Assembly (NCBI RefSeq): GCF_018448935.1
Contig: NZ_RCWC01000005.1
Location: forward strand, 1-64,000
Direction: 5' to 3'
DNA length: 64,000 nucleotides
DNA from: Photorhabdus noenieputensis
Lineage (GTDB): Bacteria; Pseudomonadota; Gammaproteobacteria; Enterobacterales; Enterobacteriaceae
The notes under the pieces were generated by a model. That model ran no database searches and was not told the DNA's origin. It saw only the letters and a program-made list of their open reading frames with translations. Shown piece after piece: positions 1 to 64,000 of the stretch. The translations under genes and the position numbers were made by a program. Each line of letters starts with the position of its first letter. The stretch's first letter is position 1.

Positions 1-114
1 TTTTTGAAAGGTAATCGACGTATTGCAACACGCTATGAAAAAACAGCACGAAACTATCTGTCGATGGTGAAATTAGGCTGTATTCGACTCTTTTGCCGGA
101 GATTATATAATTAA
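1..114 (+). mobile_element. 3' end of an IS transposase (IS5-like), partial
   Basis: The first 37 codons are open from the window edge to a TAA at 112-114. They read FLKGNRRIATRYEKTARNY and continue to a C-terminal LFCRRLYN. The motif R-R-I-A-T-R-Y-[ED]-K-x-A-R-N-[FY]-L is typical of the C-terminal end of IS5/IS427-type DDE transposases. The catalytic residues and the left end lie outside the window. The right end of the element must fall within roughly 115-182, but the terminal inverted repeat cannot be defined from one end. It sits downstream of the prophage early region and may cut the prophage off from its late genes. Confidence 0.75.
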
Positions 115-182
115 GGGACACTACCTAGTGCGTAGAATAGGTGGGTTTTACAGAGTCTTATATCAAATTAAATACAGCTATT

Positions 183-1277
183 TTACTTTCGTGCTCTGTT
201 TAAAAAAGCCGTAGTATGATTGACCGGGTGTAATCCTCCATCAAATTCAAGTCCCAGTTCTTGAGGCGTAATATCTGTACTTGGCCAGATGAACATCCCT
301 CCTTCATATAAACGCCTTAGATCTAATTCATTTAACTTGTTAAATAAGGCATCTTTATATTTATTGTAATGAACTCTATTTAGCCAATAAGTAAATGAAC
401 TTGAAATAATATCAGCAATTTGTAATTGCTTATGATTTTCTGATTTTGCGAAAATTAACTCTTTTACTTTTAGAGGTAATTTAAACCTTCTTTTATCATA
501 TCCAAGTTCTATCTCTGACTGGGTGTTATCCATAAGAAGCCTAAATGTTTCTTTTTTAGATTCAATCGCTTTTGAGTCATCATGAATTATATTAAACCCA
601 TCATGATATATTTCCCCCCATAAAACAGAATGAGAAAACAAAGCAGGAATAGCAGGATCTAATGCTGTTTTATCCACCGTACAAAGTACGTTTCTAACAA
701 TATGCCGTGTTCTCATTATTTCGGATATAAAATATCGCAATTCTACATCCGAACATTTCTCATATAGCCTTTGAATGTTTGAATAAAAATCAATTATATT
801 TTTCTCTGTTTTTTCCTGTATCATTTTAATGAATGATATATACATTTCATCTACATGTTCTTTTTCAAAAAAATTTGAAAATATAATAAAAAATACGTTT
901 GAGTAAGAGATATTTAGTCCATTTTTGTGTAGGTCTCTACCCTCTGCATGCCATTGGCTTTCTATTAATATATCTACAATTTTACTAACAACCATAAAGG
1001 GTTTGTTAAATATAGAAATCTTGACATTATTAGGGTTAATTAAATGATTGCTCATTAGATTAATTATACTATCTTGTCCATTGGTACTCTTTCTGAGTCG
1101 TTTAAAATGAGCCTCTGTAGTAAAATTGCTTTGAATGATACTAATTAGTTCATTTGATTGTTCATCATCAAAATTACACGAAGCTAATACAAATACTGGC
1201 TGTTCACTGTCTGTAAGATTATGACCTGTATTTCCTGATTCATCAAAATATATATTTGTAAAATTATTTATTTTCAC
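183..1277 (-). CDS. DUF3800 domain protein in the P2 tin/old position
   Basis: This 364-residue protein begins with the DUF3800 signature YFDESGNTG (residues 10-18) and has a late LQIADII motif. The acidic residues of these two motifs are expected to form an RNase H-like active site, so a metal-dependent nuclease role is plausible but unproven. No signal peptide or membrane segment is seen. The gene is AT-rich compared with the neighbouring replication genes and is transcribed in the same direction, after a 140 bp gap that could hold its own promoter. In P2 the segment beyond gene A carries the phage-exclusion genes tin and old. The position makes an accessory or defence role the best guess. 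The family is clear and the function is not known. Confidence 0.75.
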   Translation of the reverse strand: MKINNFTNIYFDESGNTGHNLTDSEQPVFVLASCNFDDEQSNELISIIQSNFTTEAHFKRLRKSTNGQDSIINLMSNHLINPNNVKISIFNKPFMVVSKIVDILIESQWHAEGRDLHKNGLNISYSNVFFIIFSNFFEKEHVDEMYISFIKMIQEKTEKNIIDFYSNIQRLYEKCSDVELRYFISEIMRTRHIVRNVLCTVDKTALDPAIPALFSHSVLWGEIYHDGFNIIHDDSKAIESKKETFRLLMDNTQSEIELGYDKRRFKLPLKVKELIFAKSENHKQLQIADIISSSFTYWLNRVHYNKYKDALFNKLNELDLRRLYEGGMFIWPSTDITPQELGLEFDGGLHPVNHTTAFLNRARK

Positions 1278-1418
1278 ATTAACACCACGTTATTTAATAA
1301 AAACACTGCATATAATAAAGTATGGCAAATTAGACCAATAAGTACAATTTATTTGTATAAATCGATAAATATTATCTTTTGCCATATTATAGAAATATAA
1401 ATTTCCTGATGGATGAGA

Positions 1419-2534
1419 TTATTCATCTTTTGGTATTAAAATTCGCTTACCAATCCATGTCATCACAGGCACAGCCATTGAATTTCCGATTGCCCGGTAA
1501 CGGTGACCATCAGGACAATCAGCCGAAGCCTTGCCATTCCACGGAATTTGGGTGTGATTGTCGGGAAAACCCTGTAGTCTTTCGCATTCCACTGGTGTTA
1601 AACGACGCACAGCCCCATGAATTGCTATTAGGTCAGTAGCGCTTTTATTATCTCTGGAGCGCAGTGTTGATGAAATATCATCTGTCCGGTATTCACCAAA
1701 CGAAAGCAACCGATACGTAGATACCAATCCACTGCCTCTCTGAGAAAATATCTCCTGATTGCTCATGCCAATACCGCCTGAGTTTAATGTCGGATGCGGG
1801 TTTAACCCTGAATCCCAGTGACTACCGATAACAACACGGCTTCCAGCATTTTTGGTAATTGCTTTCCTCTCCGTTCCGCGCGATTCAAAATGCCGACGCA
1901 CGCTGCTTGGCTCAAAAAGTATTTTTGCGGGACAGATGTCTGTTCTAGCACTTGCGACAACAAACACACGGCGACGTCGTTGGGCCACTCCGAAATATTG
2001 AGCGTCCAGCACCCGCCACGCAACAGCTCTTTGTGGTCCAGACACATAACCTGAGTTCGTCCATTTCTTCCTTGACGGCTGCAATGGTTCATCTTCTCCG
2101 GTAAGTCCCGCAAGAAAACAACCAAAGGCATTATCCTTACTGGATAGAACTCCGGGGACATTTTCCCAGACGATAATTGAAGGCTGTTCGCCGTTTGCTG
2201 CTCTGACTGAATCAATGACATTTGCCAACTCCACGAATGATAATGTTAGTTTTCCCCGCTCATCGTCCAACCCATTACGCCGACCTGCAATGCTGAACGC
2301 CTGACAGGGTGTACCACCAACCAGAATATCCGGCGCATCGGCCTGATTTTCGGTAATCATGGCGGGGATTTCAGTCATATCCCCCAGATTTCGGACATAA
2401 GGCCAGTGATATTGCAGTACCGCGCTGGGGAATTTCTCAATTTCACTGAACCATGCCGGAGACATACCCAGCGGTTCCCATGCCACACTGGCTGCTTCAA
2501 TACCGGAACAAACCGAACCGAAACGCATATTCAC
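1419..2534 (-). CDS. DNA cytosine-5 methyltransferase (Dcm-type), prophage
   Basis: This 371-residue C5-cytosine methyltransferase shows the conserved motifs in order: FGSVCSGIEA (motif I, SAM binding, residues 5-14), GGTPCQAFS (motif IV, catalytic Cys77), ENV (motif VI, 124-126), QRRRR (motif VIII, 185-189) and AIGNSMAVP near the C-terminus (motif X). The target-recognition segment lies between about residues 190 and 330, and its specificity cannot be read from sequence. The start ATG overlaps the end of the gene A homologue by 4 bp, so the two are translationally coupled. No cognate restriction enzyme lies beside it, so it is an orphan phage methylase that may protect phage DNA from host restriction. 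Confidence 0.93.
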   Translation of the reverse strand: MNMRFGSVCSGIEAASVAWEPLGMSPAWFSEIEKFPSAVLQYHWPYVRNLGDMTEIPAMITENQADAPDILVGGTPCQAFSIAGRRNGLDDERGKLTLSFVELANVIDSVRAANGEQPSIIVWENVPGVLSSKDNAFGCFLAGLTGEDEPLQPSRKKWTNSGYVSGPQRAVAWRVLDAQYFGVAQRRRRVFVVASARTDICPAKILFEPSSVRRHFESRGTERKAITKNAGSRVVIGSHWDSGLNPHPTLNSGGIGMSNQEIFSQRGSGLVSTYRLLSFGEYRTDDISSTLRSRDNKSATDLIAIHGAVRRLTPVECERLQGFPDNHTQIPWNGKASADCPDGHRYRAIGNSMAVPVMTWIGKRILIPKDE

Positions 2535-4669
2535 GATAGGTTTTTCCTCATTTCACCAATATTCTTAATCCGTTGCCACAGCAAATCGCGACGTGCTTCT
2601 TTCTGACATTCCCTCTCTATCGGAATAAAACTGCCATCCGTCCATAACTTGAACGACTGTTCACCTATGTTGATTTTTCCTCCGATGATTAATGACTTCG
2701 CCATAGCCCGGCTAAAATCCATGCCAATTGAATCCGCATAATCAATAACTTTTTCCACTAACAGATCACCGCCTCTGGCCGTACTGTCACACCCCGTACA
2801 GTTATTGACAGAACTCCAAGAGGCGGCAGAGCCGCCAGAAAACCCCAAACCCACGCCTTTAACATCAGCGTTAAATTTAGGAACAATGTTCCATTTAACA
2901 GTACGGGTAATAAAAGAAGAGGAGTCGCCCAAGCGGGGCGAGTAGACACCGGAAATACGCAACACATTTTCGCCGTAAGCATTGCCTTGTTCGGTGATTT
3001 CATAGGACAACCGCACGGTTAAATCTTTTCGTGCAACCAGAGGCCCACCTTGGAACTCGGTATAGGCGAACCAGTCCCCCACATCCGCAGCAAATCGAAC
3101 ATTATCCATATCTACATCAGACAAGATTTGCTCATCACCACTCAAACGACGCAATTCGCGCCAGACGGAAACGGGCGCACCACCGATCTGCTGAAACTGC
3201 CGGATACGCCAACGACTGGCCCAGGCAGAGACAGAGCGTGACATATCCTTAAGAAGTTGGCCTGTTTCCCCATCCTTTTCACCATCCAGCGCGTAACCGT
3301 CAATATTCTTGGAAATGTACTTAGCGATATAGCCCGTAGCCGAACCTTTCGCCTTATCGATGGGCTTCACATGGAATCGTGCTTTTAGTGCTTTCTGCCC
3401 CTGTAATTCTTCTGAATCTTCCAACCGGGCGTAATAACACATGATGTCACGCATTTCATCGACATGTTCAGGACGCATAAACAGCAACATATGCCAATGC
3501 GGCGTACCATCATGGTGGGGTTCAACTACACGAAAACCGAAAGCGCTGATCCCCGCACGGGAATAAGCCGCCCTGATTTTCGCCCAGACGTTGCACAGAT
3601 ATTTTTGTGTATCACGGGGACTGGCCCCGTTCCAATTTGAAACAAAGCCACCGACACTGTGGACAGCGTGATATTTTGATGGCGCGGTGATGGTATAAAA
3701 CTCACCGACATAGCCGAGTTCGTCAGCCAGATTTTCAAAACCGCGCATTCTCACCATCAATTCACTACGGCGGATAGCAGGATTAGCCACACTACCGAGT
3801 ACCATATCTTCCAGCGGCACCCTGTCGCCCTGTTCATTCTCAACATCAAACTGTTTGATAAAATCCCAATTACGGCGCTTCTGCTCTAACCATTCACGCA
3901 GCGTACTACGGGAAACATAGGGAGAGGCTGATTTCTGCACTTGACCTACCGCAATAGCCATATGCTCAGCACGAATATCACGCATTCTTTTCAAGCGGGC
4001 ATACCACCATTTATCCGACATCATGCGCAGGAGGCCGGCACACAATTGATCGACTGTGGCACCTTCCCTGCCTTTGGTGAACTGCTGCCAGTAAGGAGCT
4101 GTTGTGCCGGCTTGTTGAGTCAGTTTTGCCAGTAACTCATAGATACGGATCAAACGTTCTCTGGCGTCTTGTTCGCTCACAGGTTGTTGATTGACATACT
4201 GAGCCGATGTATTTTCGTAGTTCTCGGCCATAAAATGGGAAATTCCCCAGGCAAGCTGTTTGATATCCTTACGCTCCAACGTAACCAATCGCTCTAACTG
4301 CTCAATAAAGGGGAACGGGGTAACGCCGGATACCTGATGCTTGAATTGATAGCGTTCAGTGACTTTATTCAGCCGTGGTAATACGTTCTCGCCAAACTGA
4401 CGCAAAAACGTATTAGCACGACGGCGATCACCCCCCGATTGGGTAAATATTTTTTTGTACCGGGTAGCAAAATAGAGCGCCAAAAAATCGGGCATATCAC
4501 CGATAATTTTATGACGCCAGTCATAATCATCAGGGTTTACCTGCCACATGATCTGTTCAGCTAACGTTGACTCGCCGGGCAAACCGGGCTTGAACATCTC
4601 ATATTGCAGGCGTTTTGACTGCTGGTAATCGCTGTTGTGCTCCTGCAACAAGTCGATTAACTCACTCAT
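2531..4669 (-). CDS. A: P2 gpA-like rolling-circle replication initiator endonuclease
   Basis: This 712-residue homologue of bacteriophage P2 gene A protein nicks the phage origin and becomes covalently joined to DNA to start rolling-circle replication. The HUH metal-binding motif appears as PHWHMLLF (histidines at 391 and 393). It is followed by the paired catalytic tyrosines in YIAKYISKN (Tyr447 and Tyr451), with the spacing known from P2 gpA (Tyr450/Tyr454). The length is slightly below the 761 residues of P2 gpA. It sits between Dam and Dcm methyltransferase genes and overlaps both by 4 bp (4666-4669 and 2531-2534). In P2-like phages the replication origin lies within this gene, but I could not pinpoint the nick site. 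Confidence 0.93.
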   Translation of the reverse strand: MSELIDLLQEHNSDYQQSKRLQYEMFKPGLPGESTLAEQIMWQVNPDDYDWRHKIIGDMPDFLALYFATRYKKIFTQSGGDRRRANTFLRQFGENVLPRLNKVTERYQFKHQVSGVTPFPFIEQLERLVTLERKDIKQLAWGISHFMAENYENTSAQYVNQQPVSEQDARERLIRIYELLAKLTQQAGTTAPYWQQFTKGREGATVDQLCAGLLRMMSDKWWYARLKRMRDIRAEHMAIAVGQVQKSASPYVSRSTLREWLEQKRRNWDFIKQFDVENEQGDRVPLEDMVLGSVANPAIRRSELMVRMRGFENLADELGYVGEFYTITAPSKYHAVHSVGGFVSNWNGASPRDTQKYLCNVWAKIRAAYSRAGISAFGFRVVEPHHDGTPHWHMLLFMRPEHVDEMRDIMCYYARLEDSEELQGQKALKARFHVKPIDKAKGSATGYIAKYISKNIDGYALDGEKDGETGQLLKDMSRSVSAWASRWRIRQFQQIGGAPVSVWRELRRLSGDEQILSDVDMDNVRFAADVGDWFAYTEFQGGPLVARKDLTVRLSYEITEQGNAYGENVLRISGVYSPRLGDSSSFITRTVKWNIVPKFNADVKGVGLGFSGGSAASWSSVNNCTGCDSTARGGDLLVEKVIDYADSIGMDFSRAMAKSLIIGGKINIGEQSFKLWTDGSFIPIERECQKEARRDLLWQRIKNIGEMRKNLS

Positions 4670-5484
4670 GCACTCGCCTCTAGCGTCGCAATAATTTCTA
4701 TTACTGGCTGACGATTGCCATTGGCGGCAATGGTGCGGGGTGCTTCGATTTCATGGATAGTGAACCCCAGATCAGCATAAAGTTCTTTGGCTTCAATGGA
4801 GTTGGACACGGTGACCGGAACGCCCAATAACTCATTGAGCTGTTTCAGAGAAGTCGCTAGCTCCTGATGATCATGATGAAGAAAGCCATTTTTGCAATAC
4901 TGCGTGAAATTAACGCCGTTGGTGAAATAAGGCGGATCGCAATAAACCACATCCCCAAAATCAACCATTTTCAGTATTTCGCGCCAATCGGCGCAATGAA
5001 TAGAGGCAATCTTAGATTTCGCAGCAAACGCCAATATTTCTACTTCGGGAAAGTAAGGTTTTTTACCGTTCCCAAAAGGCACATTGAATTCACCTTTTGA
5101 GTTATAACGACACAGGCCATTAAAGCAATGCCGGTTTAGAAATAAAAATACCGATGCGTGCCATATCTGTGATTTATATTTTTTATCATCAGAACTAAAT
5201 AAAGCTCTCAGACAATAAAACCCATGCTCGCTATTAAAATACGAAAACCAGTCTTGCGCAGAATTTATAAACCCATCACAATTCACTTTGATACACTGAT
5301 ACATATCAATTAAATCGCTGTTAGCATCTGCAATTAAATACGCATCATATTGCGTATTCATCATTACAGAACATGAACCTGCGAACGGTTCAACCAACCG
5401 TTGACCTGCTGGCAGATGGGGCAGCAATTTATCCATAATGCGAATTTTAGAACCTGCCCATTTCAAGATAGTTTTATTCACCAA
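4666..5484 (-). CDS. dam: DNA adenine methyltransferase (Dam family), prophage
   Basis: This 272-residue N6-adenine methyltransferase of the D12/Dam class has LKWAGSK at residues 7-13, EPFAGS (motif I, 32-37), IADANSDLI (51-59) and the catalytic DPPY tetrapeptide at 183-186. The likely target is GATC. The residues between motif I and DPPY form the recognition domain. The stop codon overlaps the start of the gene A homologue, and the zinc-finger gene upstream ends 1 bp before its start, so it belongs to the leftward early operon. Methylases at this site are common in P2-like phages of enterobacteria. Confidence 0.92.
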   Translation of the reverse strand: MVNKTILKWAGSKIRIMDKLLPHLPAGQRLVEPFAGSCSVMMNTQYDAYLIADANSDLIDMYQCIKVNCDGFINSAQDWFSYFNSEHGFYCLRALFSSDDKKYKSQIWHASVFLFLNRHCFNGLCRYNSKGEFNVPFGNGKKPYFPEVEILAFAAKSKIASIHCADWREILKMVDFGDVVYCDPPYFTNGVNFTQYCKNGFLHHDHQELATSLKQLNELLGVPVTVSNSIEAKELYADLGFTIHEIEAPRTIAANGNRQPVIEIIATLEASA

Positions 5485-5485
5485 T

Positions 5486-5707
5486 TCATATACTCCGATA
5501 ATGCTTCTGTTTCAGTTCAAAAACTTCCTGACATGCGACGCAGCAGATAACTCCAACGATACTCATCCGGCGTTCTACGGGGATAGGTTGGCCGCACTCT
5601 TCACATTCAAACGCAGAGACACCGACGGAGCGGTTTACATGCTCTGATATTCTGCGCTCTAACGTTTTCTCAGCATGTTGGCAAGCACGGTCGATTTCCC
5701 TAGACAC
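5486..5707 (-). CDS. TraR/DksA-type C4 zinc-finger protein, prophage
   Basis: This 73-residue protein has a four-cysteine zinc finger of the TraR/DksA type: Cys35 and Cys38 in FECEECGQPI, then Cys56 and Cys59 in VICCVACQ. The N-terminal half is a charged helix (EIDRACQHAEKTLERRI). Short proteins of this family bind in the RNA polymerase secondary channel and, for TraR, mimic DksA plus ppGpp. P2-like phages regularly encode one between cox and gene A. Its start overlaps the 3' end of the DUF2732 gene by 8 bp, suggesting coupled translation. Confidence 0.88.
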   Translation of the reverse strand: MSREIDRACQHAEKTLERRISEHVNRSVGVSAFECEECGQPIPVERRMSIVGVICCVACQEVFELKQKHYRSI

Positions 5708-5894
5708 TCTCCAGCTCCCGTGCTTCGAGTTCTATTTTCTCGGCTTCACTGTTCAACAATGCAGATGACGCGGCGTAATCCAATTTCTTTGCCACAATAT
5801 GCGCCGCGATTTTTAACAGACGTGAAGAAGAACGCTCGGCTAATATCTTGCGTTCGTCTTCTCTATTTCTTTTAATTAATTGCTCTATATTCAT
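5700..5894 (-). CDS. DUF2732-like small P2 early protein
   Basis: This 64-residue, highly charged, predominantly helical protein (MNIEQLIKRNREDERKIL at the start) resembles the DUF2732 family found in P2-like phages of Yersinia, Salmonella and Photorhabdus. No catalytic motif or membrane segment is visible. It lies in the leftward early operon immediately before the zinc-finger gene, and the two overlap by 8 bp. The function of the family is unknown. The main support that it is real is the operon position, the overlap and the family resemblance. Confidence 0.72.
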   Translation of the reverse strand: MNIEQLIKRNREDERKILAERSSSRLLKIAAHIVAKKLDYAASSALLNSEAEKIELEARELESV

Positions 5895-5967
5895 TTTTTA
5901 TTTCCTATTTTTAGGCAATAAAAACCCCTGCGAATTTACACATTAATTTCTTAGATTATGCTTTAAA

Positions 5968-6327
5968 TTAATATTGGGTTGATTTTGGCAATGCCAATTT
6001 ATCTGGCAATATAGATGCCACAGCCCGAAGTTGATTAATTGCCAGTATTAATGATCGCCGTCCCTCTATTGTTAATTCCTTAAACTTGACGTGATAACGC
6101 TCTTTATCAAAACCTGCCAAGTGAAAAATCAAATGCAAAACCCGTTCATTGTTTCTAACGCGGTTATTTGTACGATCGCGCATAGTTTCAATGAAATCGT
6201 CCAATTTGTTATTATTTTCTTTATCATCGAAAAAATACCGATTACGCGCCTCAGAGGCTTTATTGAGACCATCGATTTTTTCATCCAGTGTTAAGACAAC
6301 AGCACGGCACGGCTCTGTATTTGCCAT
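5968..6327 (-). CDS. Small phage early protein, DUF5347-like
   Basis: This 119-residue soluble protein contains a charged N-terminal half with FDDKENNNKLDDFIETMRDR and a C-terminal region with FKELTIEGRRSLILAINQLR. The layout is reminiscent of the DUF5347 family seen in P2-like prophages of Photorhabdus and Yersinia, but I assign that tentatively. An AGGTGA ribosome-binding site lies 5 bp upstream of the ATG. The gene lies between the small membrane ORF and the DUF2732 gene in the same operon, roughly the slot of the P2 B/orf80-83 segment. No function can be inferred. Confidence 0.65.
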   Translation of the reverse strand: MANTEPCRAVVLTLDEKIDGLNKASEARNRYFFDDKENNNKLDDFIETMRDRTNNRVRNNERVLHLIFHLAGFDKERYHVKFKELTIEGRRSLILAINQLRAVASILPDKLALPKSTQY

Positions 6328-6331
6328 TTTG

Positions 6332-6478
6332 TCACCTGTAAATAAAAACTAATAACGGGGTTAATATCACAGTTGCCAAACCAATTACCGAAACTACAAA
6401 ATATCTGTAATGATCCATCTTTTTGAAATCATCACCCGTTAATTTATATTTATGCAGAATTTTCGTTAACTCGTTCAT
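6332..6478 (-). CDS. 48-residue single-span membrane protein, prophage
   Basis: This short reading frame encodes about 48 residues starting MNELTKILHKYKLTGDDFKK. It is followed by one hydrophobic segment (roughly residues 25-45, YFVVSVIGLATVILTPLLVF), so it is probably a small inner-membrane protein. Support for expression is a strong GGGAG ribosome-binding site 8 bp upstream of the ATG, a 29 bp overlap with the end of the preceding phage gene, and a stop only 4 bp before the next start, which fits the tightly packed operon. I recognise no family. It could be a superinfection-exclusion or holin-like accessory, but this is speculation. Confidence 0.55.
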   Translation of the reverse strand: MNELTKILHKYKLTGDDFKKMDHYRYFVVSVIGLATVILTPLLVFIYR

Positions 6479-6677
6479 TTATTTTTCTCCCGTAAAGCTG
6501 CCTTGCAAAACTGATAGCCTGCTTTTTTGAATCGAATCGGCCATAAGAATATTCACCATCACTGACCTGATATTGGGTAATCTGAACTATGGCGTTCTTG
6601 CGTAAAGGTCGAATAAGTAATTTTCCAAATTTTACCCGTCCCTTTCTATATTCCTCTAGTGCCGGTATTTGAGTCAT
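6450..6677 (-). CDS. Small hypothetical P2-like early protein
   Basis: This is a 75-residue basic protein beginning MTQIPALEEYRKGRVKF. A start 14 codons further upstream is possible, but I prefer the ATG at 6677. It has an AAGGTGAG ribosome-binding site at proper spacing, and the longer form would overlap the cox-like gene. The C-terminal half (YQVSDGEYSYGRFDSKKQAISFARQLY) has a pattern seen in small phage proteins of the P2 orf78-83 region. The gene follows cox by 10 bp and overlaps the small membrane ORF. No function is recognised. Confidence 0.6.
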   Translation of the reverse strand: MTQIPALEEYRKGRVKFGKLLIRPLRKNAIVQITQYQVSDGEYSYGRFDSKKQAISFARQLYGRKINERVNENSA

Positions 6678-6687
6678 TGCACTCACC

Positions 6688-6978
6688 TTACAATCCAACC
6701 CACAATAACCACGCATCACGTAATTCTTTAGGACGGTTCAAATATGCGTCACGCATTCCTCTATTAAACTCAGGTAAATAAACCCAGTTTTCTCCACGAG
6801 TTTTTACTCCCTCTGGTGCCTCTGGTATCTGCCACGGAATAATTGGTAATTTACTCTTGTCAATCATTCCCTTAACAGCACTCGGAGTTTTGCCTATCAG
6901 TTCAGCAAACTTCTGATAGGGCACTGCATCAACTGGATAATAAACCTGCATGTACCCATCTGAATTTTTTTCCATCAC
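6688..6978 (-). CDS. cox: P2 Cox-like excisionase/regulator
   Basis: This 96-residue homologue of P2 Cox carries the motifs DAVPYQKFAELIGKTPSAVK, then MIDKSKLPII and a C-terminal RPKELRDAWLLWVGL, which track the P2 protein closely. Cox proteins are small winged-helix DNA binders. They direct integrase to excise and repress the Pc promoter of the immunity repressor, working as the lytic side of the switch. The gene is the first of the leftward early operon and is divergent from the C repressor gene, as in P2. The start may be either of two adjacent methionines, and I keep the longer form. Confidence 0.88.
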   Translation of the reverse strand: MMEKNSDGYMQVYYPVDAVPYQKFAELIGKTPSAVKGMIDKSKLPIIPWQIPEAPEGVKTRGENWVYLPEFNRGMRDAYLNRPKELRDAWLLWVGL

Positions 6979-7174
6979 TCATCAATTTCCTTTCTATAAC
7001 ACTCAGTAGTGGTCAATTAAGAACCTCGTAATTTCCCAACTCGTTTGCTAATCTGGCTAGCTCAAACGCCTATAGTTGCTTCTAAGGGCATCTTTAGGGG
7101 TTTTTACGCTTTAAAAGGTCTTAAATGTGGAACCTTTTGAGGGAGTTTAGTCTTAGAAATGGAACCTGTCAACT
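6979..7174. promoter_or_regulatory. cox-C divergent control region with candidate operators
   Basis: This 196 bp gap separates the divergent cox and C genes and must hold the lysis-lysogeny promoters (Pe leftward, Pc rightward). Two directly repeated GGAACCT heptamers lie at 7129-7135 and 7161-7167, 32 bp apart (about three helical turns), and a related GAACCT is at 7021-7026. A perfect inverted repeat AAAAGGT/ACCTTTT spans 7113-7138. P2 C protein is known to bind directly repeated half-sites, so the heptamers are candidate operators. The assignment is from pattern only. Confidence 0.5.
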
Positions 7175-7468
7175 ATGGACATGTCACAAAAAATTCGGGC
7201 TATACGTAAGGCCGAAGGACTTACACAGATGAAGTTTAGTGAATTAACAGGCATTGCCTTAAGCACTCTAAAAAACTACGAAGGTGAGCACACCGCGCCT
7301 GGATTAAGTACCGTCCTACAAATTACCAATCACCCCAAATTTGAAAAATACACACTCTGGCTAATGACGGGAAAGATTGCCCCAGAATCTGGGCAAATTA
7401 GCCCAACCCTCTCCCCTGATGGTGTAGACATCAAAACGTCACACCACTCAGACCGGAAAACTGGCTAA
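7175..7468 (+). CDS. C: P2 C-like immunity repressor
   Basis: This 97-residue helix-turn-helix protein has the layout of P2 C: an N-terminal HTH (about residues 4-45, QKIRAIRKAEGLTQMKFSEL) followed by KYTLWLMTGKIAPESGQI, almost word for word the P2 sequence, and a C-terminal HHSDRKTG tail. P2 C is a small, non-cleavable repressor that shuts off the early promoter to maintain lysogeny, so the prophage would not be induced by RecA. The start has no strong ribosome-binding site. An in-frame ATG two codons later is an equal candidate. The gene lies 66 bp upstream of int and is probably cotranscribed with it. Confidence 0.9.
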   Translation: MDMSQKIRAIRKAEGLTQMKFSELTGIALSTLKNYEGEHTAPGLSTVLQITNHPKFEKYTLWLMTGKIAPESGQISPTLSPDGVDIKTSHHSDRKTG

Positions 7469-7534
7469 CACTACATGAGGAATTAATCGACTGGATCGAC
7501 AGTCAATCAATTTGTTGCATCGGAGGGCTTCACT

Positions 7535-8503
7535 ATGCCAATTAAGAAGCTCGATGATGGTCGTTATATGGTGGACATTAGACCTCTTGGGCGACAAGGA
7601 AATCGCATCAGGAGAACATTCAACAAGAAGACAGAAGCTATTGCCTTCGAACGTCATTCAATGGCAAATGCTCAAAAACTCAGTGCAAGGACTAATAGAC
7701 GAGACCTTAGCGATTTACTGAACTTATGGTGGCTATATCACGGACAAACCGCAGAGAACGGCACTATAGAAAAACGACAACTGATGAAGACAATCAGGCA
7801 GTTAAATGATCCATCGATAAACCGTCTCAACAAGCATGTTTTACTGGAACACCGCAGTAATCGCCTGGCTGATGGGATCAAAGCGTCAACGATAAATCGG
7901 GATATGTATCGTCTATCAGGAATGATAACGACATTGCAAAAACTTGAAGTTTTTAGCGGGAGCAACCCACTGAATGGATTACCCCCGTTAAAGGAAAAAC
8001 AGCCAGAAATGACCTTTTTAACAAAAGAAGAGGTCAAAACTCTGTTATCAGTACTATCAGGGGATGAAAGAAAAATTGCGCTGCTATGTCTCAGCACGGG
8101 TGCTAGATGGGGAGAAGCATCAACCTTAAAAAGCGCCCAAGTAAAGAGTTGTCGAGTGACATTTTTAAAAACCAAAAATGGCAAGCAAAGAGCTATTCCG
8201 ATATCAAAAGAGTTAGAAAAGGAAATCAAACAGAAGTCAGGGGAATTATTTGACGTTGATTACGAAAGCTTTCGTACAAAGTTAAAATCAATAAAACCTG
8301 ATTTACCAGAAGGACAAGCAACGCACGTTCTACGCCACACATTCGCGAGTCATTTTGTGATGAAAGGTGGAAACATTGTTGCACTGCAACAAATACTCGG
8401 TCATGCCAATATACAACAAACTATGGCGTATGCTCATCTGGCACCCGACTATTTGCAATTTGCAATCACGTTAAACCCACTGAATGGCGGCATGGAAATT
8501 TAG
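7535..8503 (+). CDS. int: P2-like tyrosine-recombinase integrase
   Basis: This 322-residue tyrosine recombinase has an N-terminal arm-binding domain (PIKKLDDGRYMVDIRPLGR), a core-binding SAM-like domain (about 60-150) and a catalytic domain. The catalytic set is visible: Arg191 in GARWGE, a lysine in LKTKNGK (about 212-217), His264 and Arg267 in HVLRH, His290 in GHAN, and Tyr299 in MAYAHL. It reads toward the cpxP 3' end with the phage attachment region just downstream, as in P2 where attP lies next to int. The gene appears intact. Confidence 0.93.
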   Translation: MPIKKLDDGRYMVDIRPLGRQGNRIRRTFNKKTEAIAFERHSMANAQKLSARTNRRDLSDLLNLWWLYHGQTAENGTIEKRQLMKTIRQLNDPSINRLNKHVLLEHRSNRLADGIKASTINRDMYRLSGMITTLQKLEVFSGSNPLNGLPPLKEKQPEMTFLTKEEVKTLLSVLSGDERKIALLCLSTGARWGEASTLKSAQVKSCRVTFLKTKNGKQRAIPISKELEKEIKQKSGELFDVDYESFRTKLKSIKPDLPEGQATHVLRHTFASHFVMKGGNIVALQQILGHANIQQTMAYAHLAPDYLQFAITLNPLNGGMEI

Positions 8504-8660
8504 CAATCATAAGCAACCGTAGCACTCAAAAGTGTCCACACTAGTGTCCACACTTGAAAATTTCCACGCTACTTACAGTTGCTTGTAAAACTTTTATCTG
8601 GTTGATTTTAAAGTGAATTAATCTTAGCCAGATAAAAAAATCCCGCCATAAGGCGGGGGA
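8504..8660. other. Prophage attachment region (attL or attR) with integrase arm-type sites
   Basis: Downstream of int lies a perfect 12 bp tandem repeat AGTGTCCACACT (8531-8542 and 8543-8554). Each copy contains TGTCCACA, the reverse complement of TGTGGACA, which I recall as the P2 Int arm-site consensus. About 80 bp further, 8634-8657 resembles the P2 core (AAAAAA-T-CCCG-TAAGG-G) and coincides with the terminator of cpxP/CpxQ. Crossover therefore probably occurred in or beside the cpxP terminator. The other attachment site is outside the window, so the core repeat cannot be confirmed. Confidence 0.55.
8634..8658 (-). terminator. Rho-independent terminator of cpxP/CpxQ
   Basis: On the minus strand a stem CCCGCC/GGCGGG (8642-8647 with 8652-8657), a four-base loop and a run of seven U (8634-8640) form a textbook intrinsic terminator. 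It ends both cpxP and the CpxQ sRNA and would provide the Hfq-binding U tail. Confidence 0.88.
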
Positions 8661-8693
8661 AAAGACAGGGATGGTGTCTATGGCAAGGAAAAA
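8634..8693 (-). ncRNA. cpxQ: CpxQ-like Hfq sRNA from the cpxP 3' UTR
   Basis: On the minus strand the segment after the cpxP stop reads TTTTCCTTGCCATAGACACC and then ATCCCTGTCTT, ending in a GC-rich hairpin and seven U. This is the conserved seed region of CpxQ, the roughly 60 nt sRNA released from cpxP mRNA by RNase E in Salmonella and E. coli, which represses envelope-protein mRNAs with Hfq. The hairpin sequence differs from the E. coli form but the seed is almost unchanged. Its 5' end would lie near 8693. Expression should follow the CpxR-driven cpxP promoter. The prophage sits directly downstream without damaging it. Confidence 0.85.
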
Positions 8694-8746
8694 TTCTCGT
8701 TTGCTACTACTTTGTACTACTACTTTGCTGCTATGGGTATTACAAA

Positions 8747-9241
8747 TCAGTTCGGTAACTGGGACATACGCTGCCGATAATGTTGCTCCAATTGTACTTG
8801 TTGCTCAGGCGTCAACAGTTGGTACATCTGATGATGGATACGTGCCATTTCTACCTGACGTTCCACATTACATCTGATCATCTTTTCAATTAGGGCTTTT
8901 ACTGCCACTTCATCAAAATCCTTCGCGATGACCAGCTTACGCATCTCTTCTCGCTCCGTGCGATTCATTGACATCGATGAACGCGGTTGATGTTTCTGCC
9001 CTACCAAATCACGCATCTGTTGACGCTGCTGCTCAGTTAAAGTGATACCGCTGAACATATGGTCATTGTCACCAACATCATTATTATTACGATAATGATA
9101 GTTTCCTACATTTTTATAATCGCAAGGTGTGCAATTATCGGGTACCGTAGCAGCGTGAATTGTACTTGCTGTTCCAGCTAAAGATGCTGTCGAGTCAAGA
9201 ACAAACATTGACGCTAAAACTAACGCTGCTATGTTACGCAT
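8747..9241 (-). CDS. cpxP: CpxP periplasmic adaptor/Cpx inhibitor
   Basis: This 164-residue CpxP/Spy-family periplasmic protein dampens the CpxA kinase and helps deliver misfolded proteins to DegP. It has a signal peptide (MRNIAALVLASMFVLDSTASLAG), then the two family LTxxQ motifs, LTEQQRQQM and LTPEQQVQL, in a helical hook. The start at 9241 is chosen because GAGGAG lies 8 bp upstream and the signal peptide begins there; a longer frame to 9292 has no such support. It is divergent from cpxR with a CpxR box in between. Its 3' UTR carries the CpxQ sRNA. Confidence 0.93.
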   Translation of the reverse strand: MRNIAALVLASMFVLDSTASLAGTASTIHAATVPDNCTPCDYKNVGNYHYRNNNDVGDNDHMFSGITLTEQQRQQMRDLVGQKHQPRSSMSMNRTEREEMRKLVIAKDFDEVAVKALIEKMIRCNVERQVEMARIHHQMYQLLTPEQQVQLEQHYRQRMSQLPN

Positions 9242-9329
9242 TAAATAACTCCTCGTTTCCCCGAACGATGCTATTAGGTCCAATGTGGACAACTATACCT
9301 ACGCGGCTGCAAACTAGCGTCAAAAGCTT

Positions 9330-9344
9330 GTAAAAGAACGTAAA
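9330..9344 (+). promoter_or_regulatory. CpxR box (GTAAA-N5-GTAAA)
   Basis: GTAAAAGAACGTAAA is a perfect match to the CpxR consensus GTAAA-N5-GTAAA. It sits in the 157 bp divergent region between cpxP and cpxR, so it can drive CpxR-dependent induction of cpxP and autoregulation of cpxRA. Confidence 0.9.
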
Positions 9345-9398
9345 GTCGTGGAATAGCAAAGTTTGTTATCGTATTTTTGTTCTTGGAGGAAGTAATCG

Positions 9399-10094
9399 AT
9401 GCATAAAATCCTATTAGTTGATGATGACCGTGAACTGACATCACTATTAAAAGAATTACTTGAAATGGAAGGATTTAACGTTGTGATCGCTCATGACGGA
9501 GAGCAGGCATTAAAATTCCTTGACGATTCGATCGACTTACTGCTACTCGATATTATGATGCCACGTAAAAATGGCATTATGACATTAAAGGAGCTTCGTC
9601 TACACCATCAAACTCCAGTCATTATGCTGACAGCACGAGGAAGTGATTTGGATCGTGTTCTGGGACTAGAATTAGGGGCGGATGATTATCTTGCCAAACC
9701 ATTTAATGATCGTGAGTTAGTCGCGCGTATACGTGCTATTCTTCGCCGCTCAAACTGGAGTGAGCAACAACAAACAGACAATGGCCTACCTACACTTCAG
9801 GTCGATAACCTACAACTGAACCCTGGCCGACAGGAAGCCAGCTTTGCTAATCAGATTCTCGATTTAACCGGTACCGAATTTACCTTGCTCTATTTATTAG
9901 CTCAACATTTAGGTCAGGTTGTCTCCCGCGAACATTTGAGCCAGGAAGTATTAGGTAAGCGGCTCACCCCATTTGACCGAGCAATTGATATGCATATCTC
10001 TAACCTACGCCGTAAATTGCCCGATCGGGAAGATGGACTCGCCTGGTTTAAGACTTTACGTGGCCGAGGATATTTAATGGTTTCCGCGACATGA
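9399..10094 (+). CDS. cpxR: CpxR envelope-stress response regulator
   Basis: This 231-residue OmpR/PhoB-type regulator has a receiver domain (1-120) with the acidic pocket DDD at 8-10, phospho-acceptor Asp51 in LLLLDIMMP and Lys100 in YLAKPF. A winged-helix DNA-binding domain follows (about 135-230, ending FKTLRGRGYLMV). It is phosphorylated by CpxA and activates envelope-stress genes. A GGAGG site precedes the ATG. The stop overlaps the cpxA start by 4 bp (ATGA). Confidence 0.97.
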   Translation: MHKILLVDDDRELTSLLKELLEMEGFNVVIAHDGEQALKFLDDSIDLLLLDIMMPRKNGIMTLKELRLHHQTPVIMLTARGSDLDRVLGLELGADDYLAKPFNDRELVARIRAILRRSNWSEQQQTDNGLPTLQVDNLQLNPGRQEASFANQILDLTGTEFTLLYLLAQHLGQVVSREHLSQEVLGKRLTPFDRAIDMHISNLRRKLPDREDGLAWFKTLRGRGYLMVSAT

Positions 10095-11461
10095 TAAATA
10101 GTTTAACGGCACGCATCTTCGCGATTTTCTGGTTTACTCTGGCATTAGTCCTAATGTTGGTATTAATGGTACCGAAGCTGGATTCCAGACAACTAACCTC
10201 TCTGCTGGAAAATGAATATCGGCAGGGAGTTATGCTGGAACAACATATCGAAGCAGAATTAGCTCAAGATCCCGCTAACGATTTACTTTGGTGGCGACGT
10301 TTATTTCGCGCAATTGAAAAATGGGCACCCCCGGGTCAACGCCTGATACTGGTCACCAGCGAAGGGCGAGTTATTGGTGCACAAAGAAGTGAAATGCAAG
10401 TTGTCCGCAACTTTATCGGACAATCAAATAACGCCGATCACCCGAAAAAGAAAAAATATGGCCGCTCTGAAATGCTAGGGCCTTTTTCCATTCGAGATGG
10501 AGAAGATCATTATCAACTTTATTTAGTTCGTCCAGCAAATAGCCCACAATCGGATTTTATTAATCTGATGTTTGACCGGCCACTATTATTATTAACTGCC
10601 ACCATGTTAATCAGTGCGCCACTCCTATTATGGCTGGCATGGAGTTTAGCTAAACCTGCCCGCAAATTAAAAAATGCCGCAGACGATGTTGCTAAAGGTA
10701 ATTTACGCCAGCATCCAGAGCTGGAAGCCGGCCCACAAGAGTTTCTAGCCGCCGGTAACAGCTTCAACCAAATGATCAGTGTATTGGAAAGAATGGTCAC
10801 CGCACAACAACGGCTAATTTCCGATATTTCCCATGAACTACGCACACCTCTCACCCGCCTACAGCTTGCAACAGCATTACTTCGCCGCCGTCATGGTGAG
10901 AGTAAAGAGCTGGAAAGAATTGAGACAGAAGCCCAACGGCTAGACAGCATGATTAACGATCTGTTAGTACTCTCCCGCAGCCAGCATAAAAATGAACTGT
11001 TGAGAGAAAACATCAAAATGACAGATTTATGGAACGATATCCTTGACAATGCCCGCTTCGAAGCTGAACAGATGGATAAAATCCTTGAAGCAACCTTACC
11101 ACCGAGTTCTTGGGCGATTTACTGCAACCCATTAGCACTTGGCAGTGCTTTTGAAAATATCGTGCGTAATGCCTTACGCTACTCCCACCACCATATTGCG
11201 GTCGCATTTCACGCTGATAATCAAGGGATCACCATTACCGTTGATGATGACGGCCCGGGTGTCAACCCAGAAGACCGCGAACACATATTCCGCCCTTTCT
11301 ACCGTACAGACGAAGCCCGCGATCGGGAATCCGGCGGCACTGGCCTTGGTTTAGCAATTGTTGAAACCGCGATTAACCAGCACCGCGGTTGGGTGCGAGC
11401 TAAGGACAGTCCACTCGGCGGCTTACGTTTGGTTATTTGGCTACCGCTTCATGGCCGGTAA
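10091..11461 (+). CDS. cpxA: CpxA sensor histidine kinase
   Basis: This 456-residue inner-membrane sensor kinase has TM1 (about 7-27), a periplasmic sensor domain (30-160), TM2 (about 163-185), HAMP, and a HisKA domain with the phospho-acceptor His248 in ISDISHELRTPLTRLQ. The HATPase segment has N, G1 and G2 boxes (FENIVRNALRYS, DDDGPGV, GGTGLGLAIV). It phosphorylates or dephosphorylates CpxR and is inhibited by CpxP. The C-terminal residues LPLHGR and the downstream leader are copied, in decayed form, at 28050-28320. Confidence 0.97.
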   Translation: MINSLTARIFAIFWFTLALVLMLVLMVPKLDSRQLTSLLENEYRQGVMLEQHIEAELAQDPANDLLWWRRLFRAIEKWAPPGQRLILVTSEGRVIGAQRSEMQVVRNFIGQSNNADHPKKKKYGRSEMLGPFSIRDGEDHYQLYLVRPANSPQSDFINLMFDRPLLLLTATMLISAPLLLWLAWSLAKPARKLKNAADDVAKGNLRQHPELEAGPQEFLAAGNSFNQMISVLERMVTAQQRLISDISHELRTPLTRLQLATALLRRRHGESKELERIETEAQRLDSMINDLLVLSRSQHKNELLRENIKMTDLWNDILDNARFEAEQMDKILEATLPPSSWAIYCNPLALGSAFENIVRNALRYSHHHIAVAFHADNQGITITVDDDGPGVNPEDREHIFRPFYRTDEARDRESGGTGLGLAIVETAINQHRGWVRAKDSPLGGLRLVIWLPLHGR

Positions 11462-11648
11462 TACAGATTTCCGCTAACCTTATTCCACAAATTTATTAAA
11501 TAAATAAATTTTATTTATGCTTGACCCGGCGAGTCTGACGGTTTAACCTCCCCAATTATTCATTAAAAATACTTATCTTTAATTGCTTTTCTATTACAGC
11601 GACAAAAGCACTGAAAAATCAGAACAGTAGATAAAATTATAAGATTCG

Positions 11649-11689
11649 ATGGAGTTCTGGGAACCAATAACCTAGTGCGGTAGCTTTGT
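11649..11689 (+). promoter_or_regulatory. JUMPstart/ops element of O-antigen locus 1
   Basis: The segment GTTCTGGGAACCAATAACC followed by TAGTGCGGTAGCTTTG fits the JUMPstart consensus, with the ops core GCGGTAGC-TT at 11677-11687. In enterobacteria this element recruits RfaH to RNA polymerase to stop premature termination in long polysaccharide operons. It sits about 170 nt upstream of the wbpA homologue in a 400 bp gene-free leader. The leader also contains a possible promoter around 11520-11570 that I cannot assign confidently. A second copy is at 28281-28320. Confidence 0.88.
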
Positions 11690-11860
11690 TATTACCTTAT
11701 TTATTATTTCAATCATATATCTTACACAATCTATTTAAAAATCTTGTTAAAGTTTCACTTGCCAAATAAAACTTATGAAAATAGATAACATCCTATTAAA
11801 AACCAAATGTAATTTATTTTCACAATTTCATTTTTAAGTCATCATCTTAAAAGGCAAAAT

Positions 11861-13171
11861 ATGTCCTCACTCAACATTCTCACCGAGAAATTTGATAATA
11901 AAACCGCCACCATTGCCATTGTTGGCCTGGGTTATGTTGGTTTACCGTTAATGCTCAGATATAACGACATTGGTTTTAAAGTCATTGGTTTCGATATTGA
12001 TCAAGAAAAAACAGATAAATTAAATCACGGCCAAAGTTACATTGAACATATTCCCGCAGCCAAAATTAGTCACGCGATAAAGACCGGTTTTGAAGCCACC
12101 ACGGATTTCACCAAAATCGCGCAATGCGATGCCATTATTCTTTGCGTCCCGACACCGTTAAATAAATACCGTGAACCCGATATCAGTTTCGTGATTAACA
12201 CCACCGATAGGGTGAAACCGTATTTAAGGGCCGGGCAAGTCCTCTCCTTAGAAAGCACCACCTATCCGGGCACCACGGAAGAAGAGTTACTCCCCCGGGT
12301 TGAAGAAAGCGGATTAAAAGTAGGTGAAGATATCTTTCTGGTCTATTCACCCGAACGGGAAGATCCCGGTAACCCCGATTTCGAAACCCGTACCATTCCT
12401 AAAGTCATAGGTGGTCATACTGAAAACTGCTTAAAAGCCGGCATCGCCGTTTATCAACACGCGATTGATCAGGTTGTTCCCGTCAGCTCAACCAAAGCCG
12501 CCGAGATGACAAAACTCCTGGAGAATATCCATCGGGCGGTCAATATCGGCTTAGTCAATGAAATGAAACTGGTTGCCGATAAAATGGGGATTGATATCCA
12601 CGAAGTAATTAAAGCGGCGGCAACCAAACCCTTCGGCTTTGTCCCCTATTATCCCGGCCCCGGATTAGGCGGCCACTGTATTCCGATTGATCCTTTCTAT
12701 TTAACCTGGAAAGCCCGAGAATATGGTATCAATACCCGCTTTATTGAACTCTCCGGTGAAGTCAATTCCTCCATGCCCGATTATGTGGTCACTAAGACTG
12801 TATTAGCCCTCAACAAAGCGAATAAATCCATTAATGGCAGCCGCATTTTAATCCTCGGCATCGCCTATAAAAAGAATGTGGATGATATGCGAGAAAGCCC
12901 CTCCGTGCATATTATGGAAAAATTAAGAGGATTAGGAGCCAATATTGAATATGCCGATCCGCATGTTCCGGTCTTCCCGAAAATGCGGGAACATCATTTT
13001 AATTTAATCAGCCACCCTGTCACTGAAAATAGCCTCAAAGACTTCGACTGCGTTATTTTAGCCACCGATCACGATAAATTTGATTATGAATTAATTATTA
13101 ATAACGCCAAATTAGTCGTCGATACCCGTGGCAAATACTCTCCCAATCACAAAAACATTATCAAAGCTTAA
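11861..13171 (+). CDS. wbpA: UDP-GlcNAc 6-dehydrogenase (WbpA family)
   Basis: This 436-residue nucleotide-sugar dehydrogenase oxidises UDP-GlcNAc to UDP-GlcNAc-uronic acid with two NAD+. The Rossmann motif GLGYVGLP is at 22-29, a CVPTPL motif at 95-100 and the catalytic Cys273 lies in [15 protein letters not shown]-terminal UDP-binding domain contains [14 protein letters not shown]. Length and order match WbpA of the Pseudomonas aeruginosa O5 locus, and the next three genes are the B, D and E steps of the same pathway. It is the first gene of locus 1, preceded by AAGG and the JUMPstart leader. Confidence 0.93.
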
Positions 13172-13185
13172 CTTAGGATAAGATT

Positions 13186-14235
13186 ATGCTGAACACTATC
13201 AACGACAAAAAGATAAGATTTGCTTTAGTCGGTTGTGGGCGGATTGCCAAAAATCATTTCAATTCTCTGGAAATACATCAAGACACGGCCGAATTAGTGG
13301 CCGTCTGTGATAACGATCAAAACGCATTAAATGCGGCGGTAGAAAAAACCGGTGTTCCGGGTTTTAGCGACTTCAATACAATGCTGGATAACATCACCGC
13401 CGATATCATTATCCTGACCACCCCCTCCGGCCTGCATCCAGCGCAAGCGATGACCTGCTTTGATAAAGGCTTTCATGTCGTCACCGAAAAGCCGATGGCC
13501 ACCCGGCTGGCTGAGGGGGAAAACATGGTTAAAGCCGCGGATAAAGCCGGAAAACACCTGTTTGTCGTCAAACAAAACCGCTTAAATGCCACCCTGCAAT
13601 TACTGAAACGGGCGGTCAGTGAAAAACGGTTTGGCAAAATCCACCTAGTCCACCTCAATGTTTTCTGGACCCGTCCTCAAGCCTATTACGACCAGGCCGC
13701 CTGGCGAGGCACCTGGGAATTTGATGGCGGCGCTTTCATGAATCAGGCGAGCCACTATGTGGATTTAATTGAATGGTTAATCGGCCCGGTCAAAGATGTT
13801 CAGGCCATGACCTCGACACACTTAGATATCGAAACAGAAGATACCGGGGTACTCAATATCCGCTGGCGGGATGGCACATTAGGCTCAATGGCCGTCACCA
13901 TGTGCACTTACCCTCAGAACCTAGAAGGCTCTATCACCATCTTGGGGGAAAAAGGCACGGTCAGAGTGGGGGGATTAGCCGTCAATGAAATCCAGGAATG
14001 GCATTTCGCTGACGAAAAAGAGTATGACCAGCAAGTCAAAACCGCCAATTACGAAACCACCTCGGTGTACGGATTTGGTCATCCGCTTTACTATAAAAAT
14101 GTCATTGATGTGATGAAAGGCGAAGCCAAACCGATAACCGACGGCCGGGAAGGCTTAAAATCCCTGGAGCTGCTTATCGCCGCCTACCTATCCGCCAGAG
14201 ATAATAAAACCATTTCTTTGCCTTTAACCTATTAA
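13186..14235 (+). CDS. wbpB: UDP-GlcNAcA 3-dehydrogenase (WbpB family)
   Basis: This 349-residue Gfo/Idh/MocA oxidoreductase has an N-terminal NAD-binding motif GCGRIAKNH at 16-24, the family EKP at 101-103, and a C-terminal alpha/beta domain including GGAFMNQASHYVDL. In the WbpA-B-E-D-I pathway it oxidises C3 of UDP-GlcNAcA, recycling NAD with 2-oxoglutarate, and works in tandem with WbpE. It starts 14 bp after wbpA with an AGGAT site. The family context makes the call firm. Confidence 0.92.
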   Translation: MLNTINDKKIRFALVGCGRIAKNHFNSLEIHQDTAELVAVCDNDQNALNAAVEKTGVPGFSDFNTMLDNITADIIILTTPSGLHPAQAMTCFDKGFHVVTEKPMATRLAEGENMVKAADKAGKHLFVVKQNRLNATLQLLKRAVSEKRFGKIHLVHLNVFWTRPQAYYDQAAWRGTWEFDGGAFMNQASHYVDLIEWLIGPVKDVQAMTSTHLDIETEDTGVLNIRWRDGTLGSMAVTMCTYPQNLEGSITILGEKGTVRVGGLAVNEIQEWHFADEKEYDQQVKTANYETTSVYGFGHPLYYKNVIDVMKGEAKPITDGREGLKSLELLIAAYLSARDNKTISLPLTY

Positions 14236-14253
14236 ACCTATGGAACCGGTCTC

Positions 14254-14841
14254 ATGTCAGCGGAACACGTAATGATACATCCCAGTGCCATTGTGGATGC
14301 CGGGGCGCAAATCGGGAAAAACAGCCGTATCTGGCATTTCACCCATGTCTGTTCTGGCGCTCAAATTGGCGAAGGCTGTTCTTTAGGACAAAATGTCTTT
14401 ATTGGCAATCAAGTCACCATCGGCAATCACTGCAAAATACAAAATAATGTCTCGGTTTATGACAACGTTCATCTGGAAGACGGAGTATTTTGTGGCCCCA
14501 GTATGGTGTTCACCAATGTCTATAATCCCCGCTCATTAATTGAAAGAAAAAGTGAATATCAAAATACGCGGGTAAAAACAGGTGCCACCTTAGGTGCCAA
14601 TTGTACCATTATTTGTGGCACCACCATTGGCGCTTATGCCTTTATTGGTGCCGGCGCGGTAGTGAATAAAGATGTCCCCGATTATGCCCTGATGGTGGGG
14701 GTGCCAGCCAAACAAATTGGCTGGATGAGTGAATTTGGTGAACAATTAGATTTACCGCTACACGGACAAGCCACCGCCACCTGCCCGCACACCCAGCATA
14801 TTTATCAGCTCAATAACAACATTGTCGTGCGCATTAAATAA
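14254..14841 (+). CDS. wbpD: UDP-GlcNAc3NA N-acetyltransferase (WbpD family)
   Basis: This 195-residue left-handed beta-helix acyltransferase has many hexapeptide repeats, such as [28 protein letters not shown] and [14 protein letters not shown]. It transfers acetyl from acetyl-CoA to the 3-amino group of UDP-GlcNAc3NA, giving UDP-GlcNAc(3NAc)A. The active-site Asn/His loop [20 protein letters not shown] is typical of WbpD/WlbB. It sits between wbpB and wbpE in the operon. An in-frame ATG six codons inside is an alternative start. Confidence 0.92.
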
Positions 14842-14855
14842 TCAAGGACCAAAGC

Positions 14856-15926
14856 ATGCAATTTACCGATCTGGCAGCACAGCAGCTTAAAATTAAAGAT
14901 AAAATTGACGCGAATATCCAGAAAGTATTAGCACATGGAAAATATATTTTAGGACCCGAAGTCGCCGAATTAGAAGACAGGCTCATTGAATATACGGGGG
15001 CACCATATTGCATTACCTGCGCCAATGGCACCGATGCGCTACAAATTGCTTTAATGGCGATTGGCATCAAACCGGGCGATGAAGTAATTACCCCGGGCTT
15101 TACCTACATTGCCACCGCTGAAACCGTTGCGCTACTGGGCGGGGTTCCGGTTTATGTTGACGTCAAACCCACCACGTATAACTTAGATCCAGCGCTACTT
15201 GAAGCAGCGATTACCCCGAAAACCAAAGCCATCATGCCGGTTTCCTTATTTGGTCAATGTGCCGATTTTGACGAAATTAACACCATCGCCGAAAAATATA
15301 ACCTGACCGTGATAGAAGATGCAGCCCAAAGTTTCGGCGCAACGTATAAAGGCAAACGTTCCTGTAACCTGACCACAATTTCCTGTACCAGTTTCTTCCC
15401 CAGTAAACCGTTGGGGTGTTACGGTGATGGCGGGGCGATTTTCACCCGTGATGAAGAGCTGGCAAAAATTATTCGTCAAATTGCCCGTCACGGCCAAGAC
15501 CGACGATACCACCATATCCGAATCGGGGTGAACAGCCGTTTAGATACGCTGCAAGCGGCTATTCTGTTGCCCAAACTGGAGATATTCGATGAAGAAATGG
15601 CATTACGCCAGCAGGTAGCAGAAAACTACAATAACGCATTGAACGACATCGGTATCATGACCACGCCGTATATTGAGCCACACAATCTCTCAGCCTATGC
15701 ACAATATACTCTCCGGGTTAAAAACCGCGATGAATTGCAACACAAATTAAAAGAACAGGGTATTCCCACCGCCATTCATTACCCCATTCCCCTGAATAAA
15801 CAACCTGCGGTGGCCAGCAATATTGCTCTGCCTATAGGAGACGAAATCGCCCAAGAAGTCATTAGCTTGCCCATGCACCCCTATTTATCCATAGATTTAA
15901 TTAATAAAATTGCCCGTTCAATTTAA
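14856..15926 (+). CDS. wbpE: UDP-3-keto-GlcNAcA aminotransferase (WbpE family)
   Basis: This 356-residue PLP enzyme of the DegT/DnrJ/EryC1/StrS fold transfers an amino group from glutamate to the 3-keto sugar made by WbpB. The PLP lysine is Lys184 in TSFFPSKPLGCYGDGG, at almost the same position as the characterised WbpE (Lys185), with the cofactor aspartate in VIEDAAQSFGA. It follows wbpD by 14 bp with an AAGGA site. Together with wbpA, B, D and I it completes the UDP-ManNAc(3NAc)A route. Confidence 0.93.
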   Translation: MQFTDLAAQQLKIKDKIDANIQKVLAHGKYILGPEVAELEDRLIEYTGAPYCITCANGTDALQIALMAIGIKPGDEVITPGFTYIATAETVALLGGVPVYVDVKPTTYNLDPALLEAAITPKTKAIMPVSLFGQCADFDEINTIAEKYNLTVIEDAAQSFGATYKGKRSCNLTTISCTSFFPSKPLGCYGDGGAIFTRDEELAKIIRQIARHGQDRRYHHIRIGVNSRLDTLQAAILLPKLEIFDEEMALRQQVAENYNNALNDIGIMTTPYIEPHNLSAYAQYTLRVKNRDELQHKLKEQGIPTAIHYPIPLNKQPAVASNIALPIGDEIAQEVISLPMHPYLSIDLINKIARSI

Positions 15927-15931
15927 AATCT

Positions 15932-17155
15932 ATGAACTATAAATTATTGAGGAATATATCTGGCTTATTACTCTCATCATTATTCAGCCAGATATTATTA
16001 TTACTATCAACGCCGGTATTAACCAGACTCTTCTCACCTGAAGAATTAGGTATTTACGCTTCATTTTCATCGCTTTTAAGTGTTTTTGCCGTCGGCGCTT
16101 GTCTTCGTTATGAATTTTCAATCAGTGCATCAGGAAAAACGCGTGAAATTAATTCACTAATTACATTATCTTGCATTATTCCAATAACCATTAGCTTGAT
16201 AGTTATCACCGTTCTTGCGATATCTAATATCCCAGAAAAGATAATTATCGGAAATTATATATACTATATTCCACTGGGCATTATCACCTATGGATTTTAT
16301 CGTGCAATGAGTTTCAATAGTATAAGAGACAAGCAATACCATGCACTCTCTATCACTAAAATAACGCAAACCGTTGCCATGATTAGCACTCAAATCATGG
16401 GTGGCATTGCCCATTTAGGCGCAAGCAGTCTCATCTTAGGCCAAATATTAGGCCAATCATTAGGTGTTCTATTTTTAAGTAAAAGATCCAAATATCGTTT
16501 AATTATCAACAAATATGAATTCAAAAAAATAAAACTGCTTGCGAATAAATATTATAAATTTCCCGTTTATGATTTTCCTGCGTCTCTCATTAACACATTG
16601 AGCAACGAGCTACCTCAATTGTTTATCATGTCCACCTATGGGCTAAAATCCGCAGGATTTTATCTAATTGCATCTAGAATATCAGGCACCCCAATTACAT
16701 TATTAACCCAAACCGTTTCGTCTATATTACAAGGATATTTAAAAGATACGATTACATCACCTTTTTTAAAGATTAAAAAAACATTTTATTGCCTAACGGG
16801 CATTGCTATTTTATTTGCTATCGTGACATACTTCACGGGCATACCCATCATAACCTTTATCTTTGGTGAAGAATGGCTTGAATCAGGTAAATATCTATTA
16901 TGTTTAATCCCCCACTTATGCGGACAAATAATATATTCATCGTTATCGATATATTTATCCATTTATGAACACCAAAAAAGCAATTTATTTATTCAAACAA
17001 TATCAATTATATTAAGATTAACAGCTCTTCTTGCTGGATATCTATTAGGTAATATTTACCTTACTCTTTTGTTATTTTCACTCACAAGTTTTGTTCTTTA
17101 TATGACAAGTACGGCTTATATTTTAAAATTATCTTTCATGCGTAAAGAAGGTTAA
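15932..17155 (+). CDS. wzx: O-antigen flippase Wzx (locus 1)
   Basis: This 407-residue integral membrane protein has about a dozen hydrophobic segments and opens with the polysaccharide-transporter pattern GLLLSSLFSQILLLLSTPVLTRLFSPEELGIYA. It belongs to the Wzx/MATE-like PST family and should flip undecaprenyl-diphosphate-linked repeat units to the periplasm. The gene starts 5 bp after wbpE and ends 1 bp before the C5-epimerase-like gene. Its base composition becomes clearly more AT-rich than wbpA-E, as is usual for wzx/wzy. It is assigned Wzx rather than Wzy because of the N-terminal motif. Confidence 0.88.
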   Translation: MNYKLLRNISGLLLSSLFSQILLLLSTPVLTRLFSPEELGIYASFSSLLSVFAVGACLRYEFSISASGKTREINSLITLSCIIPITISLIVITVLAISNIPEKIIIGNYIYYIPLGIITYGFYRAMSFNSIRDKQYHALSITKITQTVAMISTQIMGGIAHLGASSLILGQILGQSLGVLFLSKRSKYRLIINKYEFKKIKLLANKYYKFPVYDFPASLINTLSNELPQLFIMSTYGLKSAGFYLIASRISGTPITLLTQTVSSILQGYLKDTITSPFLKIKKTFYCLTGIAILFAIVTYFTGIPIITFIFGEEWLESGKYLLCLIPHLCGQIIYSSLSIYLSIYEHQKSNLFIQTISIILRLTALLAGYLLGNIYLTLLLFSLTSFVLYMTSTAYILKLSFMRKEG

Positions 17156-17156
17156 C

Positions 17157-18269
17157 ATGAAGAAAATCATAATAAAAATAATTCCCTATATTATTATCGT
17201 GATGATTGTCAGCTATACATTCAATAAATATGCTTATGAGCTAGATGAATTCAATGGCAATGTAAGAAACCTGGTCATGAAAGGAAAATTCACGCAACGC
17301 GAATTTAATAGCAATGGTTTTCCTTTATCACACTCACCTCATATTTCAGATTCATTCTTATCCCCATTTTATGTTGTTCACTATGGCCTGATATACTCGT
17401 CTTTAGGCTTAAATAAAGATAACGTCAATATATTATGGCGAACCGATTCATCCTTACCCGGATGGAATGTACCGCCACCTCAATTCAATCAAAACGAATT
17501 GATTGCTAATTTTAAATTTTCAGCCGACTGGTTATTAAATAACGTAAAATTATTTCATGGTGAAAGTCATTACTTATATGATTTTGACTGGTCATATAAA
17601 GGCTACAAAAATAATAAACTCTCTGCCCCCTGGTGGTCTGGACTAACCGATGCCTATGCCATTATTCTCTTATTAAGAGCTTATGACTATTTTGGTGATG
17701 ATAAATATTTGCTAACTTCGAAACAACTCTACCAATCATCACTAACCCCTATCCATCAAGGCGGCAGTTTAACAACCTTAGATACTATGCCGTGGATTGA
17801 AGAATATGTTGATCCTCAAGCCAATTCAGACCAATTAGCTTTTGTATTAAACGGCATGATCTACTCTACTTATGGTATTGAATCCTTTGAGGATCATTTA
17901 AATATAGATGAAAACACCAGAATATCCGACAAATTATATCAGTCAATCAGTCATAATATATTTAAGTTCGACATAAAAAATGAATGGTCCAGTTATGATT
18001 TAATTGGCAATCCAAGTAACATTAAATATCATAAAATACATACTCTGCTTTTAAAAGATCTGATAGAGAGAAATCAAAATTTTAAAAATAAAGAAATAAT
18101 AGATTTATATCATAACTGGAATAAATCCGCTGCTAATAGCGGGTATTATTACATCAAACATGGCCCTACGAGTTGGGCATACTATCAATTTATTACTATG
18201 TATTTCCTAACTATCCTGGCATTATCAGCCCTTTATTTCTTTATCAGCAAAAATGCAAAACAAAATTAA
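17157..18269 (+). CDS. Membrane-anchored D-glucuronyl C5-epimerase-like protein
   Basis: This 370-residue protein has a TM segment at 5-21, a large domain (22-346), and a second TM at 347-364, with lysine-rich ends placing the domain in the periplasm. The domain resembles the C-terminal catalytic part of heparosan-glucuronate C5-epimerase (GLCE). Shared blocks are PWWSGLTDAYAIILLLRAY (158-176), WIEEY (213-217), AFVLNGMIYS (228-237), SYDL (279-282) and YHKIHT (291-296). The tyrosines I recall as catalytic in GLCE correspond to Tyr217, Tyr280 and Tyr291. It overlaps wzy by 17 bp and sits inside the ManNAc(3NAc)A operon, so it may invert C5 of a uronic acid in the lipid-linked or polymerised glycan. 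The family match is from memory, and the substrate is inference. Confidence 0.7.
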   Translation: MKKIIIKIIPYIIIVMIVSYTFNKYAYELDEFNGNVRNLVMKGKFTQREFNSNGFPLSHSPHISDSFLSPFYVVHYGLIYSSLGLNKDNVNILWRTDSSLPGWNVPPPQFNQNELIANFKFSADWLLNNVKLFHGESHYLYDFDWSYKGYKNNKLSAPWWSGLTDAYAIILLLRAYDYFGDDKYLLTSKQLYQSSLTPIHQGGSLTTLDTMPWIEEYVDPQANSDQLAFVLNGMIYSTYGIESFEDHLNIDENTRISDKLYQSISHNIFKFDIKNEWSSYDLIGNPSNIKYHKIHTLLLKDLIERNQNFKNKEIIDLYHNWNKSAANSGYYYIKHGPTSWAYYQFITMYFLTILALSALYFFISKNAKQN

Positions 18270-19482
18270 AATAATCCTGAAAATATTCATCTATCAGATT
18301 ATTATCTACCTGAACTCAGTGCTTATATTAGACACATTTCATGAGGTAAGAGGCTATAATATTACCCCACAAGGTTACTTAAGTATTTTTTTCTGTTGGA
18401 TATCATTCTTACCGCTCATTTTACTCAACAACCAAAAAAATCCCGTGATGGTTTTTTTATGGTTAATCTATATCACTTACATTATACCGGTATCAATTAT
18501 ATTCCCACTAATTAATTCAGCTTCTATCTACTCAATCATTTTCGTATGCACCATAAATATATTATTTTTCTCATCGATATTATTCTTTCGGATAATAGAT
18601 AGAATAACGATGCCGAAATTAAAAATCCCGTGGGATTTATATAAGATACTGATAATAGGGTGCGGTATTATTGTCCTCTTATTCGTCATGAGTAATCCTG
18701 GATTAAGTTTAATCCCACCTAACATATTTAAAGTTTATTCCGTGAGACAGCACTTTAAAGACAACACGCCGCTACTCACTATGTACATCATCACCAATGG
18801 GGGATATGTTATCTCACCATTACTACTATTAGCTTCACTCTATATCAGAGGTCCAATTAAATATCTCCTCATTACAATAAGTATTTTGATTTCCTATTTA
18901 ATCTACAGTTCTTCAGGATTAAAAAGCATCGCATTCATGAATCTCGCGGTTATCATTCTATACTTCTATATAAAAGGAACAAAATCGATAAGTCATTCGG
19001 TGATAAATATCATTCTCTATTTATTCTTGGCCGCCGGGGTATTATATTTTATTTTCGATTTTTATGATCCACTTATCCATTGGCTACGCAGAGTATTCTT
19101 CACACCCACATTAAATACCTATTACTTTTATGATTATATCTACAATAACAATAGTGAATTTACAACAGAAGCACCTCAAATAATTTCTCAAATCTATTAT
19201 GGTACCTCAGGCTCGGCTAATACCGGCTTTATTGGCGACGGTATCGCCAGATACGGCACACTGGGTTTAATCATAAACTTTTTTATATTTAATATATTAC
19301 TCTTTGCCATGAACCTGAGCTCAAAAAAGGTTCCATTTGAATTTTCAACGACACTCTATCTCCCCTTTGTATACACGATAGCAAACTCAGCGATTACAGC
19401 ACTGCTACTAACATACGGACTGCTAGCATTAAGCATATTATTATTTCTATTCCCAACGAAAACTAACAAAATACCCTTATGA
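18253..19482 (+). CDS. wzy: O-antigen polymerase Wzy (locus 1)
   Basis: This 409-residue multispanning protein has around 10-12 hydrophobic stretches and a large extramembrane loop near residues 275-330 containing YYGTSGSANTGFIGDGIARYG, the kind of periplasmic loop seen in Wzy polymerases. It lacks the N-terminal PST pattern of Wzx. Within a complete Wzx/Wzy operon it is the only polymerase candidate. It overlaps the epimerase-like gene by 17 bp and the following glycosyltransferase by 4 bp. Sequence conservation in this family is too low for a substrate call. Confidence 0.8.
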   Translation: MQNKIKIILKIFIYQIIIYLNSVLILDTFHEVRGYNITPQGYLSIFFCWISFLPLILLNNQKNPVMVFLWLIYITYIIPVSIIFPLINSASIYSIIFVCTINILFFSSILFFRIIDRITMPKLKIPWDLYKILIIGCGIIVLLFVMSNPGLSLIPPNIFKVYSVRQHFKDNTPLLTMYIITNGGYVISPLLLLASLYIRGPIKYLLITISILISYLIYSSSGLKSIAFMNLAVIILYFYIKGTKSISHSVINIILYLFLAAGVLYFIFDFYDPLIHWLRRVFFTPTLNTYYFYDYIYNNNSEFTTEAPQIISQIYYGTSGSANTGFIGDGIARYGTLGLIINFFIFNILLFAMNLSSKKVPFEFSTTLYLPFVYTIANSAITALLLTYGLLALSILLFLFPTKTNKIPL

Positions 19483-20582
19483 AAATCACACATATGACCT
19501 CGGTACATTCGCGTTTCGACATTCGTATTTTCCTAAAAGAATGTTCTGCCTTACAAAAAGAACATGAGGTCTCCCTTATTGTCGCAGATGGTAAAGGTAA
19601 TGAAGCCAAGAATAACATTGCTATCATTGATGTCGGTATATTACCCGGCAGACTAAATAGAATATTTAAAACAACCGATAAAGTTTATAGAAAAGCATTA
19701 GAATTAGATGCTGACTTATATCATTTTCATGATCCGGAGCTTATCCCTATCGGATTAAAGCTCAAAAAGAGAGGTAAAATAGTTATTTTTGATGCCCATG
19801 AAGATATTCCTAAACAAATTTTCAGCAAGCCTTATTTAAATAAATTTACCCAAGTGATTATCTCTAAATTATTCTCCCTCTACGAAAAATATTCTACGCC
19901 TAAATTTGATGGGATTATTACGGCCACTCCCTCAATAAGAAACAAATTCTTAAAACTCAATAACAACACCATAGACATTAATAATTATCCCATATTAGGC
20001 GAATTACATAATAAGCATGTCAACTGGTATGAAAAAGAAACACAAGTCTGCTATGTCGGCGGCATTTCTGACATTAGAGGTATCGCAGAGATGGTTGAAT
20101 CCCTCTCTTACCTCACAACGAATACAACAATGAAACTCGCGGGCAATTTTTCAGATACAGAGCTAGAGAATAAAATAAAAAGTATGAAAAATTGGCACAA
20201 AATAGAGGCACTGGGATTTTTAAATCGCATAGAAACCAAAGAACTTTTATCTAAATCCATTGCGGGCATCGTGCTATATCACCCATTACCCAATCATATC
20301 GATGCCCAGCCCAATAAGATATTCGAGTATATGAGTGCGGGTATCCCGGTTATCGCTTCCAATTTCACATTATGGAAAGATATTGTTGTAAAAAACCATT
20401 GTGGCATTTGTGTCGATCCATTAAATCCGAAAGAAATAGCTGATGCGATAGATTACTTATCAAATAACCCTGATATCGCGGAAGAAATGGGTAACAATGG
20501 GCTTCTGGCAGTCAATGAAAAATACAATTGGGATATTGAACAGAATAAATTAACCAAATTTTACCAACACATTGGACATTAA
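19479..20582 (+). CDS. wbpH: GT4 glycosyltransferase, WbpH-like
   Basis: This 367-residue GT-B retaining glycosyltransferase starts with MKITHMTSVHSRFDIRIF. An HFHDPELIPIG and FDAHED block follow in the acceptor domain. The C-terminal donor domain has QPNKIFEYMSAGIPVI, containing the EX7E-like region typical of family GT4. By position just before wbpI and by overall pattern it corresponds to WbpH of P. aeruginosa O5, proposed to add a ManNAc-type uronic acid. The exact sugar is inferred from the pathway genes around it. Confidence 0.82.
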   Translation: MKITHMTSVHSRFDIRIFLKECSALQKEHEVSLIVADGKGNEAKNNIAIIDVGILPGRLNRIFKTTDKVYRKALELDADLYHFHDPELIPIGLKLKKRGKIVIFDAHEDIPKQIFSKPYLNKFTQVIISKLFSLYEKYSTPKFDGIITATPSIRNKFLKLNNNTIDINNYPILGELHNKHVNWYEKETQVCYVGGISDIRGIAEMVESLSYLTTNTTMKLAGNFSDTELENKIKSMKNWHKIEALGFLNRIETKELLSKSIAGIVLYHPLPNHIDAQPNKIFEYMSAGIPVIASNFTLWKDIVVKNHCGICVDPLNPKEIADAIDYLSNNPDIAEEMGNNGLLAVNEKYNWDIEQNKLTKFYQHIGH

Positions 20583-20587
20583 TCGAT

Positions 20588-21658
20588 ATGAAAAAAATCA
20601 TTACCGTATTAGGTGCCAGACCGCAATTCATTAAAGCCAGCCCAGTCTCTCGCGCTTTAAAAAATCATAATAAATTTAAAGAGATTATCATTCATACCGG
20701 TCAACATTTTGATACTAATATGTCTGATATATTTTTTAATGAATTAGCCATTCCCAAACCGGATTACACACTCAATATTCATGGCGGCTCGCACGGTGAA
20801 ATGACCGGAAAAATGCTCATAGAAATTGAAAAAGTACTTATCACAGAAAAACCGGATGCCGTTATGGTATATGGTGATACAAACTCGACTTTAGCTGGCG
20901 CATTAGCCGCCTCTAAATTACATATTCCCATTATCCATGTTGAAGCCGGTCTGCGCAGTTTTAATATGCAGATGCCCGAAGAGATCAATAGAATATTAAC
21001 CGATAATGTCAGCTCAATTCTCTTCTGCCCAACAGACGCCGCTGTCAATAACCTACAAGCAGAAGGCTTCAATTCAAAGCCCGTTCATATCAGAAAAGTC
21101 GGTGATGTCATGGAAGATGCCGCTTTATATTTCAGCCAAACAGCAAAAAAACCTGATGAGCTAGATTCCATACAAAACTTCATATTAGCCACACTCCATC
21201 GTGCTGAAAATACCGATAATCAGGCACGTTTAACTGAAATAGTAAACGCATTGAATGATATACACAGAAGAATTGCTACTGTTGTTATGCCGATCCACCC
21301 AAGGACTAAAAAAATGTTAGCACAATACGGCTTACATTTAGATGTCCATTTAATTGAGCCAGTGGGATATTTAGAGATGATCTGGCTACTCAAAAACACC
21401 GCCCTGATTATTACCGATAGCGGCGGACTGCAAAAAGAGGCTTTCTTCTTCCGTAGACCTTGTATCACCGTGAGAGATCAAACTGAATGGGTAGAATTAA
21501 TTGAAGCCGGCGTAAATAAACTCTCAAAAGCTGAAAATAAAAAAATAACCCAGGCCGTTCATGACATGATAGGGACTAATATGGCCTCTATTCAATCCAT
21601 GTATGGCGGCGGTATCGCCGCGACAAGAATTGCTGACGAATTAGAAAAATTACTATGA
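20588..21658 (+). CDS. wbpI: UDP-GlcNAc(3NAc)A 2-epimerase (WbpI family)
   Basis: This 356-residue non-hydrolysing 2-epimerase of the WecB/WbpI family has VLGARPQFIKASPVSRAL at the N-terminus, HTGQHFD, VYGDTNSTLAGALAA, HVEAGLRSF (catalytic His/Glu loop), TLHRAENTD and TDSGGLQKEAFF. It converts UDP-GlcNAc(3NAc)A to UDP-ManNAc(3NAc)A, the last step of the pathway started by wbpA. No other acidic-sugar epimerase is in locus 1, which favours WbpI over WecB. It starts 5 bp after the previous gene. Confidence 0.92.
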   Translation: MKKIITVLGARPQFIKASPVSRALKNHNKFKEIIIHTGQHFDTNMSDIFFNELAIPKPDYTLNIHGGSHGEMTGKMLIEIEKVLITEKPDAVMVYGDTNSTLAGALAASKLHIPIIHVEAGLRSFNMQMPEEINRILTDNVSSILFCPTDAAVNNLQAEGFNSKPVHIRKVGDVMEDAALYFSQTAKKPDELDSIQNFILATLHRAENTDNQARLTEIVNALNDIHRRIATVVMPIHPRTKKMLAQYGLHLDVHLIEPVGYLEMIWLLKNTALIITDSGGLQKEAFFFRRPCITVRDQTEWVELIEAGVNKLSKAENKKITQAVHDMIGTNMASIQSMYGGGIAATRIADELEKLL

Positions 21659-22893
21659 ATATCGTCTATATAAACCATTATGCGGGTTCGCCGGACCTGG
21701 GTATGGAATTTCGCCCATATCATTTAGGGCAAGAGTGGATTAAATCTGGACATAATATTACCCTACTCGCAGCCTCCTATTCTCATGTCCGAACAAAACA
21801 ACCTAAGCTGATAGATAATAAAAAAACCACCGAAAATATTAACGGATTAGAATATGTCTGGTATCCAACCCCGAGCTATAGCGGAAATGGATTACCCAGA
21901 GTCAAAAATATTTTCTCTTTTTTACGGCAAATTTGGTTTGATAGTCACAATCTAGTTAAAAAATATCGACCTGATGTTGTCATTGCTTCAAGTACATATC
22001 CGATGGATATCTGGGTGGCAAAACGTATTGCTCAAAAAGCTAATGCCAAATTGGTCTTTGAACTACATGATTTATGGCCGCTTTCCCCCATAGAATTAGG
22101 TGGCATGTCACCGAAACATCCCTTTATTCAATTATGTCAATTCGCTGAAAACTCGGCTTATAAACATGCGGATATGGTTGTTTCCATGCTTCCTAACGTA
22201 CAAGAACATACGAAAGCACATGGATTAGGTCTTAATAAATTACATATTATTCCCAATGGTGTAGTTATAGATGATTGGGTAAATCAACTCACGCCATTAA
22301 ACAGCTTACTTGAAACGTTAATCACAGCTGAAAAAAATAAAGGGCACAAAATTGTATGTTATTGTGGCGCTCACGGACGGCCAAATGCACTAGAAAGATT
22401 ACTCAAAACAGCTTCACTGCTTCATGATAAACCCATTACTTTTTTATTGGTTGGCACTGGCTTCGAAAAGGAGAATTTAATTAAAGAATCTGAATCACTG
22501 GGAATACATAACGTTATCTTCTTTGAGCCGATCCCTAAAACTCAAATCCCGACACTACTCAATAAAATTGACATTGCCTATATAGGGTTACAAAAACAAT
22601 CATTATTCAGATTTGGCATCAGCCCCAATAAACTTATCGATTATATGATGGCGGGCAAACCCATTTTATGTGCGATTGATGCCGGTAATGATCCGGTTTC
22701 CGAAGTGAATTGCGGTATCACCGTTAAGTCAGGCAAGCCAGAAGACATTGCTCAAGCCTTATTAAAACTCAGTGAATTATCAAATGAAAAATTAAACCAA
22801 ATGGGACAAAAAGGTAAAATTTACGCTTTAGAAAATCACGCTTATTCCGTATTAGCAGACAATTTCATAAAGGCTACAATTAATCATGAATAA
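21655..22893 (+). CDS. wbpJ: GT4 glycosyltransferase, WbpJ-like
   Basis: This 412-residue GT-B enzyme begins MNIVYINHYAGSPDLGMEFRPYHL, a start typical of the WbpJ/WbuB group of GT4 proteins. It has VFELHDLWPLSP and IIPNGV in the N-terminal half and FGISPNKLIDYMMAGKPIL in the donor domain. It overlaps wbpI by 4 bp and the downstream aminotransferase by 8 bp. As the second GT4 of the operon it probably adds the other uronic acid, or the sugar next to the primer residue. Direction of addition cannot be read from sequence. Confidence 0.83.
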   Translation: MNIVYINHYAGSPDLGMEFRPYHLGQEWIKSGHNITLLAASYSHVRTKQPKLIDNKKTTENINGLEYVWYPTPSYSGNGLPRVKNIFSFLRQIWFDSHNLVKKYRPDVVIASSTYPMDIWVAKRIAQKANAKLVFELHDLWPLSPIELGGMSPKHPFIQLCQFAENSAYKHADMVVSMLPNVQEHTKAHGLGLNKLHIIPNGVVIDDWVNQLTPLNSLLETLITAEKNKGHKIVCYCGAHGRPNALERLLKTASLLHDKPITFLLVGTGFEKENLIKESESLGIHNVIFFEPIPKTQIPTLLNKIDIAYIGLQKQSLFRFGISPNKLIDYMMAGKPILCAIDAGNDPVSEVNCGITVKSGKPEDIAQALLKLSELSNEKLNQMGQKGKIYALENHAYSVLADNFIKATINHE

Positions 22894-24043
22894 TAAATTC
22901 CTTCCTTTTGCATTACCTGAAATTGGACAATCTGAAATTGATGAAGTTATTGACTCACTTAAAACGGGTTGGATAACCACCGGGCCTAAAGCCAGAAGAT
23001 TTGAACAAGATTTTGCCCAATATTTGGGTTCTGATGTTGAAGCAATTTCTGTAAATTCAGCTACGGCGGGATTACATTTAGCGTTGGAAGCCATTGGTAT
23101 CCAGCCGGGTGATGAAGTCATCGTTCCGACCTATACCTTTACGGCAACCGCAGAAGTTGTCCGTTATTTAGGGGCTCACCCTGTTTTTGTTGACTCTTTA
23201 CCTGACAGCCTGAATATTGACCCAATAGCAATAGAAAAAGCCATAACCGCCAAAACTAAAGCAATTATGCCTGTACACTTTGCGGGTCTGTCCTGTGATA
23301 TGGATGCCATTATTGCGTTAGCTAAAAAATTTAATTTACGAATAGTTGAAGATGCCGCCCATTCATTTCCGACTTTATACAAGGGAAAGAAAATTGGCAC
23401 ACTAGACACCGATGTCACCGTATTCAGCTTCTACGCGAATAAAACCATGACGACAGCAGAGGGCGGCATGCTAGTCTCCAGAGATCCAGATATCATAAAA
23501 AGAGCAAAAATAATGCGTCTCCACGGCATTAGCAAAGACGCCTTTGATAGATATCAATCTAAAATACCTGCCTGGTATTATGAAGTGATTGAGCCAGGAT
23601 ATAAATATAACATGCCCGATATTTGTGCATCCATCGGCATCCATCAATTACAGAAAATAAACACTTTCCACAAGAAAAGAGAGGAGATGGCGAAACTCTA
23701 TGATGATGAATTAAAAGATCTGCCCATTATCTTACCTACTAAGCCTAAAGAACCTAATAGCCAACACGCCTGGCATCTATATACCATTAGATTAAACGAT
23801 GAAGTCAAAATATCCAGAGATAATTTCATTATAAAAATGGCAGAAAAAAATATAGGTTGCTCTGTCCATTTTATTCCACTGCATAAACAACCCATCTGGA
23901 AAAACACCTATTCTCTTAATGAAAATAACTTCCCCGTTGCAGAAGAGAATTTTAAAAGAATTGTCTCGATCCCTTTATATACAAAAATGACAAAAGAAGA
24001 CCAAATCTACGTTATCAAAACAATTAAAGAGATCTTGGCATAA
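22886..24043 (+). CDS. UDP-4-keto-6-deoxy-sugar aminotransferase (DegT family)
   Basis: This 385-residue PLP aminotransferase has Lys186 in SFYANKTMTTAEGGM as the cofactor lysine and VEDAAHSF (154-161) contacting the pyridine ring. It closely follows the pattern of enzymes that aminate UDP-4-keto-6-deoxy-HexNAc (PglE/WeeJ type). With the WbpM homologue two genes later, it would make UDP-4-amino-4,6-dideoxy-GlcNAc (UDP-QuiNAc4N). A decayed paralogue lies at 34076-34295 in locus 2. No dedicated 4-N-acetyltransferase gene is seen beside it. Confidence 0.85.
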   Translation: MNNKFLPFALPEIGQSEIDEVIDSLKTGWITTGPKARRFEQDFAQYLGSDVEAISVNSATAGLHLALEAIGIQPGDEVIVPTYTFTATAEVVRYLGAHPVFVDSLPDSLNIDPIAIEKAITAKTKAIMPVHFAGLSCDMDAIIALAKKFNLRIVEDAAHSFPTLYKGKKIGTLDTDVTVFSFYANKTMTTAEGGMLVSRDPDIIKRAKIMRLHGISKDAFDRYQSKIPAWYYEVIEPGYKYNMPDICASIGIHQLQKINTFHKKREEMAKLYDDELKDLPIILPTKPKEPNSQHAWHLYTIRLNDEVKISRDNFIIKMAEKNIGCSVHFIPLHKQPIWKNTYSLNENNFPVAEENFKRIVSIPLYTKMTKEDQIYVIKTIKEILA

Positions 24044-24655
24044 ATGATGACATATTATTTAGCTCTAAAAAGGCTTTTTGATTTTACTTCTTCCTTCATT
24101 GGACTCATTCTATTATTCCCTATTTTAATCACTATTGCTATCTGGATAAAAATGGATTCGAAAGGACCCATTTTTTTCCGACAAAAACGAGTAGGCCAAT
24201 ATAATCAAGATTTCTATATTCACAAATTCAGGAGCATGACAACGGGATCGGAGCAAAAAGGACAACTCACTATTGGTAATGACCTCCGTATTACCAATTC
24301 TGGAAAATTCATCCGCAAATATAAAATTGATGAATTAGCTCAACTGATTGATGTTGTTCGAGGCAAAATGAGTTTAGTCGGGCCAAGACCTGAAGTGCCA
24401 CAATTTATGGACAAATATCCGGATGATGTCAGAAACAAAATATTATCAGTAAAACCCGGCATAACCGATTTGGCTTCCATAGAAATGATCGATGAAAACC
24501 AGATACTAAGTCAATATCAAGATCCACATCAAGCTTATATTGATATTATTATGCCGATAAAAGCCAAGTACTATTTAGAATATATTGATAAAAAGTCATT
24601 TTTCTATGACCTGAAGATTATTTTTAAAACAATTTACAAAGTAGTTTTTAGGTAA
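24044..24655 (+). CDS. Initiating sugar-1-phosphate transferase (PglC-type PHPT)
   Basis: This 203-residue monotopic phosphoglycosyltransferase begins with a hydrophobic reentrant segment (LFDFTSSFIGLILLFPILI). It then has KMDSKGPIFFRQKRVGQ, FYIHKFRSM and KYKIDELAQLIDVVRGKMSLVGPRPEVP, which contains the catalytic Asp-Glu pair (DE in KIDEL). It transfers a sugar-1-phosphate to undecaprenyl phosphate to start the repeat unit. The small size is like PglC/WcaJ-C rather than full WbaP. Given the aminotransferase and WbpM around it, the likely donor is UDP-QuiNAc4N(Ac). A second member of the family is at 35499. Confidence 0.87.
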   Translation: MMTYYLALKRLFDFTSSFIGLILLFPILITIAIWIKMDSKGPIFFRQKRVGQYNQDFYIHKFRSMTTGSEQKGQLTIGNDLRITNSGKFIRKYKIDELAQLIDVVRGKMSLVGPRPEVPQFMDKYPDDVRNKILSVKPGITDLASIEMIDENQILSQYQDPHQAYIDIIMPIKAKYYLEYIDKKSFFYDLKIIFKTIYKVVFR

Positions 24656-24661
24656 TTAACC

Positions 24662-26539
24662 ATGATGAACAAAAGAATGTTTTTCAATCAAGATAGATTA
24701 ATGAAGACTATCGTTCTTCTAATTGTAGATATATTTATTATCATTATTTCATACTGGCTAAGCATGTGGCTACGCCTTGATAGAGAAGTGCCCATCTACA
24801 GCTTACAACATTGGTTAACTATCATATTCGCCATACCCTTAACGCTATTTATTTTTTTAAGAATTGGCTTTTACAGATCGATATTAAAATATGTCAACAT
24901 GAGCATATTGAAATGGGCCATTGTTGGTTCATTTCTATCTACTCTACTATTAACTGCAATTTCCTTATACCAGCAAGCATTTTTACCCAGAACTGTACCA
25001 ATTATCTATTTCTCTTTTTTAGTTATCTCACTCTGCGGCACAAGATTTGTCTATAGAACGCTACGTAATTTAATAAAATATAAAGGCGCTCCTGTTATCA
25101 TATACGGAGCCGGAGAATCTGGCCGACAACTCTTACCCATATTAAGAGAACATAGAGAATTCAACCCAATTGCTTTTGTTGATGATAATGACAAATTACA
25201 TAATTTATCTATTCATGGAATTTGTGTCTTTTCTCCAGAGAAGATAACGCTCTTAGTAGAAAAATACCATATAAAGAAAATATTATTAGCCATACCCAGC
25301 GCATCAATATCTAATAGAAAAAAAATACTTGAAAGACTCCAAAAAGAGCATTGTGAAATCCTCACCATCCCAAGCTTCAATGATCTGGTTGAAGGCAAAG
25401 CGCAAATAAACTCACTGAAACGTGTTTCCATTAACGATCTGTTAGGCAGAGAACAAGTTAACCCATTACCAAGCTTACTCAGTAAAAATATCAAAAACAA
25501 AAATGTGCTTATTACTGGTGCCGGTGGTTCAATCGGATCAGAATTATGCAGGCAAATCATCACTCAGTCTCCTTCGCAACTGATCTTATTTGAATTAACC
25601 GAATATTGCCTTTACTCAATAGAAAAAGAGTTACAAAAGATAAACTCAGATAAAGATTTGAATATAACAATTACTGCAATTCTCGGTGATATAAAAGATT
25701 CAGATAAAATAGCCAGAATAATCAATAAATTTAACATTAATACCATATACCATGCTGCGGCATATAAACATGTTCCACTGGTAGAAATGAATACCATAGA
25801 GGGCATTAATAACAATATTTTTGGCACCCTCTCACTTGCTAAAGCCGCAGTTAATGAAAAAGTTGAAAAATTTGTATTAATCTCTACCGACAAAGCCGTC
25901 CGCCCGACGAATACAATGGGCGCGACAAAAAGATTTGCCGAGCTGATACTGCAAGCTTTTGCTAAAGAGAACAGTTATACCAAATTCTCAATGGTTCGCT
26001 TTGGCAACGTCCTTGGTTCATCCGGTTCCGTTGTCCCCCTATTCGAGAAACAGATAAAAAGTGGTGGGCCGATGACCCTCACTCACAAAGACATTACCCG
26101 TTACTTCATGACCATCCCGGAAGCCGCCCAATTAGTTATCCAAGCAGGAGCGATGGGCAATAATGGCGACGTCTTTGTTCTGGATATGGGCGAATCAGTA
26201 AAAATTTATGATCTCGCCCGGAAAATGATCCATCTTTCTGGGCTGGCCGTAAAAGATGAAGCCAATCCTCATGGCGATATCGAAATCAAAATTACCGGAT
26301 TAAGACCCGGTGAAAAACTTTATGAAGAGCTCTTAATTGGTGATAATGTCTCTGGCACCAATCACCCAAGAATAATGACAGCCAATGAAGTTTTTCTGAC
26401 TTGGGATAAATTAAACCCATTATTAAATGACCTAAAAACATCTTGTGAAAATTACGATTTTGAAAATATTAGGAAGCTCCTTATCAATGCTCCTATTGAT
26501 TTCCATCCTAAAGATTACATTTACGATCTTCTAAAATAA
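24662..26539 (+). CDS. wbpM: WbpM-like UDP-GlcNAc 4,6-dehydratase (copy 1)
   Basis: This 625-residue membrane-bound dehydratase has four TM segments in the first 130 residues, a CoA-binding-like Rossmann domain (about 140-270), then an SDR domain with GAGGSIG (286-292). DKAVRPTNTMGATKR (410-424) has methionine in place of the usual catalytic tyrosine (Met419-x3-Lys423), the hallmark of the WbpM/FlaA1 group. It produces UDP-4-keto-6-deoxy-GlcNAc. It closes the biosynthetic part of locus 1, as wbpM does in P. aeruginosa. It is very similar to the copy at 37613, most strongly over the last 550 bp. Confidence 0.93.
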   Translation: MMNKRMFFNQDRLMKTIVLLIVDIFIIIISYWLSMWLRLDREVPIYSLQHWLTIIFAIPLTLFIFLRIGFYRSILKYVNMSILKWAIVGSFLSTLLLTAISLYQQAFLPRTVPIIYFSFLVISLCGTRFVYRTLRNLIKYKGAPVIIYGAGESGRQLLPILREHREFNPIAFVDDNDKLHNLSIHGICVFSPEKITLLVEKYHIKKILLAIPSASISNRKKILERLQKEHCEILTIPSFNDLVEGKAQINSLKRVSINDLLGREQVNPLPSLLSKNIKNKNVLITGAGGSIGSELCRQIITQSPSQLILFELTEYCLYSIEKELQKINSDKDLNITITAILGDIKDSDKIARIINKFNINTIYHAAAYKHVPLVEMNTIEGINNNIFGTLSLAKAAVNEKVEKFVLISTDKAVRPTNTMGATKRFAELILQAFAKENSYTKFSMVRFGNVLGSSGSVVPLFEKQIKSGGPMTLTHKDITRYFMTIPEAAQLVIQAGAMGNNGDVFVLDMGESVKIYDLARKMIHLSGLAVKDEANPHGDIEIKITGLRPGEKLYEELLIGDNVSGTNHPRIMTANEVFLTWDKLNPLLNDLKTSCENYDFENIRKLLINAPIDFHPKDYIYDLLK

Positions 26540-26752
26540 TATCTATAAATACATTCATGTCATGAAACTGGCTGGAAATCATATAATTCAGAAAATTAAA
26601 ATAACAAGCTAACAAAAACCTCATTATTAGATATATCATATGCATTATACTTCCTTCATTTATTCCCTCAACAAAGGAGAATGATTAAACATCTGGAAAT
26701 TATGAAACCAGCCTCTTAGCATGAGTCTATAAACTTATGAAACAGTACCCAA

Positions 26753-27712
26753 ATGGCTATATTCATCAACCGTAAAGTAACAGCCAATGCCTATGGACTA
26801 TTCTCCGGTGTTTTTTGGGGACTCACTGGTGTTCTTTTAGCTATTTTATTAAAAAGCAACACTCTTTCCTCTTATTTCTTTATTCCTATCATTATTGCTT
26901 TCCTAAATGATACGATTTCATGCGGATATATGTTTATATATCTTATAGTTAAAGGAAAATACCGAGCGATACGCCTTATCCCCAAAAACAAGAAAAATGG
27001 CATAATTATACTAGCGGCTATATTTGGCGGCCCAATTGGCATGTCTTGTTATATTTTAGCTATACAATACATTGGTATTAGCTACACAGCCACTATTTCG
27101 GCAACTTACCCTGCTATTGGGGCGCTCATTTCTTTTTTCCTGCTTAAAGATCGTATTCACCTTATCGGCATATTGGGATTAATACTGGCCGTTGTATGCA
27201 CTATGATACTCGGTTATTCGGCATCAACTCAGACAATATCTGGTTGGATAGGTTTTCTCTTCGCTTTTATATGCGCACTAGGCTGGAGTTCCGAAGTTGT
27301 TATCAGCTCTTACGGTATGAACAAAGATATACCTGCTGATATTGCTTACTTCATCAGGCAATTATCATCCTCAGTGGGCTATTTAGTTATTATCATATTA
27401 TTCATTCACTCTTTCCCTGGTATTGTAAACATATTCTCAAATATAGAATTATACTCCTTATTGTTTTTCACCTCTCTGGTCGCCACGCTATCGTACCTCT
27501 TCTACTACAAAGCAATCTGCATGCTTCAACCCATCCGTGCAATGAGTTTAAATATCACCTATGCTATCTGGGCAGTGATTTTTGCTTGTTTGCTGGTAGA
27601 CGAACCCATCTCTATAAAACTCCTACTCCTATGCGTAGGAGTCTCTGCTGGTTCATTCCTGACTGCCGTAAATCCACTTAATATCAAAAAATTGATTCTG
27701 ACACTTAAATGA
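26753..27712 (+). CDS. EamA/DMT-family transporter
   Basis: This 319-residue protein has about ten TM segments in two five-helix repeats, the layout of EamA drug/metabolite transporters. The second repeat ends WAVIFACLLVDEPISIKLLLLC, and GLFSGVFWGLTGVLLAILL and GYYA-like YLFYYKAI motifs are also typical. The gene is separated by 213 bp from wbpM and so probably has its own promoter. It may not be part of polysaccharide assembly. The substrate cannot be inferred. It lies at the right edge of locus 1, beside the fossil junction. Confidence 0.8.
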   Translation: MAIFINRKVTANAYGLFSGVFWGLTGVLLAILLKSNTLSSYFFIPIIIAFLNDTISCGYMFIYLIVKGKYRAIRLIPKNKKNGIIILAAIFGGPIGMSCYILAIQYIGISYTATISATYPAIGALISFFLLKDRIHLIGILGLILAVVCTMILGYSASTQTISGWIGFLFAFICALGWSSEVVISSYGMNKDIPADIAYFIRQLSSSVGYLVIIILFIHSFPGIVNIFSNIELYSLLFFTSLVATLSYLFYYKAICMLQPIRAMSLNITYAIWAVIFACLLVDEPISIKLLLLCVGVSAGSFLTAVNPLNIKKLILTLK

Positions 27713-27869
27713 GTACGATTCTGTTCGTATCGTAACAAGTTTAGGCTTGCTTTAATGTTATAGTTAAATAAAACTACTAAAACTCCACTCCCTATCAATA
27801 CCAAGTATTCCCTAATCTACACCAACCACTCCCCTCTCTTCTCTAGCCTTTTAGATAACAATCACTATT

Positions 27870-28015
27870 GGGTTTCTACACCTTCAAAGATTACGGATTT
27901 CAGAATCAGGAACATCGTTATCCCACCAATCACAATGCTAAATAAACATAATGTCACAATTAAGCTTTACTACCGAATGGATATCACGGAAACATTGCCA
28001 CATCCCGATGCGAAT
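27870..28015 (-). pseudogene. cysE: Decayed cysE fragment (central part)
   Basis: Read on the minus strand, the segment carries GATATCCATTCGG, then CATTATGTTTATT, CATTGTGATTGGTG and GATGTTCCTGATTCTG. In the same order, intact cysE (45617-46438) has GATATTCATCCGG, CATTATGCTTGATC, CATTGTGATTGGTG and GACGTTTCTATCCTGC. The intact gene encodes DIHPAAKIGCGIMLDH followed by GIVIGE and NDVSILQSV there. Several short deletions and stops break the frame. Only the middle of the gene can be recognised, and the boundaries are approximate. It has the orientation of the live gene and lies just left of a decayed cpxA end. Confidence 0.72.
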
Positions 28016-28049
28016 GGAATAGCAGCAAACTTGTTGAAAAATAAGGCAT

Positions 28050-28096
28050 CATAGCACGTTTTCGGTAAGATCTAACTGCCATTCCATGAACAGTAA
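28050..28096 (+). pseudogene. cpxA: Decayed cpxA 3' end
   Basis: The last codons read L-P-F-H-E-Q-stop (ending at 28096), matching L-P-L-H-G-R-stop of cpxA. The following AATACAGATTTCAGCTAAC equals the live downstream sequence AATACAGATTTCCGCTAAC. Similarity continues through the whole leader to the second JUMPstart (CTTGACCC, CTCCCC, GACAAAAG and GAAAAATCAG-type blocks in the same order). The upstream limit is uncertain because only some 45 bp of coding similarity is visible. Confidence 0.72.
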
Positions 28097-28280
28097 TACA
28101 GATTTCAGCTAACTGTATTCTACCAATTAGCTAAACAAGTGGTTTGTTAAACTTGACCCAGAAGAATTTACAGTCTAATCTCCCCGCAACTAGTTACAAA
28201 ATCTTATCCCCCATTACTTTTTGTTAAGACAGACAAAAGTATTGAGAAATCAGGGAAATAGATAAGATTTACGAATACCA

Positions 28281-28320
28281 CAGGCACTCTGGGAGCCAAA
28301 AACCTAGTGCGGTAGCTTTG
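28281..28320 (+). promoter_or_regulatory. JUMPstart/ops element of O-antigen locus 2
   Basis: CAGGCACTCTGGGAGCCAAA followed by AACCTAGTGCGGTAGCTTTG is a close JUMPstart match, with the ops core GCGGTAGC-TT at 28309-28319. The last 18 bases are identical to the locus 1 element. It should recruit RfaH for the operon starting with wzx at 28582, about 260 nt downstream. The leader between is AT-rich and contains a hexanucleotide tandem repeat. Confidence 0.9.
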
Positions 28321-28470
28321 CTTATCCATAGGATATAGATAACATTCAAAGCTCTTCAAGGCCCTCAAAACATCAGTGAATTTATGAAATATATGGTCAT
28401 AAAACCTATATTCTAAATTCTACCTATAACAAAAAGTATAACCTTAGGAAAATAAAAGAAATTTTTATTT

Positions 28471-28506
28471 AAAGCTAAAGCTAAAGCTAAAGCTAAAGCT
28501 AAAGCT
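28471..28506 (+). repeat. Hexanucleotide tandem repeat (AAAGCT)6
   Basis: Six perfect copies of AAAGCT lie in the 5' leader of locus 2, between the JUMPstart element and the wzx start codon (76 bp upstream of it). Perfect short tandem repeats can change copy number by slipped-strand mispairing. Here this would alter the leader length and not a reading frame. Confidence 0.95.
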
Positions 28507-28581
28507 ACTTACATCATATTTTTGTATCTCGAAAAAAACCATACCTCCATAATTTTAAATTAAGCTATTAAAAATTAAAAG

Positions 28582-29820
28582 ATGAAAGAAGCAATCACGA
28601 AAAATAGTGTACTAAGTAATATTAATGCTTTATTTATTACGCAAATAGCAAATTATTTATCTTTATTATTGATATTTCCTTATTTAAGTCGAATATTAGG
28701 TATTGACGGTTTTGGTAAAATAGGAATATCACTGTCTATTATATCTATTTTTCTAATTTTGACCGATTATGGATTTAATCTATCAGCTCCTAGTTGGATC
28801 GCCAATAATAAAAAAAACATAAATAAAACATGTGAATATATAGGGGCTATTTTTATACTAAAAATATTACTAACAACTTTAGGCATTATGTTACTTTTTA
28901 TTTTTACTTATTCTCATGACACATTACTAACCGATATTAAATTAATAGTCTCCATTGCACTATGCGCCACTTTTCAATCCATGCAACCAACTTGGTTTTT
29001 TCAAGGGATTGAGAAAATGAGAAAAATAACTTACTATACCATTATAGCTAAAGCTATTTACATGATCCTAGTATTGTTTTTTGTAAAAAATCCGGGACAA
29101 GAATGGTTAGTCATATTTTTTCAAGCAATAAGTTTTTGCTTGTCTTCAAGCATAGCTATTTATTTTATATACCGTGAAGGATATACAATTAGGTTAATCT
29201 CTAATCCTCGGATTATAAAAGTATTTAAAGAAAGCACTTGGTTTTTTATATCTAGAGCTGCCGTTTGTGTATATACTAGTGCAAGTACGTTAATCATCGG
29301 TAGTGCTGCCGGGGTTCAGCAAGCAGGTCTATATTCTAGTTCAGAAAAAATATATAATGCAGGACAAGGAATTATATCACCAATAAGTCAAGCAATTTAT
29401 CCATACCTCTCAAGATCTGGTGATAAAAGATTTCTTTACAAAATATCATTTATTATTGCAATACCAATGATAATCGGCTGCTATGTTATTACATCTTTTT
29501 CAAGTGATATTCTAACTATTTTCTACGGCCCATCATTTTCATCTGCGGCCCCAATATTGAATATTTTTTTATTCTGCCTAATAATAAATTATATCAGTGT
29601 CAATTTTGGATATCCAGCTTTTTCTATAATAAAAAGGTTAGATATTGCAAATAAAACTGTAATATTAGGTGCATTATTACAATTAATAAATTTGATTATA
29701 TTGTTTTATACTGAGAGTATTAATGCAATAAATATTTCATTAGCTATACTTATTGTTGAAATAATAGTCATGATTGTGCGGGTGGTTATTTTCATATCCT
29801 TAATTAATAGACCACAATAA
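28582..29820 (+). CDS. wzx: O-antigen flippase Wzx (locus 2)
   Basis: This 412-residue protein has about 12 TM segments and the PST/Wzx opening SVLSNINALFITQIANYLSLLLIFPYLSRILG. It also has QSMQPTWFFQGIEKM and a YSSSEKIYNAGQGIISPISQAIYPYLSR segment typical of RfbX-type flippases. It should flip lipid-linked repeat units. It differs strongly from the locus 1 Wzx, so it is not a duplicate. It is the first intact gene after the second JUMPstart and is very AT-rich. Its ribosome-binding site is weak. Confidence 0.9.
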   Translation: MKEAITKNSVLSNINALFITQIANYLSLLLIFPYLSRILGIDGFGKIGISLSIISIFLILTDYGFNLSAPSWIANNKKNINKTCEYIGAIFILKILLTTLGIMLLFIFTYSHDTLLTDIKLIVSIALCATFQSMQPTWFFQGIEKMRKITYYTIIAKAIYMILVLFFVKNPGQEWLVIFFQAISFCLSSSIAIYFIYREGYTIRLISNPRIIKVFKESTWFFISRAAVCVYTSASTLIIGSAAGVQQAGLYSSSEKIYNAGQGIISPISQAIYPYLSRSGDKRFLYKISFIIAIPMIIGCYVITSFSSDILTIFYGPSFSSAAPILNIFLFCLIINYISVNFGYPAFSIIKRLDIANKTVILGALLQLINLIILFYTESINAINISLAILIVEIIVMIVRVVIFISLINRPQ

Positions 29821-29864
29821 ACTAGCACTCATTTTATCACGTACTGGAAACAAGGCTGTTAGAA

Positions 29865-31013
29865 ATGAAGAAATTTAGAAAACTATATTCTGGTTTATTA
29901 CTATTAATTCAATATCCGTTTTACCCTATATCATTTTTATTTTATAGAAATAAAAATAGATGGATATTTGGAAGTTATGGCATATATAACGATAACAGTA
30001 GGTACCTTTTTGAATATTGTAATAAGCACTGTCCAGAAATTAGAGCTATTTGGATCGGGAAAAATAGATATTCTATATTACCTATAATTAAAGATGGATA
30101 TGAAGCGTACACAAAATATAGTTTAAAAGGATTATATTATCAATTAACATCAAAAGTCTATATATACTCCTCATACGTAAATAATATAAACTTCTTTACG
30201 AGTGGCAATACACTATTAGTTAATTTATGGCATGGGATACCATTGAAAAAAATAGAATTTGATATAAATACATTACCATTATCAAAATACTTTAAAAATG
30301 CTACATTTATTACAAAAATCTTATACCCTCAATATCATAAGAAACCAGATCTATTATTATCTCCCGGTGAATTTGTATATAATTATTCATTCAAAACAGC
30401 ATTCAAATTACCAAAAGAAAATATTATATTCGCAAATTACCCTAGGGTAAACAACTTAATAAATAGAAAAAACGTAAACAAAGAATTTTATTTCTTATAT
30501 ACCCCTACATGGAGAGACGATGATCATGACTTTCTATGTAATAAATTAGAGCTATTAGAAAAAATAAATGAATTTTGTAATAAAAGAAAGTGTAAATTTT
30601 TACTCAAGTTACATGCAAATACAAATATGAATAATGCCGAGATAGGAAATCTAAATAGAATAGAAATAGTCAACAATAAAACAGATCCTAATGAAGTATT
30701 AAGTAAAGCTGATTGCTTAATAACAGATTATTCATCCATATATTTCGATTATTTATATCTTAATAGACCTATTATTTTCTTCACATACGATGAAGATTCC
30801 TATTCAAAGAATAGAGAATTGTATAATTTGCCAGAGAATATCAGGCCAGGACCAATAGTAAGAGAAGACGATGCTCTATTGTCTTTATTTAAAAATATAC
30901 TAGATGGAAAAGACGATTTTAAAATAGCTAGAAACAATATAAAGAAATTGTTTTCTTCATCTGAAAATGACGATTTCATCATTCAAAGAATAAGAGAAAA
31001 ATTAACTAATTAA
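29865..31013 (+). CDS. TagB/TagF-like CDP-glycerol glycerophosphotransferase
   Basis: This 382-residue protein matches the CDP-glycerol:poly(glycerophosphate) glycerophosphotransferase family. It has LWHGIPLKK with His123, YTPTWRDD (212-219), LLKLHANT with His250, and [21 protein letters not shown] (286-306). The two histidines correspond to the catalytic pair of TagF. An N-terminal hydrophobic stretch (10-26) may anchor it to the membrane. It would add glycerol phosphate (or another polyol phosphate) to the lipid-linked repeat. The CDP-glycerol synthase TagD is encoded at 39925 in the same locus. Confidence 0.85.
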
Positions 31014-31029
31014 TTCATAAGGTGAGAAA

Positions 31030-32058
31030 TTGAAAATTTACATTTTTAGCGAAATTAATTACAATGATAATAAACATATAAACCAATATCTATTCGATTA
31101 CCTTACAGAGAAAGAAGATGATTGTTATTTTGTTGAGAGAGTAACAATGAAATTTCCTAAGTTGCAGCATTTCATTTCTCTTTTCAAAAAAAATAAAGCA
31201 GTGAATAAAGATAAAACTAAAATAATAAAATGTAGAATACTACCTCCTTTAAGAGTATTTAAGATTTTAAATTATTTTTTATTAAAAAAAGCAAATCTGA
31301 TTTTAAATGAAAGTGATATTATTATTAGCTTTGTACCACATTCACATGTTTATGATATTGCAGGAAATAAAGCAAAAAAAATATATTACTGTGTGCATGA
31401 TTCCCAAAAACAAAATTACCCGATTAATATTATCCCATATGAGAAAAAACTAGCAAATAAATCTATATTTTTCTGTGATAACGAAACTGTTATGAAAAAT
31501 ATCACAACTAATTACCATCTATCTTATGATGAAAGAAGAGAGAAAAATATATCAGACTATAAAGCATTTTTAGTTCCTCCTCCTGTTCCAGATGAATTTT
31601 TCAAAATTAATAAAGACCAAGAGATAAAGTATAATTTCGTTTATTATGGTAGTTTTCATCCGCATATCGATATCGGACTTATTAAACAGTTATCAAAAAG
31701 ATACACCATCTTAATTATCAGTAATAATCCCCCTTCTGATTTAAAGAGAAATAATAATATTACCATATTAAAATCTATTTATGATATGGAAGAATTGGCT
31801 AACAAAATAAATAGTGCAGAAAACATACTATTGCCTTACGATAATAGCTATTTTATGTCTACCATAACCCCAGCTAAAGCTTTACAAGTTAAATCGTTTG
31901 GGAAGGGAGTTTATTGTAGTAATATTTGCATTTCAAAAAAATATAAATTTTCAACACAATTAAAAAAACTAAAGCCAACAGAAAAAATTACTCAAGATTA
32001 TTCTGTATCTAATATCTGTGATTTCTTATACGATATAATAAGCCAGAAAAACAATTAA
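31030..32058 (+). CDS. Glycosyltransferase (GT-B, GT4/GT1-like), locus 2
   Basis: This is a 342-residue soluble protein with the outline of a GT-B glycosyltransferase. The N-terminal part contains VHDSQKQNYP. A linker VPPPVPDEFF follows, then a donor-type domain with FVYYGSFHPHIDIGLIKQL and LLPYDNSYFMSTITPAKALQVKSFG. The conserved glutamate motif of GT4 is not clear, so the family is uncertain. The start is TTG at 31030 with AAGGTGAG just upstream. It ends in a 1 bp overlap with wzy. Acceptor and donor are unknown. Confidence 0.65.
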   Translation: MKIYIFSEINYNDNKHINQYLFDYLTEKEDDCYFVERVTMKFPKLQHFISLFKKNKAVNKDKTKIIKCRILPPLRVFKILNYFLLKKANLILNESDIIISFVPHSHVYDIAGNKAKKIYYCVHDSQKQNYPINIIPYEKKLANKSIFFCDNETVMKNITTNYHLSYDERREKNISDYKAFLVPPPVPDEFFKINKDQEIKYNFVYYGSFHPHIDIGLIKQLSKRYTILIISNNPPSDLKRNNNITILKSIYDMEELANKINSAENILLPYDNSYFMSTITPAKALQVKSFGKGVYCSNICISKKYKFSTQLKKLKPTEKITQDYSVSNICDFLYDIISQKNN

Positions 32059-33224
32059 TGGATACTTCAATAATATTCTTTATTACCTCAATAATTATAC
32101 TATCAGTAGGATTAAACTCATTTACAAAATCGCTACTGGCATCATCAATTTTACTAGCACTAACTCCGTTAGGTGAGTTAAATGTACATATCCCATTAAT
32201 CTTATTATCAATACTACTCTGCTTATTAAATAAAGACTTCACCATATCCAAAAATAGATTATTATATTTCATCTTATTTATATCTTTAAGTATAATTATA
32301 TTCTTTTTTTCTTTCTATATTGACATTATAAAAACAATAGGAAAATGGGCAAAAACAATAGCCTTAATGTTTCCCCTTACTTTTATATCTAATAATAAAA
32401 TAAAGAAAGAAATTAATATTCAAATTCTATTTAAATCAATTCTATTATTATCAATAATTGGAACTTTTATATGGATATTTAATAGACAATACCATAGTGG
32501 CATAGAAGGTACTTATAGATTATCTGGTTTAGCACTAGATCCTAATTATACAGCAATACTATTAATTTCTTTTTTATTTCTAATAAAATTATTAAATTAT
32601 AAACTTACAAATACTGTTCTCATACTTACTTATATACTAATACTAACAACACAAGCGGTATCATCCATAGTTATTGCTATAATACTCTACATAATAATAT
32701 ATAAATTGCCTATTCCTTATCTGAAAAAAAATCGTAGTCTATTTAGGTTACTTGTATTCCTTATTTTAGGTAATTTATTCTCTACCTATGAAATAAGTCA
32801 AATATTCCATATTAATCTGTTTAATGATTGGCAAAATAACTACCTATCAATGAAGTTAAATTCAATGTTTATCAGATTAAATTCACAAATTGGTGGGATA
32901 AAAATGCTTGTTGCCGAGCCTAGTCGGCTATTATATGGATTTGGTTCTCATGTAAGCTTTAAGCTTTTTGGTAAAGTTATGCATCATGCTTATTTGCAAA
33001 CTATATTTGATCATGGGATTATTTTCTTAGCGATGTTATTTTTCTATATAAATACAGCTTTAAAGAAATACCCAGTTTATCCATTGTTTTTCTATTTACA
33101 AATCATGAATTTTTTATTCGATACATATTTTATGGGAATAGTAACTTTCATGTATATTATTTATATAAGTATAGAAAAAACCGAATACTATGGCAGTACA
33201 GAAAATAAATATAATCTTCCATAA
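32058..33224 (+). CDS. wzy: O-antigen polymerase Wzy (locus 2)
   Basis: This 388-residue multispanning protein has about ten TM segments and the Wzy/WaaL (O-antigen polymerase) signature region around residues 145-165, GTYRLSGLALDPNYTAILL. A long extramembrane stretch near 250-300 contains GIKMLVAEPSRLLYGFGSH. It should join repeat units in the periplasm. No resemblance to the locus 1 Wzy is evident, so the two loci make different linkages. It overlaps the upstream GT by 1 bp. Confidence 0.83.
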   Translation: MDTSIIFFITSIIILSVGLNSFTKSLLASSILLALTPLGELNVHIPLILLSILLCLLNKDFTISKNRLLYFILFISLSIIIFFFSFYIDIIKTIGKWAKTIALMFPLTFISNNKIKKEINIQILFKSILLLSIIGTFIWIFNRQYHSGIEGTYRLSGLALDPNYTAILLISFLFLIKLLNYKLTNTVLILTYILILTTQAVSSIVIAIILYIIIYKLPIPYLKKNRSLFRLLVFLILGNLFSTYEISQIFHINLFNDWQNNYLSMKLNSMFIRLNSQIGGIKMLVAEPSRLLYGFGSHVSFKLFGKVMHHAYLQTIFDHGIIFLAMLFFYINTALKKYPVYPLFFYLQIMNFLFDTYFMGIVTFMYIIYISIEKTEYYGSTENKYNLP

Positions 33225-33243
33225 TAGATAAATAGGAATCAAA

Positions 33244-34050
33244 ATGAATTTCTCCGTTCTAATGTCATTATATGACAAAGAATCTCCTTCTTATCTAGAT
33301 CAGTGCCTAGAAAGTTTATTTAATCAAAAATTGAAATCGAATGAAATAGTTTTAATTTTTGATGGAAAAATAAATTTAGAACTAGAAAAAACTGTTTCTA
33401 ATTGGATGGATTTATTACCAATAAAAATTATAAGATTAGAAGAAAATGTAGGATTAGCATCGGCATTAAATATAGGATTAGAATTTTGCAACAACGAACT
33501 TATTGCAAGAATGGATACTGACGATATTTGTGAATACGATAGATTTTTCCAACAAGTAAAATATTTAAAAAAGAACCCTAATACAGATATTGTCGGCATG
33601 TGGATCTCAGAAATAGATGAAAATAATAATATAATAAAAGGGTTAGTTAAGTATCCATTAGAACATAAGGATCTATTAAGTTTCTTTTCTAAACGAGCAC
33701 CATTAGCGCATCCTTCTGTAATGTTCAGAAAATCCTTTTTCAATAAAGCGGGTATCTACCCAACTAATATACTATTAGAAGAAGATACAGCATTATGGTA
33801 CAATGGATTTTTAAATAATTGTATATTTGCTAATATACCTTATATAGGGTTAAAATTCAGAAGAACAAGTAATTTTTATAAACGTCGTTCTAACCTTAGA
33901 AAAACTATAGATTTATTAAAATTTCGTTTAATAGTTATTAATAGAAAGTTAGGGTACGGATTAAAAGGTGATATATATGCCGTTTTATATTTCTTCATAT
34001 CACTATCTCCCAGTTTTATGAAAAAGGTCTTATACAAATATTTAAGATGA
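33244..34050 (+). CDS. GT2 family glycosyltransferase, locus 2
   Basis: This 268-residue GT-A enzyme of family GT2 starts NFSVLMSLYDKESPSYLDQCLESL. It has the nucleotide-binding aspartate in IVLIFDG, the metal-binding DTDD motif in ARMDTDD, and a later EEDTALW acidic motif (catalytic base region). It resembles small O-antigen galactosyl- or N-acetylhexosaminyltransferases. It is the last intact gene before a 1.4 kb stretch of fossils. The ribosome-binding site is AGGAAT. Confidence 0.85.
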   Translation: MNFSVLMSLYDKESPSYLDQCLESLFNQKLKSNEIVLIFDGKINLELEKTVSNWMDLLPIKIIRLEENVGLASALNIGLEFCNNELIARMDTDDICEYDRFFQQVKYLKKNPNTDIVGMWISEIDENNNIIKGLVKYPLEHKDLLSFFSKRAPLAHPSVMFRKSFFNKAGIYPTNILLEEDTALWYNGFLNNCIFANIPYIGLKFRRTSNFYKRRSNLRKTIDLLKFRLIVINRKLGYGLKGDIYAVLYFFISLSPSFMKKVLYKYLR

Positions 34051-34075
34051 CATTGAAAATTAACTCTAGAAAATT

Positions 34076-34295
34076 ATGAGTAAATTCTTACCATTTACAT
34101 TACCTAGAATTGATGAGATCATTAATTCACTTAAAACGGATTGGATAACTACAGCTCATAAAGCAAAAGATTTGAACAAAACTCTGTTCAACATTTGAAC
34201 TATAATGTTGAAACAATTACTACAAATTTAGCAACTGCTGGACTACATTTAACTCTGGAAACAATCGGTATCTAAGAAGCTGGATAACTACTTAA
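34076..34295 (+). pseudogene. Decayed aminotransferase fragment
   Basis: The start reads MSKFLPFTLPRIDEIINSLK then DWITTAHKA, matching MNNKFLPFALPEIGQSEIDE and SLKTGWITTGPKA of the aminotransferase at 22886. After a frameshift and stop, NVETITTNLATAGLHLTLETIGI matches DVEAISVNSATAGLHLALEAIGI. Only the first 70 or so codons remain. It lies just after the GT2 gene, upstream of the second initiating transferase, the same relative slot as the intact gene in locus 1. Confidence 0.88.
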
Positions 34296-34730
34296 CCAGC
34301 TGAATTTACACCCGGCGTTTACAGACGCTACTGAGTATTGATTTTCTAAACATGTCGGTTCTGAATTCAGAAATGGCCGTCATTTTATGAATTATCCCAG
34401 TTTGGTCCCCAAAGAAAAGAGCGGAGCCGTGATAGTATGAATAAGGCGGCCGTTGTCCTGACGAATAAAAATAACCGAATAGCCTGAACATTAGTCAGAA
34501 ACAAAACGAAATACGTAGAATGTCTATTCCCAGTAGTGGTTGATACACTGATAGGTAGGACAAACTCTCTATGAACCTGGCAAATATCTCAGTTTTTCAA
34601 AACGATTGAAATAATTAGGGCAAAGAGTGTGGATAATTATTAGGGCCTTTCTGAAGCCGAATAAATATATGTTTGCGGTTACATTGTCAACAGAAAGAAA
34701 AATCATCACTTGTATTGAATTAGCATCCGT
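34296..34730. other. Gene-free degraded stretch
   Basis: No supportable gene is seen. A 61-codon minus-strand open frame (34306-34491) has a GC content closer to the chromosome than its neighbours and could be part of a decayed insertion, but I recognise no family. The region joins the aminotransferase fossil to the palindromic repeat. Confidence 0.5.
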
Positions 34731-34872
34731 ATATACTCTATGGATTTCAAGATGCTTCGCGATGGCAAGGGAGCGAATCCCCGGGAGCATAGATAACTAT
34801 GTGGCCAGGCTGAACGAATAAAGAGGCAAGAGGCAAGAGGCAAGAGGCAACTTGAAAGATAACGGGTATATA
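34731..34872. repeat. Photorhabdus/Xenorhabdus-type dispersed palindromic element
   Basis: The segment starts TATACTCTATGGATTTCAAG, has a central CGAATCCCCGGGAGCATAGA, and ends CAACTTGAAAGATAACGGGT-ATA. The two ends are imperfect inverted repeats of each other (TATAC..ATTTCAAG and its complement). I recall this sequence as a common non-coding repeat in Photorhabdus and Xenorhabdus intergenic regions. It has no coding capacity and may be a MITE-like element. Confidence 0.75.
34821..34848 (+). repeat. Heptanucleotide tandem repeat (AAGAGGC)4
   Basis: Four perfect copies of AAGAGGC lie within the right arm of the dispersed palindromic element. Confidence 0.95.
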
Positions 34873-35498
34873 CTATTTAGATAACTTTACCTAGTAATAA
34901 TAGATCATCCGAAAAAAATTAAATCTGGTGTAGATTCTTTGAACAATTTTCAACTTACTAACTGAAAAAAACGCATCCCACACTGAAAGTGAGTACACAA
35001 AAGTTAGACGCTACGACGCTACCAAGTATCTAAAACAAATGACCACACCAAATAGAGTCTATACTGATAAGCTCAGATAATTCCATAACAATCGTAAGCT
35101 AGAAAAATAACCACTCAATAACCCCAAATTTATGCTGTTATATTCACCTATTCATTCGCTTAACTTAATAAAATCAAATAGTAACAATTATCTCTGTAGA
35201 AGAAATACATAATCACCTTTATAGCAACTGCTAAAAAGTTCCTCGACATATATCAGAAGGTAGCAAAAATGAAACGATATTAAGCAAAGTCATTTTAGAT
35301 AATGAAATCATTGTCCCACTAATATATCCTTATTACTACAATATAATAAAAATATTATCACTATGAGAGCAAGCAATGCCTAGGGAATAGCATATAATTT
35401 AATCTACATTCGTTCAATTCTAAATATCTATATATCTCTTAATTACTTATTCTCCAATTCCCCTGAGATAAAAAAACATTTATTAATATCTAGTAAAT
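34873..35498. other. AT-rich stretch without a gene
   Basis: I see no open frame with family resemblance, no tRNA and no clear terminator here. It probably contains decayed locus 2 sequence and the promoter or leader of the downstream sugar transferase gene. Confidence 0.5.
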
Positions 35499-36098
35499 AT
35501 GAAAAAATCACAAATTTTCCTCAAAAGAATATTTGATCTTATACTATCAATATCAATTATTTTGATTATACTTCCTATAATACTTATAAGCTGGTTTATT
35601 TCTACTATTGAAACACGATCCAATGGTTTTTTCCTACAAAAAAGAGTAGGGCAAAATGGGAAAATATTTTCAGTTATTAAAATAAAAACAATGCGACCAG
35701 TTATTAAAAACGAAAATAGATCGTCAATCACTTCAGAGAATAGTCAATTGATTACTAAAAGTGGTAATTTTTTCAGAAAATACAAAATCGACGAACTACC
35801 TCAATTAATTAATGTGATAATTGGTGATATGAGTTTTGTTGGGCCTCGACCTGACGTTCCCGGATATGCAGATAAGTTAATCGGCGATGATAGAATCATT
35901 CTTAAATTAAAGCCGGGAATAACAGGTCCTGCATCAATAAAATATAAGAATGAAGAGACTTTACTAAAAGAAAAGTCTAATCCTAAAGAATATAATGATC
36001 TCATTATCTGGCCTGATAAAGTCAATATTAATAAGGAATATTACCTAAAATATTCCTTCCTTAAAGACATCAAGTATATTATACATACATTAAAATAA
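35499..36098 (+). CDS. Initiating sugar-1-phosphate transferase, locus 2
   Basis: This 199-residue monotopic phosphoglycosyltransferase has an N-terminal hydrophobic segment (LILSISIILIILPIILISWF), FFLQKRVGQNGKIF, KIKTMRP, FRKYKIDELPQLINVIIGDM with the catalytic Asp-Glu, SFVGPRPDVPGY and LKPGITGPASIKY. It is clearly related to the locus 1 protein at 24044 but divergent. It should start the locus 2 repeat unit on undecaprenyl phosphate. It precedes an aminotransferase by 4 bp and a wbpM copy further on, so its donor is probably a 4-amino-4,6-dideoxy or related HexNAc. Confidence 0.87.
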   Translation: MKKSQIFLKRIFDLILSISIILIILPIILISWFISTIETRSNGFFLQKRVGQNGKIFSVIKIKTMRPVIKNENRSSITSENSQLITKSGNFFRKYKIDELPQLINVIIGDMSFVGPRPDVPGYADKLIGDDRIILKLKPGITGPASIKYKNEETLLKEKSNPKEYNDLIIWPDKVNINKEYYLKYSFLKDIKYIIHTLK

Positions 36099-36102
36099 AG
36101 AG

Positions 36103-37287
36103 ATGAAAATGTTAAATACACATTTTTCCCCTTGGCCATCTTTTACAAATGAAGAGGCTAAAGCAGTTGAAAAAATCTTACTTTCTAATAAAGTTAATTA
36201 TTGGACTGGAAATGAATGTAAGACTTTTGAGAAAGAATTCGCAGAATTCACTAAGTCAAAATACGCGATTGCTCTTGCTAATGGAACAGTTGCCATAGAC
36301 ATTGCACTATACGCATTGAATATTGGTGTCGGTGATGATGTATTAGTCACTTCTAGGACATTTTTAGCTTCAGCATCATGTATTGTCAACGCTGGAGCCA
36401 ATCCTATATTCGCTGATGTTGATCTAAATAGCCAAAATGTCACCTCTAGTACTCTTAATGATGCTTTAACACCAAAAACTAAAGCTATAATAGTTGTACA
36501 TTTATCAGGAATGCCAGCAGACATGGATGAAATCATGAATTTTGCCAATCAACATAATCTTTTTATTATTGAAGATTGTGCACAAGCTCACGGTGCGAAA
36601 TATAAAGGCCGTTCAGTAGGTACTTTTGGTCATATTGGTGCATGGTCCTTTTGCCAAGATAAAATTATGTCAACAGGTGGTGAAGGAGGCATGGTAACAA
36701 CAAATGATTTTAATCTTTGGTCTAGAATGTGGAGCTATAAAGATCACGGAAAAAATTTTGATGTAGTAAATAATCAAGAGAGTAAATCAGGTTTTAGATG
36801 GTTGCATGAGAGTTTTGGCACCAATTGGCGTCTTACAGAAATGCAAGCAGCTATCGGACGTATTCAATTAAAAAGATTACCAGAATGGATTAGAATACGT
36901 TCTGAAAACTCAAAAATACTCACTAATATATTAAAAAAATTCGACTGTATTAGAATTCCTATTGTTCCTGACTATGTACAACATGCTTGGTATAAGTATT
37001 ATGCATTCATTAAACCTGACTTGTTATCAAAAGATTGGACGCGAGATCGCATAATTGAAGAGCTTGGTAAATTGGGTGTTCCTTGTTATCAAGGTAGCTG
37101 TTCTGAAGTATATTTAGAAAAAGCATTTGATAATACAGCTTGGCGTCCCAAAGTTCGATTAAAGAATGCAAAAGAACTTGGTGAAACAAGCTTGATGTTT
37201 CTGGTGCACCCAACATTAACTATAAAAGAAATGAAATTAATGGGCAAATTTATATGTCAAGTATTAAATAATGCACAAATAAAATAA
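36103..37287 (+). CDS. DegT/DnrJ family sugar aminotransferase, locus 2
   Basis: This 394-residue PLP enzyme has the cofactor lysine Lys187 in WSFCQDKIMSTGGEGG, the ring-contact aspartate in IIEDCAQAHGAKY (155-167), and ALANGTVAIDIAL for phosphate binding. It differs from the locus 1 aminotransferase in having the SFCQDK-STGGEGG active-site form, seen in enzymes acting on 4-keto-6-deoxy sugars. Together with the WbpM copy downstream it would aminate the 4-keto intermediate. It follows the sugar transferase by 4 bp. The stereochemistry of its product is unknown. Confidence 0.85.
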   Translation: MKMLNTHFSPWPSFTNEEAKAVEKILLSNKVNYWTGNECKTFEKEFAEFTKSKYAIALANGTVAIDIALYALNIGVGDDVLVTSRTFLASASCIVNAGANPIFADVDLNSQNVTSSTLNDALTPKTKAIIVVHLSGMPADMDEIMNFANQHNLFIIEDCAQAHGAKYKGRSVGTFGHIGAWSFCQDKIMSTGGEGGMVTTNDFNLWSRMWSYKDHGKNFDVVNNQESKSGFRWLHESFGTNWRLTEMQAAIGRIQLKRLPEWIRIRSENSKILTNILKKFDCIRIPIVPDYVQHAWYKYYAFIKPDLLSKDWTRDRIIEELGKLGVPCYQGSCSEVYLEKAFDNTAWRPKVRLKNAKELGETSLMFLVHPTLTIKEMKLMGKFICQVLNNAQIK

Positions 37288-37612
37288 CATCTTATTTTTA
37301 CCTTAAAATTCAATTATAAAACTAAATTAATTAAATCTCTTTAGTGATCTTGAACTATATTAATAAGGCACCAAAGAGATTATTATATGAATTTGCTTTA
37401 ATAAATACTAACCTATCATTATGCCTCAATTTACAATCTACTCTGTATATTTTCTGCTAATTAAATGAATCCAGAGATATTTAATTAGAAATTTTATAAA
37501 TCTATATAATAAATATACTATTATAATATTGGCTATACATATTTTGAGATTTTAATATTCTTATCGGAAGAATTTCTTACTTATTAAAATGGTATTTAAG
37601 TAATCAAAAATC
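37288..37612. other. AT-rich spacer with a long inverted repeat
   Basis: No gene is seen in this 325 bp gap. A 13 bp inverted repeat (AATCTCTTTAGTG at 37334-37346 and CACCAAAGAGATT at 37369-37381, one G-T type mismatch) could form a hairpin with a 22 nt loop, but no U run follows. The promoter of the second wbpM may lie here. Confidence 0.5.
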
Positions 37613-39493
37613 ATGAATAAAAAAACAATTCTTAATAGAAACAAAGACAGGTTAATAAAAACTATAATCCTTCTAACAGTTGATATATTGATGATCATTA
37701 CCTCATATTGGCTCAGTATGTGGTTACGTTTAGACAGAGAAATCCCAATTCATAGCTTGAATCATTGGCTGGCGATCATATTCACAATACCTTGTACTCT
37801 ATTTATCTTCTCAAAAACTGGCTTTTATAGATCTATAATAAAGTACGTCAATATGAGTATATTAAAATGGGCTATTATTGGTTCATTTCTATCTTCTCTA
37901 TTATTATCAGCTATCTCTTTATATCAACAGGCATTTCTACCCAGAACTGTACCAATTATCTATTTTTCTTTTCTGATTATATCACTCTGCGGCACTAGAT
38001 TCTTATACAGAACGTTGCGCAATCTATTAAAAAATAAAGGCGACGCGGTGATTATATATGGGGCAGGAGAATCTGGCCGGCAACTTTTACCCATATTAAG
38101 AGAGCATAGAGAATTTAATCCCATTGCTTTCATTGATGATAACTCTAAATTACACAATTTATCTATTCATGGAGTTTGTGTATTTCCTCCAGAAAAAGTA
38201 ACATCTTTAATAGAGAAATATCATATAAAGAAAATATTATTGGCAATACCTAGCGCACCAATATCTAATAGAAAGAAGATACTTGAAAAACTACAAACAG
38301 AACATTGTGAAATCCTCACCATCCCAAGTTTTAATGATCTAGTTGAAGGAAAAGCCCAAATAAATTCACTGAAACGCGTTTCTATTAATGATCTACTTGG
38401 TAGAGAACAAATTAATCCATTACAAGATTTACTAAGTAAGAATATTAAAAATAAAAATATTCTCGTTACAGGTGCCGGTGGCTCAATAGGTTCAGAGTTA
38501 TGCAGACAAATTATCAATCAGTCTCCCTCTAAGATGGTATTATTTGAGTTAACCGAATACTGCCTTTATTTAATAGAAAAAGAGTTACAAAAAATAAATT
38601 CAGAAAATAACTTGAATATAACCATTATTCCAATTTTAGGTGATATAAAAGACTCAGATAAGATAAATAAAACAATAAATAGATTCAATATTAATACAAT
38701 ATACCATGCCGCTGCATATAAACATGTCCCTCTTGTAGAAATGAATACAATAGAAGGTGTGAATAATAATATTTTTGGGACCCTTTCACTTGTCAAAGCA
38801 GCAATTAATCAAAAAGTTGATAAATTCGTATTAATCTCTACAGATAAAGCTGTCCGCCCTACAAATATAATGGGGGCAACTAAAAGATTTGCGGAACTTA
38901 TATTGCAAGCTTTTTCCAAAGAAAACATCCATACAAAATTCTCAATGGTTCGTTTTGGCAACGTCCTGGGTTCATCCGGTTCCGTTGTCCCCCTGTTCGA
39001 GAAACAGATAAAAAGTGGTGGACCGATAACCCTCACCCATAAAGACATTACCCGTTACTTCATGACAATCCCAGAAGCCGCCCAATTAGTCATCCAGGCA
39101 GGGGCATTGGGCAATAATGGCGATGTTTTTGTTCTGGATATGGGAGAATCAGTAAAAATTTATGATCTCGCCCGGAAAATGATCCATCTTTCCGGCCTGA
39201 CAGTGAAAGATGAAACCAACCCTCATGGTGATATCGAAATCAAAATTACCGGATTAAGACCCGGTGAAAAACTTTACGAAGAGCTCCTAATTGGTGATAA
39301 CGTTTCTGGCACCAATCACCCAAGAATCATGACAGCCAATGAAGTTTTTCTCACTTGGGATAAATTAAATCCGTTATTAAATGACTTAAAAACATCTTGT
39401 GAAAATTACGATTTTGAAAATATTAGGAAACTCCTGATCAATGCTCCTATTGATTTTCATCCTAAAGATTATATTTACGATCTTCTAAAATAA
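37613..39493 (+). CDS. wbpM: WbpM-like UDP-GlcNAc 4,6-dehydratase (copy 2)
   Basis: This 626-residue paralogue of the protein at 24662 has the same domain order: four TM segments, a CoA-binding-like domain, then an SDR domain with GAGGSIGSELCRQI and DKAVRPTNIMGATKR (Met in place of the catalytic Tyr). The two proteins differ by scattered substitutions in the first two thirds and are almost identical in the last 180 residues, where the DNA is also nearly identical. It would supply UDP-4-keto-6-deoxy-GlcNAc for locus 2, or be redundant with copy 1. It stands apart from its neighbours by more than 300 bp on both sides. Confidence 0.93.
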   Translation: MNKKTILNRNKDRLIKTIILLTVDILMIITSYWLSMWLRLDREIPIHSLNHWLAIIFTIPCTLFIFSKTGFYRSIIKYVNMSILKWAIIGSFLSSLLLSAISLYQQAFLPRTVPIIYFSFLIISLCGTRFLYRTLRNLLKNKGDAVIIYGAGESGRQLLPILREHREFNPIAFIDDNSKLHNLSIHGVCVFPPEKVTSLIEKYHIKKILLAIPSAPISNRKKILEKLQTEHCEILTIPSFNDLVEGKAQINSLKRVSINDLLGREQINPLQDLLSKNIKNKNILVTGAGGSIGSELCRQIINQSPSKMVLFELTEYCLYLIEKELQKINSENNLNITIIPILGDIKDSDKINKTINRFNINTIYHAAAYKHVPLVEMNTIEGVNNNIFGTLSLVKAAINQKVDKFVLISTDKAVRPTNIMGATKRFAELILQAFSKENIHTKFSMVRFGNVLGSSGSVVPLFEKQIKSGGPITLTHKDITRYFMTIPEAAQLVIQAGALGNNGDVFVLDMGESVKIYDLARKMIHLSGLTVKDETNPHGDIEIKITGLRPGEKLYEELLIGDNVSGTNHPRIMTANEVFLTWDKLNPLLNDLKTSCENYDFENIRKLLINAPIDFHPKDYIYDLLK

Positions 39494-39599
39494 TACCCAT
39501 AATATTATAGATAAATTTGGAGATTATTATATAATACAGAGAACATCGGCTCGGAACATATATTTCAACGAACGCCGATCAACATCAACCATATATATG

Positions 39600-39915
39600 T
39601 ACATTTTTTATATTCCTCTCATTTATTAATATACCTGTGTTTTTATAAGAATAAGATAAAAAATAAAGTATATATAGATTTGTTAAAATTATATGGATTA
39701 ATATTATCACTATCTATTTTTCTATCTTTTAATAGAGAAATAGCTCTCAGGAGCTATATTATGTTACAATATATAGTTCCTATTATATATCTTCATACAT
39801 AAAACAAAAATTAATATTCAGTATGTTATTCGCTAGCTATACGTTGTTATATTTTTATTACTTATTAAATCGCTATTGGTTCACCGATCAATTCTTAGGA
39901 AATATTACTTCATAA
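39600..39915 (+). pseudogene. Remnant of a membrane protein gene (Wzy-like?)
   Basis: Two short frames in different phases read as membrane-protein fragments. The first is LKLYGLILSLSIFLSFNREI continuing to IMLQYIVPIIYLH. The second is KQKLIFSMLFASYTLLYFYY followed by LLNRYWFTDQFLG, ending just before tagD. A frameshift separates them. Hydrophobicity and location within an O-antigen locus suggest the end of a decayed polymerase or other multispanning protein, but no conserved motif proves it. Confidence 0.45.
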
Positions 39916-39924
39916 GGAAAAACC

Positions 39925-40395
39925 ATGAAAAAAGTTATAACGTATGGAACATTTGATCTTTTTCATGTAGGACATATTCGTCTTTTGAAACGGCTAAAAG
40001 CCCTTGGAAATTATTTAATCGTTGTAATTTCTACTGATGATTTTAATCAACTTAAAGGAAAAAAATCATTTTTTTCCTATGAAGAGCGTAAAGAAATAAT
40101 TGAATCCTGTAAGTACGTTGATATGGTTCTTCCCGAAAATACTTGGGAGCAAAAAAGAGTAGATATCATTAGCAATAAAGTAGATATACTTGGAATGGGA
40201 GATGATTGGAGAGGTCACTTTGATGACTTAAATGATATATGCGAAGTTATCTATTTAGAACGAACTAAAGATATTTCAACAACTCAGATTAAAAATGAAT
40301 TATCATTTATTACACCACAAAAGCTACAAGAGCTTGAAGAGTCAGTTAGCAATGTCTTTGATATCGTAAAAGCAATATCTGGAGCTAATAAATAA
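39925..40395 (+). CDS. tagD: Glycerol-3-phosphate cytidylyltransferase (TagD family)
   Basis: This 156-residue cytidylyltransferase makes CDP-glycerol from CTP and glycerol 3-phosphate. The nucleotidyltransferase motif YGTFDLFHVGH includes HVGH at 14-17, and the RTKDISTT signature is at 113-120 (family RTxGISTT). It is about 25 residues longer than Bacillus TagD, the extra part being a helical C-terminal tail. It has an AAGGA site. It pairs functionally with the TagF-like transferase at 29865 in the same locus. The next reading frame starts immediately after its stop codon. Confidence 0.92.
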   Translation: MKKVITYGTFDLFHVGHIRLLKRLKALGNYLIVVISTDDFNQLKGKKSFFSYEERKEIIESCKYVDMVLPENTWEQKRVDIISNKVDILGMGDDWRGHFDDLNDICEVIYLERTKDISTTQIKNELSFITPQKLQELEESVSNVFDIVKAISGANK

Positions 40396-41010
40396 ATGTT
40401 AGGACCAAAAGTAATTACATGTACTGGTTATGGTGATACAGGCTCAAGTGTTGTTTCAGATTTACTAAAAGAATTTTCTAATATTCACTCATTTGGAAAT
40501 TTTGAATTCGGATTTTTGCAAGATCCTCATGGGATTAGAGATCTAGATTATGGTATTGTCCAAAACAATAATCGTTTAACTACAAATTATCATATCAATA
40601 ATTATTTATATAAAATATGTGAATTTCTTGAGTAAAAGTAATGTTTATTCACATGAACACTTTTTCAATAATAGATTTAAAGAAATTACAAAAGAATATT
40701 TAAAAAATATTATTGATGTAAAGTGGCATGGATTTTGGCATCAAGATATCATTGATGAAAAACCTTTTGGAAAATTTATATATTATCTTGAAAGATTCTA
40801 CCAGAAAAAAATTCTGAGAATAAATGGAGGTGGTGCAAGAATCTACAGTAAAATTTTTAACAAGAATATGTATTACTCTTATCCAAGAGAAAATTTTTAT
40901 ATTGAAACCCGCAAGTATTTGAGAAATTTAATCAATGCATCGAATTACAATTCGAAAGAATATGCAGCATTTGATCAACTTATCCCACCGAATAATACTA
41001 ATCAATGGAG
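40396..41010 (+). pseudogene. Broken sulfotransferase-like P-loop protein gene
   Basis: The frame opens with VITCTGYGDTGSSVVSDLLK, a P-loop-like motif as in sulfotransferase-related proteins of polysaccharide loci, and continues with GDYG-like and LTTNYHINNY text. It stops at 40635. The same protein continues in another frame from about 40620 (SNVYSHEHFFNNRFKEITKE) to AAFDQLIPPNNTNQ, where similarity ends. A frameshift near 40620 and loss of the 3' half make it non-functional. The family assignment is from the motif only. Confidence 0.6.
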
Positions 41011-41232
41011 GATTCGACTAATAAGTACAATTTTTCAGAAGGGTGGTTATTGCTTTAATATATTATCTAAAATCACAGGCAAAGAATTTTCTACTAGCAG
41101 CATTCGTGTTAGAAAATTCTGTGCTCGCACACATTCAAATCAGACTTCATTGAAAAAACTGGCTTCAAAGCTCCCGTTTCTTTAGAACAAGGCATTAATA
41201 ACACTGTTCAGTCTGAGTTTAAGCACCTATAG
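41011..41232 (+). pseudogene. 3' remnant of an NAD-dependent sugar epimerase gene
   Basis: The segment reads WRIRLISTIFQKGGYCFNIL, then SKITGKEF and SSIRVRKFCARTHSN. After a frameshift, FIEKTGFKAPVSLEQGINNT continues and leads to a stop at 41230-41232. The RVRKFCA and TGF-P-SLEQGI motifs are typical of the C-terminal end of NAD-dependent epimerase/dehydratase proteins in O-antigen loci. It is joined in frame to the preceding sulfotransferase-like fragment, forming a composite open frame to 41185 that is an artefact of decay. Confidence 0.65.
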
Positions 41233-41253
41233 ATTTATTATGCGGGATAACAA

Positions 41254-42282
41254 ATGCCAACCCTAATCACCGGCGGAGCCGGCTATATCGGTTCACACAC
41301 AGTATTAGCACTTCTGGAAAGAGGAGCAGATGTTGTTGTTATTGATAACCTATGTAACTCATCACCAGAATCTCTTCGTAGAGTTGAAAAACTTACTGGC
41401 AAATCCGTGAAATTCTATCAAGGCGATGTACTTGATCTAAATTTACTTAATACAGTTTTCCAAGAAAACAAAATAGAATCTGTAATTCATTTTGCTGGAT
41501 TAAAAGCGGTTGGCGAATCTACCAGAAAGCCACTTGAATATTATCAGAACAATGTTACTGGCACTCTAGTTCTGTTACAGGCTATGCGCGCTAATGGTGT
41601 ACATCAACTAATTTTCAGTTCATCGGCGACAGTCTACGGTAATCCTGAATTTGTACCACTTACTGAAAATGCTAAAGTAGGCGGCACCACCAACCCTTAT
41701 GGCACATCAAAACTGATGGTAGAGCAAATTCTAAAAGATTTTGCCGCAGCCGAGCCAAGTTTCAAAATTACCAGTCTAAGATATTTCAACCCTGTTGGTG
41801 CACACTCATCAGGTATGATTGGTGAAGACCCTAACGGTATTCCTAACAACCTGTTACCTTATATCACTCAGGTTGCTATTGGCCGTCTGGAATGTTTATC
41901 AGTGTATGGCAATGATTATCCAACTAAAGACGGTACCGGTGTTCGTGATTATATTCACGTAATGGATTTAGCTGAAGGCCATATTGCCGCCATTGATTAT
42001 CTGAATAAACAGCAATCCTATGAAGTTTTTAATTTAGGAACCGGTGCTGGTTATTCTGTACTTGAACTACTTCATGCTTTTGAAAAGGCATCAGGTAAAG
42101 ATATTCCGTACAAAATTACAGATAGACGTTCTGGGGATATTGCCGAGTGTTGGTCTGATCCATCCAGAGCTTTCGATATCCTTGGCTGGCAAGCGACACG
42201 CAATATTGACGATATGATGCGTGATAGTTGGAATTGGCAAAAGAGTAACCCTCATGGTTTTCGCTCAGGGAAAGAACGTTAA
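41254..42282 (+). CDS. galE: UDP-glucose 4-epimerase GalE
   Basis: This 342-residue SDR epimerase has TLITGGAGYIGSHTVL at the N-terminus, SSSATVYG and the catalytic YGTSK (Tyr-x3-Lys), and conserved SLRYFNPVGAH and DGTGVRDYIHVMDLA segments. It interconverts UDP-Glc and UDP-Gal, or UDP-GlcNAc and UDP-GalNAc, if the binding pocket allows. The length is close to E. coli GalE (338). It lies at the right end of locus 2, intact, after the mosaic pseudogene. It may serve either O-antigen or general galactose metabolism; no other gal genes are present. Confidence 0.95.
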   Translation: MPTLITGGAGYIGSHTVLALLERGADVVVIDNLCNSSPESLRRVEKLTGKSVKFYQGDVLDLNLLNTVFQENKIESVIHFAGLKAVGESTRKPLEYYQNNVTGTLVLLQAMRANGVHQLIFSSSATVYGNPEFVPLTENAKVGGTTNPYGTSKLMVEQILKDFAAAEPSFKITSLRYFNPVGAHSSGMIGEDPNGIPNNLLPYITQVAIGRLECLSVYGNDYPTKDGTGVRDYIHVMDLAEGHIAAIDYLNKQQSYEVFNLGTGAGYSVLELLHAFEKASGKDIPYKITDRRSGDIAECWSDPSRAFDILGWQATRNIDDMMRDSWNWQKSNPHGFRSGKER

Positions 42283-42359
42283 AAACCTTTTTACGATTGA
42301 TTTAGCAACCTCTCGGTTACTCGCAATCCTAGCCAAGACAGCAAACAATTATAAATAAG

Positions 42360-42664
42360 CTGACAGATATTCTGCCGTTAACAATCAGTGCCGTCATTGC
42401 TGGCACCAAAGACTGGGAAGAAATTGAAGACTTTGGTGTTGAGGATTGTTAGAGCAATACAGTGAATTTGAGCAGGATATTCCAACTCATAAAACCATAG
42501 CCATATGGTTGTATCAATACCAAGCAGTCTCAAAAGTATTTCATTAAATGGATGAATATTTGCCGTGAACTGACGAAAAGCTCAAGGGGTGCCACCGATG
42601 GAAAAACCGTCAGGCGCTCCCAATTCAGTGCGGTCACTCAGGGAAATGGCTATCTTGGATAAAA
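42360..42664 (+). pseudogene. ISAs1/H-repeat transposase remnant
   Basis: Fragments in shifting frames read TDILPLTISAVIAGTKDWEE then IEDFG, YFIKWMNICRELTKSS, and ATDGKTVRRS with AVTQGNGYLG. These match the conserved N-terminal and DGK blocks of ISAs1/H-repeat transposases (LTDIL-L-V-AVI-GA-W-IEDFG; AIDGKT-R-S). At least two frameshifts and a stop destroy the gene. H-repeat relics are frequent beside O-antigen and Rhs loci. Confidence 0.85.
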
Positions 42665-42880
42665 TATATTTCAGTGAATGTACTGAATAACACTAAAATA
42701 TTTAAGGAGAATATTGAAATGAAAGCAACGCTAAGTACAGCCTATCTACCTGAAATTCTTGCTAAGCAGGTCCTTACGTAATCCTTTTTTATAATACCAT
42801 CATTAAAAAATAATGTATCACTAGATCTTAGTAATTTACTATAAAAGTATTATCAAAATAATTAATCTATTGGTCATTTT

Positions 42881-43579
42881 ATGAAAACAGAAAACTCAAA
42901 AGAGCTTCTCTATGATGTAATAGAGTGGGATATATGTAATTGGGGTCATGCCTTAAAATATTGGAGGGACCATTCTAGCTTAGAATTAAAGTCAGCTAAT
43001 ATTCTAGAACTAGGAAGCCGAAATGGTGGATTATCACTGTGGGCAGCATTAAATGGAGGTAATGTTTTATGTACGGATTTAAATGGCCCTACTTCAAAAG
43101 CACAGGAGAAACATAAGCGTTATAATATAGAAAATAGAATTCGATATGGTAAATTAAGTGCATTAGATATTAAATATAGAAACCATTTTGATATTGTGAT
43201 GTTTAAATCAGTATTAGGTGGTATTGGCTACAATTCAAATAAATCAGCACAAAAAAAGGCGATTAATCAGATTTTCCATTCATTAAAAGAGGGGGGTGAA
43301 TTTTGGTTTGCAGAGAATTTAATCGCATCGCCATTGCATAAGTTTCTCAGAAAAAATTATGTTAATTGGGGGAATACTTGGGGCTATGTTACTGTCAACG
43401 AAATGACCGAGTATCTGTCAGCATTTTCACATGTTAATTATACAACTTTAGGTTTCCTTGCTACGTTTGGCAGGAATGAATCTCAAAGAAATTTTTTAGG
43501 GATGTTAGATAATAAAGTGTTAAATAAAGTCGTTCCTAAACATTGGCACTATATTATCATCGGTGTGGCAAAGAAATAA
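42881..43579 (+). CDS. Class I SAM-dependent methyltransferase (copy 1)
   Basis: This 232-residue Rossmann-type methyltransferase has motif I ILELGSRNGGLSLWAAL at about 46-62, followed by an acidic residue in VLCTDLNGP (motif II) and FDIVMFKSVLGGIG (motif IV region). The acceptor is unknown. It could be a sugar, lipid or small molecule. It is nearly identical in layout to the protein at 44820 (same length, most residues shared), so the pair arose by recent duplication. A cysE fossil follows it directly, as intact cysE follows copy 2. Confidence 0.85.
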   Translation: MKTENSKELLYDVIEWDICNWGHALKYWRDHSSLELKSANILELGSRNGGLSLWAALNGGNVLCTDLNGPTSKAQEKHKRYNIENRIRYGKLSALDIKYRNHFDIVMFKSVLGGIGYNSNKSAQKKAINQIFHSLKEGGEFWFAENLIASPLHKFLRKNYVNWGNTWGYVTVNEMTEYLSAFSHVNYTTLGFLATFGRNESQRNFLGMLDNKVLNKVVPKHWHYIIIGVAKK

Positions 43580-43608
43580 TCCAGAAAGTCTCTAAAAAAT
43601 TTAGTATG

Positions 43609-43680
43609 TTAGGTTATATCCAGTGATGTTCTTTCACTTTTAAGTTTACTGACAATACAATCGAGTACCCCTACAGGGAA
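43609..43680 (-). pseudogene. cysE: Decayed cysE 3' end
   Basis: On the plus strand TATATCCAGTGATG, then CTTTCACTTTTAAGTTTACTG followed by ACAATAC and GTACCCC, tracks CATATCCAATGATGGC, CTTTTCGCTTTCAGGTTTACC, ACAATAC and GCACCCC of the live cysE (45670-45725). In the live gene these bases encode the C-terminal region PARIVGKPESEKPSLDMN on the minus strand. About 70 bp are recognisable, with roughly three quarters of the bases shared by eye. Confidence 0.8.
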
Positions 43681-43776
43681 AGATCTTCCAACAGGTAAAT
43701 AAGAATATCGATGAAGATCCTCCTGCATCCCCTCCCGATTTCTGCTAACCTGTGCCCCTTGTTTCTGGGGGGCATT

Positions 43777-44265
43777 ATGCTAAACATCGTCTTATTTGAA
43801 CCTGAAATCCCACCTAATACCGGTAATATTATTCGTCTTTGTGCTAACACCGGATTTCAATTGCATCTAATTCAGCCTCTGGGTTTTACCTGGGATGATA
43901 AAAGGCTACGTCGAGCCGGGCTGGATTATCACGAATTTGCCAATATTAAACAACATCATGATTATTTTGCTTTTTTAGAGAATGAAGGATTAACAGGAGA
44001 GTCTTCTGCTCGTTTGTTTGCTCTCACAACAAAAGGAACTCCGGCACATAGCGCCGTAAGTTATCAAGCAAGCGATTATTTAATGTTTGGGCCGGAAACC
44101 AGAGGGTTACCACCTTATGTATTGGATAATATGTCACCACAACAAAAAATTCGTATCCCAATGCTAGCAAACAGTCGCAGTATGAATCTTTCCAATTCAG
44201 TTGCTGTTGTTGTTTTTGAAGCCTGGCGGCAACTAGATTATCAGGGCGCTATCATCAGAAAATAG
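43777..44265 (+). CDS. trmL: tRNA (cytidine/uridine-2'-O-)-methyltransferase TrmL
   Basis: This 162-residue SPOUT methyltransferase methylates the 2'-O of the wobble base 34 in tRNA-Leu isoacceptors. [20 protein letters not shown], the [10 protein letters not shown] block, [11 protein letters not shown] and [18 protein letters not shown] (SAM-binding knot) match E. coli TrmL/YibK closely. The start at 43777 is preferred because it matches the E. coli start and has a G-rich ribosome-binding site upstream; a longer frame begins at 43711. In related genera trmL marks the right border of the O-antigen locus. Confidence 0.94.
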
Positions 44266-44819
44266 TGCGTCAATAAATATGCCTAATATCGCTACACATT
44301 CCTGCAATGGTTCAACGTGTTAATTGACCATATCACGGCCGTTTTTTCCTCTTTGCGTGGGTCACAGAAATGCAGTATAGAAACTGCTCTGCACCAGACC
44401 CACGATGAAAACCAAATAACCATTTTCGTCATGTGTTCGGATCAAGCATGGTACGGCCACGATGGTTATCAGCTCAGTACTCCAGAGCAGAGTACAACAG
44501 GTTTTGATGATGTAAGTGACAGAAGTGACCATAATGTATCGTTAGGAAAACAGTAAGACATCAAGGGTATAGTTTTTATTCTAAGTTTTATGAATAAGTT
44601 TTTGCGCTAAATCATAATTCATCACAAGAAGTAGGTGCTATGATTAGTATAATTTAACCCTATTGAGGAATTTTTTCTCTTTGAAAATCGATTCAGATAA
44701 CTTAATCAGGGTTGATTCCCTTAAATGATCTTCTATTTGATAAAACTATTTAGATCATAATAATTTAATAAAGTTATTATTAAAACACCTCACCTTCATT
44801 GATATATATTGGTTACGCT
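44266..44819. other. Intergenic stretch with an unconvincing small frame
   Basis: The 554 bp gap holds one 79-codon open frame (44317-44556) of GC content near the chromosome average, with no family resemblance and no clear ribosome-binding site. The rest is AT-rich. Promoter sequences for the second methyltransferase presumably lie in the last 150 bp. Confidence 0.5.
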
Positions 44820-45518
44820 ATGAAAGCAAAAAATTCAAAAGAATTTCTCCATGATGTCATAGAATGGGACATATATAATTGGAGCCATTCCTTAAAATAT
44901 TGGCAAGATCACTCTGGATTAGAATTAAAATCAGCTAATATTCTAGAACTAGGTAGTAGAAATGGTGGATTATCATTATGGGCAGCATTGAATGGAGCCA
45001 ATGTCTTATGCACTGATTTAGATGGCCCTACGCCAACAGCACAGGAGAAACATAAGCATTATCATATAGAAAAGAGCATTCAATATGATAAATTAAACGC
45101 ATCGGATATTAAATATAAGAACCATTTTGACATTGTTATGTTTAAATCAGTATTAGGTGCTGTCGGTTATAATTTCAATAAAACAGCACAAAAAGAGGCT
45201 ATTAATCAGATCTTTCATTCATTAAAAGAAGGGGGTGAACTTTGGTTTGCAGAAAATCTGGTTGCATCACCATTGCATAAATTTCTCAGGAAAAATTATG
45301 TTAATTGGGGAAATACCTGGGGCTATGTTACCACCAGGGAAATGACAGATTATCTGTCAGCATTTTCAAGTGTTAATTATACAACATTAGGCTTCCTTGC
45401 CACGCTTGGTAGGAATGAATTTCAAAGAAAATTTTTAGGGGTGTTAGATAATAAAGTTCTAAATAAAGTCATTCCTAAACATTGGCACTATATTATAATA
45501 GGTGTAGCAAAAAAATAA
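44820..45518 (+). CDS. Class I SAM-dependent methyltransferase (copy 2)
   Basis: This 232-residue paralogue of the protein at 42881 has the same motif I (ILELGSRNGGLSLWAALNG) and the same C-terminal HWHYIIIGVAKK. The start at 44820 aligns with copy 1; an in-frame ATG seven codons earlier (44799) is not needed. Differences are scattered substitutions without indels, so both copies are probably functional. It ends about 100 bp before the convergent cysE gene. The substrate is unknown. Proximity to O-antigen genes may be incidental because both copies lie on the trmL-cysE side. Confidence 0.85.
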   Translation: MKAKNSKEFLHDVIEWDIYNWSHSLKYWQDHSGLELKSANILELGSRNGGLSLWAALNGANVLCTDLDGPTPTAQEKHKHYHIEKSIQYDKLNASDIKYKNHFDIVMFKSVLGAVGYNFNKTAQKEAINQIFHSLKEGGELWFAENLVASPLHKFLRKNYVNWGNTWGYVTTREMTDYLSAFSSVNYTTLGFLATLGRNEFQRKFLGVLDNKVLNKVIPKHWHYIIIGVAKK

Positions 45519-45616
45519 TTTATAGAAGATTTAATAAGTTAAACGTGCAAAATCATATTTCCACATTCAACATGTGAAAATATGATAGTGATTATTAATA
45601 TCCAGATTTCGATAAA

Positions 45617-46438
45617 TCAAATCCCATCACCGTACTCAAAGCCATGATTGATACCATTAAAATGTTGGTTCATATCCAATGATGGCTTTTCGCTTTCAGG
45701 TTTACCGACAATACGGGCAGGCACCCCAGCGGCTGTTGTGTGTGGTGGAACAGATCGAAGTACAACTGAACCTGCGCCAATTTTAGCCCCACGACCAATT
45801 TCGATATTGCCTAGTATTGTCGAACCTGCGCCAATCATCACCCCTTCCCTGACTTTCGGATGACGATCACCCCCTGTTTTACCCGTACCGCCGAGAGTGA
45901 CGGATTGCAGGATAGAAACGTCATTTTCCACTACTGCCGTTTCACCAATCACAATGCCTGTAGCATGATCAAGCATAATGCCACACCCAATCTTTGCTGC
46001 CGGATGAATATCAACGCCAAAAGACATCGAGATTTGGTTTTGCAGATAAATAGCCAATGCTTTACGCCCTTCTCCCCAAATCCAATGGGCAATACGATAA
46101 GCCTGTAGAGCATGAAATCCTTTAAGATACAGCAGAGGGGTTGAATATTTATCTACGGCGGGATCACGTAGACGTACTGCTATGATGTCGCGGGCAGCAG
46201 AGACAATCATCTTTTGATCTGAACTATAAGCCTCTTCTACAATCTCTCTAACCGCAATAGCCGGCATAATCGGCGTAGCCAGCTTATTAGCCAGCATATA
46301 ACTTAGGGCACTACGAAGATTTTCATGCTTGAGTAATGTTGCATGAAAAAAACTGGCCAACATCGGTTCACATTCAGCCAGCGCTCTCGCCTCTGTTTTT
46401 ATGTTCTTCCAAACTTCGTCCAATTCCTCTAGCGACAT
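45617..46438 (-). CDS. cysE: Serine O-acetyltransferase CysE
   Basis: This 273-residue enzyme, the same length as E. coli CysE, makes O-acetylserine for cysteine synthesis. It has an N-terminal helical domain, then left-handed beta-helix repeats (DIHPAAKIGCGIMLDHATG, VVENDVSILQSVTLGGT, GVMIGAGSTILGNI) and a C-terminal tail ending FNGINHGFEYGDGI, whose final Ile inserts in cysteine synthase. The start at 46438 matches E. coli; a GTG five codons upstream is possible. It lies 44 bp downstream of gpsA in the secB-gpsA-cysE operon. Two decayed copies lie at 27870 and 43609. Confidence 0.96.
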   Translation of the reverse strand: MSLEELDEVWKNIKTEARALAECEPMLASFFHATLLKHENLRSALSYMLANKLATPIMPAIAVREIVEEAYSSDQKMIVSAARDIIAVRLRDPAVDKYSTPLLYLKGFHALQAYRIAHWIWGEGRKALAIYLQNQISMSFGVDIHPAAKIGCGIMLDHATGIVIGETAVVENDVSILQSVTLGGTGKTGGDRHPKVREGVMIGAGSTILGNIEIGRGAKIGAGSVVLRSVPPHTTAAGVPARIVGKPESEKPSLDMNQHFNGINHGFEYGDGI

Positions 46439-46482
46439 ATTTTTTACTCTCACATCTAGAACCTATCTCATTAGATTTTTAT

Positions 46483-47505
46483 TTAAGAGCGCACATTATC
46501 GCTCTCATCCTTTCTGGCTCTTCCTAATAATGCCTGAGCAGCTTCTTTCACATTTTTATTGCAATAGAGTATCTGGTAGATTTGTTCTGCAATCGGCATT
46601 TCTACATTGGCACGATTAGCCAACGCACGTACTTCTTTGGTATTACGGTAACCTTCAACAACCTGCCCAATCTGATTCTGGGCGTCTTCGACACTAATTC
46701 CCTGCCCCAGCATCATGCCAAAACGACGGTTACGTGATTGGTTATCAGTACAAGTTAAGACCAAATCACCCAATCCCGCCATGCCCATAAAGGTTGAAGG
46801 ATCAGCACCAAGCGCTGTACCAAGGCGACTCATTTCCGCCAATCCACGAGTGATCAAGGCAGTACGAGCATTAGCGCCAAAATCCATACCATCAGATATT
46901 CCCGCACCAATGGCAATCACGTTTTTTACGGCACCACCGAGTTGAACGCCAATAAAATCAGGATTTTTATAAACCCGGAAGCTTTTACCACAGTGGAATA
47001 ATTGCTGAAGTTCATCGCCAAAAGCAGGTTCCGTCGCGGAAATAGCAATCGCAGTGGGCAAACCAGCCGCTAACTCTTTAGCAAATGTTGGCCCAGAGAG
47101 CACCGCTAGCGGTATCGCATCGCCTAATATCTCACGGGCCACATCCTGTAATAACCGACCAGTATCCGCTTCCAAGCCTTTAGTTGCCCAGACAATACGT
47201 GAATCAGCCCGTAGATGTGGTTTTAGCCGCTTTAACACTTCACCAAACACATGGCTAGGTACCACAACAAGAATATCGCGACTCGCTGTTAGTGCTTTTA
47301 TGAGGTCTGTTCCAAGCAATAAACTATCAGGAAAGGAAACATCCGGCAGAAATTCCTGATTACAACGCGCCTGTTGCAATGCCCTAACATGTTCTGGATT
47401 ATGCCCCCAAAGTACAACATTATGACCATTACGAGCCAACGTAATAGCCAATGAGGTGCCGTATGAACCGGCACCGATAACTGTCATAGAAACAGTACTA
47501 TTCAT
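46483..47505 (-). CDS. gpsA: sn-Glycerol-3-phosphate dehydrogenase [NAD(P)+] GpsA
   Basis: This 340-residue cytosolic enzyme reduces dihydroxyacetone phosphate to sn-glycerol 3-phosphate for phospholipids. It has [20 protein letters not shown] at the N-terminus, the family motifs [17 protein letters not shown] and [12 protein letters not shown] (catalytic lysine), and [19 protein letters not shown]. Its start overlaps the secB stop by one base. Its product is also the substrate of TagD in locus 2, so the pathways connect. Confidence 0.97.
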
Positions 47506-47981
47506 TAAGCTTCCTGTTCAGTTTGTTCACCACCCTGAGACTGTTCCGCCTGCTGTTGCAGGTAGTTCATGAACAGGGCATCAAAGTTTACTGGAGCCAG
47601 ATTGAGTTGTGGGAAAGTACCACGACTAACCAAGTTAGTGATGCATTCACGAGCATATGGGAACAGGATATTCGGACAGTATGCACCCAAGCAGTGAGCT
47701 AGCTGAGTTCCTTCAATACCATCAATAGAGAAAATACCCCCTTGCTGTACTTCACACAGGAATGCCGTCTCTTCTCCCAAAGTTGCTGTTACAGTCACAC
47801 GCAGAACAACTTCATAAACCCCTTGAGCCAACTCACTGGAAGCTGTATCCAGATCCAGTTTTACTTCCGGCTGCCATTCCTGCTGAAACACTTGTGGAGC
47901 GTTTGGTGCTTCAAAAGAGATATCTTTGGTGTAGATACGTTGGATCTGGAAAGCCATTTCTGTATTGCTTTGTTCTGACAT
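47505..47981 (-). CDS. secB: SecB protein-export chaperone
   Basis: This 158-residue tetrameric chaperone keeps precursor proteins unfolded and hands them to SecA. The text [20 protein letters not shown] near the N-terminus, the [16 protein letters not shown] block and [15 protein letters not shown] are diagnostic. The C-terminal tail is rich in Gln and Glu. It is followed by gpsA with a 1 bp overlap. In E. coli grxC lies between yibN and secB, but here only 69 bp separate the two. Confidence 0.97.
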
Positions 47982-48050
47982 AATAATTGTTACCTTTAGA
48001 TGTCCTTATTAAATTTTTTATGTGAATGTCTCCATTCACGCCCAAAATGA

Positions 48051-48488
48051 TTACTTTTTACCACGCGCCAATGGCAAGTTTTCACCTGTCCAACCCGCCA
48101 AGCCCTCTTTCAAGGAGCATACGCGTTCAAAACCGGCACGAATAAGATTCTCTGCCGGAGTACGAGATTCAGTACCATTCGCAGAAACAACAATTACAGG
48201 CTGCTTTTTATGTTTTTCCAACTCAGCAAAATTGTTGTCTTTAATTTCAGAGGGAGTCAGGTTTACTGCACCAATAATATGCCCTTTGCGGAAATCTTCA
48301 CGGGAACGTAAATCCACGACGATGGCTTCTTCTTTGTTGATCAGATTAATAGCTTGAGCACGAGTTATCTCTTTGGTTTTAGAGAAGAAACCTCTCGTTG
48401 TAGTCACAATAACGGCAACCAGCAGTGCAATCCAAATGAGGCTTAAGGTCATATGCTGGTTAATAAATTGCATGATTTCTTGCAGCAT
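48051..48488 (-). CDS. yibN: YibN, membrane-anchored rhodanese-fold protein
   Basis: This 145-residue protein has one TM segment (about 13-30, [18 protein letters not shown]) and a rhodanese domain with [20 protein letters not shown] (CH2A-like motif) and [14 protein letters not shown]. The active-site loop reads [14 protein letters not shown], with serine where an active rhodanese has cysteine, so sulfurtransferase activity is unlikely. Start, length and sequence follow E. coli YibN. It is the first gene of the yibN-secB-gpsA-cysE operon. Confidence 0.93.
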
Positions 48489-48843
48489 GGGGGCAACAAC
48501 TCCCGTTGGTTAATAACAAATTTCTAAGGTTCCAGAGTATACCTTTGTGTTGCGTCAATTACAGCCAAATAGCATAAGCTCAATGCAAATTTTGCGGAGA
48601 GTTTCGAGAAAAAATAAAAATATCCTGAAAATGAAGCATTTTAAGTACATCACCAGCATTGCCCTGTCACACTCAATGCATGCAGGAATTTCAACGATAA
48701 GTAGGCTAATATGTTTATTATCATTTAATTTCGATGTTAAGACAGCATTATCTGAAAGTGTAAAAAATCAGCGCAACATCTGGTAACTATTTGTTCATCA
48801 TGAAATAATCTAACGCACATAGTAGCAAGGTACATTTACAGAA
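48489..48843. other. Divergent promoter region yibN/envC
   Basis: No credible gene is seen in these 355 bp. A 79-codon plus-strand frame (48547-48786) has no ribosome-binding site or family. The stretch must contain promoters for the leftward yibN operon and for envC. In E. coli gpmM is encoded upstream of envC at this place, but nothing resembling it remains. Confidence 0.6.
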
Positions 48844-50151
48844 ATGGCTGACAACAAGGAAATACATAGCCGTAATTATCGGCGCAATCAGAACTCATGG
48901 CGGAATAATATCTGCGCCTCATTGTTCTATGTTTTCCTATTGGTTATTTTCAGCTTTAATACCTTCGCAAATCAAATTATCGCCAATAAAAATCAGCTCA
49001 AAGATCTCCAACAAAACATCGCGGAGAAAGAGAAAAGTGTGCAACAACAGCAGCAAAAACGTAGTTCTTTGCTAAATCAGCTAAAAGATCAGGAAAATAC
49101 CATTTCCAAAATTGGTCAATCTCTACACAACACTCAAACTCAACTCAGTAAGCTGAATAAAGAGATTACCGCTCTAGTCTCCAACATCAAGAAACTGGAA
49201 AAACAACAAAAAGCGCAACGAGATATGCTGGCACGCCAATTGGATGCTGCATTTCGTCAAGGGCAACATCAAGGGCTTGAACTCATGTTCAGAGGAGAAG
49301 AGGGCAAGAGAGGTGAGCGCATACTCGCTTACTATAGCTACCTTAATCAAGCCCGTCAGGACACCATTGTTAAGCTTGAACAAACAGCCGTTGATTTAAC
49401 TGAACAAAAAAAACTTGAGCAGCAGAAACAGGAAGAGCAAAAACAAGTTCTGACTGAGCAACAACAACAAAAGCAGCAAATGGAAGTAGCCCGCAACGCT
49501 CGGCAGAAAACCCTGACTGAGCTGGAATCCTCCTTAAAGAAAGACCAGAAAAATCTCGCTGAACTCAAACAAAATGAAACCCGTCTACGAGATAAAATCG
49601 CTAAGGCAGAACGGGAAGCGAAAGCACGTGCTGAACGAGAAGCCAGAGAAGCCGCCCGTGTCCGTGCTCAGATTGCAGCGAAACAGAAACAAGCACAGCA
49701 AAAAGGTTCCAGCTATAAACCCACTGAGGACGAGCGTGCACTGATGGCGCGTACCGGTGGCCTTGGTCGTCCGGCGGGTCAGGCAATCTGGCCTGTCCAC
49801 GGTAAAGTGATACATCAGTTTGGTGAAGCGTTACAAGGCGAATTGCGCTGGAAAGGCATGGTGATTTCAGCCACAGAAGGTACGGAGGTCAAAGCGATAT
49901 CCGATGGTCGGGTTTTACTGGCTGACTGGTTACAAGGCTATGGGTTGGTTGTCGTGATAGAGCATGGCAAAGGTGATATGAGTCTCTATGGCTATAATCA
50001 GAGTGCTTTGGTCAATGTCGGCCAGCAAGTTCGTGCCGGACAACCTATTGCATTGGTCGGTAACAGTGGCGGTCAGCAACAACCCGCACTCTATTTTGAA
50101 ATCCGCCGTCAAGGAAGAGCGGTAAACCCACAACCGTGGCTTGGGAGATAA
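48844..50151 (+). CDS. envC: EnvC, murein hydrolase activator
   Basis: This 435-residue periplasmic protein activates amidases AmiA/AmiB at the septum. It has a hydrophobic signal segment (about 24-43), a long coiled coil (45-290, with LKDLQQNIAEKEKSVQQQQQ and a Glu/Arg/Ala-rich tract), and a LytM domain (about 310-435). The LytM metal ligands are missing (RWKGMVI in place of H-x-G-x-D, and ALYFEIR in place of H-x-H-F-E), as in E. coli EnvC, so it regulates and does not cut. The next gene, yibQ, overlaps or abuts it. The N-terminus is longer than in E. coli, and the true start may be slightly downstream. Confidence 0.93.
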   Translation: MADNKEIHSRNYRRNQNSWRNNICASLFYVFLLVIFSFNTFANQIIANKNQLKDLQQNIAEKEKSVQQQQQKRSSLLNQLKDQENTISKIGQSLHNTQTQLSKLNKEITALVSNIKKLEKQQKAQRDMLARQLDAAFRQGQHQGLELMFRGEEGKRGERILAYYSYLNQARQDTIVKLEQTAVDLTEQKKLEQQKQEEQKQVLTEQQQQKQQMEVARNARQKTLTELESSLKKDQKNLAELKQNETRLRDKIAKAEREAKARAEREAREAARVRAQIAAKQKQAQQKGSSYKPTEDERALMARTGGLGRPAGQAIWPVHGKVIHQFGEALQGELRWKGMVISATEGTEVKAISDGRVLLADWLQGYGLVVVIEHGKGDMSLYGYNQSALVNVGQQVRAGQPIALVGNSGGQQQPALYFEIRRQGRAVNPQPWLGR

Positions 50152-50155
50152 TCAG

Positions 50156-51067
50156 GTGGGACAACGCAAATTAGCAAAACTCATTGGTACTACCGCCCTG
50201 TTACTTTTAAGCCTACAAACCAGTGCTGCTCGTCTGGCAATTGTTATTGATGACTTTGGCTATCGTCCTCATAACGAAAACAAAATATTGCAGATGCCTG
50301 TCGCGGTTTCTATCGCCATTCTGCCAGATTCACCGCATGGCAGAAATATGGCTGAAAAAGCCTATAAACAAGGACGGGAGATCTTAATCCACCTGCCAAT
50401 GGCACCTTTAAGTAAGCAACTGCTAGAGCCGGATACTCTCCAGCCAACCATGAGCAGTGAAGAAATTGACCGCATCATCCAGCGTGCAATACAAAAAGTC
50501 CCTTATGCTGTAGGCATCAATAACCATATGGGCAGTGCTATGACTTCGAGCTTGCCGGGAATGCAAAAAGTGATGCGCTCACTGTCTCGTTATAACCTCT
50601 ATTTTCTCGACAGCGTGACGATTGGCAATACTCAGGCGACAAAGGCAGCACAAGGCACGCCTGTTCGCGTTATACGCCGTAATATTTTCCTTGATGATGT
50701 GCAATCAGAAGCGGAAACTCGCCATCAGCTAAATCGTGCGATTTCCATTGCTCGTAAAAATGGTTCCGCTATTGCTATCGGTCATCCTCATTCAACAACC
50801 ATTCGTGCACTACAGCAGATGCTGCCAACGCTTCCCGCTGATATTGAGTTAGTCAGCCCCAGTAGATTGTTAAGTGGCAAACCTGTTGGTGATAATCACC
50901 ATAAATGGGGCAAGCTGTGTGAAATAAAAGAGGCCCCCATTACAGTTACCAGCCAAGATTATCTGACAGTTATCGGTGATACTCTGGTTGATAATCCTAT
51001 TGTGAATACGGTGAGCCGATATATCCAGAAATTGGCCGGAGATAAATCTCAGGATAAAACAGAATAG
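50156..51067 (+). CDS. yibQ: YibQ, divergent polysaccharide deacetylase family protein
   Basis: This 303-residue exported protein has a signal peptide (LAKLIGTTALLLLSLQTSAA) and a divergent polysaccharide-deacetylase domain beginning RLAIVIDDFGYRPHN. Motifs include EILIHLPMAP, GINNHMGSAMT and IAIGHPHSTTI. The GTG start at 50156 is chosen because it gives a normal signal peptide and has GGGAG upstream; a TTG at 50141 inside envC is the alternative. It is co-transcribed with envC, as in E. coli. Its enzymatic activity is not established. Confidence 0.9.
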   Translation: MGQRKLAKLIGTTALLLLSLQTSAARLAIVIDDFGYRPHNENKILQMPVAVSIAILPDSPHGRNMAEKAYKQGREILIHLPMAPLSKQLLEPDTLQPTMSSEEIDRIIQRAIQKVPYAVGINNHMGSAMTSSLPGMQKVMRSLSRYNLYFLDSVTIGNTQATKAAQGTPVRVIRRNIFLDDVQSEAETRHQLNRAISIARKNGSAIAIGHPHSTTIRALQQMLPTLPADIELVSPSRLLSGKPVGDNHHKWGKLCEIKEAPITVTSQDYLTVIGDTLVDNPIVNTVSRYIQKLAGDKSQDKTE

Positions 51068-51146
51068 AAATTCATCTTAAGAAATAGCCAATCATCTTAT
51101 TATTTCTATTTATTCGATGATAGCTTGCAATATTGCTAATGCCTCA

Positions 51147-51177
51147 AATAGGCGCTCAAGAACTAAAAGCGCCTATT
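51147..51177. terminator. Bidirectional terminator between yibQ and tdh
   Basis: The perfect 10 bp inverted repeat AATAGGCGCT/AGCGCCTATT with an 11 nt loop lies between two convergent genes. The flanking A/T-rich bases would serve as U tract, more weakly than usual, on either strand. Confidence 0.8.
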
Positions 51178-51204
51178 AATTTTAGTGATAACTCACTTGG
51201 TCGG

Positions 51205-52230
51205 TTAATCCCAATTCAGAATAACTTTACCAGACTGCCCTGAACGCATGATGTCAAAGCCTTTCTGGAAATCATCAATAGAGAACCGGTGAGTGATAAT
51301 GGGTGTCAGATCCAAACCGGATTGAATCAATGTAGCCATCTTGTACCAGGTTTCAAACATTTCACGACCATAAATACCTTTAATAAACAAGCCCTTGAAA
51401 ATCACCTGATTCCAATCAATTGCCATATCTGATGGAGGAATGCCCAACAGTGCAACACGGCCGCCGTGATTCATGGTATTTAATAAGGTACGAAACGCCG
51501 CCGGAGCGCCGGACATTTCTAAACCAACATCAAAACCTTCGGTCATGCCCAATTCTGCCATGACATCGGTCAGATTTTCCTGACTGACGTTCACCGCACG
51601 GGTGACACCCATTTTACGGGCCAGCTCAAGGCGATATTCGTTAACGTCGGTGATAACAACATGACGCGCACCAACATGTTTACACACTGCCGCCGCCATA
51701 ATACCAATTGGACCTGCACCAGAAACCAGCACATCTTCGCCAACCAGATCAAACGAGAGCGCGGTATGAACAGCATTGCCAAATGGGTCAAAAATAGAAG
51801 CTAGCTCATCAGAGATGTTATCTGGGATTTTGAACGCATTAAATGCAGGAATAACCAGATATTGAGCAAAACAACCAGGGCGGTTTACCCCTACGCCAAT
51901 GGTATTGCGGCATAAGTGAGTACGGCCACCACGACAGTTACGGCAGTAACCACAAGTAATATGCCCTTCGCCAGACACCCGATCACCAATTTTAAAACCC
52001 TTTACCTCCTGACCAATAGCCACGACTTCGCCAACATACTCATGACCAACAACCATAGGTACAGGAATGGTTTTTTGCGACCAGTCATCCCAGTTATAGA
52101 TATGCACATCCGTACCACAAATCGCCGTTTTACGGATTTTGATCATCACATCATTGTGCCCCAACTCTGGCTCAGGCACATCGATCATCCAGATGCCTTC
52201 TTCCGCTTTTAACTTTGACAATGCTTTCAT
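51205..52230 (-). CDS. tdh: L-threonine 3-dehydrogenase Tdh
   Basis: This 341-residue zinc-dependent medium-chain dehydrogenase oxidises threonine to 2-amino-3-oxobutyrate. The catalytic zinc ligands lie in [15 protein letters not shown] and VGHEYVGEV. The structural zinc has four cysteines in [15 protein letters not shown]. The NAD-binding motif is [14 protein letters not shown]. It follows kbl by 9 bp, and the two enzymes form the threonine-to-glycine pathway. Confidence 0.97.
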
Positions 52231-52239
52231 AGAGATGCC

Positions 52240-53436
52240 TTATGCAATTACATTTAATTGCTTACCAATGCGCATGAACGCCGCAACTGCGCGTTCAATT
52301 TGCTCTTCCGTATGCGCGGCTGACATTTGCGTGCGGATACGGGCCTGATTTTTAGGGACTACCGGATAGAAGAAACCGGTAACATAAATGCCTTCTTTCA
52401 GTAACTCTGCGGCAAACTCCTGTGCCAATTTTGCATCACCTAACATGACCGGAATGATCGCGTGGTCAGCCCCTGCTAAAGTGAAACCTGCTGCTGTCAT
52501 TTTTTCACGGAACAGGTTAGCGTTCTTCCACAGACGATCACGCAATGCATCCCCCTCTTTCAGCATGTCCAGCACCTTAATGGATGCCGCGACAATCGCC
52601 GGTGCCAGTGAGTTAGAAAACAGATATGGACGTGAACGCTGGCGCAGCCACTCAACAACTTCTTTACGGGCCGCGGTATAGCCACCGGAAGCCCCACCCA
52701 ATGCTTTACCTAGTGTGCCGGTAATGATGTCAATACGATCCATGACGTCACAATATTCATGAGTACCACGACCGTGTGCACCAACAAAACCAACCGCATG
52801 GGAATCATCCACCATGACCATTGCATCAAATTCATCAGCCAGATCACAGATAGACTTCAAATCAGCAATCACACCATCCATCGAGAACACACCATCGGTT
52901 GCAATCACAATATGGCGTGCATTATCTGCTTTCGCTTTCTCTAATTGTGCTCTCAGTTCCTGCATATCATTATTAGCATAACGATAACGCTTCGCTTTAC
53001 ATAAACGGACACCATCAATAATAGAAGCGTGGTTCAACGCATCAGAGATAATGGCATCTTCCGGCCCAAACAGTGTTTCAAATAAACCACCATTAGCATC
53101 AAAACAAGAAGAATAAAGAATGGCATCTTCCATACCCAAAAATTCTGCCAGTTTTCTCTCCAGCTCTTTATGAGTATCCTGAGTTCCACAAATAAAACGA
53201 ACAGATGCCATACCAAAACCGTGGCTATCCATCCCCACTTTAGCAGCGGCAATAAGCTCAGAGTGATTGGCCAAACCTAAGTAGTTATTTGCGCAGAAGT
53301 TAATAACGTGGCTGCCATCGGCTACAGCAATGTCAGCATTTTGTGCAGAAGTGATGATACGTTCATTTTTGAACAATCCTTCAGAATGGGCTTGTTCTAA
53401 TTGTTCGTTAATTTGCTGATAAAATGATGCTGACAT
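52240..53436 (-). CDS. kbl: 2-Amino-3-ketobutyrate CoA ligase Kbl
   Basis: This 398-residue PLP enzyme of the alpha-oxoamine synthase family cleaves 2-amino-3-oxobutyrate with CoA to glycine and acetyl-CoA. The PLP lysine is in [15 protein letters not shown], with [16 protein letters not shown] nearby. The length equals that of E. coli Kbl. It has an AGGAGA site and is divergent from hldD. Together with tdh it forms a two-gene operon. Confidence 0.97.
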
Positions 53437-53669
53437 TTATTTTCTCCTGATTTATAAATGAAGGGTTGTGAGATATTTTACTCATTGATCAGGCTACTGA
53501 CGACACTATCAGGCAGATAATATTAACTTTGCCGTATCCGTCACGTCATGCAACCTGAATTACCATAATATTTCAGTATATTCCCCTGCTTAAGCTGCTG
53601 TCGTCATGGATGTTAGATGTTATTATAGAAGCAATTTGCTTCATTAACCCGATTGTAGAGGTGAGTCGG

Positions 53670-54608
53670 ATGATTATTGTCACTGGCGGTGCTGGATTTA
53701 TTGGTAGCAATATTGTCAAAGCACTAAATGACGAAGGATATAAAGATATTCTGGTCGTAGATAATCTGAAAGATGGTACTAAGTTCACCAATCTGGCTGA
53801 CTTGGATATTGCTGATTACATGGATAAGGAAGAGTTTATTGCCAGTATTCTGGCCGGTGATGATTTCGGTGATATTGACGCTATTTTCCATGAAGGTGCT
53901 TGTTCATCCACAACCGAGTGGGATGGCAAGTATATGATGGATAATAACTATCAATATTCAAAAGAATTGCTGCACTATTGCCTCGAACGCGGCACTCCTT
54001 TCCTGTACGCCTCCTCAGCAGCAACCTATGGCGGCCGCACTGATAATTTTATCGAAGAGCGTCAATATGAGAAACCACTTAATGTTTATGGTTACTCTAA
54101 GTTTCTGTTCGACCAATACGTCCGGGAGATCCTACCTCAAGCTAATTCACAAATTTGTGGTTTCCGTTATTTCAATGTGTATGGACCACGTGAAGGGCAC
54201 AAAGGTAGTATGGCGAGTGTTGCCTTTCATTTAAATAATCAAATCAATCAGGGACAAAACCCCAAATTATTCGCTGGCAGTGAAGGCTTTCAACGTGATT
54301 TTATTTATGTTGGTGATGCCGCAGCGGTTAATCTTTGGTTCTGGAAAAATGGCGTTTCCGGAATTTATAACTGTGGAACGGGTCGTGCTGAATCTTTCCA
54401 GGCGGTTGCAGATGCAGTTGTTGAATGCCATAAAGATAAATCACTGACTGTTGAGCATATTGATTTCCCTGAACATTTGAAAGGCCGTTATCAGCGTTTC
54501 ACGCAAGCAGATCTGACCAAACTTCGGGCGGCGGGTTATGATAAACCATTCAAAACCGTTGCCGAAGGGGTAACGGAATATATGCATTGGCTCAATCAGG
54601 ATAAGTAA
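53670..54608 (+). CDS. hldD: ADP-L-glycero-D-manno-heptose 6-epimerase HldD
   Basis: This 312-residue SDR epimerase converts ADP-D-glycero-D-manno-heptose to the L-glycero form used for the inner core. It has [20 protein letters not shown] at the start, ASSAATYGG and YGYSK (catalytic Tyr-x3-Lys), and [13 protein letters not shown]. The start at 53670 has AGAGGTG upstream and matches E. coli; a frame to 53610 is a shadow extension. It heads the hldD-waaF-waaC operon. Confidence 0.96.
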
Positions 54609-54618
54609 TCTACTCGCT

Positions 54619-55668
54619 ATGAAAATATTGGTGATCGGCCCTTCGTGGGTGGGTGACATGATGATGTCTCAGAGCCTTTACCGGACATTAAAGGCTTTGC
54701 ATCCTAATGCAGAAATTGATGTGATGGCCCCAGCCTGGTGCCGCCCGCTGCTGGATAAAATGCCGGAGGTCAATCAAGCATTAGCTATGCCGTTAGGGCA
54801 TGGCGCACTGGCATTAGGCGAACGCCGTCGTTTGGGGGTCGCCCTGCGTGAACGTAAATATCATCGCGCTTATGTGCTACCAAATTCTTTCAAATCTGCC
54901 TTAGTGCCTTTCTTCGCCAATATTCCTCTACGCACCGGCTGGCGCGGTGAAATGAGATATGGATTGCTCAATGATATTCGCACATTGAATAAAGAAGCCT
55001 TCCCATTGATGGTGCAACGCTATGCTGCATTAGCTTACGATGCAAAACCCAGTAGTGCGGCAGACCTTCCTCAACCATTACTTTGGCCTCAACTAGACGT
55101 CAGTGATGAAGATATTGCTGAATCCACCGCAGCATTCAATATTTCTGATCATCGGCCTATCATCGGTTTCTGTCCCGGAGCAGAATTTGGCCCGGCAAAA
55201 CGTTGGCCTCACTATCATTACGCTGCGCTAGCTCAACAGCTTATCACTCAAAAGGGCTATCAAATTCTGCTATTTGGCTCTGCCAAAGATCACGAAGGTG
55301 GAGAAGATATCCGCAAGTCACTGACGGAAGAAGCTCGTGAACACTGTATCAATCTTGCCGGACAAACCTCGCTTGAACAGGCAGTCAATATTATCGCTGC
55401 CTGTGACGCCATTGTGACCAACGATTCTGGTTTGATGCATGTCGCCGCAGCGCTTAATCGCCCTCTGGTTGCACTTTACGGCCCAAGTAGCCCCGATTTT
55501 ACGCCGCCATTATCCGATAAAGCGGAAGTGCTCCGTCTTATTACTGGCTATCACAAAGTCAGAAAAGGTGACAGTGCACATGGCTATCATCAGAGCCTGA
55601 TTGATATCCAACCAGAGCAAGTGATCGCTTCCCTGGAAAAATTACTACAAGCGGAGAACCAGAGTTAA
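54619..55668 (+). CDS. waaF: ADP-heptose:LPS heptosyltransferase II WaaF
   Basis: This 349-residue GT9 enzyme adds the second heptose of the inner core. It has KILVIGPSWVGDMMMSQSLY at the start, FCPGAEFGPAKRWPHYHYA in the middle, and the donor-site DSGLMHVAAALNRPLVALYG. It lies 10 bp after hldD and its stop overlaps the waaC start by one base. It acts on the cytoplasmic face of the inner membrane. Confidence 0.96.
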   Translation: MKILVIGPSWVGDMMMSQSLYRTLKALHPNAEIDVMAPAWCRPLLDKMPEVNQALAMPLGHGALALGERRRLGVALRERKYHRAYVLPNSFKSALVPFFANIPLRTGWRGEMRYGLLNDIRTLNKEAFPLMVQRYAALAYDAKPSSAADLPQPLLWPQLDVSDEDIAESTAAFNISDHRPIIGFCPGAEFGPAKRWPHYHYAALAQQLITQKGYQILLFGSAKDHEGGEDIRKSLTEEAREHCINLAGQTSLEQAVNIIAACDAIVTNDSGLMHVAAALNRPLVALYGPSSPDFTPPLSDKAEVLRLITGYHKVRKGDSAHGYHQSLIDIQPEQVIASLEKLLQAENQS

Positions 55669-56633
55669 TGCGGGTTTTACTGGTTAAAACTTCTTCTATG
55701 GGCGACGTCCTCCACTCGCTCCCTGCACTGACTGACGCAGAAAAAAACTTACCTGACGTCCGTTTTGATTGGGTAGTAGAAGAAGGATTTGCCCAAATCC
55801 CTGGCTGGCACAGTGTTGTTGATCAAATTATTCCTGTTGCTATTCGCCGCTGGCGTAAAAACTGGTTTAGTCCAGAAATTCGTACAGAACGCCGTTTATT
55901 CAAAGAAAAATTAAAATTACATCAATATGATGCCATCATCGACGCTCAAGGGTTATTGAAAAGCGCATTTTTGGTCACTCGATTAGCTTATGGTCCTAAA
56001 CATGGTTACAACCGCAAAAGTATCCGTGAGCCATTAGCAAGTTTTTTTTATGATTGCTGTCATGCAGTCAGCAAGCAACAGCACGCCGTAGAACGTATCC
56101 GGGAACTGTTTGCTGTCAGCCTGGGTTATACCAAACCGGCAGCACAGGGCGATTATGGGATTGCTCGTCATTTTCTGAATCAGCATCCAGAAAATCGGGA
56201 TGATTATCTGGTTTTTCTCCATGCCACCACTCGCGATGAAAAACATTGGCCAGAAAGTCATTGGCGACAACTTATTGCTAAAATTCAGCCGACGGGCATA
56301 CGAATTAAGCTCCCCTGGGGCGCAGAACATGAATACCAACGGGCGCTGAGGCTAGCGGAAAACTTCCCTCATGTGGAAGTATTACCAAAGCTGACTTTAG
56401 CACAAGTAGCCCAAGAGCTGGCTGGCGCAAAAGCGGTTGTTTCTGTTGATACTGGCCTAAGCCACCTCACTGCTGCATTAGATCGCCCTAATATCACGTT
56501 GTTTGGTCCGACAGATCCAGGACTCATTGGTGGCTATGGCAAGGAACAAATATCTTTAAAAGCGGAGGATGAGAATATCAAAAGTATTACACCATCGAAA
56601 GTATTAGCTCATCTTCAAGAGAATATTGGCTGA
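55668..56633 (+). CDS. waaC: ADP-heptose:LPS heptosyltransferase I WaaC
   Basis: This 321-residue GT9 enzyme adds the first heptose to Kdo2-lipid A. It has VLLVKTSSMGDVLHSLPALT at the start, the VDTGLSHLTAALDRPNITLFG donor site, and FLHATTRDEKHWPE. It ends 15 bp before a strong terminator. Unlike E. coli, no waaL ligase gene follows. Confidence 0.96.
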   Translation: MRVLLVKTSSMGDVLHSLPALTDAEKNLPDVRFDWVVEEGFAQIPGWHSVVDQIIPVAIRRWRKNWFSPEIRTERRLFKEKLKLHQYDAIIDAQGLLKSAFLVTRLAYGPKHGYNRKSIREPLASFFYDCCHAVSKQQHAVERIRELFAVSLGYTKPAAQGDYGIARHFLNQHPENRDDYLVFLHATTRDEKHWPESHWRQLIAKIQPTGIRIKLPWGAEHEYQRALRLAENFPHVEVLPKLTLAQVAQELAGAKAVVSVDTGLSHLTAALDRPNITLFGPTDPGLIGGYGKEQISLKAEDENIKSITPSKVLAHLQENIG

Positions 56634-56649
56634 TTAATTATTAAATCGG

Positions 56650-56678
56650 AGGCGTTTCTGGTAGACGCCTGATTTTTT
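56650..56678 (+). terminator. Terminator after hldD-waaF-waaC
   Basis: The stem AGGCGT/ACGCCT (56650-56655 with 56665-56670) is followed by GATTTTTT. It is a normal Rho-independent terminator 16 bp after the waaC stop. Confidence 0.85.
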
Positions 56679-57005
56679 AGTTGTTAACTTAAAACAAATA
56701 ATTTGCTATAAATCATTTCCTATATTATCTATCCCGCTATTTAAGGGTTAAAATAAGCGATTTGTAATAATATATTTAAAGTCATATTTCCCCATTAATC
56801 CAACAATGACAAATATATTATTTAATTATTTTTAACGAAAATTAAATAATATCAATCCCTGCTTAAAATTTTATATTATTAATAAAGTTAACTCTCATTT
56901 TAAAATAATATATTTAATAATAAACCTAATTTAGGCAGTATTATCTGCCCAAAATTAAGTGAATCTCTATTAATGTCATTGATCATGTTAATTTTATTTT
57001 CTTAA
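56679..57005. other. AT-rich gap without a gene
   Basis: This 327 bp gap is very AT-rich with several TTAATAATA-type runs. No open frame with a family or RNA gene is seen. It separates the convergent waaC and deacetylase genes. Confidence 0.6.
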
Positions 57006-57965
57006 CTATGATAACCTCTTCCATTGATAATATTCAGCCAATGTCATTCCGCGAACCTGTGGCTGTAAGTAGTTAAATAGTGCCTCTAAATCCTGATAAA
57101 GTAATTCAATCTGTTGTTCATTTTTAAATGTCGGGCTACCACCAGGCATAAATTCAGATGAATGCAGCATGAATTCAACATAATCACAGCCTTCAGCTAA
57201 TGTCTGTTGGACAACTTTTTTCATTTGTTCCAAATTGCCCCCCTTTGGCCTTAACCAGTTAACAGAGGGAGAACGCTGTTTACCACGTAAGCTGTCATAT
57301 TTCTGTTTAAGGAAATTCATCAGCGGAGAGTGTTTATATTGAATACTCATAGGAACTTCCAGCAAAGCAGAATCACCTTTTTTAGCAATATTCTGCAAGT
57401 CCATAAAATAGGCATAAGATGGGAAGTAACGATAATCAGTTCCACCGTTACCATTAGGATCGCCTTTGGTGAAACGCCAATTAACCCGTGGTGTTACTGA
57501 ACAATCGACTTGATAACCATATTCCACCAGCAATTCAGCATAATATTCATTAAATGCCCAACGACCTGCCCGATGACTTAACATTTTAACCTGTAGTTTG
57601 TCTTCCAATAACTTAGTCATGAGATCAACTTTGGCTCTAATTTGTTCTTTTGGAAATTCAATCAGATAAGGCTTATAACGCATATCATCGTCAGTAAGAG
57701 GAACAAGTGGTGGGTTATTCCAGGCATGTAAATGCATACCAATTTCCCCCTGTCCTCTGGCAATAATATCTTTGGCAAATTCAATGTATAAATCATCCAT
57801 TGCCATTTCATAGTTCGTCAACCAAACTGGCTTAAAACCAAAGCGCTCACATAAACGCTGAAATCTTGGTAAATAATGAGTATTTTTTGTCGAGATCTGA
57901 CCGTGATTTTGCCACAGGTCATCGCCCTCAGTATCAATAGTGATAATAAATGCAGGTCGAGTCAT
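57006..57965 (-). CDS. Polysaccharide deacetylase family protein (WalW-like), LPS core
   Basis: This 319-residue NodB-fold protein has IITIDTEGDD at the start (metal-binding Asp region), EIGMHLHAWNNPP (His-x-His metal ligands), and LSHRAGRWAFNEYYAELL. It resembles proteins annotated WalW in the core LPS loci of Photorhabdus and Proteus relatives. It probably removes an N-acetyl group from a core HexNAc, as free amino sugars are known in such cores. No signal peptide is seen, so it would act in the cytoplasm. It is monocistronic, with its promoter in 57966-58146. Confidence 0.82.
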   Translation of the reverse strand: MTRPAFIITIDTEGDDLWQNHGQISTKNTHYLPRFQRLCERFGFKPVWLTNYEMAMDDLYIEFAKDIIARGQGEIGMHLHAWNNPPLVPLTDDDMRYKPYLIEFPKEQIRAKVDLMTKLLEDKLQVKMLSHRAGRWAFNEYYAELLVEYGYQVDCSVTPRVNWRFTKGDPNGNGGTDYRYFPSYAYFMDLQNIAKKGDSALLEVPMSIQYKHSPLMNFLKQKYDSLRGKQRSPSVNWLRPKGGNLEQMKKVVQQTLAEGCDYVEFMLHSSEFMPGGSPTFKNEQQIELLYQDLEALFNYLQPQVRGMTLAEYYQWKRLS

Positions 57966-58146
57966 CAGAATATGCCCACAATAGAATAAAATGATGGCTT
58001 TATAGTACTCAGATCTATAAAATAGTGCAATTATCTTATCATACGTATAGCAGCTCTATATCTTAATTAAATTTCATACTTCATATTGTTAAATCAACAA
58101 TATAGATGTTATCTCAGCTCATAATACACTTACTATTAAGCAATAT

Positions 58147-58889
58147 ATGGAAATATCAGAGAATATTATTAATTTCGGTTTCAGTGACTGTAAAGTAACA
58201 AACTTTGCTTTTCTGGGCGATAAATTTGATCCCTCTGTGGGATATTTTGATGTTTTCTTTGGCGTAACCAATGATTATTTAAAGCATGCAATAACGACTA
58301 CTGCCTCAATAATTGAGAATAACAAAAACATTAGTTTTGTATATCACTTTATTTCTTCTGATGATTTATTAAATTACCAACACTCCATTCTTCAGCAAAA
58401 TCAAGAATTGAATTTTTAGGTCTAAAAGATAACAATTATTTCAATTCAGGAATTCTTGTTTTTAATAATAAACCCTGGATAGAAAAGCAATTAACGAAAA
58501 GAATCATTAATTTTGTTTTGAATGATACTAGAGAGTTTGATTTTCCCGATCAAGATGCTATAAATGGTTGTTTATCCAACGAGATAAAATGTTTAGATGA
58601 TAAATACGATTATCTAGTAAACTCAAATACACTAAATACAGATAAAATTGTATTCCTACATTTTGCTGGTGATAAGAAGCCCTGGTTTCCATAGTATTCA
58701 GAATTACCTTGTTCAAAACTCTACATAAAAGCCACCGCCTATTCTCCCTGGAAAAATTCACCTCATATTTTAGAAACTAAAAATATAGTACAATTAAGAG
58801 CAGCTTATAAATTTTACGCAAAAAATAAAATGATTATCCATTTTCTAAAATATTATGCAAAGTACCGATACTATAAAATGAAATTATAA
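58147..58889 (+). pseudogene. Broken GT8 LPS core glycosyltransferase (WaaJ-like)
   Basis: The N-terminal part, FDVFFGVTNDYLKHAITTTA and NISFVYHFIS, matches the start of WaaJ/RfaJ-type GT8 enzymes. The middle third, including the catalytic DxD, is deleted. Then, in another frame, NYFNSGILVFNNKPW, FPDQDAINGCL and FLHFAGDKKPW match the C-terminal half. A TAG at 58692 interrupts it, and SPWKNSPHILETKNIVQLRA follows to the last stop. Deletion, frameshift and stop together make it non-functional. It was probably a glucosyl- or galactosyltransferase of the outer core. Confidence 0.9.
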
Positions 58890-58904
58890 ATATTTTGTAT
58901 CTAT

Positions 58905-58938
58905 AAAAGCGCTGATAAAGTCATCAGTGCTTTTATTA
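58905..58938. terminator. Bidirectional terminator near the GT8 relic
   Basis: The stem AAAAGCGCTGAT/ATCAGTGCTTTT with a six-base loop is flanked by A and T runs, so it can end transcription from both sides: the GT8 relic and the leftward core operon (59031-63453). Confidence 0.85.
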
Positions 58939-58940
58939 CT

Positions 58941-58980
58941 ATATCTTTATATATCTTTATATATCTTTATATATCTTTAT
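58941..58980 (+). repeat. 10 bp tandem repeat (ATATCTTTAT)4
   Basis: Four perfect copies of ATATCTTTAT follow the terminator hairpin, 50 bp from the end of the leftward GT9 gene. It is non-coding. Confidence 0.95.
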
Positions 58981-59030
58981 TAAATAATCCCAATAAATAG
59001 AAATCCAATATGTACACAATATCATAATAT

Positions 59031-60116
59031 CTAATGGATTGAGAATATCTTATCCGTTATCGCTACGTAGATATCAGACAATGGAATATCACCTATTTTC
59101 CCATTTTTACTAATGAGTTGGGTTGCATTTTTATTTCCAGGTCCCCAAACGTCATTATTTACAAACTTACCATGAAGATCATTACCATATAATGCGATTG
59201 TATTTTTTTCATAAGCGGCTGCCACATGGACTATTGATGTATCCGGAGAGATTATTAAATCAGCATTCTTTATTATTTCCACCGCACTCAAAAAATCACC
59301 AAAGGGGTTACAGATACTCCCATTCAAATAAGAAAGGGATTTTAACTTATCAGATTTACCAATAAGAATAATATTAACTTTCCTATCCAAGCTTTTAAAA
59401 TAATCAACAATGCCAATTAATTGCTCTCTGGATATATCTCTTTTCCTTTCCGCCGCAAACGGATTAATGACTACGGTAATACCACCTAATAGTCCTAATA
59501 AAAAATTATTTACTTTTTCAATCGTATCCGCTGGAATATGAATATCATACCTCATATTATATTGATTAATATCCATAGCGCTCAAAAGAAGTTTATATCT
59601 TTCTGTAATATGAGAGTTATATTCCAAATATTTAATGCTCTTACTATAGGTGTTAATATTTTCTTTATTAAATCCAATAACATATTTAGCATTAATTATT
59701 CTTATGAATAAAAGATAGATAATGGGTATCTGTTCACCCATATCAATGATCAGATCAAAGTTTTCCTTTCTTAAGGAAAATGCTAATTTTATAATAGCAA
59801 AAGTTTTTTGGGGATAAAAATATACTCTACCAATATATGGATTACTCTCAATCACACAGTAGTTTGCTTTCCCTGATAATACATGGAGCTTTATCCCTTT
59901 TTTATCCAATTCTCTAAAAACAGGCGTGGATACAATCATATCACCAATCTTATCATCATCTCGAAGAAATAAAACTTTTTTGATGTCTGATGATATAAAA
60001 TTATCTCTTCTGATTTTATCGATAAATAATTTTAAAAAATCAAATCTTAGAGATTTCAAAAAGTAATTTTTTCTTCTATTTAGCTCTCTTAATTTCTGGA
60101 ACTTTTTTTTCTTCAT
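59031..60116 (-). CDS. GT9 heptosyltransferase-family protein, outer core
   Basis: This 361-residue member of the heptosyltransferase family has a basic N-terminal tail (MKKKKFQKLRELNRRK), then KVLFLRDDDKIGDMIVSTPV (the GD-x-x-x-x-TP signature), VINPFAAERKRDISREQL, and ISPDTSIVHVAAAYEKNTIALYG (donor-site motif DTS-x-x-H-x-A). It probably transfers a heptose to the LPS core. It is the last gene of the leftward core operon and is more AT-rich than waaQ. The acceptor is unknown. Confidence 0.85.
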   Translation of the reverse strand: MKKKKFQKLRELNRRKNYFLKSLRFDFLKLFIDKIRRDNFISSDIKKVLFLRDDDKIGDMIVSTPVFRELDKKGIKLHVLSGKANYCVIESNPYIGRVYFYPQKTFAIIKLAFSLRKENFDLIIDMGEQIPIIYLLFIRIINAKYVIGFNKENINTYSKSIKYLEYNSHITERYKLLLSAMDINQYNMRYDIHIPADTIEKVNNFLLGLLGGITVVINPFAAERKRDISREQLIGIVDYFKSLDRKVNIILIGKSDKLKSLSYLNGSICNPFGDFLSAVEIIKNADLIISPDTSIVHVAAAYEKNTIALYGNDLHGKFVNNDVWGPGNKNATQLISKNGKIGDIPLSDIYVAITDKIFSIH

Positions 60117-60164
60117 TCTTTTACCTCAACAACCAAGCTTAAAAAGCTCATACAACAATACTTA

Positions 60165-61265
60165 CTATTTTAGCAAAGTTAAATATTTTACCAAAATAAT
60201 ATCTAAATCAAACTTCTTATACATATTCTCTGTAATCACAGGAGGTTCATCGTAGACAAACTTTATTTTCTCTGCAAGCGAATCAACTGTCAGCTCTGAT
60301 TTATATTTTTCCAATTCACCAACCATAATTTCATTAACGCCACCAGGACACATCGTGCTAACAATTGGCGTATCGCAAATCAATGATTCAATCAGTACGT
60401 TACCTAATCCCTCGCTATCAGAACTCAAGACCACGGCTTTAGCTCCACGGATAACAGGTAATGGGTTTTCAAGGAATCCCGTTAAAATAACTTTAGACTG
60501 TAAGTTTAAATCCACAATCTTCTGCTTTATCTGTTGAGTAATAGCCTCATCTCCGTGGCCAACAATCAATAACTTACACGGAATATCTGCTTTCGCAAAC
60601 GCTTCTAATAAACGATCATGACGCTTAACCCGGTGAAATCTACCAACATGTAATAAATAGGTTTCATCCGAATAAGGGTTATTTTGCAGAGATTTTTCTT
60701 TAATATCTGAGATATTGAAAGGATTATAAATCGTCACCGTTTCATTAGGCGTAAGTAACAAATTATTTTTTAAATCTTTCCCTACAGCATCAGATACGCA
60801 AATTAAATTCCGGTTATTATATGTCCACTTGATTTTTTGTTTCTTGACCCAGCGAGATAATCCCGTTTTATTACCAAGATATGAGCTAGAGAATACACCA
60901 TGAATACAAAACCATACATTTAACCCCGCTAACACTTTTGATTGCACGACAATGCGATCAGTCTTATGCAAGTTTGAGACAATTAATGCAGGAATTCCCT
61001 TGCGAAGAAAAACTTTTTCTAAAACCTTATCCATAGATTTAGCCCTACGGCAAATCTCAGTCTGTCTCCTAAAAGGCCCTTTGTACCTATCAGCATCAAT
61101 GATCAGTTCAACACCATCAGGTACTGAATATTCACATTTCTCTGCCAAAGAGAGCAGCGTAACATCATATCCTCTCTGTTGCAGACCATCACAAAGCCGG
61201 ATAGTGACATTTTCTGCACCGCCACCAGGTAATCCATCAATGATAAATAATATATGTCCTTTCAT
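60165..61265 (-). CDS. GT4 glycosyltransferase, outer core
   Basis: This 366-residue GT-B enzyme of family GT4 starts MKGHILFIIDGLPGGGAENV, with the glycine-rich N-terminal loop, and has ICVSDAVGKDLKN, then LLHVGRFHRVKRHDRLLEAF. The catalytic EX7E motif is in SSDSEGLGNVLIESLICDTP. It resembles WabH/WalM-type outer-core GalNAc or glucosamine transferases. It overlaps the upstream wabG-like gene by 4 bp. The neighbouring deacetylase suggests that the sugar added is a HexNAc later deacetylated, which is inference. Confidence 0.85.
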   Translation of the reverse strand: MKGHILFIIDGLPGGGAENVTIRLCDGLQQRGYDVTLLSLAEKCEYSVPDGVELIIDADRYKGPFRRQTEICRRAKSMDKVLEKVFLRKGIPALIVSNLHKTDRIVVQSKVLAGLNVWFCIHGVFSSSYLGNKTGLSRWVKKQKIKWTYNNRNLICVSDAVGKDLKNNLLLTPNETVTIYNPFNISDIKEKSLQNNPYSDETYLLHVGRFHRVKRHDRLLEAFAKADIPCKLLIVGHGDEAITQQIKQKIVDLNLQSKVILTGFLENPLPVIRGAKAVVLSSDSEGLGNVLIESLICDTPIVSTMCPGGVNEIMVGELEKYKSELTVDSLAEKIKFVYDEPPVITENMYKKFDLDIILVKYLTLLK

Positions 61266-62392
61266 GATGAGAGCACTCTTTCATATAATCCAATGAGCTG
61301 TTGTGATAAATGTTCCGGTGTATAACCAAGTATTCCCGTTCTCGCTAATTCTGACATTTTATTATTCAAATGATTTGAAGGCGTATTCTGAATCGCTTCC
61401 GTAATATCTGATATAGCCAGAGCATCACATACAAACCCGTTATTCCCAGAGTTAATAAATTCAGCGCCACCACATGTCGTACTGGTTATTACCGGAAGCC
61501 CGCAAGCCATTGCCTCCAGTATCACATTCGGGAATGGATCATATAAGGTCGGTAGCAACAAGCCATCTGCAAGCTGATAAAAAGGCAGTGTTCTTTTCTG
61601 AACCCCCATAAACCTAATTCGTTCGTTACATCCCAGTGAATTGGCTAACTGCTTATATTTTTTTTCTTCTTTATCTTGTCCCACAACGATTAAATAGGCA
61701 TCAGTCGCACTCACTGCTTGAATCGCTGCTTTTAATCCCTTTCGCTCAAACCCCGAACCAACATAAACTAAACATTTAGCCTGAACAGGAAGGTTATGTT
61801 CTTTCCTTAATTCTATTCTCTGAGATTCCGTTGCCGGAAAAAATTGTTTATTGTCTATCGAATTATAAATAACCGATATTTTTTCCTCAGAAAGCCCAAA
61901 ATCTGTCATGACCTCCCTTTTTACCATTTCCGAGTTACAAATAACCCTTTTTAACTCTGGTGCCGAATACATCTTTTGCTCAGCATCCATCACATAACGA
62001 TGGTAACGACTCGTAAAAAGCAATTTGCTTCGCCAAGGAGATAAAACACGCGCACGCTGCTGTAGCCAGCGCTGATGAACACCATCACCCGCACGATAAA
62101 TATCGCAACCAGCAATACGTTCATGACTTTGAACAAGATCAAATTGCTCTTTTTCCCATATTATTTTAGCAGCTTTGGCAAATCCTCTCTCACGGCTGAT
62201 GCGCCCCCATTTATGAGGATTTGCTAAATGCACATGCCAATCAGGATTAATGTCTCCCTGCCAGGAGCGCGTAATAACGTTAAGCTCCAGATTTTCATTC
62301 CCTAAAGCTTCTAAGGCGCGGGAGACAAAACGTTCTGCACCACCATCCGGACGATATTTCTGCCGAACAATCGCAAGACGTACTAATTTCAT
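61262..62392 (-). CDS. wabG: WabG-like GT4 core galacturonosyltransferase
   Basis: This 376-residue GT4 enzyme has RLAIVRQKYRPDGGAERFVS, DLVQSHERIAGCDIYRAGDG, ICNSEMVKREV, and a catalytic EX7E region in PTLYDPFPNVILEAMACGLP, matching Klebsiella WabG, which adds galacturonic acid to L,D-heptose II. The same-length WaaG is the alternative, but the RAGDGVHQRWLQQR text favours the WabG side of the family. It overlaps the waaQ stop by 4 bp and the next GT4 by 4 bp. Conserved in Klebsiella, Serratia and Proteus cores. Confidence 0.78.
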   Translation of the reverse strand: MKLVRLAIVRQKYRPDGGAERFVSRALEALGNENLELNVITRSWQGDINPDWHVHLANPHKWGRISRERGFAKAAKIIWEKEQFDLVQSHERIAGCDIYRAGDGVHQRWLQQRARVLSPWRSKLLFTSRYHRYVMDAEQKMYSAPELKRVICNSEMVKREVMTDFGLSEEKISVIYNSIDNKQFFPATESQRIELRKEHNLPVQAKCLVYVGSGFERKGLKAAIQAVSATDAYLIVVGQDKEEKKYKQLANSLGCNERIRFMGVQKRTLPFYQLADGLLLPTLYDPFPNVILEAMACGLPVITSTTCGGAEFINSGNNGFVCDALAISDITEAIQNTPSNHLNNKMSELARTGILGYTPEHLSQQLIGLYERVLSS

Positions 62393-63453
62393 AATAAATT
62401 TCTCCGGGCGGCAGCAATAACCATATCACTGGGAATGACATTCAGATAACGTATATCCGTTTTAGTATCAACATCATCAGGATCAGGTAAATCACCATAA
62501 TCACCAGCCCAAACAACTTCACCTTTCGCTTCCCACGGACGCCAGAATACTAACTTTGATGGCCCAAATAAAGCGATAACCGGTGTTTTCAACGCAGCGG
62601 CCATATGCATAGCAACAGAATCCATCCCTATGAATAAATTAGCCCCCTCAATCAGCACTGCAAGTTGCGGTAAAGTTAACTGGCCCGCAAAAGAAACGAC
62701 TCTTTCTTTTGGGCAGCTTGATAAAATCTTCTCCACCATCTCCTCCTCTTTACGATCTGGCCCGGAGGTAACAACAATTGTCCAGCCATCAGACTGCAAT
62801 GCACTGATCGTTTCACTCATCTTTTTTTCATCCCAACATTTAAAAAGCCAGCGAGATGTTGGTTGCACAACAATATATTTTTGATTCACACCACGCTTAT
62901 CAAGAAGCGCTAAAACAATCTCTTTATCCTCCTGGCGGTAACTCATCGTCACTTTAGTGTTGATCAACGGAAGATTTAACAGCGAAAGAGCTGACAAATT
63001 CTGCTCAACAATATGCAAAAACTGGCTATGCTCTGTCGGAACAAGATTTGTGAAACATTTTTTCCAAAACAGGCTTCGTCGTTTTACTAAATCGAACCCA
63101 ATACGCACTTTTGCGCCAGTAAATCGTGCCACAAATGCACTATACCATTGATCAGCAAGATTAATAACCAAGTCGTATTGACGATATCTTAATCGTCTAA
63201 GCAATCTCCATTCATGACCAAGATGTGCTTTGGTTCCTTGTTTTTTCCATTGTCTATCTATAGAAAATAGATTATCCACGGAAGAAAAATCAGCCAATAT
63301 TGGTTCGGTTTCTTTATAGAGTAAAACATCAATTTCCACCTCAGAATAATTATCCTTAAGGGTATTAATAACTGGTGTAATTAATAATACATCACCATGA
63401 TGTCGTAACTTTATTATCAGAATACGGTTAAATTGAGTTTGTAATTTACTCAT
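62389..63453 (-). CDS. waaQ: LPS heptosyltransferase III WaaQ
   Basis: This 354-residue GT9 enzyme adds heptose III to heptose II. It has RILIIKLRHHGDVLLITPVI at the start, VVQPTSRWLFKCWDEKKMSE in the middle, and FIGMDSVAMHMAAALKTPVI at the donor site. The start at 63453 fits the family; a longer frame to 63564 adds 37 residues with no family match. It is the first gene of the leftward core operon, divergent from waaA, with promoters in the 228 bp between. Confidence 0.92.
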   Translation of the reverse strand: MSKLQTQFNRILIIKLRHHGDVLLITPVINTLKDNYSEVEIDVLLYKETEPILADFSSVDNLFSIDRQWKKQGTKAHLGHEWRLLRRLRYRQYDLVINLADQWYSAFVARFTGAKVRIGFDLVKRRSLFWKKCFTNLVPTEHSQFLHIVEQNLSALSLLNLPLINTKVTMSYRQEDKEIVLALLDKRGVNQKYIVVQPTSRWLFKCWDEKKMSETISALQSDGWTIVVTSGPDRKEEEMVEKILSSCPKERVVSFAGQLTLPQLAVLIEGANLFIGMDSVAMHMAAALKTPVIALFGPSKLVFWRPWEAKGEVVWAGDYGDLPDPDDVDTKTDIRYLNVIPSDMVIAAARRNLL

Positions 63454-63681
63454 TGCATTCCCAGTATAAAGATACAGATATAAAGAAAAAGCTGCCGCGA
63501 CCATATGCAGAAGCTGCAAAAAATCTGTACTACTTTCACTTAATAGAAGCACGATCTTACTCAAAGATCCTAATTTACCTTTCTAATTCTGTTCAGATTC
63601 TAGAAGCCATACGCATTTTCATACTTTCTTTGAAGCAATGTGATACTATTGGCGCTAATTTATGTAAATGAATTTGATAGA

Positions 63682-64000
63682 ATGTTACTGCGTTTATATC
63701 AGGTACTTCTCTACCTTATCCAACCTCTGATTTGGTTGCGTTTATTGCTCCGCAGTCGCCAAGCCCCTGCTTACCGTCAGCGCTGGGGTGAACGCTACGG
63801 TTTTTGTGCTGGTAAAGTTGCCGCTGGAGGCATCCTGCTCCATTCCGTTTCCGTTGGTGAGACGTTGGCCGCAATCCCTTTAGTCAGAGCCTTGCGCCAT
63901 CACTACCCTTTTTTACCAATTACCGTGACAACGATGACGCCAACAGGCTCAGAAAGAGTGCTTTCTGCTCTGGGAAATGATGTTAATCACGTCTATTTGC
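63682..64000 (+). CDS. waaA: Kdo transferase WaaA, partial (5' end)
   Basis: The first 106 codons of 3-deoxy-D-manno-octulosonic-acid transferase are present, cut by the window edge. MLLRLYQVLLYLIQPLIWLR is the N-terminal membrane anchor. HSVSVGETLAAIPLVRALRH contains the catalytic glutamate (Glu in VGE), and ITVTTMTPTGSERV follows. It adds Kdo residues to lipid IVA. It is divergent from waaQ, as in related core loci. Confidence 0.94.
   Translation, partial: MLLRLYQVLLYLIQPLIWLRLLLRSRQAPAYRQRWGERYGFCAGKVAAGGILLHSVSVGETLAAIPLVRALRHHYPFLPITVTTMTPTGSERVLSALGNDVNHVYL

What the first reader, a model, noticed from the sequence alone, without database searches (positions are those of the whole stretch)
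27870..28320. Fossil junction shows two complete O-antigen loci joined in tandem
Between locus 1 and locus 2 there is a decayed cysE fragment (normal right flank) immediately followed by a decayed cpxA 3' end, LPFHEQ-stop for LPLHGR-stop (normal left flank). The whole cpxA-wbpA leader follows, including a second JUMPstart. The simplest reading is cpxA-locus1-cysE joined head-to-tail to cpxA-locus2-trmL-cysE, by recombination of an incoming locus carrying its flanks. The flank genes then decayed while both glycan operons survived. This suggests a cell holding two O-antigen systems, perhaps for switching.
Basis: partly seen in the sequence, partly recalled or inferred. Interest (0 to 1): 0.85.

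Follow-up and report, generated by a model that had tools for sequence, protein, structure and literature searches.

The report
Ancient tandem of two O-antigen loci
Photorhabdus bacteria carry two sets of surface-sugar genes joined end to end, with decayed scraps of the normal neighbouring genes still marking the joint; one set is nearly the same in every species examined and the other differs between most of them.

Summary
Between two glycan operons lie a cysE remnant (27799-27986, minus strand), the last codons of cpxA (28076-28096) and a full second leader with promoter-like site and JUMPstart (28097-28316). A cysE profile finds the remnant in 10 of 13 Photorhabdus junctions (21.8-62.6 bits; best of 1600 shuffles 4.1); the other 3 carry a methyltransferase remnant, another right-flank gene. 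P. asymbiotica's copy still spells LPLHGR-stop, the normal CpxA end. All 12 Photorhabdus genomes have both loci; the 23 Xenorhabdus loci examined have one leader; in 42 other genera cpxA and cysE lie under 3 kb apart. Leaders 1 and 2 separate in a tree (100/99), so the fusion predates these species. Locus 1 is shared over 91-100% in every pair of genomes; locus 2 shares at most 29% in 63 of 66 pairs. Genes present in both loci branch inside Photorhabdus, so own duplication or a donor of the same lineage fits. No invertible switch was found; both leaders look usable, so one near-constant plus one variable glycan is the best reading. Expression and linkage are untested.

The parts
10091..11461 (+). 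cpxA, normal left flank, ends LPLHGR-stop
   Evidence: Pfam HisKA, HATPase_c, CpxA_peri; match at E<=1e-100 in 77 of 119 family genomes
11462..11684 (+). leader 1: promoter-like TTGACC-N17-TAACCT (11521-11549) and JUMPstart (11670-11684)
   Evidence: the name JUMPstart is recalled
11861..27712 (+). locus 1: wbpA-wbpB-wbpD-wbpE-like genes, Wzx-type flippase, C5-epimerase-domain protein, putative Wzy, GT4, wbpI-like, GT, DegT, PglC-type initiating transferase, pglF-like, EamA
   Evidence: families (wbp, pgl names recalled from family resemblance); 14 genes open in 12 of 12 Photorhabdus genomes within a few residues of the window's length
27799..27986 (-). cysE remnant (profile positions 441-646 of 834)
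   Evidence: 34.2 bits, shuffles at most 4.1 of 1600; present in 10 of 13 junctions; blastn
28076..28096 (+). remnant of the cpxA 3' end (LPFHEQ-stop)
   Evidence: P. asymbiotica copy reads LPLHGR-stop; not found by profile
28097..28316 (+). leader 2: promoter-like TTGACC-N17-TAATCT (28153-28181) and second JUMPstart (28302-28316)
   Evidence: mean identity 0.87-0.93 across 9 junctions against 0.71-0.75 in the cysE remnant
28470..28507 (+). (TAAAGC) x 6.3 repeat between JUMPstart 2 and the first gene of locus 2
   Evidence: function not tested
28582..39493 (+). locus 2 variable part: Wzx, CDP-glycerol glycerophosphotransferase-like, unassigned, putative Wzy, GT2, (decayed DegT pieces at 34079-34329), PglC-type transferase, DegT, pglF-like
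   Evidence: first five genes in the same order in the single locus of Xenorhabdus G069 and G078
39925..43579 (+). right part of locus 2: glycerol-3-phosphate cytidylyltransferase, unassigned 40619, galE/gne (41254-42282), methyltransferase MT1 (42881-43579)
43604..43675 (-). second cysE remnant (profile 723-794) between MT1 and trmL: another old right end
   Evidence: 21.0 bits and 23.6 bits; 1000 shuffles at most 5.4
43711..44265 (+). trmL, right flank
   Evidence: SpoU methylase
44799..45518 (+). methyltransferase MT2, related to MT1 (83% over 300 nt)
45617..46453 (-). cysE, normal right flank
   Evidence: Pfam SATase_N and Hexapep; orthologues

Best explanation
Before the sampled Photorhabdus species diverged, two O-antigen loci of the cpxA-[locus]-trmL-cysE type became joined head to tail, by tandem duplication or by recombination with DNA of the same lineage: cpxA-locus 1-cysE fused to cpxA-locus 2-cysE through a joint inside cysE and at the end of cpxA (shown by the fossil pieces; route inferred). 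The internal cysE and cpxA then decayed, but leader 2 was kept with its promoter-like site and a JUMPstart, so locus 2 can be transcribed as its own RfaH-assisted operon (conservation shown, expression inferred). Locus 1 became a near-constant operon under purifying selection, while locus 2 stayed the exchangeable, serotype-like cassette (shown). The cell is therefore expected to make two Wzx/Wzy-type glycans, one common and one variable (inferred).
For: cysE remnant in 10 of 13 junctions far above shuffles, methyltransferase remnant in the other 3. CpxA tail exact in P. asymbiotica. Two leaders 16.6-18.1 kb apart in 11 of 12 genomes by the native JUMPstart pattern, and a JUMPstart core in leader 2 of 12 of 12 counting G002's different one; single-contig assembly G007 and G010's single contig included, so not an assembly fault. 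One leader in 23 of 23 Xenorhabdus loci examined. cpxA and cysE facing and under 3 kb apart in 42 of the 46 family genomes where they lie within 60 kb. L1 and L2 on two sides of one branch, 100/99. Locus 1 shared over 91-100% in every pair of 12 genomes, locus 2 at most 29% in 63 of 66 pairs. Locus 1 dN/dS medians 0.056-0.113. Both kinds of locus occur as the only locus at this site in different Xenorhabdus. Leader 2 is better conserved than the remnant beside it. RfaH 188.8 bits, cut-off 144.5; one WaaL-type match.
Against: The cpxA remnant is only about 21 bp and not found by profile. In the tree with Xenorhabdus, L2 is not one clade, although that is not rejected (p-AU 0.356). 3 of 13 junctions lack the cysE and cpxA pieces. 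P. luminescens (G004) carries a recent copy of locus-1 wbpABDE in locus 2, so the loci have exchanged DNA, which clouds origin tests. Locus 1 is not wholly invariant: 7 of 12 genomes have an extra GT2-like gene. No expression or chemistry was available; Wzy in each locus is assigned only by size and hydrophobicity.
Confidence: 0.8

Rival explanations
1. Tandem duplication of one resident locus by unequal joining of sister chromosomes, followed by replacement of the inside of copy 2 by other alleles (as against an incoming locus that brought its own flanks).
For: Leader, wbpA, DegT, PglC and pglF copies from both loci lie on one Photorhabdus side against Xenorhabdus (leader 100/100; wbpA 92/90, the others 100 SH-aLRT in short searches). 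pglF of locus 2 in the window and G004, and wbpA, DegT and pglF of locus 2 in G005, branch deep beside the locus 1 copies.
Against: A donor of the same lineage gives the same trees. Only G004 and G005 (for pglF also the window) keep such shared genes above the identity cut used (60-65%).
Confidence: 0.5
2. The two loci form a switch: the cell expresses one or the other.
For: Two leaders of the same type; a (TAAAGC) x 6.3 repeat between JUMPstart 2 and the first gene of locus 2 could slip. All 5 perfect runs of 4-8 bp units with 4 or more copies in the Photorhabdus regions lie in locus 2, none in locus 1.
Against: No inverted repeat of 40 bp or more in 9000-47000; promoter-like site in 12 of 12 leader 1 and 12 of 12 leader 2 rows; the repeat unit differs from genome to genome and 8 of 12 Photorhabdus genomes have none.
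Confidence: 0.1
3. Locus 1 is no longer an O-antigen locus but makes another surface polysaccharide (capsule-like or slime), with the variable locus 2 as the only O-antigen.
For: Locus 1 is near-constant while locus 2 varies like serotype loci. A published TT01 versus P. asymbiotica comparison places the LPS difference in a stretch that probably corresponds to locus 2 (PMC2717986, passages read).
Against: Locus 1 keeps the O-antigen leader, position and Wzx and PglC-type genes; no Wza or Wzc family was among the matches of its products.
Confidence: 0.35
4. The second leader is a stray copy of regulatory DNA, or the similarities are chance.
For: The cpxA part is short.
Against: Shuffle controls, 13 junctions, and flank genes of the right kind, order and strand.
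Confidence: 0.02

Closest known systems
[quoted passage not shown]
   Same: Same chromosomal site, flanks and Wzx/Wzy-type content (Proteus PMC5560731 and Morganella PMC8649690, passages read; Xenorhabdus tested here)
   Different: Those passages and loci show one cluster; Photorhabdus has two in tandem with decayed flanks between them
Variable LPS region plu4813-plu4830 / pau04327-pau04342 of P. luminescens TT01 and P. asymbiotica (PMC2717986)
   Same: Very probably locus 2 of two strains; the common plu4796-plu4811 probably corresponds to locus 1 (passages read; mapping by size and order, not tested)
   Different: That paper compared two genomes and, in the passages read, did not describe two loci, a second leader or flank remnants
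Pseudomonas aeruginosa common and O-specific polysaccharides (recalled, not from a call)
   Same: One constant and one variable LPS glycan in a cell would be the same logic
   Different: There the two loci are separate and of different assembly pathways; here both are Wzx/Wzy-like and fused at one site

Membership tests
Wzx/Wzy-type O-antigen gene cluster of the cpxA-cysE site | Lies between cpxA and trmL/cysE | tested here: met
   both loci lie in that interval
Wzx/Wzy-type O-antigen gene cluster of the cpxA-cysE site | JUMPstart leader about 200-220 bp after cpxA | tested here: met
   Leader 1: 199-218 bp in 35 Photorhabdus and Xenorhabdus loci (in G077 the stop was not located exactly); leader 2 of the window 206 bp after the cpxA remnant's stop
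Wzx/Wzy-type O-antigen gene cluster of the cpxA-cysE site | Own flippase (wzx) | tested here: met
   PF13440 at 15932 (locus 1), PF01943 at 28582 (locus 2)
Wzx/Wzy-type O-antigen gene cluster of the cpxA-cysE site | Own polymerase (wzy) | tested here: inconclusive
   Unassigned proteins with 9 (18253) and 8 (32058) hydrophobic segments and no family match
Wzx/Wzy-type O-antigen gene cluster of the cpxA-cysE site | Initiating sugar-phosphate transferase | tested here: met
   PF02397 at 24044 and 35499
Wzx/Wzy-type O-antigen gene cluster of the cpxA-cysE site | Product ligated to lipid A-core | not testable with these tools
   One WaaL-type (PF04932) match in the genome; linkage needs chemistry
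Invertible phase-variation switch | Inverted repeats around a promoter | tested here: not met
   0 inverted repeats of 40 bp or more in 9000-47000; shorter ones not examined

The most novel reading that the evidence does not exclude
The genus has kept, since before its sampled species split, a fused double O-antigen locus that works as a built-in pair: a common glycan from the frozen copy and a variable glycan from the copy left open to exchange. The cpxA-cysE site grows by repeated joining of new right ends, leaving a stack of fossil ends (cysE remnants at 27799 and 43604, trmL remnants in other genomes).
Probability: 0.5. Interest if true: 0.68.

Novelty: new variant of a known kind. Interest (0 to 1): 0.57.

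Why it matters
O-antigen loci are usually pictured as one exchangeable cassette per site. Here a fusion escaped that rule: one copy stopped varying and the other went on, in a genus that lives in both nematodes and insects. It makes a direct test possible of whether that life needs a constant glycan beside a variable one, and it records how such loci are joined, since the joints can be read as fossils.

Tried and rejected
Chance similarity and a stray leader copy: rejected by shuffles and by 13 junctions. Recent acquisition by the window's strain: rejected, both loci are in 12 of 12 genomes. Origin of locus 2 from Xenorhabdus: not supported, shared genes and leaders group on the Photorhabdus side. 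Detecting the cpxA remnant by profile failed. The first alignment of junctions mixed strands for three rows (G009, G001, G002) and was replaced. Literature: 10 searches listed no paper on two tandem O-antigen loci in Photorhabdus; only open-licence papers are held. PMC7305143, PMC2717986, PMC5560731 and PMC8649690 were seen as passages only; the rest as listings.

Limits. In one search, dN/dS rows are missing for 1 of 11 genomes for 15932 and 2 of 11 for 17157, by a length cut or a failed calculation that the script did not report; matches of those genes run one codon past their stop in G007, G008 and G010. The trees of DegT, PglC and pglF are short searches without bootstrap. The gne remnants were not tested against shuffles. 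On checking I withdrew my note that the extra trmL of X. lircayensis is decayed: its frame is open.

Full report
What is there. The window comes from a Photorhabdus genome: the gene before the joint (EamA, 26753-27712) is 90-99% identical to eight named Photorhabdus records, closest P. akhurstii. cpxA ends at 11461; then come a leader, locus 1 (11861-27712), the joint, locus 2 (28582 to 43579), trmL, a methyltransferase and cysE on the other strand.

The joint. In order: cysE remnant on the minus strand (27799-27986), the last codons of cpxA (28076-28096), promoter-like TTGACC-N17-TAATCT (28153-28181) and JUMPstart (28302-28316). A DNA profile of 33 cysE genes scores 21.8-62.6 bits in 10 of 13 Photorhabdus junctions (12 genomes plus the P. 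akhurstii record); 1600 dinucleotide shuffles reach 4.1 at most. The other three (G005, G008, G010) give no cysE match but 86.4-132.4 bits for the methyltransferases that sit beside cysE at the real right flank; shuffles reach 8.5. The cpxA piece is short. It is convincing because it sits at the normal distance before the JUMPstart and because P. asymbiotica's leader 2 reads LPLHGR-stop, exactly the normal end. Against it: a cpxA profile does not detect it, and a loose pattern finds it in 9 of 13 junctions.

Who has it. A DNA search with 27690-28400 in 58 genomes (the own one and 57 relatives) gave two leader matches in the window's genome and in all 11 others of the genus, and outside the genus only two short matches. 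The native JUMPstart occurs twice, 16.6-18.1 kb apart, in 11 of 12; in G002 leader 2 runs into a JUMPstart of another, classic-looking kind. Of 30 Xenorhabdus genomes searched (genus named by two contig lengths), 22 had cpxA and trmL on one contig and were fetched, plus the two ends of G023; each of these 23 has one JUMPstart. The other seven were not examined: six have the genes on different contigs, one has neither match. In 119 genomes of the family, one a genus, 77 have a cpxA match and 74 of these also a cysE match: in 42 the two face each other less than 3 kb apart, 4 lie 3-60 kb apart (the window at 34.2 kb, and 12.0, 12.7 and 20.2 kb), 9 are far apart on one contig and 19 are on different contigs. 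Of the three other long intervals two have one JUMPstart and one has none of the patterns tried. So the short cpxA-cysE interval is the common state, a single locus is usual where there is one, and the double locus was seen only in Photorhabdus in these samples.

Age. Without outgroup, leader 1 (12 genomes) and leader 2 (11 genomes plus P. akhurstii; G002 left out because its JUMPstart differs) separate on one branch with 100/99 support. With Xenorhabdus the 24 Photorhabdus rows are one side of a branch (100/100) and leader 1 is too (100/99); leader 2 is not in the best tree, but one clade is not rejected (p-AU 0.356). Mean identity is 0.81 within leader 1, 0.84 within leader 2, 0.67 between them and 0.51-0.54 to Xenorhabdus. 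The two leaders therefore parted before these species did.

Constant and variable. The 14 genes of locus 1 are open in 12 of 12 genomes within a few residues of the window's length; three matches were flagged because they run one codon past the stop. dN/dS medians against the window are 0.056-0.113. In every pair of the 12 genomes 91-100% of locus 1 is covered by blastn matches; for locus 2 the cover is 93-96% in one pair (P. asymbiotica and P. australis), 50-56% in one (G001, G002), 34-46% in one (G004, G005) and at most 29% in the other 63 of 66. Locus 1 is not wholly invariant: 7 of 12 genomes have an extra GT2-like gene beside DegT. Five genes of the window's locus 2 (wzx to GT2) occur in the same order, at 43-61% amino-acid identity, in the only locus of Xenorhabdus G069 and G078, followed there by DegT, PglC and pglF genes that match the window's copies at 72-82%; the wbpABDE start of locus 1 matches the only locus of G062, G074, G077 and G023 at 83-88%. 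So the two loci are of kinds that elsewhere are alternatives at one site.

Same lineage. wbpA, DegT, PglC and pglF copies of both loci lie on the Photorhabdus side against Xenorhabdus (wbpA 92/90, the others 100 SH-aLRT). In G004 (P. luminescens) a tract of about 4 kb (wbpABDE) is 96-100% identical between its two loci and stops sharply at the leader (0.65-0.69 there), a recent transfer between the loci; its second wbpE is matched in two frames. Duplication and import from a close donor cannot be told apart here.

More fossil ends. A second cysE remnant lies at 43604-43675 between MT1 and trmL (23.6 bits, 1000 shuffles at most 5.4). Of the five genomes with both methyltransferases it is also clear in G004 and G007 (25.8, 21.0), weaker in G006 (12.2) and near noise in G009 (6.1). 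Remnants of gne lie between pglF and EamA of locus 1 in 8 of 12 genomes, not the window (17-42 bits, no shuffle control). trmL remnants precede gne in G007 and G009, a partial trmL precedes the intact one in G157, and X. lircayensis (G075) has a second full-length trmL, with an open frame, before EamA. Right ends seem to have been joined on more than once.

How it likely works. Leaders keep a promoter-like site (12 of 12 leader 1, 12 of 12 leader 2 rows, 23 of 23 Xenorhabdus) and a JUMPstart; leader 2 is as conserved (0.87-0.93) as the neighbouring coding end of EamA (0.90), while the cysE remnant is at 0.71-0.75 and the cpxA end at 0.80 (9 junctions). The genome has an RfaH (188.8 bits, cut-off 144.5), one WaaL-type match and three Wzz-domain proteins, one of them 721 residues long. 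Each locus has a flippase and an initiating transferase of its own. The likeliest outcome is two glycans at once. No expression or chemistry supports this yet.

Literature. In the passages read, the 2009 comparison of P. asymbiotica and P. luminescens (PMC2717986) reports a common stretch plu4796-plu4811 and a replaced stretch plu4813-plu4830; this fits locus 1 and locus 2, though the mapping is by position and size, not tested. The ten searches listed no account of a tandem pair or of the fossil joint.

Noticed in passing
window 28470-28507: Perfect hexamer repeat (TAAAGC) x 6.3 between JUMPstart 2 and the first gene of locus 2; a possible slippage site.
   Followed up: partly
window 34821-34850: (AAGAGGC) x 4.3 in the stretch after decayed DegT pieces (34079-34329) inside locus 2.
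   Followed up: no
window 43604-43675: Second cysE remnant, between MT1 and trmL.
   Followed up: yes
window 17157-18269: Protein with a D-glucuronyl C5-epimerase C-terminal domain (PF06662, 168 bits) inside the conserved locus 1, unusual company for an O-antigen locus.
   Followed up: no
L093 and L094 (G004, P. luminescens), start of locus 2: About 4 kb of wbpABDE nearly identical to the same genome's locus 1: recent transfer between the loci; the copy of wbpE is matched in two frames.
   Followed up: yes
L179 (G075, X. lircayensis): Second full-length trmL with an open frame, before EamA and the usual trmL: perhaps an independent old right end.
   Followed up: partly
L088 (G002), leader 2: Native JUMPstart replaced by a classic-looking one, suggesting that locus swaps can cross over at this element.
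   Followed up: partly
window 2531-4669: Phage replication gene A-like protein (PF05840, 374 bits): a phage or prophage piece left of the cpx genes.
   Followed up: no
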